A stretch of 42,679 nucleotides of DNA from an uncultured Butyricicoccus sp. (GTDB lineage Bacteria; Bacillota; Clostridia; Oscillospirales; Butyricicoccaceae). A model generated the notes under the pieces. That model was not told the DNA's origin and did no database searches. It saw nothing but the letters and a program-made list of their open reading frames with translations. Shown here in pieces: positions 1 through 42,679 of the stretch. The stretch is taken from positions 1 to 42,679 of the forward strand of contig UQVU01000003.1 of assembly GCA_900544475.1 (NCBI GenBank), in the 5' to 3' direction. Position 1 is the first letter of the stretch, and the number at the start of each line of letters is the position of its first letter. Position numbers and translations under genes: made by a program.

Positions 1-54
1 TATTTCCAAGAGCCAGCTTTCGATTCCTTGGCTTGGAGGTATAATTTTTTCCAC

Positions 55-70
55 GAGTGCCTTGGCACTC
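55..70 (-). other. Hairpin downstream of tRNA-Phe
   Basis: A 7-bp inverted repeat (GAGTGCC / GGCACTC) lies 11 bases past the tRNA 3' end and is itself bracketed by complementary T and A runs. It is probably a processing or termination structure for the minus-strand tRNA transcript. The T run lies on the tRNA side of the hairpin, so it is not a textbook intrinsic terminator in that direction. Confidence 0.4.
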
Positions 71-80
71 ATTGAAAAAA

Positions 81-156
81 TGGTGCCTCCGGGCGGAATC
101 GAACCACCGACACGGGGATTTTCAGTCCCCTGCTCTACCGACTGAGCTACAGAGGC
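81..156 (-). tRNA. tRNA-Phe (anticodon GAA)
   Basis: Read on the minus strand, this is a complete 76-nt cloverleaf. It has a 7-bp acceptor stem (GCCTCTG with CGGAGGC, including one G-U pair), a D arm with GCTC/GAGC, an anticodon loop CTGAAAA carrying GAA, a TTCGATT T loop, and an encoded CCA at the 3' end (positions 81-83). It supplies phenylalanine for UUC/UUU codons. The gene stands alone, divergent from addB, and has its own promoter just upstream. Confidence 0.97.
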
Positions 157-183
157 ATTTGCCGTTTCGCAAAGCGCTTGTTT

Positions 184-212
184 AGTATAGTCGAATTTCG
201 GGGAATTGTCAA
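184..212 (-). promoter_or_regulatory. Promoter of tRNA-Phe
   Basis: On the minus strand, TTGACA (212-207) and TATACT (189-184) are separated by exactly 17 bases, a near-perfect sigma-A promoter. The predicted start lies about 20 bases before the mature tRNA 5' end, as expected for a strong stable-RNA promoter. Confidence 0.85.
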
Positions 213-329
213 GCGTTTTTTCAAAAAAGTTTTCGTGAAATTTTACCGGCATTTTGAATGCCGTGCGCGGGCACGCAGAGATATGCCGTTCATCCGCGCG
301 AAACCCTTCGGCGAAAAGCGGCCTGCCGC

Positions 330-359
330 TTGCGTGGGGCGGGTGCCTCATGGTATGAT
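330..359 (+). promoter_or_regulatory. Putative promoter of addBA
   Basis: TATGAT (354-359) is preceded by TGG, an extended -10 arrangement. TTGCGT (330-335), 18 bases upstream, is a weak -35. It would start transcription about 30 bases before the addB start codon, leaving room for the ribosome site at 380-388. Confidence 0.5.
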
Positions 360-395
360 GGGAGAAACGAAAGCGCACGGAGGGAGGAACTTCAT

Positions 396-3300
396 ATGCG
401 TATTCTGACCGGACTCGCCGCGAGCGGAAAAACCACGCTGATTTTACGCGAAATCGCGGAAAAGGCAGAAGCAAACCGGGGGCGTCAGATCCTGCTTGTC
501 CCCGAACTGAATTCACATCAGATGGAGCGCCGTCTGGCGGCGACGACGCACAACCACGGCGCCCGCACGGCGGAGGTGCTGACGTTTTCGCGGCTTGCCG
601 ACCGTGTTTTTGCGGTGGTCGGCGGTCTGGCGCAGCAGATGCTCACCCCGGCGGGTCAGCTTCTGACGCTTCAGGAGGCGGCGCGGCGCGTGCAGCTCGG
701 TCTGACCGCGTGGAACGGCCTTGCGGACAAGCCGGAGCTGCTGGGCGAGGCGCTCTCGCTCATCGACGAGTGCAAGACCTGCATGGTCTCGCCCGACGCC
801 CTGTTCCGCGCGTCCGAGGAAAGCGAGCTCGACGAGGACGCGGCGCTTTCCGCCAAGCTGTTCGACCTCGCGCAGCTGCTCACCATGTACGACAGCCTGT
901 GCGACGAGAGCCTGCCCGACCCGCGCGACCGCCTGACCCGTCTGCGGGACGGCCTCGCGGAGAGCCGCGTGCTCGACGGCGCGGAGGTCTATCTGGACGG
1001 CTTCCTCAGCTACACGCCGCAGGAGCTTGCCATCATTGAGGTCATGGTGTCGCTGAACGTGCCGTTGACCGCCGCTGTCACCTGCGACACCGAACTGCCC
1101 GATGTGTTCGTGACCGGCTGCAAGACGCTGCGCACGCTGACGCGCATGGCTGAGCGCCACGACCGCCGCCCTGAAATCGTAAACCTCGGCGCGAGCCGTC
1201 TTTCCCGTCCGGCAGGGCTTGCCGCCGTGGCGGAGGAGGCGCTTCTGCCCGTTCGCGGCACGCACGAGGACGCTTCCGGCGTCCGGCTCTACGAGGCGGC
1301 ATCGCCCTTTGACGAGTGCGAACACGCCGCGGCCTATATCCGACGCAAGGTGCGCGACGAGGGCGCGCGCTACCGCGATTTCGTTGTTGCGGCGCGCGAT
1401 ATTGCGCCGTACAGCGCCTCTCTCGCCATGGCGATGGGGCGGTACGACATCCCGATGTTCCTCGCGGACAAGCCCGACCTGCTTTCCCGTCCGCCGATGG
1501 CGCTCGTCATGGGTGCGCTCGAAAGCGTCCGCTCGAATTTCGGCTACAAGGAGCTGTTCGGCTGTTTCAAGACAGGTCTCGCGGGTCTGGAGCACGATGA
1601 GATCGACCGGCTCGAAAACTACGTCATCACGTGGAAGATACGCGGTGCGGCGTGGGAGCGCGACTGGGTCGAGCATCCGGATGGCTACGGCATTCCGCTC
1701 GATGACGCCGCCCGGGCACAGCTGAGCGAGCTGAACAAGCTGCGTGCGCGTGCCATCGCGCCGTTTGCCGCCCTGCGCGAGCGCCTGAAGGGCGAGCAGC
1801 CGTCCGCGGACTGCGTGCGTGCGCTCTACGATTTCCTGCTTGCGGTGGACGCGCCGCAGCGCATGGAGCAGCGGGCCGCCGAGCACGAGCAGGCAGGCCG
1901 CCTTCAGTTTGCGGACGAGTACCGCCAGCTGTGGGAAATCCTCGTTTCCGCCATGGAGCAGTTCGCGTGGGTGCGCAGCGAGCTGCCGCTGACGCTCGAC
2001 CGCTTCGCGCAGCTGTTCCGTCTGGTGCTCGGCGGCTATTCGGTCGGCAGCATCCCGGTGTCGCTCGACCGCGTGAGCTGCGGCAATATCGAGCGCGTAT
2101 GCGGCGAAAACGTCAAATATGTCATTCTTCTCGGCGTAAACGACGGCCTTATCCCGAAAGACCCGTCCTCGGCGTCGCTCATCAGCGACAGCGAACGCGA
2201 CGGGCTGGACGCGCTCGGCGTGGAGCTGAAAGCCTCGGGCGAGGAGCGCCTGCTGATGGAGCAGGAAACCCTTTACCGCGCTCTTTCGTGCCCGTCCGAA
2301 GAACTGCTGCTCTCGTGGCATTCGAGCGACGCGGGCGGCGGCGAAACCCGGCCGAGCTATTTTATCGGCACGGTGCGCAGCCTGCTGCCGGGCGTCAGCG
2401 TCACGACCCACCGCACGGAAACCGTGCGCGACCGGCTCGAAGCCGAGCGTCCGGCGGTCGAGCTTGCCTGCGCCTACCTGTCGGGCGACCGCACCCCGGC
2501 GGTCACGGCGGCGTATGCCTTCTATCAGAACGATGAGCGGGTGCTCGCGGCGGCGCAGCAGCGCAGAACGCGCGGCCCGCTGACCGAACGCGCGACGATC
2601 GACGGCATTTACGGAAAAAGTCTCAACCTCACCGCGTCCCGCGTGGATAAATTCTTCACCTGCCCAAGCGCCTACTTCTTCCAGTACGGCCTCAAGGCCA
2701 AGGTGCGCCGCCCGGCGGCGTTCGCCGCGCCCGAAGCCGGCACGTTCATCCATTACGTTTTAGAGCACGCGCTTGCCTCTCTCGGGAAAATCGAGGGCGG
2801 CGCGGCCCGTGCCGATAAGCAGACCGCCGCCCGCGCGTGCCGCGAGGCGGTCGAGCAGTACATCCGCGAAGAACTCGGCGGACTTGCGAACAAAACGGCG
2901 CGGTTCCGCTACCTGTTCAACCGTCTGGTCAAGAGCGTGCAGGAGATCCTCGACAACGTGCTCGAAGAGCTGCGCGTTTCCGAGTTCCGCCCGATCGACT
3001 ACGAGGTGAATTTCTCGCACGGCGGCGATCTTCCGCCGGTCAGATGCGAGGAGGACGGCGTTTCGGTCGCCCTCACCGGCACGGTGGACCGCGTGGACGG
3101 CTATATCCGCGACGGACGGCTGTATCTGCGCGTCATGGACTACAAGAGCGGCAAGAAGTCGTTTTCACTCTCCGACATCTGGTACGGCCTGAATATGCAG
3201 CTCATCATCTATCTGTACGCGCTTCAGGAGGAAGGACTCGACCGCTACCGCGAAAAGCTCGGCGAGGAGCTGAACGAAATCGTCCCGGCGGGCGTGCTGT

Positions 3301-3779
3301 ACGTGCCGGTGCGCGACGATATTCTCGACGGCGACCGTGCGCTGACCGAGGAGGAGCTTCGCGCGAAAAAGGAGGCGGCGCTCGTCCGTTCGGGACTGCT
3401 GAGCGAGGATATGTCGCTGCTCGACGCGATGGAGCAGGGCATCGAGGACAAGGGCCGCTTTATCCCCATCAAGCTGAAAAAGGTCAAGGGCGAGGACGAC
3501 AAGGTGCTCGACCCGAAGTCTGCGGTGGCGGACCTTGCGAAATTCGGCAGACTTGCGCGGTATACGCACAAAAAGCTGCTCGAAATGGGCGCGGAGCTGC
3601 GGTGCGGCAATGTCGAGGCGTCGCCCTGCCGCCGCGACAGAAAGAGCGTGTCCTGCGACTTCTGCGACTACCGCGCCGCCTGCCACTTCGACGAAACGGC
3701 AGGAGATAAGGACCGTCCGCTCAAAGCGCTGAGCGACGAGGACGTATGGGAGCTTCTGGGAGGTGACGACAATGCCTGA
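396..3779 (+). CDS. addB: ATP-dependent helicase/nuclease subunit B (AddB)
   Basis: This is the AddB subunit of the AddAB helicase-nuclease, which resects double-strand breaks up to a Chi site and loads RecA. I chose ATG 396 because GGAGGGAGG lies 7-8 bases before it and the P-loop follows at once (GLAASGKT, residues 6-13); an upstream in-frame extension from 258 has no ribosome site. The 1127-aa length suits the family. The C-terminal RecB-like nuclease shows D898 (GTVDRVDG) and D915/K917 (MDYKSGK). The iron-sulphur cysteines that pin the nuclease domain are C756 and the C1087-X2-C1090-X5-C1096 cluster near the end. The last 8 bases overlap addA, so the two subunits are probably translated together. 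All key motifs are intact. Confidence 0.95.
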   Translation: MRILTGLAASGKTTLILREIAEKAEANRGRQILLVPELNSHQMERRLAATTHNHGARTAEVLTFSRLADRVFAVVGGLAQQMLTPAGQLLTLQEAARRVQLGLTAWNGLADKPELLGEALSLIDECKTCMVSPDALFRASEESELDEDAALSAKLFDLAQLLTMYDSLCDESLPDPRDRLTRLRDGLAESRVLDGAEVYLDGFLSYTPQELAIIEVMVSLNVPLTAAVTCDTELPDVFVTGCKTLRTLTRMAERHDRRPEIVNLGASRLSRPAGLAAVAEEALLPVRGTHEDASGVRLYEAASPFDECEHAAAYIRRKVRDEGARYRDFVVAARDIAPYSASLAMAMGRYDIPMFLADKPDLLSRPPMALVMGALESVRSNFGYKELFGCFKTGLAGLEHDEIDRLENYVITWKIRGAAWERDWVEHPDGYGIPLDDAARAQLSELNKLRARAIAPFAALRERLKGEQPSADCVRALYDFLLAVDAPQRMEQRAAEHEQAGRLQFADEYRQLWEILVSAMEQFAWVRSELPLTLDRFAQLFRLVLGGYSVGSIPVSLDRVSCGNIERVCGENVKYVILLGVNDGLIPKDPSSASLISDSERDGLDALGVELKASGEERLLMEQETLYRALSCPSEELLLSWHSSDAGGGETRPSYFIGTVRSLLPGVSVTTHRTETVRDRLEAERPAVELACAYLSGDRTPAVTAAYAFYQNDERVLAAAQQRRTRGPLTERATIDGIYGKSLNLTASRVDKFFTCPSAYFFQYGLKAKVRRPAAFAAPEAGTFIHYVLEHALASLGKIEGGAARADKQTAARACREAVEQYIREELGGLANKTARFRYLFNRLVKSVQEILDNVLEELRVSEFRPIDYEVNFSHGGDLPPVRCEEDGVSVALTGTVDRVDGYIRDGRLYLRVMDYKSGKKSFSLSDIWYGLNMQLIIYLYALQEEGLDRYREKLGEELNEIVPAGVLYVPVRDDILDGDRALTEEELRAKKEAALVRSGLLSEDMSLLDAMEQGIEDKGRFIPIKLKKVKGEDDKVLDPKSAVADLAKFGRLARYTHKKLLEMGAELRCGNVEASPCRRDRKSVSCDFCDYRAACHFDETAGDKDRPLKALSDEDVWELLGGDDNA

Positions 3780-6700
3780 GTGGACAAGTGAACAGAAAAA
3801 CGCGATAGAAAACCGGGGCGGCTCGCTGCTCGTTTCGGCGGCGGCCGGTTCGGGCAAGACCGCCGTGCTGACCGAGCGCGTGCTGCGGCGCGTGACCGAC
3901 CCCGAAAACCCCATCGACATCACGCAGCTGCTTCTCGTGACCTTCACCAAGGCGGCGGCGTCCGAAATGCGTGAGCGAATCGCGGCGGCCATCGCCTCGG
4001 CGGTGGCGAAGGAGCCGGGTTCGGCCCGTCTGCGGCGTCAGCTCTTTCTCGTGCACCGCGCGAAAATCACGACCGTGCATTCGCTGTGTATGTCGCTTGC
4101 CCGCGAGCAGGCGGCATCTCTCGGCATCGCGCCCGACTTCCGCCTGATGGACGAAAACGAGAGCCGCATTCTGCGCGGCGAGGTGCTCGAAGAGGTGCTC
4201 GAGGCGTGCTATGAGCAGGCGGACAGCAAATTTCTGGCGCTGAGCGACCTGCTGACGGCGGGACGCGACGACAAGCGTCTGGGCGAGGTCATTCTCGCGA
4301 CCTACGACAAAATTCAGGCGCACCCCGACCCGCGTGCTTTCCTCGAAAACGTGCGCGCCGGTCTGTATACGCGCGGCATGGACACGCCGCACGGGCGCGT
4401 GCTGATGGAAAAGGCGCGGGAGGCCGTGCTGCACGGCATGGCGTTCCTCGAAAACGCGGTGAGCGAGGTCACGGGTGTGGAAATCGTCGAGGACGCCTAT
4501 CTTCCGGCGCTCTCGGACGATTTAGTACAGGCGCGGCGGCTGCTTGACGCGCTGATGCGGCACGACTGGGACGCGAGCGTCAAGGCCGCGCACGACATTT
4601 CGCACACGAAACTCGGCTCGACCCGCAAATTCGAGGACAAAGAGTTCCTTAAAATGGTGCAGGAGCTGCGCAAGGAGTGGAAAAAGGTCGTTGAGGACAG
4701 CAAGACCAAATGGCTCACCGAAACGGCGGAGGAGGCAGAGTTCGACCGCGGCCTGACCGCGCCCGCGCTTTTCTCCCTCATCGACACGGTAAACGCCTTC
4801 GAGGACGCGCTGACGGCGGCGAAACGCGCACGAAACGCGGCGGATTTCAACGACCTGGAGCATTTCGCGGTGCGGCTGCTGTATACGGACGGAGAGCCAT
4901 CCGCCCTCGCGAAAACGCTGTCCGCGCAGTACGCCGAAATCGCGGTGGACGAGTATCAGGATACGAACGCCGTACAGGACGCGATTTTCCGCGCCCTTTC
5001 GAAGGACGAGCGCAACCTGTTCATGGTCGGCGACGTCAAGCAGAGCATCTACGGCTTCCGTCTGGCCGACCCGTCCATCTTTCTGGAAAAGTACCGCACC
5101 TACAAGGACGCCGGCAAGGCGAAGGACGGCGAGCCGCGCCGCATCATCCTCGGCCGCAACTTCCGCTCGCGCGAGTCGGTGCTCGAATCGTGCAACTATA
5201 TCTTCCGCGCGGTCATGGGCGAAACCGTGGGCGACCTTGTCTATACCGACAACGAGGCGCTGCATCTCGGCGCGACTTATTATCCACAGGCTGGGGACAA
5301 ACGCTATCAGACCGAAGTGCTGCTGCTCGACACGGCGGGCGGCGACGAGGACACGCCGGAAAAGACCGACCTCGAAGCACGGCTCGTGGCGCAGCGCATC
5401 CGTCAGCTGCTCGACGAGGGCTTCCCGGTGACGGACAAGGTGACCGGCGAGCTGCGCCCGGTGACGGCGGGGGACATCGTGATCCTCATGCGCTCGCCCC
5501 GCACCAAGGCGCGCAGCTACATCACGGCGCTCGAGCGCGTGGGCGTGACCGCGACCGCCGAGCAGCGCGGCGGCCTGCTCAAAACCAACGAAGTCGGCAC
5601 GATGGTGTCGCTGCTGAACGTGGTGGACAATCCGCGGCAGGACGTTGACCTCATCGGCGTCATGCTCTCGCCGCTCTTCGGCTTTGCCGAGGAAGAGCTT
5701 GCGGAGATACGCCTCACTGACCGCTCGGTGAGCTTTTATGACGCGCTTCTCCTTGCGCGGGAGACCATGCCGAAGGCCGAGAGCTTTCTTCAGAAGCTCG
5801 ATTATCTGCGCGCGTTCTCCTGCGACCAGCCGGTTTACCGTCTCCTCTGGGAGATTTACGACCGCACGGGCGCACTCGGCCTGTACGGGGCGCTGCCCGG
5901 CGGCGCACAGCGCGAAAGCAACCTGCTTGCGTTCTTCGAGCGGGCGCGTGCCTTCGAGGAACAGGGATTCCGGGGACTTTTCAGCTTCGTGAACCTGCTG
6001 CGCGGCATGGAGCAGACCGGCGAGGACTTCCAGACCGTGGGCGCGGAGGCGACAGGGAGCGCGGTGCGCATCATGTCCATCCACAAGTCAAAGGGACTGG
6101 AGTTTCCGGTCGTTATCGTGGCGGACTGCGCGAAGAACTTCAACGAGAAAGACCTGAACGAGCCGGTGCTCGTCCATCAGGAGCTTGGCTTCGGCAGCCG
6201 CTGCCGCGATTTGCAGCGCGGCGTGCAGTATAAAACGGTCGAGCAGGCGGCGGTCGCGGTGCAGCAGCGCCGCGAGATGGTGTCCGAGGAGCTGCGCGTG
6301 CTCTATGTCGCAATGACCCGCGCGAGGGAAAAGCTCATTCTGACGGGCGCGTCGGGCACGTTCGCCTCCCAGCTCAAAAAATGGGCACAGCTGGCGCAGC
6401 TCGATACGCTGCCGCAGTACGCGATGGGTTCGGTCCGCACGCCGCTCGCGTGGCTCATAACGCCGCTGCTGCGCCACCCCTGCACGAGAGCGCTGCGCGA
6501 GGCGTATGACCTCATCGTTCCCGAGCACGGCACGGACAACGACGCCTTTTCGGTCGAGCTTTACACGCCCGAGATGCTGCCCGAGCCGGAGTGCGAGGTC
6601 ATCGGCTTCACCGAACCGGCGCAGACCGAGCTTGCGGTCCGCCCGTCGATGCGCTATCCGCACGAATGCCTGACCGAGCTGCCGAGCAAGCTGACCGCGA

Positions 6701-7326
6701 CCGGTGTCGGACGCGGCTACCGCTCGGAGGAAGCCGCCGAGGAAACACCGCCGCCGCGCCGCGAGGTCAAGCTGCGCGCGCCGCTCTTTGAGGCGGCGGA
6801 GAAAAAGCTCACCCCGGCCGAGGCCGGCACGGCGCACCACCTGTTCATGCAGTTCTGCGACTTTGCCGAGGCGGAAAAGCCGGGCGGTGTCGAGCGGGAG
6901 CTTCACCGGCTCGCGGAGCGCGGCATTCTCTCGGAAAAGCAGGCCGGGGCCGTCCGCATCCCGCGCATCGAGGCGTTTTTCGCCTCCGACCTCTACCGGA
7001 ACCTCATGAAGAACGCCGAGGTGCGGCGCGAGTTCAAGTTTTCCGTCCTCGTTCCGGCGGCGCGGTATTTCCCGGCGGCGGAGAGCGAGCCGGACGAAAA
7101 CGTGCTGCTTCAGGGCGTTATCGACTGCCTTATCCGCACGGAAAAGGGCTACGTCATTCTTGACTTCAAAACCGACCGCGTGAGCGAAAAATCCCTCCCC
7201 GAACGCGCGGAAAGCTACCGTGCGCAGCTCGATGCCTACGCCGCGGCGGTGCGCGAGATCTGCGGGGGAGAGGTGTACGAAAGCGTTCTCTATTTCTTCC
7301 AGACGGGCACGGTCTGGAAAGCGTGA
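3772..7326 (+). CDS. addA: ATP-dependent helicase/nuclease subunit A (AddA)
   Basis: This is the UvrD-family helicase and nuclease subunit that works with AddB. ATG 3772 is preferred over an in-frame GTG at 3763, because GGGAGGTGA at 3758-3766 is well spaced for 3772 and overlaps the GTG. The protein is 1184 aa. Walker A is AAAGSGKT (residues 23-30), Walker B is D393-E394 in DEYQDTN, helicase motif V is around SIHKSKGLEFP (769-779), and motif VI is in LYVAMTRAREKL. The C-terminal nuclease has D1118 and D1131/K1133 (LDFKTD). The overlap with addB implies coupled, roughly equimolar synthesis of the heterodimer. I saw no frameshift or lost catalytic residue. Confidence 0.96.
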   Translation: MPEWTSEQKNAIENRGGSLLVSAAAGSGKTAVLTERVLRRVTDPENPIDITQLLLVTFTKAAASEMRERIAAAIASAVAKEPGSARLRRQLFLVHRAKITTVHSLCMSLAREQAASLGIAPDFRLMDENESRILRGEVLEEVLEACYEQADSKFLALSDLLTAGRDDKRLGEVILATYDKIQAHPDPRAFLENVRAGLYTRGMDTPHGRVLMEKAREAVLHGMAFLENAVSEVTGVEIVEDAYLPALSDDLVQARRLLDALMRHDWDASVKAAHDISHTKLGSTRKFEDKEFLKMVQELRKEWKKVVEDSKTKWLTETAEEAEFDRGLTAPALFSLIDTVNAFEDALTAAKRARNAADFNDLEHFAVRLLYTDGEPSALAKTLSAQYAEIAVDEYQDTNAVQDAIFRALSKDERNLFMVGDVKQSIYGFRLADPSIFLEKYRTYKDAGKAKDGEPRRIILGRNFRSRESVLESCNYIFRAVMGETVGDLVYTDNEALHLGATYYPQAGDKRYQTEVLLLDTAGGDEDTPEKTDLEARLVAQRIRQLLDEGFPVTDKVTGELRPVTAGDIVILMRSPRTKARSYITALERVGVTATAEQRGGLLKTNEVGTMVSLLNVVDNPRQDVDLIGVMLSPLFGFAEEELAEIRLTDRSVSFYDALLLARETMPKAESFLQKLDYLRAFSCDQPVYRLLWEIYDRTGALGLYGALPGGAQRESNLLAFFERARAFEEQGFRGLFSFVNLLRGMEQTGEDFQTVGAEATGSAVRIMSIHKSKGLEFPVVIVADCAKNFNEKDLNEPVLVHQELGFGSRCRDLQRGVQYKTVEQAAVAVQQRREMVSEELRVLYVAMTRAREKLILTGASGTFASQLKKWAQLAQLDTLPQYAMGSVRTPLAWLITPLLRHPCTRALREAYDLIVPEHGTDNDAFSVELYTPEMLPEPECEVIGFTEPAQTELAVRPSMRYPHECLTELPSKLTATGVGRGYRSEEAAEETPPPRREVKLRAPLFEAAEKKLTPAEAGTAHHLFMQFCDFAEAEKPGGVERELHRLAERGILSEKQAGAVRIPRIEAFFASDLYRNLMKNAEVRREFKFSVLVPAARYFPAAESEPDENVLLQGVIDCLIRTEKGYVILDFKTDRVSEKSLPERAESYRAQLDAYAAAVREICGGEVYESVLYFFQTGTVWKA

Positions 7327-7403
7327 GGGGCGGCGCTCATATTTTGCGCGGTTTGCATAATCTTGCCGAGACAAATATGTTAAAAAACTGTCACATGATT
7401 TCT

Positions 7404-7432
7404 TTACTTTACAGGATAAAGAGGATATAATT
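7404..7432 (+). promoter_or_regulatory. Promoter of guaB
   Basis: TTTACT (7404-7409) and a perfect TATAAT (7427-7432) are separated by 17 bases. The predicted start lies about 45 bases before the guaB start codon. The surrounding bases are much richer in A+T than the flanking genes. Confidence 0.75.
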
Positions 7433-7483
7433 AAAAGCAAGTATTCAAATGAAACCGGAACGGAGAAAAGGAGCTATAACGAC

Positions 7484-8989
7484 ATGGCGTATTATTTCAG
7501 TGAACCCTCTCATACCTTCAATGAATATCTGCTGGTGCCGGGTTATTCTTCGGCAGAGTGCATGCCGGCGAACGTAAGCCTGCGCACCCCGATCGTAAAA
7601 TTCAAGAAGGGTGAACAGTCTGCGCTGTATGCCAATATCCCGATGGTATCCGCGATCATGCAGGCGGTATCCGATGACCGCATGGCGATCGCACTGGCGC
7701 AGGAGGGCGGCATTTCCTTCATCTACGGTTCGCAGTCGATCGAAAGCGAAGCGGCTATGGTATCCCGCGTCAAGAGCTACAAGGCAGGCTTTATCGTTTC
7801 CGACTCCAACGTAAAGCCGGAGACCACCCTTGCAGAGGTACTGACCCTCAAGGAGCGCACCGGCCACTCCACCATGGCCGTCACCGACGACGGCACGGCA
7901 AACGGCAAGCTGCTCGGCATCGTCACGAGCCGCGACTACCGTGTATCCCGCATGAGCCGCGAGGCTAAGGTCGAGGAATTCATGACCCCGTTCGACAAGC
8001 TGATCACCGCCCCGGCGGACACCAGCCTCAAGACCGCAAACGACATCATCTGGGACCACAAGCTCAACTCCCTGCCGCTCGTAGACGACAAGCAGCACCT
8101 CGTCTACATGGTATTCCGCAAGGACTACGACAGCCACAAGGCAAACTCTCTTGAGCTGCTCGACCAGCATAAGCGCTATGTTGTCGGCGCAGGCATCAAC
8201 ACCCGCGACTACGCAGAGCGTGTTCCGGCGCTCGTCGAGGCCGGCGCGGACGTTCTCTGCATCGACTCCTCCGAGGGCTTCTCCGAGTGGCAGAGCCGCA
8301 CCCTGGCATGGGTACGCGCGAAGTACGGCGACGACGTAAAGGTCGGCGCGGGCAACGTCGTTGACCGCGAGGGCTTCCGCTTCCTCGCCGAGGCAGGCGC
8401 AGACTTCATCAAGGTCGGCATCGGCGGCGGCTCCATCTGCATCACCCGTGAGCAGAAGGGCATCGGCCGCGGTCAGGCTACCGCCCTCATCGAAGTTGCG
8501 GCGGCACGCGATGAGTATTACGAGGAGACCGGCATCTACATTCCGATCTGCTCGGACGGCGGCATCGTTCACGACTACCACTGCACGCTCGCGCTGGCAA
8601 TGGGCGCAGACTTCCTCATGCTCGGCCGTTACTTCTCGCGCTTCGACGAGTCCCCGACGAACAAGGTCAACATCAATGGCAGCTACATGAAGGAGTACTG
8701 GGGCGAGGGTTCGGCCCGTGCCCGCAACTGGCAGCGCTACGACATGGGCGGCGACAAGAAGCTGTCCTTCGAGGAAGGCGTTGATTCCTACGTTCCGTAT
8801 GCAGGCTCTCTGAAGGACAACCTCGGCCTGACCCTGAGCAAGGTCCGCTCGACCATGTGCAACTGCGGTTCGCTGTCCATTCCGGAGTTCCAGCAGAAGG
8901 CAAAGATCACGCTCGTATCCGCAACCTCCATCGTCGAGGGCGGCGCACACGACGTTGTTCTGAAGGAAACCGCTTCCACCAGCAAATAA
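7484..8989 (+). CDS. guaB: IMP dehydrogenase, Tritrichomonas-like divergent class
   Basis: It oxidises IMP to XMP with NAD, the committed step of GMP synthesis, in the cytosol. The 501-aa protein is a TIM barrel interrupted by a CBS pair at roughly residues 100-220. The catalytic loop [11 protein letters not shown] carries the nucleophile C319. The mobile flap carries the general-base pair R418-Y419 (NWQRYD). The usual bacterial YRGMGS segment is replaced by EYWGEGS and the C-terminus reads STMCNCG. As I recall it, the enzyme of the protist Tritrichomonas foetus shares these features and the same residue numbers (C319, R418, Y419), so this belongs to that divergent class rather than the canonical GuaB class. 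Start ATG has AAGGAG 11 bases upstream. It appears monocistronic, with its own promoter and a hairpin-rich 3' region. Confidence 0.93.
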
Positions 8990-9319
8990 TTCGGGAACGG
9001 CGGCGTTTCCGGCCATCAGAAAACCCCTTGCGCGGATACTCGTGCAGGGGGATTTAAATCTGCCGGAAAAACAACGTTTTTCCGGCAAGATGTGTTCTGA
9101 CGGCGCGAAGCGCCGCAGAACACGGACGTCCGAAAGTTCCCATGCGGAAACTTTCTCCCTCTTGGAGTCAAAAAACCGAGGTACACGCCCCCGGTTTTTT
9201 GGAATTTGCAAAGCAAATTCTATTTTACGCGCGCTGCCGCGCGGGAGCCGGAGGCCGTTACACAAATAATTTGTTGAGAAAAAACAGGGGAAAAGAGAAA
9301 AAGAAAGGGGCGGACGGTT
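8990..9319. repeat. Hairpin-rich intergenic region after guaB
   Basis: No gene is evident in these 330 bases. They hold a run of consecutive inverted repeats: TGCCGGAAAAAC-AAC-GTTTTTCCGGCA (9061-9087, 12-bp perfect stem), a 14-bp stem with one bulge (9092-9123), the palindrome CGGACGTCCG (9123-9132), GAAAGTT...AACTTTC (9133-9156), a terminator (9170-9200), and GAATTTGC-AAA-GCAAATTC (9202-9220). The density suggests 3'-end structures combined with a repetitive intergenic element. The AAAGTTCCC...GGAAACTTT hairpin resembles one upstream of eno (27999-28028). Confidence 0.6.
9170..9200 (+). terminator. Intrinsic terminator after guaB
   Basis: AAAAAACCG (9170-9178) pairs perfectly with CGGTTTTTT (9192-9200), giving a 9-bp stem ending in six Ts. 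The flanking A run makes it potentially bidirectional. It lies 180 bases past the guaB stop, so upstream hairpins may also contribute to 3'-end formation. Confidence 0.6.
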
Positions 9320-10600
9320 TTGGTACACAAAAAGGCACTGCTTCGCCGCATTTATGGCACATATTACCGCATCAGGCGCAATCTCGGTGCGTTTATCCGC
9401 TGGTGTCTGTTTGCGGTCATCATCGGCATCGTGGTCGGCGCGGTCGGCGCGGCGTTCCATCATGCGCTCGGCTGGGCGACCGAAATGCGCACCGAGCACA
9501 CGTGGACGCTGTATTTTCTGCCGCTTGCCGGTCTGTTTATCGCGTTCTGGTACAGCAGGATGGATATGCCGCTTGAGCGCGGCACGAACTTCATCCTGAC
9601 CTCGGTGCGGCGGGACCATCCGGTGCGGCTGCGGCTTGCGCCGAGCATCTTCATCACCTCGGTGCTGACCCATCTGTGCGGCGGCTCGGCCGGCCGTGAG
9701 GGCGCAGCCATTCAGCTCGGCGGCGCGATTTCGGGCAACATCGGCCACCTCATGCACCTCGACGATAAGGACTCGCGCACGATCACCATGTGCGGCATGG
9801 CGGCAGGCTTTGCGGCGCTGTTCGGCACGCCGCTCGCGTCGAGCGTGTTCGCCATGGAGGTCGTGAGCGTCGGCGTCATGTACTACGCGGCGCTTCTGCC
9901 GTGCGTGCTCGCCTCGGTCATTGCGCAGCGGTTTTCGATTTTCCTCGGCGGCGAGGCGACGGCGTTTTCCGTCACCGGCATTCCGGACGCGGCGAACGCC
10001 CTCCTCATCGTCAAGCTCCTGCTGTTCGGCGCGGCGTGCGCGGGGCTGGCGGCGCTCGTGTGCATTGTGTTCCATAACGTCGGCCACCTCTTTAAGCACT
10101 GGTTCCCGAACCGCTGCGTGTGCATCGCGGTCGGCGGTGCGGTCGTTGTCGTGCTGACGCTGCTGCTCGGCACGCGCGACTACAACGGCGCGGGCACGCA
10201 GGTCATCGAGCGGGCGATGGCGGGCGAGGCGTCCTGCGAGGCGTTCTTCGTCAAGCTCGTCCTGACCGCCATCACCATCGGTGTCGGCTACAAGGGCGGC
10301 GAGATCGTGCCCGTGCTGTTCATCGGCTCGACGTTCGGCGCGGCCTACGGCGGCTTTTTCGGCCTCGGCGCATCGTTCGCGGCGGCGCTCGGCATGGTTT
10401 CCGTGTTCTGCGGCGTGACGAATTCGCCCCTGACGTCCGTGCTGCTCGCCTATGAGCTGTTCGGCGGCAAGAGCCTCGCGCTGTTCGCACTCCCCATCAC
10501 GGTCGCCTATATGCTCAGCGGCTACTACGGCCTGTACAGCGAGCAGAAAATCATCTACTCCAAGCTCAAACCGAGATTTATTGACAGAAAGACGAAATAA
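9320..10600 (+). CDS. CLC-family anion/proton antiporter, fluoride-type (CLC-F-like)
   Basis: A 426-aa polytopic membrane protein of the CLC channel/antiporter family. The gating-glutamate motif is GGSAGREGAA with E127. The usual GxFxP motif near helix N is replaced by GYKGGEIVPVLFIGSTFG (E328). The segment MDMPLERGTNFIL stands where chloride-type CLCs have GSGIP. These features match the CLC-F clade, which exports fluoride in exchange for protons, although that clade usually has GREGT and this protein has GREGA. Fluoride specificity is therefore an inference; chloride or another halide is possible. The start is a TTG with AAAGGGG 9 bases upstream. I found no fluoride (crcB) riboswitch upstream. 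A GC-rich inverted repeat follows the stop. Confidence 0.82.
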   Translation: MVHKKALLRRIYGTYYRIRRNLGAFIRWCLFAVIIGIVVGAVGAAFHHALGWATEMRTEHTWTLYFLPLAGLFIAFWYSRMDMPLERGTNFILTSVRRDHPVRLRLAPSIFITSVLTHLCGGSAGREGAAIQLGGAISGNIGHLMHLDDKDSRTITMCGMAAGFAALFGTPLASSVFAMEVVSVGVMYYAALLPCVLASVIAQRFSIFLGGEATAFSVTGIPDAANALLIVKLLLFGAACAGLAALVCIVFHNVGHLFKHWFPNRCVCIAVGGAVVVVLTLLLGTRDYNGAGTQVIERAMAGEASCEAFFVKLVLTAITIGVGYKGGEIVPVLFIGSTFGAAYGGFFGLGASFAAALGMVSVFCGVTNSPLTSVLLAYELFGGKSLALFALPITVAYMLSGYYGLYSEQKIIYSKLKPRFIDRKTK

Positions 10601-10611
10601 AAACCGACTGA

Positions 10612-10686
10612 CCGTAGGGCGGGCCCGCCGCCTTTTACGGAAAGCACTCATTTACAGCGGCGGGGTGAGGGCACCCCGCCCTACGG
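10612..10686. repeat. GC-rich inverted-repeat element (75 bp)
   Basis: The ends are perfect 12-bp inverted repeats, CCGTAGGGCGGG (10612-10623) and CCCGCCCTACGG (10675-10686). The next 8 bases on the left (CCCGCCGC, 10624-10631) pair with GCGGCGGG (10657-10664), so the stem is 20 bp with a 10-base bulge on the right arm. It sits exactly between the CLC and HAD genes. It looks like a small non-autonomous palindromic intergenic repeat. It lacks the T run of a terminator. Confidence 0.65.
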
Positions 10687-10710
10687 CATACCTCGAAAGG
10701 AAAAGAACCA

Positions 10711-11367
10711 ATGCACAATATCAAGGGTGCAATTTTCGACATGGACGGCACGCTGCTCGACTCCATGCCGGTGTGGCACCGCCTGACGCAGAATTACCTC
10801 AAGCAGTTTAATGTACATATCACCGACGAAGATTTTGCCGCGTGCGAAGGCTTTTCGCAGCCGGAGGTCGCGGATTACTTTCTGGCGCGCCATCCCGAGC
10901 TGCCGCTGACGCGCGAGACCATGCTGGGCGGCATGGATGCGCTCATCACCTCGCGCTACGAGAGCATAGCGGTGCCGAAGGACGGCGTGCTCGACTTCCT
11001 TGAGCGGATGCGCAGGCAGGGCGTCAAGATGGCGATCGCGACGCTGACCGCCCGCCGCCATGCGGAAAAGGCGCTTCTCGACCGGGATATGATGCAGTAT
11101 TTCGAGTTCATGCTGACCATCGAGGACATCGGCGTCTCCAAACGCGAGCCGGACATCTACCTTGCGGCGGCGGAGCGGCTCGGCCTCGCCCCGGCGGACT
11201 GCATGGTGTTCGAGGACGCGCCCTATGCGGGCGTCACCGCCCACCGCGCAGGTTTCTTGCTGTGCGGTCTGGCGGAACCCGCCTACGCCGCGGGGGAAGC
11301 CGAGCTGCGGAGCGTCAGCGATGTGTTCATCGAGCACTCGTACAGCGAACTCGACGGAAAGCTGTAA
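10711..11367 (+). CDS. HAD-superfamily phosphatase, beta-phosphoglucomutase-like
   Basis: A 218-aa soluble haloacid-dehalogenase-fold hydrolase. The nucleophile motif FDMDGTLLDS gives D10 (phospho-acceptor) and D12 (acid/base). A helical cap occupies about residues 18-85, the motif III lysine lies in SKREPDIYLAAAERL, and motif IV is FEDAPYAGV. The layout is that of the beta-PGM/phosphatase subgroup acting on small phosphorylated metabolites; the substrate cannot be told from sequence. GAAAGG precedes ATG 10711. It lies between an inverted-repeat element and the MATE promoter and is probably transcribed with the CLC gene or alone. Confidence 0.88.
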   Translation: MHNIKGAIFDMDGTLLDSMPVWHRLTQNYLKQFNVHITDEDFAACEGFSQPEVADYFLARHPELPLTRETMLGGMDALITSRYESIAVPKDGVLDFLERMRRQGVKMAIATLTARRHAEKALLDRDMMQYFEFMLTIEDIGVSKREPDIYLAAAERLGLAPADCMVFEDAPYAGVTAHRAGFLLCGLAEPAYAAGEAELRSVSDVFIEHSYSELDGKL

Positions 11368-11432
11368 AAAGCCAGAAAATGTTCGCTCCCTTTGGCGAAA
11401 AACACGGTTTTGCAGAAAATTTTCAAAAGCTA

Positions 11433-11461
11433 TTGCATTCCGTCCCTGAAAGACTTACACT
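11433..11461 (+). promoter_or_regulatory. Promoter of the MATE-luxS operon
   Basis: TTGCAT (11433-11438) and TACACT (11456-11461) are 17 bases apart, giving a leader of about 70 bases. The leader contains an 8-bp hairpin before the ribosome site. Confidence 0.6.
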
Positions 11462-11486
11462 ATACACAGAAGTAAATCGGTAAACT

Positions 11487-11511
11487 GCGTCAGAGAGAAA
11501 ATTTCTGACGC
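11487..11511 (+). promoter_or_regulatory. Leader stem-loop upstream of the MATE gene
   Basis: GCGTCAGA (11487-11494) pairs perfectly with TCTGACGC (11504-11511) around a 9-base loop, followed by GGTTTGTTTGT. It resembles a weak intrinsic terminator inside the 5' leader, so it could act as an attenuator. No alternative antiterminator fold was obvious to me. Confidence 0.4.
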
Positions 11512-11537
11512 GGTTTGTTTGTCTAAGGAGGGTAACA

Positions 11538-12926
11538 TTGGAACAACAGAACAAAATGGGAACCGCGAAAATGGGGCCGCTGATTTTCTCAATGGCGCTC
11601 CCGGCGATGATTTCCATGATCATCAACGCGCTGTACAACATCGTTGACAGCATCTTCGTTGCGAAGTATTCGCAGGACGCGCTTGCGGCGGTCTCGCTCG
11701 TCTATCCGATCCAGATGCTGGTCGTTGCCATCGGCGTCGGCACCGGCGTGGGCGTAAACTCGCTCATCGCACGCCGTCTCGGTGAAAAGCGGCAGGAGGA
11801 AGCCGACTCAGCGGCGGAGCACGGCGTGGCGCTCGCGGTCGTGGGCGGCATCGTGTTCCTCGTGCTCGGTCTTACGCTTTCGGGCGCGTTCATCCATGCG
11901 TTCGGTGCGGCGGAGAGCGTAGCCTCGCAGTCCATCGAATATTCGCATATCGCGGTCGCGTTCAGCATCTTCGTGCTGATTTCCATGATGTGCGAGAAAA
12001 TCCAGCAGTCCACCGGCAACATGATCATCCCGATGTGTCAGGGCCTTACGGGCGCTATCATCAATATTATCCTCGACCCGCTGATGATCTTCGGCATCGG
12101 CCCGTTCCCCGAAATGGGCATCCGCGGCGCGGCGCTCGCGACCATCATCGGCCAGATATGCGGCATGGTGATCGGTCTGTGGGGCGTGTTCCGCCGTCAG
12201 AAGGTGCTGAAGGTCAACATGAAGGCGTTCAAGTGGAACCGCTCGATAGTCGGAGACATCTACCGCGTCGGTCTGCCGGGCATCGTTATGCAGAGCGTCG
12301 TTTCCGTCATGACCGCCGGCATGAACGGCATTCTGATCGCCTTTTCGCAGACAGCGGTCAACGTCCTCGGCATCTATTTCAAGCTCCAGACCTTCGTGTT
12401 CATGCCGGTGTTCGGCCTCAATCAGGGCGCGCTGCCGGTCATGGGCTACAACTACGGCGCACGCAACCGCAAGCGTCTGTTCGGTGCGTATAAGATCACG
12501 CTCACGGCGGCAGTCGTTATCATGGCGCTCGGTCTGGTGCTGTTCCAGCTGCTGCCCGAGCAGATGCTCATGCTGTTCGTGGACAAGACGGACGCGGCGG
12601 CAGCGCAGGAGATGCTCGAGGTCGGCGTCCCGGCGCTGAGGATCATCAGCCTGTCCTTTATCGGCGCGGCGTTCGGCATCATCAACTCGACCCTGTTTCA
12701 GGCGACCGCACGCGGCATGAACAGCCTTATCGTTTCGGTCTGCCGCCAGCTGGTCGTTATCCTGCCGGTCGCATGGGTGCTCGGCAATATGTTCGGCCTT
12801 GCCGCCATCTGGTACGCCTTCCCGATCGCGGAGGTTGCGTCGTTCTTCATCTCGTATATCCTGCTCTGGCGCGAATACCGCACCGAACTTCGTTTTCTTG
12901 GAACTGAAAAGGAGAAAAAGGCATGA
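11538..12926 (+). CDS. MATE-family multidrug/toxin efflux transporter
   Basis: A 462-aa integral membrane protein with about twelve hydrophobic helices in two MatE halves, each opening with similar signatures (KMGPLIFSMALPAMISMII early; YRVGLPGIVMQSVVSV near the middle). Family members export cationic drugs or metabolites using a sodium or proton gradient. The substrate is unknown here. Translation starts at a TTG (11538) with AAGGAGG 6 bases upstream. The stop overlaps the luxS start (ATGA), so the two genes are translationally coupled. That pairing is unusual and raises the possibility of export linked to the activated-methyl cycle. Confidence 0.92.
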   Translation: MEQQNKMGTAKMGPLIFSMALPAMISMIINALYNIVDSIFVAKYSQDALAAVSLVYPIQMLVVAIGVGTGVGVNSLIARRLGEKRQEEADSAAEHGVALAVVGGIVFLVLGLTLSGAFIHAFGAAESVASQSIEYSHIAVAFSIFVLISMMCEKIQQSTGNMIIPMCQGLTGAIINIILDPLMIFGIGPFPEMGIRGAALATIIGQICGMVIGLWGVFRRQKVLKVNMKAFKWNRSIVGDIYRVGLPGIVMQSVVSVMTAGMNGILIAFSQTAVNVLGIYFKLQTFVFMPVFGLNQGALPVMGYNYGARNRKRLFGAYKITLTAAVVIMALGLVLFQLLPEQMLMLFVDKTDAAAAQEMLEVGVPALRIISLSFIGAAFGIINSTLFQATARGMNSLIVSVCRQLVVILPVAWVLGNMFGLAAIWYAFPIAEVASFFISYILLWREYRTELRFLGTEKEKKA

Positions 12927-13381
12927 AAAGAATTGCAAGCTTTGAGGTAAATCACGACAAGCTGAAGCCGGGTATGTACACCTCGCGCATCGACGGCGAC
13001 ATCACCACCTATGACATCCGCATGGTCTATCCGAACGCGGGCATCTATATCGAGCCTGCCGCAGGCCATACCTTTGAGCACCTGTTCGCGACCTACGCGC
13101 GCAACTCGCGCTTCGCGGACAGCATCATCTACTGCGGCCCGATGGGCTGCCAGACCGGCTTTTACTTCCTCGTGCGCGATATGAAGCCGGCGGATGCGAT
13201 CGCGCTCGTGCAGGAGAGCATGGCGTTCATCGCCGCCTACGAGGGCGAGATCCCGGGCGCGAGCCGCATCGAATGCGGCAACTATCTGCTGCACGACCTT
13301 GCGGGCGCAAAGAAGCTCGCTTCTTCCATGATCCCCGTGCTCGAGGGCTGGAAAGAAGAAAATTTAATTTATGAAAAATAA
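12923..13381 (+). CDS. luxS: S-ribosylhomocysteine lyase (LuxS)
   Basis: It cleaves S-ribosylhomocysteine into homocysteine and DPD, the precursor of autoinducer-2, as part of the activated-methyl cycle. The 152-aa protein is full length. Conserved S6 and H11 are present near the N-terminus, the metal site is H49-X3-H53 plus C118 (IECGNY), the catalytic glutamate is E52 and the catalytic cysteine is C76 in GCQTGFYF. The start codon overlaps the stop of the MATE gene. The nucleosidase that makes its substrate (Pfs/MtnN) is not in this window. Confidence 0.96.
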   Translation: MKRIASFEVNHDKLKPGMYTSRIDGDITTYDIRMVYPNAGIYIEPAAGHTFEHLFATYARNSRFADSIIYCGPMGCQTGFYFLVRDMKPADAIALVQESMAFIAAYEGEIPGASRIECGNYLLHDLAGAKKLASSMIPVLEGWKEENLIYEK

Positions 13382-13384
13382 TGC

Positions 13385-13413
13385 TTGCATTTTATCGAAA
13401 CCTGTGGTAAGAT
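13385..13413 (+). promoter_or_regulatory. Promoter of rpmE
   Basis: TTGCAT (13385-13390) and TAAGAT (13408-13413) are separated by 17 bases. The predicted start leaves a leader of about 50 bases before rpmE. Confidence 0.6.
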
Positions 13414-13468
13414 AATTTTACGACTGTTGGAGATATGAATACATATCCGTGGAAAGAGGTGAAACAAC

Positions 13469-13672
13469 ATGAAACAGGGCATCCATCCCGAGTACAAGCA
13501 GACCACGATCCGCTGTGCCTGCGGCAATGTCATTGAGACCGGCTCCACCAAGGAGAATATCGTCGTTGACGTTTGCTCCAAGTGCCACCCCTTCTTCACG
13601 GGTAAGCAGAAGCTGGTAGACACCGGCGGACGTGTTGATCGCTTCAAGAAGCGTTTCAATCTGGATAAGTAA
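13469..13672 (+). CDS. rpmE: 50S ribosomal protein L31 (zinc-binding form)
   Basis: A 67-aa component of the large ribosomal subunit. It is the zinc-binding form: C16-X-C18 and C36-X2-C39 are all present, so it is not the zinc-independent paralogue made under zinc limitation. AGAGGTGA precedes the ATG. It has its own promoter and a strong terminator 5 bases past the stop, so it looks monocistronic. Confidence 0.98.
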
Positions 13673-13676
13673 TGCG

Positions 13677-13712
13677 AAAAGCCATCGAAACGTTATGCGT
13701 TCGGTGGCTTTT
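13677..13712 (+). terminator. Intrinsic terminator after rpmE
   Basis: A 13-bp stem (left arm 13677-13689, right arm 13700-13712) has one T-G pair and a 10-base loop. The arm ends in a T run (GGCTTTTT). Confidence 0.85.
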
Positions 13713-13764
13713 TCGTTGTACATCAAGTGATTTTTGTAAAACGGAAGCTGCGGAGGTGTTTGAA

Positions 13765-14163
13765 ATGCGTAGAAACCTCGTGTCGCCTCTGGGACTGTTC
13801 GCCGCGCATGCGGCCGCGTCCCTTGTCAATATCCGGTTCCTTTTTCACGGCAGAACGACGTCGGTACAATGGCTCTGCTTTGCTGTCACGCTTTTATATA
13901 TCGGATACTGGCTGCTGTACAGCAGAAAAGTACCGAATGCCGGCATCACAGCATACACCGTTCTGTTTTTCGTATTCATGGCAGGCTTCGCGGCTGCCCG
14001 GTTCGACTGGAACAGCAGCCTGCTGCTCGCTGTCGTGCTTTTGCTGATGGGCCCTTTTGCAGGGCTGGAGGCAGTCTTTCCGGCGCCGTGGCTGTGGATT
14101 GCCGGTGCGCTGGTGAGCGCGGCGGTGGTGCTGTTCAGCCTGCGAGTGAAACATAGACGCTGA
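13765..14163 (+). CDS. Small four-helix membrane protein of unknown function
   Basis: I do not recognise this 132-aa protein. It has about four hydrophobic stretches (roughly residues 10-25, 35-53, 62-80 and 88-125) separated by short basic loops, and ends in a basic KHRR tail, so it should be an inner-membrane protein. The reading frame is open upstream to 13672, but that part overlaps the rpmE terminator. ATG 13765, with GGAGGTG 8-9 bases before it, is the credible start. It lies 23 bases before hflX on the same strand and may share its transcript. Confidence 0.7.
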   Translation: MRRNLVSPLGLFAAHAAASLVNIRFLFHGRTTSVQWLCFAVTLLYIGYWLLYSRKVPNAGITAYTVLFFVFMAGFAAARFDWNSSLLLAVVLLLMGPFAGLEAVFPAPWLWIAGALVSAAVVLFSLRVKHRR

Positions 14164-14186
14164 CCGCAGCAGGGAGGAGATTTACC

Positions 14187-15473
14187 ATGCCGTTTACCAA
14201 CGAAACCGAAGAAAAGCAGACCGAGCGGGCGGTTCTCGTCGGTCTGTCCTGCCCGAGCTTCAACGCCGACCAGGCGGCGGACGAGCGCACGATGGACGAG
14301 CTGCGCGCACTGGCGGAAACGGCGGGTGCGGAGGCGGTCGCCATGACGCTTCAGCGCCGCCCGGCGCCGGACGCCCGCACCTTTATCGGCGAGGGCAAGG
14401 CCGAGGAGGTCAAGGCGCTTGCCGAGGCGAACGACGCGAGCCTTATTCTGTTCGACAACGAGCTGTCGCCCTCGCAGATGAGCAATCTCGAGGAGCTGAC
14501 CGGCCGAACGGTGCTCGACCGCTCGGCGCTCATTCTGGACATTTTCGCGCAGCGTGCCCGGACGGGCGAGGGCAAATTACAGGTCGAGCTGGCGCAGTAC
14601 CAGTACATCCTGCCGCGCCTCGCCGGCATGGGCAAGGCGATGAGCCGTCTGGGCGGCGGCATCGGCACCCGCGGCCCCGGCGAGAGCAAGCTTGAGAGCG
14701 ACCGCCGTCACATCCGCAGCCGCATCGACAAGCTCAGACGCGACCTCGAGCAGGTGCGTCAGGTGCGTGCAGTGCAGCGCCGCCAGCGCAAAAAGACCGA
14801 GCTGCCGATGGTTGCCATCGTCGGCTACACGAACGCGGGCAAGTCCACGCTGCTCAACACTCTGACCGGCGCGGGCATCGAGGCGAACGACCGACTGTTC
14901 GACACGCTCGACCCGACCACGCGCAAAAAGCGCATTTCGGACACGCAGGAAATCCTTCTGTCCGACACCGTAGGCTTTATCCGCAAGCTGCCGCATCATC
15001 TGGTGAGCGCGTTCAAGGCGACCCTCGAAGAGCTGGCCTACGCCGACCTGCTGCTTCACGTGGTGGACGTTTCTGACGAGGACTGGCAGGTACAGGCGGA
15101 AACCGTGGACAAGGTTATCGCGCAGCTCGGCGCACAGGACATTCCGCGCCTCATGGTCTACAACAAGGCGGACAAGTGCGACCCGGACGTTATCCCGTTC
15201 TTCCGGCCGGATGAGGGCGTGAAGATTTCGGCAAAGACCGGCGCGGGCGTGGACGACCTGCTCGCCGCCATCGAAAAGGCGCTCGGCAAGGGCAAGCATC
15301 GGGTGAAGCTCTGCATTCCGTACAGCGACGGCGCGGTGCTCGATATGCTGCACCGGGAGGCGCAGATTGAGTCCACCGACTACGCCGCCGAGGGCACGAT
15401 TGTCGAGGCGGTCGTGGACGATAAAACCTGCGGCAGAGTAGAAAAGTACATTGTTGAGAACAATGAGCAGTAA
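14187..15473 (+). CDS. hflX: Ribosome-associated GTPase HflX
   Basis: HflX binds the 50S subunit and splits stalled ribosomes under stress. The 428-aa protein has the N-terminal HflX domain (about 20-150, with DERTMDELRALAE and FIGEGKAEEV), a glycine-rich linker GGGIGTRGPGES, and a G domain with G1 GYTNAGKST (213-221), G3 DTVGFI and G4 NKAD. A C-terminal domain follows. GGGAGGAG precedes the ATG. The neighbouring YigZ-family gene starts 20 bases downstream. Confidence 0.96.
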   Translation: MPFTNETEEKQTERAVLVGLSCPSFNADQAADERTMDELRALAETAGAEAVAMTLQRRPAPDARTFIGEGKAEEVKALAEANDASLILFDNELSPSQMSNLEELTGRTVLDRSALILDIFAQRARTGEGKLQVELAQYQYILPRLAGMGKAMSRLGGGIGTRGPGESKLESDRRHIRSRIDKLRRDLEQVRQVRAVQRRQRKKTELPMVAIVGYTNAGKSTLLNTLTGAGIEANDRLFDTLDPTTRKKRISDTQEILLSDTVGFIRKLPHHLVSAFKATLEELAYADLLLHVVDVSDEDWQVQAETVDKVIAQLGAQDIPRLMVYNKADKCDPDVIPFFRPDEGVKISAKTGAGVDDLLAAIEKALGKGKHRVKLCIPYSDGAVLDMLHREAQIESTDYAAEGTIVEAVVDDKTCGRVEKYIVENNEQ

Positions 15474-15493
15474 TTATTCCAAAGGGATTTCAG

Positions 15494-16129
15494 ATGGATA
15501 AAGACTACTTTGTACCTTTCGCCGACTTCGGCGAGGACAGATTTGAGGAAAAGCGCTCCAAGTTCACCGGACGGCTGTGGCACGTGGAAACGGCGGAGGA
15601 CGCCGTGGCGAAAATCAAGGAAATGCGCGAAAAATACTGGGATGCAACGCACAACTGCTACGCCTATATCCTGCGCGAGGGCAACGTTATGCGCTACTCG
15701 GACGACGGCGAGCCGCAGGGCACGGCAGGCATGCCCATTCTGGAAGTGCTGCGCCACGAGAACCTGACCGACTGCGTGTGCGTGGTGACGCGCTATTTCG
15801 GCGGCATCCTGCTCGGAACGGGAGGCCTTGTCCGTGCGTATACGCAGGGCGCCCAGGTCGCAGTCGCGGCGGCGGGCGTGCAGCGCATGAGCCTGTATAC
15901 CGTCGCGCTCATCGCGTGCCCGTACAACCTGTACGACATCGTGACCCATCTGCTGCCGGATTACGACTGCGCGGTGGAGGAAACCGACTACGGCGCGGAC
16001 GTTACGCTGACCGTGACCCTGCCGGCAGGCGGGGAGGAGCGTTTGAACGCGGGACTTGCCGAGGCGACTGCCGGCACGGTCTACGCCGAGGTCATGGAAA
16101 CCAGGTTCATGGGCCGCCGCGTGAAATAA
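15494..16129 (+). CDS. YigZ/IMPACT-family protein
   Basis: A 211-aa member of the YigZ/UPF0029 family, related to the yeast/mammalian IMPACT regulator of translation. The conserved core is visible as DDGEPQGTAGMPILEVL and TRYFGGILLGTGGLVRAY, followed by a C-terminal ferredoxin-like UPF0029 domain. The molecular role in bacteria is not settled; nucleic-acid or ribosome binding has been proposed. Its position directly behind hflX fits a translation-related role. I see no clear terminator after it. Confidence 0.9.
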   Translation: MDKDYFVPFADFGEDRFEEKRSKFTGRLWHVETAEDAVAKIKEMREKYWDATHNCYAYILREGNVMRYSDDGEPQGTAGMPILEVLRHENLTDCVCVVTRYFGGILLGTGGLVRAYTQGAQVAVAAAGVQRMSLYTVALIACPYNLYDIVTHLLPDYDCAVEETDYGADVTLTVTLPAGGEERLNAGLAEATAGTVYAEVMETRFMGRRVK

Positions 16130-16174
16130 CGGAGGGCAAAAAATTTTTCGAAAAACTTTCGGAAATAAAAAGAT

Positions 16175-16204
16175 TTTCAAGACCCTGCGCGGTATATATA
16201 TAAT
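16175..16204 (+). promoter_or_regulatory. Putative promoter of dgt-dnaG-rpoD
   Basis: A perfect TATAAT (16199-16204) lies inside a run of alternating TA, with a weak TTTCAA (16175-16180) 18 bases upstream. The palindrome TTTTTCGAAAAA occurs on both sides (16144-16155 and 16231-16242), a possible pair of operator sites. The leader to dgt would be about 120 bases. Confidence 0.55.
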
Positions 16205-16329
16205 ATGACCCTGTCTGTCGATAAAGCCGATTTTTCGAAAAATGGGGTTTCGCGCGTAAAGCGGAAAAACGTTAGCAGGCTCAATATGACCTTTTCTGCA
16301 TAGACGCCGCACAGAGGGGAGGGGCTGAT

Positions 16330-17328
16330 ATGACCATCCGCGAACAGCTTGAAGCGAGGGAGCACGATATTCTCGCGCCGTGGGCGTCCTTTGCGGACGA
16401 AAGCGCGGGCCGCGAGAGGGAAATCGCGCCCTGTCCGTACCGCACCTGCTTTCAGCGCGACCGCGACCGCATTCTGCACTGCAAGTCGTTCCGCCGCCTG
16501 TCCAACAAGACGCAGGTGTTCATCTCCCCGGAGGGCGACCACTACCGCGCCCGGCTGACGCACACGCTTGAAGTTGCGCAGATCGCGAGGACGATCGCGC
16601 GGGCGCTCAGCCTCAACGAGGACCTTGCCGAAGCGATTGCGCTCGGCCACGACCTCGGTCACACGCCGTTCGGCCACGCAGGGGAGAGTGCGCTCAATGA
16701 GGTCTGTCCGTTCGGCTTCCGCCATAATGAGCAGAGTTTGCGGCTGGTGGACCTGCTCGAAAACCTGAACCTCACGCGCGAGGTGCGGAGCGGCATCGTC
16801 TGCCACACGGGTCCCCGCAAGGCGATAACGCCCGAGGGACGCATCATTCATTTCGCCGACCGCATCGCCTACATCAACCACGACATCGACGACGCGGTGC
16901 GCGGCGGCATCATCCGGGAGAGCGACATTCCGGCGCATCTGCGGCGGCGGCTCGGCTCGTCGCACGGCGAGCGCATCGACACGCTCGTGACCGCAATGAT
17001 CGACTACGGGCAGAAATTCTGCGAAATCGGCATGGAGCAGGGCGTTCACGACGACATGATGGAGCTTCGCGCTTTCATGTTCGAGCACGTTTACCGTTCG
17101 CCCGAGGTGCGGCGCGAGGAAACGCGCACGCGCACCATGCTGCAAAGCCTTTACCACTATTTTACCGCGCATCCCGACGAGATGCCGGACGATTATTTTG
17201 TACTGATGACAAGAGGAGAACCGCTCGAGCGCGTGGTCTGCGACTATGTCGCGAGCATGACCGACCGCTATTCCATCGCGGTTTTCCGGCGGCTGTTCAT
17301 CCCGAACAGCTGGAGCAAGACGGACTGA
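16330..17328 (+). CDS. dgt: dGTP triphosphohydrolase-like HD-domain protein
   Basis: A 332-aa HD-superfamily protein of the deoxyguanosinetriphosphate triphosphohydrolase family, which hydrolyses dNTPs to nucleosides and triphosphate and so trims the dNTP pool. The metal-binding set is H78 (THTLEVAQ), H107-D108 (GHDLGHTPFGH) and a later aspartate in FADRIAYINHD. The N-terminal RDRDRILHCKSFRRL signature is typical. It is shorter than the E. coli enzyme but normal for the compact Gram-positive class, whose preferred dNTP varies. It opens an operon with dnaG and rpoD and is followed after 15 bases by the dnaG start. Confidence 0.93.
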   Translation: MTIREQLEAREHDILAPWASFADESAGREREIAPCPYRTCFQRDRDRILHCKSFRRLSNKTQVFISPEGDHYRARLTHTLEVAQIARTIARALSLNEDLAEAIALGHDLGHTPFGHAGESALNEVCPFGFRHNEQSLRLVDLLENLNLTREVRSGIVCHTGPRKAITPEGRIIHFADRIAYINHDIDDAVRGGIIRESDIPAHLRRRLGSSHGERIDTLVTAMIDYGQKFCEIGMEQGVHDDMMELRAFMFEHVYRSPEVRREETRTRTMLQSLYHYFTAHPDEMPDDYFVLMTRGEPLERVVCDYVASMTDRYSIAVFRRLFIPNSWSKTD

Positions 17329-17343
17329 AAAGAGGTGAGTTCT

Positions 17344-19110
17344 GTGCCGTTTGACCGTATATTTCTGGACGAGCTGTCCGCGCGCAATGACATCGTGGAC
17401 ATCGTATCGCAGTATGTGCAGCTAAAAAAGAGCGGCGCGAACTACTTCGGCCTGTGTCCGTTCCATAACGAAAAGACCGGCTCGTTCTCGGTCTCGCCCG
17501 ACAAGCAGATTTTCCACTGCTTCGGCTGCGGCGCAGGCGGCGGCGTTATCACGTTCGTGATGAAGGCAGAAGGACTGAGCTTTCCGGACGCGGTGCGGTA
17601 TCTTGCCGACCGTGCCGGTATGCAGGTGCCCGAGCAGGGCGAGGCCGAGCGCCGCGCCGCCCGTCACCGCGACCGGCTGTATGCGCTGTGCAAGGACGCT
17701 GCGCGGTTTTATTACGAAACGCTGTGGAAGCCGGAAAACCGCGCCCCGCAGCAGTATTTCATCGGACGCGGCCTGTCGCGCCGCACCATGAACCGCTTCG
17801 GCCTCGGCTACGCGCCCGACTCGTTCCACGCGCTGATGGACGCCATGACGGCGAAGGGCTACACGCACGACGAGCTGATGGACGCGGGTCTGGTCAGCCG
17901 CAGCGAAAAGGGACGCATCTACGACCGCTTCCGCAACCGCGTGATGTTCCCGATCATCGACGTGCGCGGAAACGTCATCGCCTTCGGCGGCCGCGTCATG
18001 GACGACTCCAAGCCGAAGTACCTCAACTCGCCCGAAACGCCGATTTTCCACAAGAGCCGCAACCTTTTTGCGCTCAATCTTTCCAAAACCACAAAAAGCG
18101 ACTACTTTATTCTGGCCGAGGGCTACATGGACGTCATCGCGCTCCATCAGGCCGGCTTTGACTCGGCGGTGGCCTCTCTCGGCACCTCGCTCACCGAGGA
18201 GCAGGCGCGTATCATCGCGCGGCACACCGAGCAGATCGTCATCTCGTATGACGCGGACGGCGCGGGACAGAGCGCGGCGCAGCGAGCCATCGACATTCTG
18301 AAAAAGTGCGATTTGCAGGTAAAAGTCCTGCGTATTCCGGGGGCAAAGGACCCGGACGAGTTCATCAAGGCGCGGGGCGCGGCGGCGTTCCGTGCGCTCA
18401 TCGAGCGCAGCGAGGACCACAATGCGTTCCGCATCGAGCAGATTGCGGCGAAGTACGACCTCGAGGACGACGAGTCGCGCGTGCTGTTCCTGAAAGACGC
18501 GGCGCGTATGCTCGCGGGCATCGAAAGCTCCATTGAGCGCGAGGTCTACGCAGGCCGTGCCGCCAAGATGGCGCGTGTCACGCCCGAGGCCATGGCGGTC
18601 GAGGTGCGGCGCGAGCTGGGTATCCAGCGCAAGCGGCGAAGAGCCGCGGAAAAGCGTGAGATCCGCTCGCCGGTCGGTCTTGCGCAGCCGAAGGACCGCA
18701 CGCTCGCCTATTCCGACATGAAAAGCGCACGCGCCGAGGAAAACGTGCTGCGCCTGCTTTTCACCGACCAGAAACTGATAAACGGCATTGAGAAACAGCT
18801 GCCGGCGGCGTGGTTTTCCGCCCCGGTGCTGCGTAAGATATATGAACGTGTGCTCGAACTCGACCGCAGCGGCGGTCTGGTCGATGTGCTGGCCTTTGAG
18901 GGACAGCTGGAGCCGTGCGAGATGAGCCTGCTCTCCGGCATCCTTGAGCAGGGCGTACCGCCCGGCGACCACAGGGCGGAGCTTCAGGAGTACATAAATA
19001 CCATTCGATTACAGCGCGTCAAGGACGGAACGCTCACGAATGCGGGGGAGGACCCGCTTCTGACGTTCGGACGCATCAAAAACCAAAACGCGGGAGGACA
19101 AACGATATGA
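17344..19110 (+). CDS. dnaG: DNA primase
   Basis: It makes RNA primers for replication together with DnaB helicase. I prefer GTG 17344 (588 aa), because AGAGGTGAG at 17331-17339 is correctly spaced for it and overlaps the alternative in-frame GTG at 17335. The zinc-binding domain has C38, H41, C59 and C62 (CPFH...CFGC). The catalytic TOPRIM core has E259 in AEGYMDV and the acidic pair in [10 protein letters not shown] (D303, D305). A C-terminal helicase-interaction region follows. The stop overlaps the rpoD start as ATGA, so translation is coupled. Confidence 0.97.
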
Positions 19111-20339
19111 CGAACAACAAGGCACAGCAGAGCGCAGAAAAGACGGCAGAGCAGCAGCAGATCCTGCGCGACCTGCTCGCGCTCGGTAAAAAGAACGGTC
19201 GCCTGACGCTCAAGGAAATGGCGGACGCGCTCAGCCATCTCGAGCTTTCGAGCGACGATATCGACAAGCTGTACGAAACGCTGGAGTCTATGGGCATCGA
19301 AGTCGAAACCGAAGGCGTTCTGGAAAAGGCGCTCGGCGGCGACGATGAGGAGAGCTTTGAGCCGGGCACGGTCGAGGAGGTTCCGGAGGAGGAGCTTGTT
19401 GATACGTCCGCCATGGCGGAGACCTTCGCCATCGACGACCCGGTCCGCATGTACCTCAAGGAAATCGGCAAGGTAGACCTGCTTTCTCCCGAGGAGGAAG
19501 TCTCCCTCGCGGAGCGTATGCAGAAGGGCAGCGCCGCGGCGGAACGCATTGAAAAGGAAGGCGACTCCATTCCGCCCGAGGAGCGCGCACAGCTCGATAA
19601 GGACATCAAGACCGGCGACCGCGCAAAGAAGCGTCTGGCGGAGGCGAACCTCCGTCTGGTCGTTTCCATCGCGAAGCGCTATGTCGGCCGCGGCATGCTG
19701 TTCCTCGACCTCATTCAGGAGGGCAACCTCGGCCTCATCAAGGCGGTCGAGAAGTTCGACAGCACCAAGGGCTTCAAGTTCTCGACCTACGCAACGTGGT
19801 GGATCCGTCAGGCCATCACCCGCGCCATCGCAGACCAGGCGCGTACCATCCGTATCCCGGTACACATGGTCGAAACCATCAACAAGGTTATCCGCGTTTC
19901 CCGTCAGCTGCTTCAGGAGCTGGGTCACGACCCGAGCCCGGAGGAGATCGCAAAGGAAATGAACATGCCGGTAGACCGCGTGCGCGACATCCTCAAAATC
20001 GCGCAGGAGCCGGTATCGCTCGAAACCCCGATCGGCGAGGAGGAGGACTCTCACCTCGGCGACTTCATCCCGGACGACGACGCGCCGGAACCGGCAGAGG
20101 CGGCTTCCTTCATGCTGCTCAAGGAGCAGCTCGTTGAGGTGCTCAAGACGCTGACGCCGCGAGAGGAAAAGGTTCTGCGTCTGCGCTTCGGCATCGAGGA
20201 CGGCCACACCCGCACCCTCGAAGAGGTCGGCAAGGAGTTCAATGTAACCCGTGAACGTATCCGCCAGATCGAAGCCAAGGCGCTGCGCAAGCTGCGTCAC
20301 CCGTCCCGCTCCAAGAAGCTCAAGGACTTCCTGAACTGA
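19107..20339 (+). CDS. rpoD: RNA polymerase primary sigma factor (SigA/RpoD)
   Basis: The housekeeping sigma factor, 410 aa. It has a short region 1.1 at the N-terminus, then region 1.2 ([18 protein letters not shown]), regions 2.1-2.4 around [18 protein letters not shown] and [10 protein letters not shown], region 3 ([14 protein letters not shown]) and region 4.2 with the -35-binding helix-turn-helix ([20 protein letters not shown]). Its presence agrees with the many TTGACA/TATAAT-type promoters in the window. It is the last gene of the dgt-dnaG-rpoD operon, coupled to dnaG by a 4-base overlap and closed by a strong terminator. Confidence 0.98.
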
Positions 20340-20350
20340 CAATAACACAG

Positions 20351-20389
20351 GGCCGCTCACCTCAGCAACACGAGGCGGGCGGCCTTTTC
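20351..20389 (+). terminator. Intrinsic terminator after rpoD
   Basis: GGCCGCTCACCTC pairs with GAGGCGGGCGGCC (13 positions, one mismatch and one G-T pair) around an 8-base loop, followed by TTTTCT. It ends the dgt-dnaG-rpoD transcript. Confidence 0.85.
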
Positions 20390-20453
20390 TGCGCTTTCAG
20401 AAAAAAATCTGCGCATTTTTACAGAATATTCAGATGTAATCCCGTGCAAACGG

Positions 20454-20482
20454 TTGAGATGTCAAAAAAATGATGCTATAAT
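20454..20482 (+). promoter_or_regulatory. Strong promoter of the pyrophosphatase gene
   Basis: TTGAGA (20454-20459), a 17-base spacer and a perfect TATAAT (20477-20482). The -10 is preceded by TGC, an extended -10 element. This is among the strongest promoters in the window. Confidence 0.85.
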
Positions 20483-20540
20483 GATTAAACACTATCATTG
20501 AATTACGGCAGCTATATTATAAAAAGGAGCAAAAGATTAC

Positions 20541-22190
20541 ATGAGCCCAGTCTTTGTTATCGGACACCGCAATCCGGATACGGACTCGATCTGTTCTGCG
20601 ATCTGCTACGCGAACCTCAAGCGTATCCTGACCGGTGAAGAATATATCGCCTGCCGCGCGGGACACGTCAACACGGAAACCAAATTCGTGCTCGAACACT
20701 TCGGCGTCGAGACGCCGCGCTATATCGCCACGTTCGAGCCGCGCCTGAGCGATGTGCAGTACCGCGAGGTCGCGGGTATCGACTCGGAGATGTCCCTGCG
20801 CCGCGCATGGGACTACATGAACGAAAACGACATTCAGACCCTCGCCGTCGTCGATGAGGACCGCCACCTGAAGGGTCTGCTCACGCTGAGCGACATCGCG
20901 CGGTTCTACATGGAGGACCAGGACGCGAACGCGCTCGCAGAGGCGAAGACCAGCTACCGAAACCTTGTTGACGTTCTGGACGGCACGCTCGTTGCGGGTG
21001 AGCTGGAGCAGCCGTTCGAGGAAGGCCGCGTCGTTGTTGCGGCGGCGAACCCGGACGTCCTCGAGGACTACATCGCGCCGAACGACATGGTCATTCTCGG
21101 CAACCGCTACGAGAGCCAGCTGTGCGCCATCGAGATGAACGCCGGCTGCATCATCATCGGCCTCGGCGCCAAGGTTTCGCGCACCATCCGCAAGCTGGCG
21201 TCGGAAAACGGCGTTTCCATCATCGCGACGCCGCTCGACACCTACACCTGCGCCAAGGTCATCAGTCAGGCGGTCCCGGTGCGCCATGTCATGCGCAGCA
21301 AGGGCCTTATCACCTTCGAGCCGGAGGAAACGGTTGAGGATGTAAAGCGCACGGTTTCCAAGAAGCGTATCCGCTATTACCCGTTGATGGATGAACAGGG
21401 ACGATATGTCGGTATGTTCTCACAGCGCAACCTGCTGGATCTGGAGCGTCCGTCGGTCATTTTGGTCGATCACAACGAGCGCGATCAGGCCGCCGAAGGC
21501 ATTCGTTCGACCAATATTGTTGAGATCATCGACCACCACCGAATTGACTCGGTGGAGACCAGCGGACCGATCTACTTCCGCAATCAGCCGCTCGGCTGCA
21601 CCGCGACCATCATCACGCAGATGTACCATGAGCACAACGTGGAGATCGAGCCGAAAATCGCGGGTCTGCTGTGCTCGGCCATCCTGTCCGACACGCTGAT
21701 GTTCCGCTCGCCGACCTGCACGCCGCTCGACCGCGCCGCCGCCGAGGAGCTGGCGAAAATCGCGAGCCTCGACATCAAGAAGTACGCGACCGAGATGTTC
21801 CGTTCAAGCTCGCGCCTGCTTGACCGCTCGATGGACGAGCTGTTCCACATGGACTTCAAGTATTTCCAGGTGCAGAACCGCAAGATCGCCATTTCGCAGG
21901 TGACAAGCGTCAGCGAGGACGAGCTTTCCGGCATCCGCGACAAAATGCTCGAATACATGGAAAACTGCCTCAAGACGAGCGGGCTGTCCATGCAGTTCGC
22001 GATGCTGACCAATATCATCGAGGAAAAGACCGAGCTGCTCTATGTCGGCAAGGGCGCGGCGGCGCTCGTCCGCGCGGCGTTCAAGAAGGAATGCGGCGAG
22101 CATTCGGTCGAGCTGCCGGGCGTCGTCAGCCGCAAGAAGCAGATGGTAACGCCGCTGCTCAGCGCGATGGAAGAGGACGCCGGGCTCTGA
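20541..22190 (+). CDS. ppaC: Mn-dependent (family II) inorganic pyrophosphatase with CBS and DRTGG domains
   Basis: It hydrolyses pyrophosphate to phosphate, pulling biosynthetic reactions forward. The 549-aa protein is the long regulated form of family II. The catalytic DHH domain is split: GHRNPDTDS (H9, D13, D15) lies at the N-terminus and VDHNE plus IIDHH follow a large insert. The insert holds CBS1 (about 70-130), a DRTGG domain (about 140-250) and CBS2 (about 250-305), which in studied relatives bind adenine nucleotides and tune activity. The DHHA2 substrate motif SRKKQ is at 530-534. It has its own strong promoter and is followed immediately by a MITE-like element. Confidence 0.95.
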   Translation: MSPVFVIGHRNPDTDSICSAICYANLKRILTGEEYIACRAGHVNTETKFVLEHFGVETPRYIATFEPRLSDVQYREVAGIDSEMSLRRAWDYMNENDIQTLAVVDEDRHLKGLLTLSDIARFYMEDQDANALAEAKTSYRNLVDVLDGTLVAGELEQPFEEGRVVVAAANPDVLEDYIAPNDMVILGNRYESQLCAIEMNAGCIIIGLGAKVSRTIRKLASENGVSIIATPLDTYTCAKVISQAVPVRHVMRSKGLITFEPEETVEDVKRTVSKKRIRYYPLMDEQGRYVGMFSQRNLLDLERPSVILVDHNERDQAAEGIRSTNIVEIIDHHRIDSVETSGPIYFRNQPLGCTATIITQMYHEHNVEIEPKIAGLLCSAILSDTLMFRSPTCTPLDRAAAEELAKIASLDIKKYATEMFRSSSRLLDRSMDELFHMDFKYFQVQNRKIAISQVTSVSEDELSGIRDKMLEYMENCLKTSGLSMQFAMLTNIIEEKTELLYVGKGAAALVRAAFKKECGEHSVELPGVVSRKKQMVTPLLSAMEEDAGL

Positions 22191-22351
22191 GGCAACACCG
22201 CACAATGAAAGCTGCGGCGCTTTGCGGAAATTTTGTGCCCTGACTTTGTTGCGATTTCACGGTAATACGTCAAGTATTACCGCAAAACCGCGCCTCGTCA
22301 GTACGCAAAATTTACTCGCAAATCGCTCTTGTCCAATTATGCGGTATTGCC
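22191..22351. mobile_element. MITE-like palindromic element (161 bp)
   Basis: The first and last 16 bases are inverted repeats with two mismatches: GGCAACACCGCACAAT on the left (22191-22206), against GGCAATACCGCATAAT read inward from the right (22351-22336). The inner part is also an imperfect palindrome (TTTGCG...AAATTTTG pairs with CAAAATTT...CGCAAA), centred on GGTAATAC-GTCAA-GTATTACC (22261-22281). No ORF is present. This is the form of a miniature inverted-repeat transposable element. It begins the base after the pyrophosphatase stop codon and ends 30 bases before trmL. I could not see an obvious target-site duplication. Confidence 0.7.
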
Positions 22352-22380
22352 ATAAGCCTATTTTTCAGGAGAGAATACCC

Positions 22381-22866
22381 ATGCTTAATATCGTTCTGGT
22401 CGAGCCGGAGATTCCGCAGAATACCGGCAATATCGCCCGCACCTGCGCGGCGACCGGCTGCGTGCTGCATCTGGTCGAGCCGCTCGGCTTCGCGCTCGAC
22501 GACAAGCGCATGAAACGCGCAGGTCTGGACTACTGGCATCTGCTCGATGTGCGGATGTACAAAAATCTGGACGAATTTTTCGAGAAAAACCCGGACGGAC
22601 GCTATTTCTACGCCACGACCAAGGCGCCGCACGCCTACCACGAGGTCGAGTACCGTGACGGCGACTACCTCATGTTCGGCAAGGAAACGCGCGGCCTGCC
22701 CGAGCCGCTCCTCATTGAGCACCCCGAGCGCTGCGTGCGCATTCCGATGCGCGAGGGCGCGAGAAGCCTTAACCTGTCCAACTCGGTCGCCGTTATCGTG
22801 TTCGAGGCGCTGCGCCAGACCGGCTTTGAAAATCTGAAGCTCGCGGGCCCGTTCCCGCAGGCATAA
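22381..22866 (+). CDS. trmL: tRNA (cytidine(34)-2'-O)-methyltransferase
   Basis: A SPOUT-class methyltransferase that 2'-O-methylates the wobble base of certain leucine tRNAs using S-adenosylmethionine. The 161-aa protein has the family signatures EPEIPQNTGNIARTC at the N-terminus and the knotted SAM site FGKETRGLP plus IPMREGARSLNLSNSVA. ATG 22381 has AGGAGA 8-9 bases upstream. The frame is open to 22222, but that extension lies in the palindromic element and is not credible. Eleven bases separate it from the DegV gene. Confidence 0.94.
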   Translation: MLNIVLVEPEIPQNTGNIARTCAATGCVLHLVEPLGFALDDKRMKRAGLDYWHLLDVRMYKNLDEFFEKNPDGRYFYATTKAPHAYHEVEYRDGDYLMFGKETRGLPEPLLIEHPERCVRIPMREGARSLNLSNSVAVIVFEALRQTGFENLKLAGPFPQA

Positions 22867-22877
22867 AGGAGTAAACT

Positions 22878-23756
22878 ATGGAGAAAATACACATTCTGAC
22901 CGATTCCTCGTCCGATATTCCGCAGGAACAGGTCGAGAAGTACGGCATCGAAATCGTGCCCATCATGCTCTCGCACGAGGGCCGCACTTTCCGCGAGTAT
23001 TACGACATCACGTCGGCGGAATACTGCAAGCTGCTTGAGGAGAGCGACGAAATCCCGAGCACCGCGATGGCGACGCCGACCGTTTTTCTGGACTCGTACA
23101 ACCGTGCCTTTGAGCGCGGCTGCACTCATCTCATCGCTGTCCTCATCAACGGCAACGGCTCGGGCACCTATCAGGCGGCCTGCCTCGCCAAGAGTATGTT
23201 CGAGGAGGAGCACGGCGAGAACGCCATGACCTTCGAGCTGTTCGACTCGCGCACCTACACCTACATCTACGGCCACATCGTCGTCAAGGCGGCGGAAATG
23301 CGTGAGCAGGGCGAGAGCTTCGAGGCCATCACGAGCGTCATCCGCAGCCGTCTGAACCGCGTCGAGGCGTATCTCGGCGTGTACACGCTCAAATATCTCA
23401 AGAAGTCCGGCCGTATTTCGGGCGGCGCGGCGTTCGTCGGCGAGGCGCTCGGCCTCAAGCCCATCGGCTACGTCTATGACGGCGCGGTCAAGGTCTGCGA
23501 CAAGGTGCGCGGCGAAAAGGCGCTCGCCGCAGGCGTCTGCAAGAAGGTTGCCGCCCATGTGCAGCAGCCGGACAAGCAGACCGGCATTCTGCTCTACGGT
23601 GATGTGCCGGCGGAGCGCCTCGACGAAATCGAGAAGCGTATGCGCGAGGAAATCGGCTTTAAGGACGTCGTTCGATGCGCCATCGGCCCGTCTGTTCTGA
23701 CCAATACAGGCCCGCTCGCCATCGCTGTGGCGTACTACGGCGCGCCGCGGAGCTGA
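22878..23756 (+). CDS. DegV-family fatty-acid-binding protein
   Basis: A 292-aa DegV-fold protein. DegV/FakB proteins bind a single fatty acid and, in species with the FakA kinase, present it for phosphorylation so it can enter phospholipid synthesis. Visible signatures are TDSSSDIPQE at the N-terminus, EIPSTAMATPTVF, and GNGSGTYQAA around the lipid-carboxylate site. The second half carries YTLKYLKKSGRISGG. FakA is not in this window. An RBS (AAAGGAG) sits between trmL and this gene, so the two probably form a small operon. Confidence 0.9.
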   Translation: MEKIHILTDSSSDIPQEQVEKYGIEIVPIMLSHEGRTFREYYDITSAEYCKLLEESDEIPSTAMATPTVFLDSYNRAFERGCTHLIAVLINGNGSGTYQAACLAKSMFEEEHGENAMTFELFDSRTYTYIYGHIVVKAAEMREQGESFEAITSVIRSRLNRVEAYLGVYTLKYLKKSGRISGGAAFVGEALGLKPIGYVYDGAVKVCDKVRGEKALAAGVCKKVAAHVQQPDKQTGILLYGDVPAERLDEIEKRMREEIGFKDVVRCAIGPSVLTNTGPLAIAVAYYGAPRS

Positions 23757-23857
23757 TGAAAAATTGTGAAAATTGCAGAATATTTTCCGCTTTTTTGACG
23801 CAAAATGCAAAAATCCTCTAAAACGTTGCTGAAAGGTGAGGTTTTTCTTGAATTTGC

Positions 23858-23886
23858 TTGCTATCAGGGCGGATTACGAGTATAAT
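23858..23886 (+). promoter_or_regulatory. Promoter of the glycolytic cluster (pgk)
   Basis: TTGCTA (23858-23863), a 17-base spacer and a perfect TATAAT (23881-23886). The -10 lies within the left arm of an 11-bp perfect inverted repeat (23882-23892 with 23941-23951). The leader is about 100 bases. Confidence 0.75.
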
Positions 23887-23951
23887 TTGGTATTGGAAAC
23901 GGAATTCTTTGTATAAGAAAGATTTCGTTATTTGGAAGATTACCAAATTAT
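23882..23951. promoter_or_regulatory. Candidate operator pair: 11-bp inverted repeat at the pgk promoter
   Basis: ATAATTTGGTA (23882-23892) and its exact reverse complement TACCAAATTAT (23941-23951) are 48 bases apart. One arm overlaps the -10 and the other lies in the leader. This could be a two-site operator for a glycolytic repressor. No such regulator gene is in the window. Confidence 0.45.
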
Positions 23952-23992
23952 CAGCTGTATTACAGACTTTTCATTAAGGAGAGGGATATACT

Positions 23993-25195
23993 ATGCAGTA
24001 CAACAAGAAGAGCGTCGAGGATATTGACGTTTCCGGTAAGAAGGTTATCGTCCGCTGCGACTTCAACGTTCCGCAGGACGAGAACGGCAACATTACCGAC
24101 GACAAGCGCATCCGCGCATCTCTCGAGACCATCAAGTACCTGCTCGGCCACAACGCAGCAGTTATTCTGTGCTCTCACCTGGGCCGTCCGAAGGGCGAGT
24201 TCAACATGAAGTACACCCTGGCGCCGGTTGCAAAGCGCCTGTCCGAGCTGCTCGGTCAGGAGGTTAAGCTGGCGAAGGACGTTGTCGGCGAGGACGCAAA
24301 GAAGCTCGCGGCAGAGGTAAAGCCGGGCGAGGCTGTTCTGCTTGAGAACGTTCGCTTCGAGAAGGGCGAGACCAAGAACGACGCAGCTCTGGCAAAGGCT
24401 ATGGCTGACATGGCTGAGATCTACGTCAACGACGCTTTCGGCACCGCTCACCGCGCACACGCTTCCACCGCAGGCATCGCTGATTACCTGCCGGCTGTAT
24501 GCGGCTTCCTCATCAAGAAGGAAATCTCCATCATGGGCAAGGCTCTGAGCGACCCGGCTCGTCCGTTCGTTGCTATCCTGGGCGGCGCTAAGGTCTCCGA
24601 CAAGCTGGCCGTTATCGAGAACCTGATCGAAAAGTGCGATACCATCATCATCGGCGGCGGCATGGCATACACCTTCCTCGCAGCCAAGGGCTACGGCATC
24701 GGCAAGTCTCTGTTTGATGCTGAAAAGGTTGACTACTGCAAGGACATGATGGCCAAGGCCGAGGCTAAGGGCGTCAAGCTGCTCCTGCCGGTCGATACCG
24801 TTGTTTCCGCTTCGTTCCCGAACCCCATCAACGCAGCCATCGACGTCAAGACCGTCCCGGTTGACGCAATCCCTGCCGACATGGAGGGCATGGACATCGG
24901 CGAAAAGACGCGCGAGCTCTTTGCTGACGCCGTAAAGTCCGCTAAGACTGTTGTCTGGAACGGTCCTATGGGCGTTTTCGAGAATCCCACCCTTGCCAAG
25001 GGCACCATCGCCATGGCACAGGCACTGGCTGACTCCTCCGCTACCACTATCGTCGGCGGCGGCGACTCCGCAGCAGCCTGCGAGCAGCTGGGCTTCGCAG
25101 ACAAGATCACCCATATCTCCACCGGCGGCGGCGCATCTCTCGAGTTCCTCGAGGGTAAGGAGCTTCCGGGCATCGCCTGCCTGCTGAGCAAGTAA
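23993..25195 (+). CDS. pgk: Phosphoglycerate kinase
   Basis: It transfers phosphate from 1,3-bisphosphoglycerate to ADP, the first ATP-yielding step of glycolysis. The 400-aa protein is full length, with the substrate-binding start [14 protein letters not shown], the hinge region, [10 protein letters not shown] and the nucleotide-site [13 protein letters not shown] near the C-terminus. AAGGAGAGGG lies before the ATG. Codon choice (GCT, GTT, TCC) differs from the GCG-rich choice in addAB, as expected for a highly expressed gene. It heads the pgk-tpiA-gpmI-eno cluster, which lacks gapA. Confidence 0.98.
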
Positions 25196-25202
25196 AAAAC
25201 GC

Positions 25203-25237
25203 TTTATACCGGGGCGTATCCTCATGCCCCGTATAAA
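25203..25237 (+). other. pgk-tpiA intercistronic hairpin
   Basis: TTTATAC-C-GGGGC pairs with GCCCC-GTATAAA (12 bp with a single bulged C) around a 10-base loop. No T run follows on the plus strand, so it is more likely an mRNA-stabilising or partial-termination hairpin than a full terminator. Confidence 0.55.
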
Positions 25238-25300
25238 TACATAAAGGATAAGGACGAACACGAGAAAATCGTCTGAATTTTTGAAAGGGGTATATCCATA

Positions 25301-26071
25301 ATGAATCGCAGATACCGTAAGACCATTATCGCTGGCAACTGGAAGATGAACAAGACTCCGGCAGAAGCAAAGGCTCTGATCGAGGAGATGAAGCCGCTTC
25401 TCTCCAAGACCAAGTGGTGCGAGATGGTTCTTTGCGTACCGTTTACCGATATCCAGGCTGCTGTAAAGGCTGCTAAGGGTTCCAAGATCGCTATCGGCGC
25501 TGAGAACATGCACTTCGAGAAGTCCGGCGCTTTCACCGGCGAGATATCCGCTGATATGCTCAAGGAGCTGGGCGTAAAGTACGTTATCATCGGCCACTCC
25601 GAGCGCCGTCAGTACTTCAACGAGACCGACGAGGCATGCGGCAAGAAGGTTCAGGTTGCTCTCGAGAACGGCCTGCGCCCGATCCTGTGCGTTGGCGAGT
25701 CCCTGACCGAGCGCGAGCAGGACGTTACCATGGAAGTTATCCGCAAGCAGATCAAGATCGCGCTGCAGAACGTAGCTGTTGAGGACATCAAGAAGGTCGT
25801 CATCGCTTACGAGCCGATCTGGGCTATCGGTACCGGCAAGACCGCTACCGCAGAGCAGGCAAACGAGGTCTGCTCCGCTATCCGTGACTGCCTGCGCGAG
25901 AAGTACGGCGCACGCGCTGCTCGCGGCATTACCATTCAGTACGGCGGCTCCATGAACGCTAAGAACGCTTCCGAGCTGCTGGCTCAGCCGGACGTTGACG
26001 GCGGTCTGATCGGCGGCGCTTCCCTGAAGAGCGCTGACTTCGCTACCATCGTAGAGGCAGCTAACCAGTAA
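25301..26071 (+). CDS. tpiA: Triose-phosphate isomerase
   Basis: It interconverts dihydroxyacetone phosphate and glyceraldehyde 3-phosphate. The 256-aa TIM barrel has K15 (AGNWKMN), the electrophile H99 (IIGHSERR), the catalytic base E170 ([11 protein letters not shown]) in front of the mobile loop, and the phosphate-binding YGGSM near the C-terminus. GAAAGGGG precedes the ATG. It is placed between pgk and gpmI in the same orientation, with the same high-expression codon bias. Confidence 0.98.
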
Positions 26072-26141
26072 TTTCACAGCTTCCCGCTTTTGCGGCGGAG
26101 CTGAAATCGCGGTAACGGGATGTCCTCCCGCGCTGATCGCG

Positions 26142-26182
26142 AAAAGGGGGACAGCGACAGGTATCGTTGTCCCCTTTTGTCC
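26142..26182 (+). terminator. Terminator-like hairpin between tpiA and gpmI
   Basis: AAAAGGGGGACAGCGA (26142-26157) pairs with TCGTTGTCCCCTTTT (26164-26178), allowing one G-T pair and one bulged G, and ends in TTTTG. It may end part of the tpiA transcripts. gpmI, 32 bases further on, has no other obvious promoter in between, so read-through is likely. Confidence 0.55.
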
Positions 26183-26213
26183 GTTTTCGCTTCTGAAAAG
26201 GAGTTTTACAAGA

Positions 26214-27965
26214 ATGATGAAAAAGACCACCGCGCCGGAAACCGCCAAGGCAGCCGAAAAGGCTGTTCCGGTAAACGTTCTGGCTGACCCGGTCGTCGTC
26301 AAGGTCGAGGAGCCTGCAAAGCCGAAGCGCGGCCGCAAGCCCAAGGCCGCAGCGGAAGGCGAAGCAAAGCCGGCCGCAAAGCGCACCCACAAGACGACGG
26401 CTGAGAAAAAGACCACCACCCGCAAGACTGCTGCCAAGAAGGCGGAAGGCCCGAAGAAGCCGACCGCGCTCATCATCATGGACGGCTTCGGCCACCGTGA
26501 CGAGAAGAAGGGCAACGCAATCCTTGCGGCAAACACCCCGAACCTCGACAAGATCTTTTCCGAGAACCCGCTGACCTATATCGGCGCATCAGGCCTCGAT
26601 GTCGGTCTGCCGGACGGCCAGATGGGCAACTCCGAGGTAGGCCACACCAACATCGGTGCGGGCCGCATCGTATATCAGGAACTGACCCGCATCACCAAGG
26701 CGATTCAGGACGGCGATTTCTTCGAGAACCCGGCTCTGATGAGCGCCATCAACCAGTGCAAGTGGTTCGGTTCCACCCTGCATATCTTCGGTCTGCTGTC
26801 TGACGGCGGCGTCCACTCGCACATTGACCATATGTTCGCGCTGCTCGAGCTGGCGCGCCGCAACGGTCTGCGCAAGGTATGCTTCCACTGCTTCATGGAC
26901 GGCCGCGACACGCCCCCGCAGTCCGGTATCGAGTATATCGACCGCCTGCAGGCGAAGATCGACGCCGTTGAAGTCGGCTGCATCGCAACCGTATCCGGCC
27001 GCTACTACGCAATGGACCGCGACAACCGCTGGGACCGCGTAGAGAAGGCATACAACGCCATCGCACTCGGCGAGGGCGAGCACGCAGCGACGGCGCACGA
27101 GGCAATGGAGAAGTCCTATGCCAATGGCGTCACCGACGAGTTCGTTGTTCCGGTTATCGTAACCGAGGGCGCGACCGTCAAGGACGATGACGCGATCATC
27201 TTCGCAAACTTCCGCCCCGACCGTGCACGCGAGATCACCCGTGCCTTCGTCGATCCGGAGTTCACCGGCTTTGAGCGCGTTCAGCCGAAGATTCACTATG
27301 TCTGCATGACGCAGTATGATGCGACCATCCCGGGCGTTGAAATCGCGTTCAAGCCGCAGAGCCTCAAGAACACCTTCGGCGAGTATATCTCCGACCTGGG
27401 CATGACCCAGCTGCGCATTGCCGAGACCGAGAAGTACGCACACGTTACGTTCTTCTTCAACGGCGGCGTAGAGAAGGAGTACCCGGGCGAGGATCGCGCA
27501 CTTATCCCGTCCCCCAAGGTTGCGACCTACGACCTCCAGCCGGAGATGAGCGAACCGGCCGTTACCGAGGAGTGCGTCAAGCGCATCCTTTCCGGCAAGT
27601 ATGACGTTGTTATCCTGAACTTCGCGAACTGCGACATGGTCGGCCACACCGGCGTATTCGAGGCAGCCGTAAAGGCGATCGAAGCGACCGACGACGGCGT
27701 AGGCAAGGTCGTAGACGCGATTCTCAAGATGAATGGTCAGTGCCTGATCACGGCTGACCACGGCAACGTTGACCAGATGCTCGACGCAGACGGCGTCACC
27801 CCGTTCACCGCGCACTCCACCAACCCCGTACCGCTCGTTATGGTCGGTCACGAGGGCAAGCTGGCAGACGGCGGCGTTCTGGCTGACCTTGCTCCCACCA
27901 TGCTCGACATGATGGGCATTCCGCAGCCGGAAGAGATGACCGGTCATTCTCTGCTCACCAAGTGA
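26214..27965 (+). CDS. gpmI: 2,3-bisphosphoglycerate-independent phosphoglycerate mutase with basic N-terminal tail
   Basis: It converts 3-phosphoglycerate to 2-phosphoglycerate through a phosphoserine and two Mn ions. The catalytic part begins at about residue 83 (ALIIMDGFG with metal ligand D90) and has the nucleophile S140 in QMGNSEVGHTNIGAG; the remaining metal ligands are in the C-terminal ADHGNVDQM stretch. The whole protein is 583 aa, about 75 longer than usual. The excess is an N-terminal tail of about 82 residues, rich in Lys, Ala, Thr and Pro. It contains PKRGRKPK (37-44), an AT-hook-like motif, and histone-H1-like KTAAKK repeats. No ATG, GTG or TTG restart is visible in frame between the first two codons and the catalytic core, and AAAAGGAG precedes ATG 26214, so the tail is probably translated. 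Its role is unknown; nucleic-acid binding is plausible. Confidence 0.95.
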   Translation: MMKKTTAPETAKAAEKAVPVNVLADPVVVKVEEPAKPKRGRKPKAAAEGEAKPAAKRTHKTTAEKKTTTRKTAAKKAEGPKKPTALIIMDGFGHRDEKKGNAILAANTPNLDKIFSENPLTYIGASGLDVGLPDGQMGNSEVGHTNIGAGRIVYQELTRITKAIQDGDFFENPALMSAINQCKWFGSTLHIFGLLSDGGVHSHIDHMFALLELARRNGLRKVCFHCFMDGRDTPPQSGIEYIDRLQAKIDAVEVGCIATVSGRYYAMDRDNRWDRVEKAYNAIALGEGEHAATAHEAMEKSYANGVTDEFVVPVIVTEGATVKDDDAIIFANFRPDRAREITRAFVDPEFTGFERVQPKIHYVCMTQYDATIPGVEIAFKPQSLKNTFGEYISDLGMTQLRIAETEKYAHVTFFFNGGVEKEYPGEDRALIPSPKVATYDLQPEMSEPAVTEECVKRILSGKYDVVILNFANCDMVGHTGVFEAAVKAIEATDDGVGKVVDAILKMNGQCLITADHGNVDQMLDADGVTPFTAHSTNPVPLVMVGHEGKLADGGVLADLAPTMLDMMGIPQPEEMTGHSLLTK

Positions 27966-28085
27966 GCCTCCAAGGGGGGACTCTGTCCCCCTTAGATACC
28001 GAAAAAGTTCCCAAGGAAACTTTTTCGGATAACCCGCGCCGCGTGCGCGGCGCAGCAAAAATGCAGCTTACGGCATTTCTGCTGT
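27966..28085. repeat. Hairpin cluster between gpmI and eno
   Basis: Four successive inverted repeats: AAGGGGG/CCCCCTT (27972-27993), CCGAAAAAGTT/AACTTTTTCGG (27999-28028, 11-bp perfect stem), GCGCCGCG/CGCGGCGC (28036-28053) and an imperfect CAGCAAAAATGC/GCATTTCTGCTG (28053-28084). None has a good T run. They probably shape the eno leader or the 3' end of gpmI. The second hairpin resembles 9133-9156 downstream of guaB. Confidence 0.55.
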
Positions 28086-28089
28086 TTGA

Positions 28090-29448
<1,359 letters not shown>

Positions 29449-29477
29449 TTTTTTACAGATTGTAAAAAAGCATAACG

Positions 29478-29515
29478 ACAGGACGTCTCTTTTTCTCGGA
29501 GACGTCCTGTTTTTC
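29478..29515 (+). terminator. Intrinsic terminator after eno
   Basis: ACAGGACGTCTC (29478-29489) pairs perfectly with GAGACGTCCTGT (29499-29510) around 9 bases, followed by a T run. It ends the glycolytic cluster transcript. Confidence 0.92.
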
Positions 29516-29817
29516 TACATAAAATACAAGGCAAATTCCACTGATAAAAAATTATTTTTTGACGGCTGTACTGATTGTAAAATGGTCAGATATGGACAAA
29601 AATTCCGAGAGGCAGAGTGAATACTGCGCGAAAATACGGGATAATCGCAGCAATACGCGCCAGAAAATGGAGATAAAATTTTCTCATGGGCAATTCCCGG
29701 TGCGTTTGCGGGATTTGACGGTTGACGAATAACGGACATTCGTGCTAACATAAAGCTGTCACAAGAGAGCGGCAGCTGAGAAAATGCAAAGTTTGAATGT
29801 GCGCTTCGTTTCTTATT
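29516..29817. other. Gene-free interval between eno and the phage-like cassette
   Basis: I see no coding sequence here. A candidate plus-strand promoter is present: TTGACG (29722-29727), 18 bases, TAACAT (29746-29751) preceded by TGC, with an imperfect dyad CGAAT-7-ATTCG in its spacer. A short hairpin AGCTG/CAGCT follows at 29754-29777, and a strong hairpin at 29823-29852 could end a short RNA of about 95 bases. TTGACGGCTG at 29559-29568 is repeated at 38290-38299, on the other side of the cassette. Confidence 0.35.
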
Positions 29818-29852
29818 CAAAACACCCCTCCACGGTTCGCTGTGGAGGGGTG
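29818..29852 (-). terminator. Intrinsic terminator of the phage-like cassette
   Basis: Read on the minus strand, an 11-bp perfect stem (CACCCCTCCAC / GTGGAGGGGTG, 29823-29833 with 29842-29852) is followed by TTTTG. It lies 40 bases past the last minus-strand gene. Confidence 0.8.
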
Positions 29853-29891
29853 GTCTATTTTAGCCCGCAATAGCCGAAGCGCGTCCCGCTC

Positions 29892-30869
29892 TCAGTTCCG
29901 GTAGCCGGCCTTCCATTTCTGGAGGGCGAGGCTGGCGTTTTTGTAGCTGACGTCGGCGGTCGGTGTTCCGGCGGGCACACCGAGCACGGCGGCGTCGCCC
30001 TTCTGGACGTAGCCGGTGGTTTTCCACCGCGCAAGCGCACGCTCGTAGGCTTCGGCCTCGGTGGCGGTGCGCAGCTTTGCGAGCGCATTGCTCTGCTCAG
30101 CGCGGGCGGCGGCGGCGCTCAGCTCGTAATTTCGGTAGGAAAGCGTTGGAACGCCGTCGATAAAGCCGGTCAGACCCGCCATGGACAGGCTGTAATCGCG
30201 CTCGGCGTTGTACTGGTTCAGCAGTGTCTGCGCCTGCGACATGGCGGCGTTTTCCGCCGCACCGGCGTAGCTGTTTTCCGCGTCCGCTTCACTCGCTGCC
30301 GCCGCGCTTTCCGCCGATGCACGGGCGGTGAGCCGGGTCTGCGCGAGGGAGGCAAGGTCGCCGCGGTACTGATTGTCCACCGCGATGCGGCTGGTTTCGG
30401 CAGCGCCGCTCGTGGCCGCACCGGTTTTCGCGCCCATGTTCAGGCCGAGCAGCGCGAGCTTTTCCTCGTTGCGCAGCGCGGACTGACGGGCGCTGATGTC
30501 CGCCTGACGCACCGCCGCGGCGTAATCGCTGTCAATCGAGCTGAGATTGGACGAAAGCTGCTGACGGATGCGTGTGCGGGCGGCCTCGAAGCGCTGAAGC
30601 CGCGCCTTTTCCGCCGCGTCGTAGAGCGAGCTGACGCGCTCGGCGTTTTCGCTGGCGGCTTTGGAGGCGGAGGACGAGGACGCGACGTAATACGGGCGGT
30701 AGCTGCTCGTCCAGGTCGAAACCGCGCTGTTGTCCGCGACCTTGCCGGTCAGGCCCTCGGCGTCGATTTTGTTCTGCCGTTCGGCAAGCAGCCGGTCGCG
30801 CTCGGCCTTGCTCGTCGAGTTCGCAATCGCCTCGGAATAGTCGAAATTGTCACGATAATTCTTTGCCAT
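29892..30869 (-). CDS. Ala-rich helical phage protein, possible internal virion/ejection protein
   Basis: A 325-aa protein that I place by context rather than homology. It is rich in Ala, Ser, Glu and Arg with long predicted helices through about residues 70-270. Its N-terminal third is polar (DNFDYSEAIANSTSKAERDRLL) and its C-terminus is more compact (ARWKTTGYVQKGDAAVLGVPAG). In P22-like order, small Ala-rich ejection proteins are encoded after the tail-hub genes, which is where this gene lies. GAAAGGAG precedes its ATG. It is the last gene before the cassette terminator, so no tailspike, fibre or lysis gene follows. Confidence 0.6.
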   Translation of the reverse strand: MAKNYRDNFDYSEAIANSTSKAERDRLLAERQNKIDAEGLTGKVADNSAVSTWTSSYRPYYVASSSSASKAASENAERVSSLYDAAEKARLQRFEAARTRIRQQLSSNLSSIDSDYAAAVRQADISARQSALRNEEKLALLGLNMGAKTGAATSGAAETSRIAVDNQYRGDLASLAQTRLTARASAESAAAASEADAENSYAGAAENAAMSQAQTLLNQYNAERDYSLSMAGLTGFIDGVPTLSYRNYELSAAAARAEQSNALAKLRTATEAEAYERALARWKTTGYVQKGDAAVLGVPAGTPTADVSYKNASLALQKWKAGYRN

Positions 30870-30881
30870 ATCTTACTCCTT

Positions 30882-32693
30882 TCAAATCGAGCCGCCCTCG
30901 GTCCATCGCAGCGTCAGCGCAAGCAGGCCGAACGGCTCTCCGGCGCGGTCGTTCCCGATGCGCAGCGTGTGGAGCGGACGGCGGTAGCGGCGGCGGTGAC
31001 TGCGCCAGCTGACCGCGCCCGGCACGCAGCGGAAGGAAACGCGCCCGAAATCCCAGTTTCCGAAGGAAAACAGGTCAAGACTGCGCGAAAGCCGCTGTGT
31101 TTCGCCGCCCTCGTCCGTGAAGCAGAGCTCGGCGCTCGACCGCGCATAGGGCATGAGGGTCGGGATCACGTCGCGGATGGTCTTGTTGCGGCTCCAGTCC
31201 GAGAGCGAAAGCGTCGGCGTGCACCAGTAGGCGTCGATGGCCGCGCCGTCATCGGTGTAGGCGTCCGCCTCGTCCGGCAGGGAAAAGCGGCACAGCCGTC
31301 CGTCCGCCGTGCCGAACCACAGCCGGTCGTCCAGCACCGCAAGGCACTGCGCGGGCACGTTCGCCCAGAAAAACCACGCCGGAAACCCGTCCTCCTCGGT
31401 GAGATGGCTGTCTGCGATGTAGACGTTTCCGTTCAGGGCGAGGTAGTACCGCCCCTCAAACACCGCCGCGCACGCCTTTTCGAGGGCGGTTTCGCGGATA
31501 AGCCGCGGACAGACGGCCTCGGAAATCGGGCGGATGGTGTTCTGCTCCGCGACCGCCGTGCCGTAAACGCCCATCACGCCCTGCGCAGAGAGAAAGAGCG
31601 GCAGGTCTCCGAGCATCGCGAACGAGCGCGGCGCGACTGCGCCCTCGCCGTGTGCGCCCTGCCGCAGCGAAAAGTAGGAAGCGCCGTCGTCGGTCATGAC
31701 AAAGGTGCGCGCGAAGCTCGTTGCCTCCTGTGCGCCGCCGGTCTTGACGATGATCTGGCTCTCGTACTGCTTGAGATATCCGGCAATCGCGCTCGCTTCC
31801 GTGCCCATGCGTGCGTAGCCGGTGTCGGGGAAGTAGCTCGGGTCGTAAAGTCCGCTCTGCCAGTCGCAGTGCGGCTCGTCCGGGTTGCCCGCGAGAAAAA
31901 CGCGCGTGTCGTTCTTGCCGCCGTACAGCCCAGCGATGCGGCAGCGGTTGATTTTCGCCGCTGCGCCCGGAACGGTCTTGCTGAACGCGATGCTCACGTT
32001 GTCGTGACCCTGCCCGTCGGGCGGCGCGGAGGCGAGCGCGACACGCCCCTTGTCGTAATCGACTGACGCGATAGCGACCTCCGCACCGTTTACCGCCGCC
32101 GTCAGCGGAATGCGGTCGAGGCCCGCCGCGTCCAGACGGAACTCCGTGCTTTTGCCGTCGCCGATAAAGGTGTTGATGCGCCGTCCGGTCAGGAGGTTTA
32201 CCGCCTCCAGGCTCGTGCCGCCGCCCGCAGGAGACGCGGAAACCGTGGTCGTCGGCACATAGGCGCTGTCCTGCACGCGCTCGGCTGTCCACGCGCCCCC
32301 GTTTCTGCGCACCGCACGGAAGCACGCGCCGTCAAGCAGATACAGCACGCCGTTCATCGTAAACGCCTGTGAAAACGCGCCGTTCATGCTGCTGCAAAGA
32401 AGCGACTGCGTGCCGCTTGCGGGGCGGAAGTACAGATTGACGCCCGCGTGGACGAACGCGCCCTCGCCGTCCGGGGCAGGAAACACGCCGTAAACCGGCG
32501 CATCGTAGCGCTCGACGGTTTTCCAGCCGGTGCGCTTGACGAGAAAATCGTTCCGGTCGCAGACGAGGTTCTGTAAATCGGGTGAGCGTGTCAGCGTCAC
32601 CTTGGTCGGGTGGGAACGGAAATCCGCGCCGCCGAAGCGGCTGATGACGGTCTGGTGCTCGGTTTTCACCGAGGGAAAGTGATAGCTTCGCAT
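30882..32693 (-). CDS. Phage head-tail hub / DNA-stabilisation-like protein
   Basis: A 603-aa protein of mostly beta-strand character with recurrent short blocks (for example VYGVFPAPDGEGAFVHAG and CLAVLDDRLWFGTADGRL), suggesting a propeller-like fold. In size and position (after the short connector) it corresponds to the P22 gp10 tail hub, which helps close the portal and keep DNA in the head. That assignment rests on gene order plus general character, since I cannot compute a fold. Its ATG overlaps the stop of the preceding gene by one base (TGATG), so the pair is coupled. The reading frame is intact. Confidence 0.55.
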   Translation of the reverse strand: MRSYHFPSVKTEHQTVISRFGGADFRSHPTKVTLTRSPDLQNLVCDRNDFLVKRTGWKTVERYDAPVYGVFPAPDGEGAFVHAGVNLYFRPASGTQSLLCSSMNGAFSQAFTMNGVLYLLDGACFRAVRRNGGAWTAERVQDSAYVPTTTVSASPAGGGTSLEAVNLLTGRRINTFIGDGKSTEFRLDAAGLDRIPLTAAVNGAEVAIASVDYDKGRVALASAPPDGQGHDNVSIAFSKTVPGAAAKINRCRIAGLYGGKNDTRVFLAGNPDEPHCDWQSGLYDPSYFPDTGYARMGTEASAIAGYLKQYESQIIVKTGGAQEATSFARTFVMTDDGASYFSLRQGAHGEGAVAPRSFAMLGDLPLFLSAQGVMGVYGTAVAEQNTIRPISEAVCPRLIRETALEKACAAVFEGRYYLALNGNVYIADSHLTEEDGFPAWFFWANVPAQCLAVLDDRLWFGTADGRLCRFSLPDEADAYTDDGAAIDAYWCTPTLSLSDWSRNKTIRDVIPTLMPYARSSAELCFTDEGGETQRLSRSLDLFSFGNWDFGRVSFRCVPGAVSWRSHRRRYRRPLHTLRIGNDRAGEPFGLLALTLRWTEGGSI

Positions 32694-33061
32694 CAGATCA
32701 TCTCCTGTACGGCGGTGAACTGCGCCGGGCAGTGCAGCAGCAGACGTTCGGCGTATTCGCTTGCCGCGCGGTTGAACATGGCCTTGTCATCGTCCGCGCA
32801 GAGCAGCGCCGCAAGGCCGTAGGGAAAACATTCGCGCACGAGCCATTCGGGCGCCGGTACGTCCTCGTCGAGCGAGTTCATGCACGGCGGCACGGAAAAG
32901 GCGGCCTCGCCCTGCTGGACGCGCTCCGCGTTGATTTCGCGCAGGCTGTTCGCGAGCAGCTGATTGAGCGCGCCAAGGGCGAACTGCGCGTAATATTCGC
33001 CGCTGTCCGCGCCCGCGCCAAGCACCACGAGCGATGCGCGGTAACATTCGTTTCCGGTCAT
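32693..33061 (-). CDS. Putative phage head-tail connector protein
   Basis: A 122-aa mainly helical protein (YYAQFALGALNQLLANSLREIN; FPYGLAALLCADDDKAMFNRAASEYAERLL). Size, composition and place between the capsid gene and the hub-like gene fit a head-completion adaptor of the P22 gp4 / gp6-like type, which attaches below the portal. GAAAGGGG precedes the ATG. It is translationally coupled to the next gene. It is separated from the capsid gene by a repeat element of about 130 bp. Confidence 0.5.
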   Translation of the reverse strand: MTGNECYRASLVVLGAGADSGEYYAQFALGALNQLLANSLREINAERVQQGEAAFSVPPCMNSLDEDVPAPEWLVRECFPYGLAALLCADDDKAMFNRAASEYAERLLLHCPAQFTAVQEMI

Positions 33062-33090
33062 AAAAACAAACCCCTTTCGTTTTAGCGTTA

Positions 33091-33224
33091 AGAGAGGAGA
33101 GCATATAGGAGAGTGAAGAGTGAAGAGAGGAGAGTGGAGAGGAGGTATCGCCTGCGGCGATGATTAAATTGTGCGCTTTGCGCACACCGCAACTCCACTC
33201 TGAATTCTCAACTCTTCACTCTTT
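33091..33224. repeat. GAGTGAAGAG-bordered intergenic repeat, copy 1
   Basis: The borders are purine-rich repeats of GAGTGAAGAG type on the left and their complement (CTCTTCACTC-like) on the right. The core GAGGAGGTATCGCCTGCGGC, followed by GATGA and then TGTGCGC...GCGCACACCG, reappears in reverse orientation at 41960-42064. It fills the gap between the capsid and connector genes. It looks like a dispersed non-coding palindromic repeat of the host, so its presence implies the cassette has been in this genome for some time. Confidence 0.7.
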
Positions 33225-33227
33225 TCG

Positions 33228-34259
33228 TTAGCCTTCTGCTACGGCGGACGGGAACTTGCCGGTTTCCGTCATGTACGCGCGGATCTTGCAGCCGCTTTCG
33301 GCGGTCAGCACGGCATTCGCGGTGTAATCCTTCGCGGAGTCGGAGTAGCGCGGGTCGGAGCCGTCGAGCGTGTAGCGGATGCTGCCCGAACCGGTGATCT
33401 TGCCGCCGGAAATGACCGGCTTCGCGGAAACCAGACCGGTCGCAACGAGCGCATACACGCCGCCGCACTTCGCGCCGAGAACGTAGGCGTCGTAGTAGTG
33501 GCGGCCCTCAATGAGCGCGCCGGACACGCCGACCGGGTCCTCGTGCACCTTTGCGTCCGCAATCTTGTACGGCATGAGCACGGCGTCCTTGTGCGCGACG
33601 AGGAAGTAAACGCCCTCCGGCAGGTAGCTTTTCGGCACGCGCACGACGTTCATGCCGAACACCTCGCCGCACACGCCCTTCGCGATGGACTGACGCGCGA
33701 GCACATCGACGCCGGAAAACTCGTCCGAGGTGCACACGAGCTTGTACATTTCGCTCGTCAGGTACAGATAGCGGTTGTCGTCCGGCACGAGCGCGTCATC
33801 GAGCGCCTGCGAAGCGTCAGCGATCTTGCTGATGATGTCGGCGCGGGTCGGCTTTGCGCTTTCGGCAATCGTGCCGGCCATGGTGACGAAGCGGCGGAAA
33901 GCGTACTTGTCGGCTGCCGGGGTGGACTTCTCGCTCAGCTGGAGGCGCAGCATATCGGCGGCGTTCTTGACGAGGTTCTGGTCGAGGTTGTTGCCCTTGT
34001 CGATGGTCAGGGTGAACGCCTTGTCCTGCGTCATGGTCAGCTCCTGCACGACGTCCTGCATTTCGGTGACAGCGCCGTAGCGGCCCAGACCGCCGTCGCG
34101 GTCGTAATCGACCTCCTCGACCGTAATCGGGGTGTAGACCTTGAGCGTCTTGACGCCGGTCAGGTCAAAGGTTTCGGCGGTCTTGCCCTTGATGAAGGAC
34201 GAGCGGGTAAAGACTTCCGCAATCTGGTCGGAATACTTGCTTGCGAGATTGATAGCCAT
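33228..34259 (-). CDS. Major capsid protein with C-terminal chitobiase-like domain
   Basis: A 343-aa protein in the capsid position after portal and scaffold genes. Residues 1-280 look like an HK97-fold coat protein: a helical N-arm (NLASKYSDQIAEVFTRSSFIKG), an extended beta region (VKTLKVYTPITVEEVDYDR) and a central P-domain-like stretch (YLYLTSEMYKLVCTSDEF). Residues 281-343 add a small module with YTLDGSDPRYS (296-306) and IRAYMTETGKFPS, the signature of chitobiase/hexosaminidase C-terminal (CHB_HEX-type) Ig-like domains. Such domains decorate the surface of some capsids. AAAAGGAG precedes the ATG. The frame is intact, with no sign of decay. Confidence 0.75.
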   Translation of the reverse strand: MAINLASKYSDQIAEVFTRSSFIKGKTAETFDLTGVKTLKVYTPITVEEVDYDRDGGLGRYGAVTEMQDVVQELTMTQDKAFTLTIDKGNNLDQNLVKNAADMLRLQLSEKSTPAADKYAFRRFVTMAGTIAESAKPTRADIISKIADASQALDDALVPDDNRYLYLTSEMYKLVCTSDEFSGVDVLARQSIAKGVCGEVFGMNVVRVPKSYLPEGVYFLVAHKDAVLMPYKIADAKVHEDPVGVSGALIEGRHYYDAYVLGAKCGGVYALVATGLVSAKPVISGGKITGSGSIRYTLDGSDPRYSDSAKDYTANAVLTAESGCKIRAYMTETGKFPSAVAEG

Positions 34260-34307
34260 AAGATAAAGTCTCCTTTTATAAATCGGTGGTGGATGTTCAG
34301 CGGCCTG

Positions 34308-34787
34308 TTATCTGCCGAGCAGCGCGAGTGCAACCGGGTCGATGCCGGTGGGTTCGCCGTCGGTCTGGGCGGTGCCGACAGCGGCGCGGCGGTTCTTACG
34401 GTTCATTTCGAGCGCCGCCAGCTCGTCGCGCAGCTCCGCGATTTCCCACTTGCGGTAAGCGGACACGAGCGAGCCCTCCTGCTGCGCCCATTCCCAGACC
34501 TGCTGCGGAATATCCTCGGGGCGGACGTCCGGGTATTCCTCGACGAACGCGGCGTAGATCTGGCCGTTCGGCAGGGCGTTCGCCGCGCGGTTGCGGCGCA
34601 CGTAAGCGTTGCGCTTGGAAAGACCCTCGGCCGCCGCCTCCATCAGCTCCGCAAGCGTCAGCTCGTGTACCTCACCGTCCGCCTCGACCGGATAGGTGGT
34701 CTCGGACGCCGTTTCGGGCGCTTCCGCCGCCGCAAACGGGTCGAGCGGGCGGTTTTCCTCGGGATTACGGTTCATCGGGTTGTGCAT
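34308..34787 (-). CDS. Putative phage scaffolding protein
   Basis: A 159-aa acidic, helix-rich protein (for example DGEVHELTLAELMEAAAEGLSKRN and WEIAELRDELAALEMNRKNRRAA) with a disordered Pro/Glu-rich N-terminus and a basic patch late in the chain. This is the usual make-up of a capsid-assembly scaffold, and its place directly before the major capsid gene supports that. I chose ATG 34787, which has GGAGGAAG 8 bases upstream; the open frame extends 12 codons further. It overlaps the end of the portal gene by 23 bases. Confidence 0.6.
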   Translation of the reverse strand: MHNPMNRNPEENRPLDPFAAAEAPETASETTYPVEADGEVHELTLAELMEAAAEGLSKRNAYVRRNRAANALPNGQIYAAFVEEYPDVRPEDIPQQVWEWAQQEGSLVSAYRKWEIAELRDELAALEMNRKNRRAAVGTAQTDGEPTGIDPVALALLGR

Positions 34788-36321
34788 TTTTCGCTTCCTC
34801 CTTCTGTGTCTGTCGCTGCACACGGAGCGCGTGCAGCAGGTCGTGTTTGCCGCGCACCTGATAATCAGGCACGTTCTCGAGATAAACGAGCGGGTCGGAG
34901 ATGACGCCGCTTTCGAGCAGGTGGTCGTTCGTGGTGGTCTGCATGATTTCTGACCAGTAGCTTGCCGCGCCGATGTCCACCTGAAGATTCATGTCCTGCC
35001 CCGCGAGGGACGAGAAATCGAAGCTCTGCTTTTGCGGCTCGCCGCCGTCCTCGTCGGGCAGAACAAGCGTGCGCACGCCGTAGTGCACGCCCATCATGTC
35101 GAGAAAGATACGCGCCCAGTCCTCGGTGAAACGGTAGAACTCCATTTTCGTCAGTTCAAGCGGGGCGGCGGTCGCGCTCTGCACCGCGATAATGGCCGAG
35201 GTGTTGTCCGGGTGCACCGTGCCGAGCGACGCCTCGCTCGCGCCCATCAGCTCGGTCGTGTCGCGCATCATCTGCTGGAGCAGCTGAAGCACCTGCGCGG
35301 AAATATCCGGCACGCGGAACGCCGCCGCGATGGCCTCGTTCGGGTTGCCGCGCATGCCGATGGCCTTGCCGACGTCGTTCGACCAGCCGTTCGGGAAACG
35401 GGTCATGTCGTAGACGATCTTCGGGAACGCGACCTGCTTGATGCACTGCACGTACATGGAATACAGCTTGTTGATGGCGATCTGGTTGGGGATGGCCTCG
35501 GTCAGCGGACTTTCGCCGTGGCACGAGCCGCGCACGCGGTTCCAGCACAGATGCGTCACCGGATACAGCCGGTAGGGGAGCACCTTTTCGCGCATGACGG
35601 TAGCGCTGCGCGTGGTCTTGCAGAACGCGATGCCGCCCTCGACGCGGCGCATATGCAGCAGCACGGTCACGCGCCCGTCCTCACGGTTGGCGCGGTATCG
35701 CAGGTATTCGCCGCTGTCGTCCGCGCGGATTGCCTCGATTTCGTCATCGGACACGCCGTTTTCCCTTGCCTCGCGCCGCACCTCATCGACGTCGCGCCGC
35801 ATGGCGATGATGATGTACGGCTGGCGCTGCACCTCGTCGCAGGCCGGGTTGCCGAAGCAGATGTTTACCGAGTCGATGAGATCGACCGAAATATCGCCCT
35901 TGACGGCCTGACCGGTTTCGAGCGCCGGGTCGAAGTGCATATAGAAGCAGGCGTCGCCGTCCACGCAGGCGTTTTTGAGCAGCGGTCTGCCGAGCGCCTT
36001 GACGCCCGAGCGTTCGATGGCGGAAGCGAAGGCGCGTTCGAGCACCTTTGCGGTGCGGCGGCCGTTTTCGTCCATGTCGAACGGCGTGACGCGCACCGCC
36101 ACATCGTCTGACACGAGCATCGCCACGAACAGATTGACGCAGCGGCGCAGCACGTTGAAGATCAGCGGGTCGAGCGACTGCACGCGCAGGCCCTCCCACT
36201 GCCGGCCGAGGTAGAACGCCTCGTTGCGGCGCACGCGGTCGTACAGACCGATGGAGCGCTTGTAGTCGCGGTCGCGCTCATATCTGCGCCAGACTTCCGC
36301 CGGTGTGCGGTCAAACTGCAT
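34765..36321 (-). CDS. Phage portal protein
   Basis: A 518-aa portal, the dodecameric ring at one capsid vertex through which terminase packages DNA. Portal features are the N-terminal region RRNEAFYLGRQWEG with NVLRRCVNLFVAML, a wing and stem (GDISVDLIDSVNICFGNP; GESPLTEAIPNQIAINKLYS), and a C-terminal helical part (LQLLQQMMRDTTELMGASEASLG followed by TSAIIAVQSATAAPLELTKM). The type is that of podovirus/P22-related portals. GGAGGAGG lies 11 bases before ATG 36321, and the start overlaps the small membrane-protein gene by 11 bases. Intact. Confidence 0.87.
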   Translation of the reverse strand: MQFDRTPAEVWRRYERDRDYKRSIGLYDRVRRNEAFYLGRQWEGLRVQSLDPLIFNVLRRCVNLFVAMLVSDDVAVRVTPFDMDENGRRTAKVLERAFASAIERSGVKALGRPLLKNACVDGDACFYMHFDPALETGQAVKGDISVDLIDSVNICFGNPACDEVQRQPYIIIAMRRDVDEVRREARENGVSDDEIEAIRADDSGEYLRYRANREDGRVTVLLHMRRVEGGIAFCKTTRSATVMREKVLPYRLYPVTHLCWNRVRGSCHGESPLTEAIPNQIAINKLYSMYVQCIKQVAFPKIVYDMTRFPNGWSNDVGKAIGMRGNPNEAIAAAFRVPDISAQVLQLLQQMMRDTTELMGASEASLGTVHPDNTSAIIAVQSATAAPLELTKMEFYRFTEDWARIFLDMMGVHYGVRTLVLPDEDGGEPQKQSFDFSSLAGQDMNLQVDIGAASYWSEIMQTTTNDHLLESGVISDPLVYLENVPDYQVRGKHDLLHALRVQRQTQKEEAKNAQPDEP

Positions 36322-36505
36322 TATCTTCGTCCTCCTCCCGGCCGTAGGCCATCAGCGCCGCAATATCGCGGCTGAGCGTATCGTCTGCGGCGGTTTCCGC
36401 TGTGTTTTCGCGCGGCACGCCCTTCGGCAGCGTCACGCCGCCCGAAATGACCGCGCCCGTCAGCACCAGAACCGCCGCCGACAAAGCGTAACAAATGATT
36501 TCCAT
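36311..36505 (-). CDS. 64-aa single-span membrane protein between terL and portal
   Basis: A short protein with one N-terminal hydrophobic helix (MEIICYALSAAVLVLTGAVI, residues 1-20, with the segment running to about residue 24), followed by a polar, acidic cytosolic or lumenal tail (DDTLSRDIAALMAYGREEDED). The credible start is ATG 36505 with GGAGAGG 5-6 bases upstream; the frame stays open to 36634, but that overlaps terL without a ribosome site. Its end overlaps the portal start by 11 bases, so it is translated with the portal. The function is unknown. It could be a holin-like or membrane-anchoring protein, but the position is not where holins usually lie. Confidence 0.65.
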   Translation of the reverse strand: MEIICYALSAAVLVLTGAVISGGVTLPKGVPRENTAETAADDTLSRDIAALMAYGREEDEDNAV

Positions 36506-36551
36506 AGTAGCCTCTCCTTTGCAGATTTGTAAATCGTTTTCCCGTAGGCCG

Positions 36552-37850
36552 CTAATAGCTGAGAAACTCTCCCACCTCGCAGTCATACGCGGTCGGGCGG
36601 CTGTCGGACGGCGGCTCGCGTACGGTAGCGGCATACCCTCGCAGCGCGTCCGGCGCGTGCGTCAGCTCATGCGGCGTGTTCGCCGTGTCGGACGGATTGC
36701 GCGTGTCGTGCTGCAAGGCCGGGAGCGTGCGGATGAGGTTGCGGCACGAGCTGAAAATGGTCAGCCGCGGCCGCATTTCGCCGTCCGTATCCCGTCGCGG
36801 CGTGAGCAGCTCGTGCAGCGCCAGCCAGCCGGCCACGCGCTCGTTGCTCGACTTTTCGAAGTCGAGTCCGCAGTCCGCGAACAGCTGCACCGCGCTTTTG
36901 CCGGTTTCCTGCCGCCGGTTCCACAAATCGGGCGGCGCGAGCCGCACATCGATGTGCTCGCCGGACGCCTCGCTCGAAAGGATACGCGCGGCGGCCTCGG
37001 AGATAATCAAACCGGGTTCATATAACTCTCTGTATACTACGCTGCGCCCGTCCGGACTCTGCGCGATCCAGAGCGCCGCGAGCATATCCAGACCGTAATC
37101 AATGGTCAGATACCTTCGCCAGCCGTCCGGTATCTCGTGCGGCGGAACCACGTGCAGGGCAGGGGAGAACTCGGAAAAATACCGTCCCTCGTCCAGCTCC
37201 CACACGCCGTCGAGCAGCGCCCGCCTGTCGTGCACCGAGAGCAGCCGCAGCCGCTTTTCGTACCCGGCGTCCGCCCGGCGGAGAAACGGGTTGTCCGTGA
37301 GCCTTGCGGGCAGGAACAGCCGCGTTTCCCCGTCGAACTCGTGCATCTCGTCCGGCGGCATCGGGTCGATGAAGCGGCTTTTGACCCACTGATGCCCGAT
37401 ACCGCCCGGATTGGTGGTCGCCTTGACCTGCTTCGGGTAGGAATTTGCGCCGCGGATGCGCGAAAGCAGATAGGTGAACTGGCTTTCGGTGAAATGCGTC
37501 AGCTCATCGAACCGTATCACGTCGTATTCCGCGCTCTGGTACTTTGTGACGTCGCTTTCCGCGTCGCAGTAGCCGAATTCGAGCGAGGAGCCGTTGATGA
37601 ATGCCCATCGGTGCTCGCTGACCTTGTAGGCCGCGACAGACTGCGGATACAGCCGCAGAGCCGCAGGAACGAGCGAACGCTCCAGCTCGGGCATGGTGCG
37701 CCGCAGCATCAGCTGACGCGAACCGGGATACACGACCGCGAACCGCAGCGCATCGAGCAGCTGACCGTGGCTTTTGCCGCCGCCGGCCGCGCCGCCGAAC
37801 AGCGTTTCGAACGCCTTCGACCGCATGAACGCCGCCTGTCTGGGCGTCAC
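36552..37850 (-). CDS. terL: Phage terminase large subunit
   Basis: The ATP-driven DNA-packaging motor and headful/cos nuclease. The 432-aa protein has Walker A GGAAGGGKS (19-27), Walker B YDVIRFDE (109-116) with catalytic glutamate E116, the coupling motif ATTNPGG (144-150), and an RNase-H-like nuclease with D251 (LTIDYGLD) and the late acidic motif THAPDALRGY. All motor and nuclease motifs are present, so it could be active. It starts with GTG, overlapping the small-subunit stop as GTGA. No integrase is nearby. Confidence 0.93.
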   Translation of the reverse strand: MTPRQAAFMRSKAFETLFGGAAGGGKSHGQLLDALRFAVVYPGSRQLMLRRTMPELERSLVPAALRLYPQSVAAYKVSEHRWAFINGSSLEFGYCDAESDVTKYQSAEYDVIRFDELTHFTESQFTYLLSRIRGANSYPKQVKATTNPGGIGHQWVKSRFIDPMPPDEMHEFDGETRLFLPARLTDNPFLRRADAGYEKRLRLLSVHDRRALLDGVWELDEGRYFSEFSPALHVVPPHEIPDGWRRYLTIDYGLDMLAALWIAQSPDGRSVVYRELYEPGLIISEAAARILSSEASGEHIDVRLAPPDLWNRRQETGKSAVQLFADCGLDFEKSSNERVAGWLALHELLTPRRDTDGEMRPRLTIFSSCRNLIRTLPALQHDTRNPSDTANTPHELTHAPDALRGYAATVREPPSDSRPTAYDCEVGEFLSY

Positions 37851-38056
37851 CTCGAATTCGTATCTTCGTCCGCTATGCGGAACACGATTTCCACCGGCGC
37901 TCTGTCCTGCGCCTGCTCGAGCATCACTCCCTTGCCGACCGTCCGGTCGAGAATTTCCTTGATCGCGCTGAGCCGGCTGTTCGCCGGGGCCTCCACATCG
38001 TCCGCGATGTCGTACAGCATCCGGATCAGTTCGTCCGGATTGCTTTTTCTCTGCAC
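37847..38056 (-). CDS. Putative phage terminase small subunit (short)
   Basis: A 69-aa protein at the head of the cassette. It is helical (PDELIRMLYDIADDVEA; SRLSAIKEILDRTVGK), and the middle resembles the HTH/oligomerisation part of small terminase subunits, but it is shorter than most. The function comes mainly from its place before terL and the 4-base overlap. It starts with GTG 38056, with AAGGAGG about 10 bases upstream. It is the first gene downstream of the SOS-boxed promoter. A short transcription regulator is an alternative. Confidence 0.55.
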   Translation of the reverse strand: MQRKSNPDELIRMLYDIADDVEAPANSRLSAIKEILDRTVGKGVMLEQAQDRAPVEIVFRIADEDTNSR

Positions 38057-38130
38057 AATCGCCTCGCCTCCTTGCAGAATGGTTTCAGAAGGCTTCCGGT
38101 CTGCCGTTCCGGCGTCCCTCTGTGAGCCAT

Positions 38131-38159
38131 AGAATAGGACGGGAACGCCGACTTGTCAA
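38131..38159 (-). promoter_or_regulatory. Promoter of the phage-like cassette
   Basis: On the minus strand, a perfect TTGACA (38159-38154), a 17-base spacer and TATTCT (38136-38131). The leader to the small terminase gene is about 70 bases. The LexA box directly abuts the -35. Confidence 0.85.
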
Positions 38160-38172
38160 GAACAAATGTTCG
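38159..38172 (-). promoter_or_regulatory. LexA (SOS) box at the cassette promoter
   Basis: CGAACATTTGTTCT on the minus strand matches the Gram-positive LexA/DinR consensus CGAAC-N4-GTTCG at nine of ten defined positions. It ends on the base where the -35 TTGACA begins, so bound LexA would block RNA polymerase, and cleavage during DNA damage would turn the cassette on. Confidence 0.8.
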
Positions 38173-38185
38173 ATTTTTCGCCAAA

Positions 38186-38211
38186 GGTCAAAAGATTGAC
38201 CGTTATTGACC
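38186..38211. promoter_or_regulatory. GGTCAA half-site cluster upstream of the cassette promoter
   Basis: GGTCAA-AAGA-TTGACC (38186-38201) is a perfect 6-4-6 inverted repeat, and a third half-site TTGACC follows at 38206-38211. It lies 14 bases upstream of the LexA box in the transcription sense and could bind a second regulator, activator or repressor. Confidence 0.45.
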
Positions 38212-38289
38212 ATGGAGCGCCCTTTCTGAAAATCCGCGCCAGATTTTTGCAGACCGGCCCGTTTCTTTTCGTTCTGCCCTTGCAATTTA

Positions 38290-38318
38290 TTGACGGCTGC
38301 GGTATTCTGATATAGTAT
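38290..38318 (+). promoter_or_regulatory. Promoter of the Cof-type HAD gene
   Basis: TTGACG (38290-38295) and TAGTAT (38313-38318) are 17 bases apart. The leader is about 90 bases. Confidence 0.65.
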
Positions 38319-38415
38319 GGAAAATTATCGTCGGGCGTACACACACCGCGTCCGCAGGCTCCCGCCGCCATGGCAGGTACGGCGGAGCATAGACAGGGAA
38401 AAAGGGGAAAGGCTT

Positions 38416-39270
38416 ATGAATAAAATCAAACTGATTGCGCTCGACCTTGACGGAACCGCGCTCACGCCGCAGAACAAGGTGGCCGAGTCCACGACCGCAG
38501 CGGTGCGCCGGGCCCGCGCGGCAGGCGTGTACGTTGTTGTATCGACCGGCCGCATCTGCGGCGAGGCACGCGATTTCGCCATCGACCTCGACGCGGACGA
38601 TCTGATGGTAACGTCCGGCGGCGCGACGCTTTCGAGCATTTCGGGCGAGGGCTGCACCATGCGCATGTCCATGCCGTGGGAGGCGGCGGTCCGCGCGGCG
38701 GCGGCGGTCGAGCGCATCGGCATGATCGCCATGATCTACGTCGGCGAAACGCTGCTCATCACGCCCTATGACGACCTCGGCTTCGGCAGCTACAAGACCA
38801 ACGAGGGTTATCTGACCTCGAAAAAGGTGGTCCCGTCGGTCGCTGAGTATATCGCTGACCATCATCTCTCGGTCGATAAGATCTTCGTGCGCAGCCGCGA
38901 CGCGGTCACGCTCAGCCGCACCCGCGCCATTCTGGAGACCATTCCGGGCGTGCGCGTCATGAGCTCGGCGGCGGACAACCTTGAGGTCATCACCCCGGCG
39001 GCGGACAAGGGCAACGCGCTCGGCATGCTGTGCCGCGACATCGGCACCGACCTCGACCACGCGGCCGCCATCGGCGACAGCGAAAACGATTTCGAAATGC
39101 TGCGTGCAGTCGCGCTCCCCATCGCCATGGGCAACGCATCGGACGAGGTAAAGGCGCTCTGCCGCTGGGAAACCGACAGCAACGCCGAGGACGGCGTCGC
39201 CCACGCCATCGACCGCATCCTCGCGCACAATAAAGCGTGTGACGAGCAGGCGGAAAACAGTGGAATTTGA
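38416..39270 (+). CDS. Cof-type HAD phosphatase (YidA-like)
   Basis: A 284-aa soluble HAD hydrolase of the Cof subfamily (class IIB), typically sugar-phosphate or cofactor phosphatases. Motif I is ALDLDGTAL with nucleophile D10, motif II is STGR, and motif IV is GDSENDFEML near the C-terminus. The long insert between them is the C2 cap. ATG 38416 has AAAGGGGAAAGG upstream; the frame is open 33 codons further, into the promoter region, which is not credible. The substrate is unknown. The stop codon lies within a TTGACA element before ftsK. Confidence 0.92.
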   Translation: MNKIKLIALDLDGTALTPQNKVAESTTAAVRRARAAGVYVVVSTGRICGEARDFAIDLDADDLMVTSGGATLSSISGEGCTMRMSMPWEAAVRAAAAVERIGMIAMIYVGETLLITPYDDLGFGSYKTNEGYLTSKKVVPSVAEYIADHHLSVDKIFVRSRDAVTLSRTRAILETIPGVRVMSSAADNLEVITPAADKGNALGMLCRDIGTDLDHAAAIGDSENDFEMLRAVALPIAMGNASDEVKALCRWETDSNAEDGVAHAIDRILAHNKACDEQAENSGI

Positions 39271-39283
39271 CACGTATTTATGA

Positions 39284-39289
39284 TATAAT
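39284..39289 (+). promoter_or_regulatory. TATAAT box upstream of ftsK
   Basis: A perfect TATAAT lies 42 bases before the ftsK start. A perfect TTGACA sits at 39267-39272 but only 11 bases away, too close for a normal sigma-A promoter. A weak TGGAAT at 39261-39266 is correctly spaced (17 bases). Confidence 0.45.
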
Positions 39290-39330
39290 TAACCTGTCTC
39301 AAATCGCTTTCAAATAGGAGAGTCTAAATT

Positions 39331-41949
39331 TTGGCTGCAAGAAAAACCACAAAACCAAAATCGGAAAAAAGCGCACCCCGCACGCGCAAAAAGGCGGAGC
39401 CTGCACCTGAAATACAGGAGAGCGAGGGTCTGAGCCGCATGGCGTGGGGCGCGATCTGGGCGGGACTGGGTGTCCTCGCCCTTCTTACGCTGCTGCCGAT
39501 CGACGGCGCGCTGCTGCGCTGGCTGCACCGCTTTGTCGGCGGTATGATCGGCCGGGGCGCACTGCTGCTGCCAGTGGCGTTTTTCGCGCTGGCGGCGCTG
39601 CTTTTCCTGCGTCCCAAGGGACCGGTACGCCTGCGCGGCGCGTGCATCGGCATCACGCCCGTCCTCTTCGGCGGCATCGTCCACGCCATCACCTGCGCAA
39701 ACGAGTACGATTTTTCTATGAAAACCATACGGAACCTACTGGAAACCGGAATGGAGAACCATTCGGGCGGTCTGCTCTCGGGCATGCTGTACATCGTGCT
39801 CGAATGGGCGCTGTCGAGCGCCGGCGCACTCATCGTGCTGCTGCTGCTCATGGTGGCCGCCATCATGGTAGCCTGCCGCATCACGCCAATGATGCTCGTC
39901 GATATGTTCCGTCCGCCTGAGTACGAATACGAGGACGAGGAGGAACGCGCCCGCTACGAGGAGCCGGTGCAGCTGCCGAACGTGCATGAAATGGCGCGTG
40001 AGATCACGGCGGCGCACGCCCAGAAGCGCGAGGAGCGCCGGGCACGCCGTCAGGCGTCCGACTTCGACATTCCAATCGATAACGACCCGCCCGGCGAGGA
40101 TAAGCCCGGCGGCGCTATCCCGCCCGTCTATCCGCCGCACGAGGAGGGCAAGCCGCTCGCGCCCGATGAATACCTGCGGGGCCTGAAAAAGCCGCGCGAG
40201 GAGAAGCGGGAAGAACAGCCGGACAGCATCATGGACCTCGTTGCGAACCGCGCCGACGAGCCGGAGGATGAACCCGAAGTCGAGGCGGCGCCTGCTGAGC
40301 CTGCAAAACCGGCATCCAAGCCGAAAAAGAACGAAAGCATCTCGGAGGACGAGCAGGCGGCGATGAACGACGCGATGGACGAGAGCCAGAAGGCGCCCGC
40401 GCCGGTCTACGCTTATCCGCCGCTCGACCTGCTCACGCAGGGAAAGCACGCATCGGTCGCCGGTGCGGAGGCCGAGCTGCGCGAAAGCTCGGCATGCCTG
40501 CTCGATACGCTTGAGTCGTTCAACATCGATGCGCAGATCATCGGCATCGTGCGCGGCCCGTCCGTCACCCGCTTCGAGCTGACCATTCCGCGCGGCATCA
40601 AGATTTCGCGCGTTTCCGCACTTGCGGACGATATTGCACTCGCGCTCGGCGCGGCGAACGTGCGCATCGCGCCCATCCCGGATAAATCCGCGGTCGGCAT
40701 CGAGGTGCCGAACAAGACGGTCAACACGGTCTTTATCCGCGAGTGTATCGGCTCGCCGGCCTTTGCAAACGCGAAGAGCCGCCTGTCCTTCGCCGTCGGC
40801 AAGGACATCACCGGCAGACCGGTCATCGGTGACATTGCGAAAATGCCGCACATGCTGATTGCAGGTACGACCGGTTCCGGTAAGTCGGTCTGCATCAACT
40901 CCATGCTGATCTCGCTGCTCTACAAATCGACCCCGGAGGAGGTCCGCCTCATCATGGTAGACCCGAAGATGGTCGAGCTTGGCAATTACAACGGCATTCC
41001 GCACCTGCTCATTCCGGTCGTCACCGACCCGAAGAAGGCCGCCGGAGCGCTCAACTGGGCGGTCGGCGAGATGGAGCGCCGCTACAAGCTGTTCGCGGAC
41101 CATCAGGTGCGCAACCTTGTCGGCTATAACGACCTCATGCGTGCGGAAAAGGCGAAGGCCGAGGCCGCCGCAGCGGGTGAAACCGAGGGCGAAACCACGG
41201 GCGTAGCCGCAGTCCCCGAGCAGTATCAGGTGCTCCCGCAGATCGTTATCGTTATCGACGAGCTGGCCGACCTCATGATGGTCGCGGCGAAGGAAGTCGA
41301 AAACTCGATCTGCCGTATCGCGCAGAAGGCGCGTGCCGCCGGTATGCACCTTGTCGTTGCGACCCAGCGTCCGTCCTCTGACGTCATCACCGGCATCATG
41401 AAGGCGAACATTCCCTCGCGCATCGCGTTCGCGGTCGCGAGCCAGATCGAGTCGCGCATCATTCTCGATACCACAGGCGCGGAAAAGCTGATCGGCAAGG
41501 GCGATATGCTCTATGCGCCGCTCGGCGAGGGCAAGCCGCTGCGCGTGCAGGGCTGCTTCATCTCGAACGAAGAAATCGAGAGCGTCATTGAAAAAATCAA
41601 GGAAACGAGCACCGCCGAGTACAGCGAGGAAATCCTCGAGCACATCGAGCGTCAGGCTGAGCAGGAGGACAGCAAGAGCGGCGGCTCCTCGGGCGGCGAC
41701 CCCGGCGAGGACGAGGACGAAATGATCGAGGAAGCGATCGACGTTATCATGGAATGCCGTCAGGCGTCCACCTCCATGCTCCAGCGCCGCTTGAAGCTCG
41801 GCTATTCGCGTGCCGCCCGCATCATCGACCAGATCGAGGAGCGCGGCATCATCGGCCCGTTCGAAGGCTCCAAACCGCGCCAGATACTCATTTCGCGTGA
41901 GGAATGGCAGGAGATGAAGCTCCGGCGCAATATGCCGCTGGACAGATAA
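39331..41949 (+). CDS. ftsK: DNA translocase FtsK/SpoIIIE
   Basis: It pumps chromosomal DNA across the closing division septum (and into the forespore in spore-formers). The 872-aa protein begins with TTG 39331, with TAGGAGAG upstream. Residues about 30-190 hold four membrane helices. A low-complexity acidic/Pro linker covers about 195-360. The motor then carries Walker [10 protein letters not shown] (about 511-519), Walker [11 protein letters not shown] and the arginine-rich [12 protein letters not shown]. The C-terminal winged-helix gamma domain ([20 protein letters not shown]) reads KOPS/SRS sites. All domains are present. It lies between a HAD gene and a dispersed repeat. Confidence 0.97.
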
Positions 41950-41959
41950 AACGATGAAA

Positions 41960-42064
41960 AGAGTGAAGAGTTGAGAGTGCAGAGTGTAGATACGGTGTGC
42001 ACGGAGCGCACATTCATTCATCGCCGAAGGCGATACCTCCTCTTCACTCTCCACTCCTCACTCT
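41960..42064. repeat. GAGTGAAGAG-bordered intergenic repeat, copy 2
   Basis: This is the second copy of the element at 33091-33224, in opposite orientation. It has AGAGTGAAGAGTTGAGAG at the left, CACTCTCCACTCCTCACTCT at the right, and the core GCGCAC...CGCCGAAGGCGATACCTCC between them. The two cores differ at only a few positions. It lies directly after ftsK. Confidence 0.75.
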
Positions 42065-42108
42065 ATACACTGATTTTACGCTGATTATACGATTGGGAGG
42101 TTTTTACC

Positions 42109-42603
42109 ATGAAAAAGATAAATATTGCAGAGCAGTCGTTCAACCCCTTTGACCTCATCGGCAAGCAGTGGCTGCTGATTTCCGCCGGCACGGAGGAAAA
42201 GTGGAACACCATGACCGCAAGCTGGGGCGCTGTCGGCGTCGTGTGGGGCAAGCCGTCCGCGACCTGCTACATCCGCCAGTCCCGCTACACCAAGACCTTC
42301 GTAGACGACTCCGAGTTCTTCACGCTGACCGTTCTGAAGGACGGCTGCCGCGACGCGCTCAATCTGCTCGGCTCGAAGTCCGGCCGCGACATGGATAAGA
42401 TGAACGAGAGCGGCCTGACCCCGGTCATGGTAGAAGGTCAGCCGACCTTCGAGGAGGCAAAGCTCGTCCTCATCTGCCGCAAGGTCTGCAAGACCTTCAT
42501 CGGCCCGGACGACATGACCGCCGAAATCCGCGAGAGAAGCTACGCCGACCGCGATTACCACACCATGTACATCGGTGAAATCGTGGCAGCCTACGAGAAC
42601 TGA
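42109..42603 (+). CDS. Flavin reductase-like FMN-binding protein
   Basis: A 164-aa split-barrel protein of the flavin-reductase domain family. These bind FMN and reduce flavins or unknown substrates with NAD(P)H. The N-terminal stretch NPFDLIGKQWLLISAG and the barrel segments NTMTASWGAVGVVWGKPSATCYIR and KTFVDDSEFFTLTVL match the family, including the TAS-W segment that contacts the flavin phosphate. Here it is likely a small cytosolic flavoprotein of an anaerobe. GGGAGG precedes the ATG. The substrate is unknown. Confidence 0.88.
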   Translation: MKKINIAEQSFNPFDLIGKQWLLISAGTEEKWNTMTASWGAVGVVWGKPSATCYIRQSRYTKTFVDDSEFFTLTVLKDGCRDALNLLGSKSGRDMDKMNESGLTPVMVEGQPTFEEAKLVLICRKVCKTFIGPDDMTAEIRERSYADRDYHTMYIGEIVAAYEN

Positions 42604-42613
42604 ACGTAATCCA

Positions 42614-42632
42614 CGCCCGGAGCTGCCGGGCG
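42614..42632 (+). other. Hairpin after the flavin reductase gene
   Basis: CGCCCGG and CCGGGCG form a 7-bp perfect stem with a 5-base loop, 11 bases past the stop codon. There is no T run, so termination here is doubtful. Confidence 0.45.
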
Positions 42633-42657
42633 CACACCCTATGGAGGCAATTTTTCC

Positions 42658-42679
42658 ATGAAAAAAAGATTGCTCAGCC
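42658..42679 (+). CDS. Start of a further gene, truncated by the window
   Basis: ATG 42658 has GGAGG 10 bases upstream and opens MKKRLLS before the sequence ends. The basic start is compatible with a signal peptide or membrane protein, but seven residues cannot identify it. Confidence 0.55.

What the first reader, a model, noticed from the sequence alone, without database searches (positions are those of the whole stretch)
29818..38172. SOS-controlled, integrase-less P22-like packaging and capsid cassette
Nine intact minus-strand genes are arranged as small terminase, large terminase, membrane protein, portal, scaffold, capsid, connector, hub-like and ejection-like protein, in about 8.2 kb. 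They have one consensus promoter, a LexA box and one terminator. Integrase, repressor, replication, lysis, tail-fibre and tailspike genes are absent, yet every terminase motor and nuclease motif is kept and overlaps such as GTGA and TGATG are tight. Decay would be expected to leave frameshifts. The set could build a DNA-filled head without host-recognition parts, as in a satellite helped by another phage, or a domesticated gene-transfer-type particle. The gene content is seen directly; the role is inference.
Basis: partly seen in the sequence, partly recalled or inferred. Interest (0 to 1): 0.87.

Follow-up and report, generated by a model that had tools for sequence, protein, structure and literature searches.

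The report
Domesticated phage head genes in Agathobaculum
A gut bacterium of the genus Agathobaculum carries an intact, inherited set of nine phage head and DNA-packaging genes behind a DNA-damage switch, and in many relatives a matching attachment fibre lies elsewhere, beside the cell's own surface-coat gene; together they look like a gene-transfer particle owned by the cell rather than a decaying virus.

Summary
The nine-gene block is real and intact. 23 of 25 genomes of the genus carry its capsid; it lies beside ftsK in 19 of 19 loci read, and all nine genes are open in 16 of 16 loci not cut by a contig end. dN/dS resembles that of neighbouring ftsK; cassette and host distances agree (Mantel r 0.89). 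Terminases of Agathobaculum, Intestinibacillus and a third Butyricicoccaceae group form one clade. No integrase or att repeat was seen. The small terminase (69 aa) lacks the usual DNA-binding part. A LexA box sits on the promoter (12 of 19 perfect, 7 with one mismatch) and, shifted, in Intestinibacillus; lexA has such a box. Best reading: an SOS-controlled, podovirus-derived, gene-transfer-agent-type particle, like FpGTA of Faecalibacterium (Nat Commun 2026). The fibre that phages encode after the nozzle gene is not in the cassette; fibre-domain genes occur elsewhere in many cassette genomes and in 0 of 32 nozzle-less ones, and 24 of 27 examined in Agathobaculum/Intestinibacillus face an S-layer gene convergently. 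Packaging, transfer and fibre use are inferred. The window's genome was not held; its nearest relative shows no fibre.

The parts
38160..38171 (-). LexA box GAACATTTGTTC, abutting the -35
   Evidence: conserved at -276 to -313 from TerL in relatives; lexA itself boxed
38131..38159 (-). sigma-70-type promoter TTGACA-17-TATTCT of the operon
   Evidence: aligned with 19 Agathobaculum-type and 2 Intestinibacillus loci
37847..38056 (-). small terminase, 69 aa, without the usual DNA-binding part
   Evidence: PHROG 10899 positions 208-260 of 443; compared by eye with TerS of relatives
36552..37850 (-). large terminase
36311..36505 (-). small membrane-like ORF (64 aa)
   Evidence: no family match (searched as 36311-36634); kept in relatives
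34765..36321 (-). portal
   Evidence: PF16510 P22_portal, phrog_156
34308..34787 (-). putative scaffold
   Evidence: position; conserved in relatives
33228..34259 (-). major capsid protein with C-terminal Fn3_assoc domain
   Evidence: phrog_422, PF13287; 23 of 25 genus genomes at 87% identity or more
32693..33061 (-). 122-aa protein, likely head-tail adaptor (by position)
   Evidence: between capsid and nozzle; 122 aa in all 16 complete Agathobaculum-type loci; no PDB or family match
30882..32693 (-). tail nozzle/hub (P22 gp10 / T7 gp12 fold)
   Evidence: model pLDDT 88; Foldseek hits to podoviral tail complexes E 4e-18 to 5e-11; profile hit to tail tubular protein B, 7e-5
29892..30869 (-). 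325-aa helical protein, found only in the Butyricicoccaceae cassettes among the 163 loci searched
29823..29852 (-). stem-loop terminator (pattern on either strand)
28132..29448 (+). flanking host gene: enolase (start approximate)
38416..39270 (+). flanking host gene: Cof-type HAD hydrolase (divergent)
39331..41949 (+). flanking host gene: FtsK

Best explanation
The block is the head-and-packaging operon of a domesticated, podovirus-derived, gene-transfer-agent-type particle. Proposed working: DNA damage activates RecA, LexA leaves the box at the -35, and one transcript makes terminase, portal, scaffold, capsid, adaptor, nozzle and a helical protein. The small terminase lacks the DNA-recognition part, so the motor fills heads with host DNA without choosing a site. 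Adaptor and nozzle close the head. In many relatives the receptor-binding fibre is supplied from another locus: its N-terminal domain is that of the fibre which related phages encode directly after the nozzle gene, and its tip-coding end lies next to the variable end of an S-layer gene. Release needs lysis functions not found here. Shown by sequence: genes, intactness, purifying selection, vertical inheritance, LexA box, short TerS, nozzle fold, the fibre-cassette association in relatives. Inferred: random packaging, release, delivery, and use of these fibres by this particle.
For: Genus-wide: capsid at 87% identity or more in 23 of 25 genomes; nozzle in family genomes at 64% or more in 23, 55-58% in 3, 46-50% in 11, of 87. 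Same place: ftsK beside it in 19 of 19 Agathobaculum-type loci; in Intestinibacillus and L018 a DUF4914 gene lies on the far side, and G006/G007, which lack the cassette, keep DUF4914 (88%), HAD and ftsK together. Intact: 16 of 16 loci not cut by a contig end. dN/dS medians 0.10-0.24 for the seven larger genes against 0.16 for ftsK. Congruence: 7 of 13 splits shared, shuffles mean 0.16, maximum 3; Mantel r 0.89, 0 of 2000. TerL of the three groups is one side of a branch among 114 rows (SH-aLRT 99, quick tree). LexA box at the promoter; lexA boxed in 4 of 4 Agathobaculum genomes examined; the same box recurs at genes that look like rarA and a Y-family polymerase (by eye). TerS 69-71 aa against 143-196 aa, apparently HTH-bearing, in several phage-like relatives. 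Nozzle fold. Fibre domain: 35 of 55 genomes with a nozzle gene, 0 of 32 without, Fisher 3e-10. A published particle of this sort in Faecalibacterium packages 8.4-8.9 kb of host DNA (PMC12946183).
Against: No particle, packaged DNA or transfer has been seen for any of these bacteria. 7 of 19 Agathobaculum-type loci (one clade) have a box with one mismatch, and the third group has no LexA box. recA, a usual LexA target, has no perfect box in the five genomes examined (one-mismatch sites in two), and the Intestinibacillus lexA none within one mismatch. GAACNNNNGTTC as such is no commoner than its control genome-wide. Short TerS also occurs in more distant loci (L035-L039, L097). Eno follows in only 12 of 16 complete loci. 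One moderately supported tree conflict (L014/L032). Two copies outside the genus are interrupted: L021 (where ftsK is interrupted too) and third-group L029, whose capsid stops after 82 residues with no later cassette gene. No lysis operon was found. A. butyriciproducens (G002) has S-layer genes but no fibre. Homology with FpGTA I could not be tested.
Confidence: 0.7

Rival explanations
1. A killing particle (PBSX-like): SOS-induced heads fill with host DNA but act as a bacteriocin aimed at kin or rivals through the variable fibres, without delivering genes.
For: Same anatomy. Variable fibre tips beside variable S-layer genes fit warfare with self-protection as well as kin targeting. PMC12946183 itself leaves a PBSX-like role open for FpGTA.
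Against: Portal, terminase and capsid are all under purifying selection, which a head-less killer would not need; but PBSX keeps its head too (recalled).
Confidence: 0.16
2. A vertically fixed remnant whose products serve some other structural or SOS-linked role, or are near neutral on this time scale.
For: No activity has been shown. TerS and the 64-aa ORF evolve fast (dN/dS 0.33 and 0.43); L029 and L021 are interrupted; 2 of 25 genus genomes lack it.
Against: Intact reading frames in 16 of 16 complete Agathobaculum-type loci, dN/dS 0.10-0.24 in the seven larger genes, conserved order, promoter and LexA box over two genera.
Confidence: 0.08
3. A helper-dependent satellite (capsid-forming PICI-like) that borrows tails from another phage.
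For: Own capsid and terminase, no fibre in the cassette.
Against: No integrase, repressor or replication gene in the block; longest exact direct repeat between its immediate flanks 10 bp (shuffles up to 12). Vertical, same-place inheritance. Has its own nozzle.
Confidence: 0.03
4. An ordinary defective prophage on its way to decay.
For: Integrase, repressor, replication, lysis and fibre genes are missing from the block.
Against: Genus-wide synteny, intactness, selection and congruence with the host.
Confidence: 0.03

Closest known systems
FpGTA of Faecalibacterium (Borodovich et al., Nat Commun 2026, PMC12946183; abstract, sections 9, 10, 26 and find passages seen)
   Same: Compact operon with TerS lacking an obvious DNA-binding domain, TerL, portal, scaffold, capsid and further phage-like genes; podovirus-like by the authors; in all twelve Faecalibacterium genomes they examined; fibre and lysis genes in a second locus, not detected in seven strains.
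   Different: 8.2 kb and nine genes against 10.5 kb and ten ORFs; other family (Agathobaculum and Butyricicoccus are not named in that text); LexA box on the operon promoter (none reported in the sections read); fibre genes beside S-layer genes; no lysis operon found; no particle seen yet. Sequence homology untested.
RcGTA and CcGTA of Alphaproteobacteria (passages of PMC9632790 and PMC11841831)
   Same: Host-controlled phage-derived clusters; RcGTA TerS appears to lack the DNA-binding domain and CcGTA has no known TerS; CcGTA packages about 8.3 kb.
   Different: Siphovirus-type tails there (recalled) and other regulators (CcGTA: RogA/GafYZ); here a short-tail nozzle and LexA.
Bacillus phage Page (NC_022764) and podovirus-like contigs
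   Same: Homologous nozzle (28% identity to Page_15) and the same N-terminal fibre domain in the next gene (Page_16).
   Different: Page is a phage with lysis and replication genes; here no fibre gene follows the nozzle.
Capsid-forming PICIs (recalled)
   Same: Own capsid and terminase without full tail set.
   Different: Those are integrase-bearing mobile satellites; this is vertical and integrase-less.

Membership tests
Gene transfer agent | phage-derived structural genes kept in the host chromosome by vertical descent | tested here: met
Gene transfer agent | no integration, replication or repressor genes with it | tested here: met
   nine ORFs only, host genes on both sides; no att-like repeat
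Gene transfer agent | small terminase without DNA-binding domain | tested here: met
   69 aa; matches only part of TerS profiles; by sequence and eye only, not by structure
Gene transfer agent | maintained by selection | tested here: met
Gene transfer agent | packages random host DNA, not its own genes | not testable with these tools
   needs particles
Gene transfer agent | delivers DNA to recipients | not testable with these tools
   needs transfer assay
Gene transfer agent | full set of tail/fibre and lysis genes somewhere in the genome | tested here: inconclusive
   fibre-domain hits in 30 of 37 cassette genomes, one of them only a tip match inside another phage-like locus; no lysis operon found; window's genome not held
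FpGTA (Faecalibacterium) | genes homologous to FpGTA I | not testable with these tools
   no Faecalibacterium sequence reached; 16S probe found 0 of 394 order genomes
Capsid-forming PICI / satellite | integrase and att sites | tested here: not met
Active or decaying prophage | integrase, repressor, strain-level presence or pseudogenes in close relatives | tested here: not met
LexA (SOS) regulon | GAAC-N4-GTTC box at the promoter, of the kind found at lexA | tested here: met
   12 of 19 perfect, 7 of 19 one mismatch; binding itself not tested

The most novel reading that the evidence does not exclude
A split, SOS-triggered gene-transfer particle whose key and lock are inherited together: the fibre gene faces an S-layer gene convergently, so the variable fibre tip and the variable part of the S-layer lie side by side and can be exchanged as one unit, aiming DNA delivery (or killing) by coat type. 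Support: 24 of 27 fibre genes examined in Agathobaculum/Intestinibacillus have a convergent SLH S-layer gene (23 of them 48-95 bp stop to stop, one 405 bp); within a genome fibre N-termini are 89% and S-layer N-termini 81% identical on average but tips 31% and the S-layer remainder 36% (15 comparisons); tip and S-layer distances correlate (r 0.42; 0.36 after controls; 0 of 5000). Against: the fibre N-terminus also correlates with the S-layer remainder (r 0.40; 0.20 after control), so kinship and physical linkage could explain much of it. Two cassette-less genomes of the genus have convergent S-layer pairs with no fibre between.
Probability: 0.36. Interest if true: 0.92.

Novelty: new variant of a known kind. 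Interest (0 to 1): 0.8.

Why it matters
It would place a gene-transfer-type particle in a second family of gut butyrate producers and, unlike FpGTA as described in the sections read, put the capsid operon directly under LexA, so inducers are known and testable. It gives a candidate genetic source for host-DNA packaging of the kind seen in gut viromes. If the S-layer-linked fibres belong to the particle, it is a natural system in which receptor and receptor-binding protein are linked genes, a direct handle on the open question of who receives GTA DNA.

Tried and rejected
Prophage remnant and satellite readings were rejected on synteny, intactness, selection and lack of integrase/att. The human faecal 'Bacteriophage sp.' records L001 and L002 were considered as particle evidence and dropped: L001 has a 168-aa TerS unlike the cassette's and 30-46% identity in three proteins, L002 33-45% in two. 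A Faecalibacterium genome was sought with a recalled 16S probe: 0 of 394, so FpGTA homology stays untested. The LexA-box survey for a separate tail/lysis operon (5 genomes, 7; loci capped at 30 a call) gave genes that look like rarA, YihY/SLOG, a Y-polymerase and a recombinase (by eye) and a SpoIID family protein, but no tail operon; only the SpoIID-like gene could be a lysis candidate and nothing further supports it. No LexA box within one mismatch lies in the 300 bp before the Agathobaculum fibre genes examined, apart from one-mismatch sites far upstream in L349 and L354; one Intestinibacillus fibre (L307) has a one-mismatch box at -73. A shared 8-bp element (GTGAGCTG/CAGCTCAC) in third-group cassette (9 of 9 within one mismatch) and fibre (7 of 8) promoters was chosen by eye after seeing the sequences, against a background of 10.7%, so it is only a hint. 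The 325-aa model matched nothing. Portal and 122-aa protein had no PDB match by sequence. Papers: (gene transfer agent + Agathobaculum) 0 papers; only the listings were seen; PMC12946183 was read in part; PMC9632790 and PMC11841831 were seen as passages.
Full report
What is there. Nine minus-strand genes at 29892-38056 form one operon with a promoter, a LexA-type box and a terminator, between eno and a divergent HAD gene followed by ftsK. TerL, P22-type portal and capsid are clear by family; TerS is weak; the 122-aa and membrane ORFs are orphans. The 603-aa protein folds as a podoviral nozzle/hub (model pLDDT 88; hits to Pa223, GP4, P22 gp10 and T7 tail complexes, E 4e-18 to 5e-11; profile hit to a tail tubular protein B). 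The 325-aa last protein is helical, without PDB match at E 0.001, and among 163 loci searched occurs only in Butyricicoccaceae cassettes.

Where else it occurs. A scan of one genome per species kept the best 80 of 413 confirmed candidates. 19 of these (L004-L020, L032, L034) are Agathobaculum-type loci with TerL at 80-86% identity (L017 and L018 bear other names). FtsK lies beside the cassette in 19 of 19, the HAD gene in 17 of 19; in the 16 loci not cut within the cassette, eno follows in 12, and all nine genes are open in 16 of 16. In the genus of A. massiliense the capsid is present at 87% identity or more in 23 of 25 genomes. Two Intestinibacillus loci and ten loci of a third group (L022-L030, L033) carry relatives: seven third-group loci are complete for TerL to the last gene, L025 and L033 are cut by contig ends, and L029 stops 82 residues into the capsid although the stretch goes on. 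The Intestinibacillus type-strain copy L021 has interrupted capsid and 325-aa frames; its ftsK is interrupted too, which hints at assembly error. A GntR gene flanks six third-group loci (L022, L023, L024, L026, L027, L033), an ABC gene five of these, a Na/H exchanger four (L022, L024, L026, L028). A DUF4914 gene follows the cassette in L018 and in the Intestinibacillus-type loci L021, L031, L304 and L305; G006 and G007, which lack the cassette, have the same gene (88% to L031) next to HAD, with ftsK nearby.

Inheritance and selection. NG86 medians over Agathobaculum pairs with dS under 1: TerL 0.18, portal 0.12, capsid 0.10, 122-aa 0.21, nozzle 0.17, 325-aa 0.24, scaffold 0.22, TerS 0.33, 64-aa 0.43; host HAD 0.15, ftsK 0.16, flavin-type protein 0.13, GpmI 0.08, eno 0.04. 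Concatenated cassette (seven genes) and ftsK+flavin-type protein trees of 16 rows share 7 of 13 splits (shuffles mean 0.16, maximum 3), Mantel r 0.89 (0 of 2000); one moderately supported conflict concerns L014/L032. In a quick TerL tree of 114 rows (34 of the viral rows chosen, the rest left out), Agathobaculum (19), Intestinibacillus (2) and the third group (10) are together one side of a branch (SH-aLRT 99), apart from 83 other rows. The longest exact direct repeat between the immediate flanks is 10 bp, within what shuffles give.

Control. GAACNNNNGTTC or a one-mismatch form lies at the same promoter in 19 of 19 Agathobaculum-type loci: 12 perfect, 7 (one clade) AAACATTTGTTC. In both Intestinibacillus loci L021 and L031 a perfect box lies inside the -35/-10 spacer instead: the site moved, the promoter overlap stayed. 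lexA has such a box in front in 4 of 4 Agathobaculum genomes examined; the Intestinibacillus lexA showed none within one mismatch, and recA had no perfect box in five genomes. GAACNNNNGTTC alone is not enriched genome-wide, but GAACAWNTGTTC is rare (1-6 sites a strand per genome), and over 12 genomes such sites recur at cassette/HAD (8-9 loci), SpoIID-like (7), rarA-like (6), YihY/SLOG-like (6), Y-polymerase-like and recombinase-like genes (names by eye except SpoIID). The third group has no LexA box.

Packaging. TerS is 69-71 aa in Agathobaculum. Several phage-like relatives have 143-196 aa TerS frames with an apparent helix-turn-helix (by eye), but some other loci also have short TerS. The review PMC11841831 (passages) says that RcGTA TerS appears to lack this domain and ties its loss to non-specific packaging.

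The fibre. In phage Page, L040, L041, L047 and L050 the gene right after the nozzle carries a shared N-terminal fibre domain. Searching 11 genomes with the L040 fibre and then 87 family genomes with an Agathobaculum fibre found small proteins with this domain and variable tips, 24 kb or more from the cassette or on another contig in the cassette genomes. By genome: 35 of 87; 35 of 55 with a nozzle gene, 0 of 32 without (Fisher 3e-10); 30 of 37 cassette genomes against 5 of 50 others (1e-11). One of the 30 (G026) matched only by a tip inside another phage-like locus (L355). The 5 others have more distant nozzle genes, and in three (G027, G048, G051) the fibre lies next to the nozzle. Of the fibre genes, 27 in Agathobaculum/Intestinibacillus regions that I fetched were examined (further hits in G004, G009, G047 and G052 were not): 24 face an SLH S-layer gene convergently (23 at 48-95 bp, one at 405 bp), two more end 46 and 69 bp from a long frame cut by the stretch or contig edge that may be an S-layer gene, one (G005) has none. 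In the third group 8 of 8 examined (11 genomes had hits, each on another contig than the cassette) have no S-layer partner; two are only 94 aa. Of 7 fibre-less cassette genomes, 6 have no long match to this S-layer protein in their assemblies, and one (A. butyriciproducens, nearest to the window) has S-layers but no fibre. Cassette-less G006 and G007 have three convergent S-layer pairs 97-103 bp apart without fibres. Tip and S-layer variation correlate, but so, less after control, does the fibre N-terminus, so linkage and kinship may suffice.

Comparison with print. PMC12946183 (abstract, sections 9, 10, 26) describes FpGTA in Faecalibacterium: a 10.5 kb operon with TerS lacking an obvious DNA-binding domain, about 40 nm particles with 8.4-8.9 kb host DNA, and a second locus with tail and lysis genes. 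Agathobaculum and Butyricicoccus do not occur in its text. The listings of searches showed no paper on such a particle in this family or on S-layer-linked fibres; subscription journals and preprints were not searched.

Verdict. A domesticated, SOS-controlled podovirus-derived particle operon, best filed as a new variant of the gene-transfer-agent kind at the level of 'works like'; membership in FpGTA is untested, and packaging and transfer are unproven.

Noticed in passing
L299:3937-12594, L298:4949-9390, L296, L297, L300, L303, L346-L354: Separate fibre genes with variable tips lie convergent to S-layer (SLH) genes; in A. massiliense three such loci hold divergent fibre pairs with 97-100% identical N-terminal domains.
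   Followed up: yes
L037, L039 (after a YchF-like GTPase), L040 (after accDA-like genes), L043 (after transketolase-like genes): More distant terminase/portal/capsid clusters also sit directly beside genes that look like housekeeping genes (by eye), so other integrase-less cassettes of this kind may exist across Oscillospirales.
   Followed up: partly
L183:4985-5968, L165, L173, L246, L248, L259, L270: A SpoIID-like wall hydrolase gene carries the same GAACATTTGTTC box in seven genomes; a possible release factor.
   Followed up: partly
L022-L033 upstream of terS; L338-L345 upstream of fibre genes: Third-group cassette and fibre promoters share a TATTAT-type -10 and an 8-bp element GTGAGCTG/CAGCTCAC (post hoc).
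   Followed up: partly
L029:9989-13864: A third-group cassette stops 82 residues into the capsid gene and no later cassette gene follows; decay or misassembly.
   Followed up: partly
window:33240-33389: The capsid protein has a C-terminal Fn3_assoc/chitobiase-like domain, perhaps a surface decoration.
   Followed up: no
L347:6003-6602: A gene that looks like a serine recombinase (by eye) directly precedes a fibre gene in G014, which might rearrange fibre tips.
   Followed up: no
L053, L054: Phage-like contigs of 40,887 and 40,886 bases are binned in Methanobrevibacter and Methanosphaera MAGs, probably contamination.
   Followed up: no
window:258-7326 and 20541-29448: Flanks are ordinary host genes: AddB/AddA, inorganic pyrophosphatase, DegV, PGK, TPI, GpmI, enolase.
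   Followed up: yes
window:7445-10651: A 1068-aa minus-strand frame between AddA and a MATE transporter matches no NCBIfam model.
   Followed up: no
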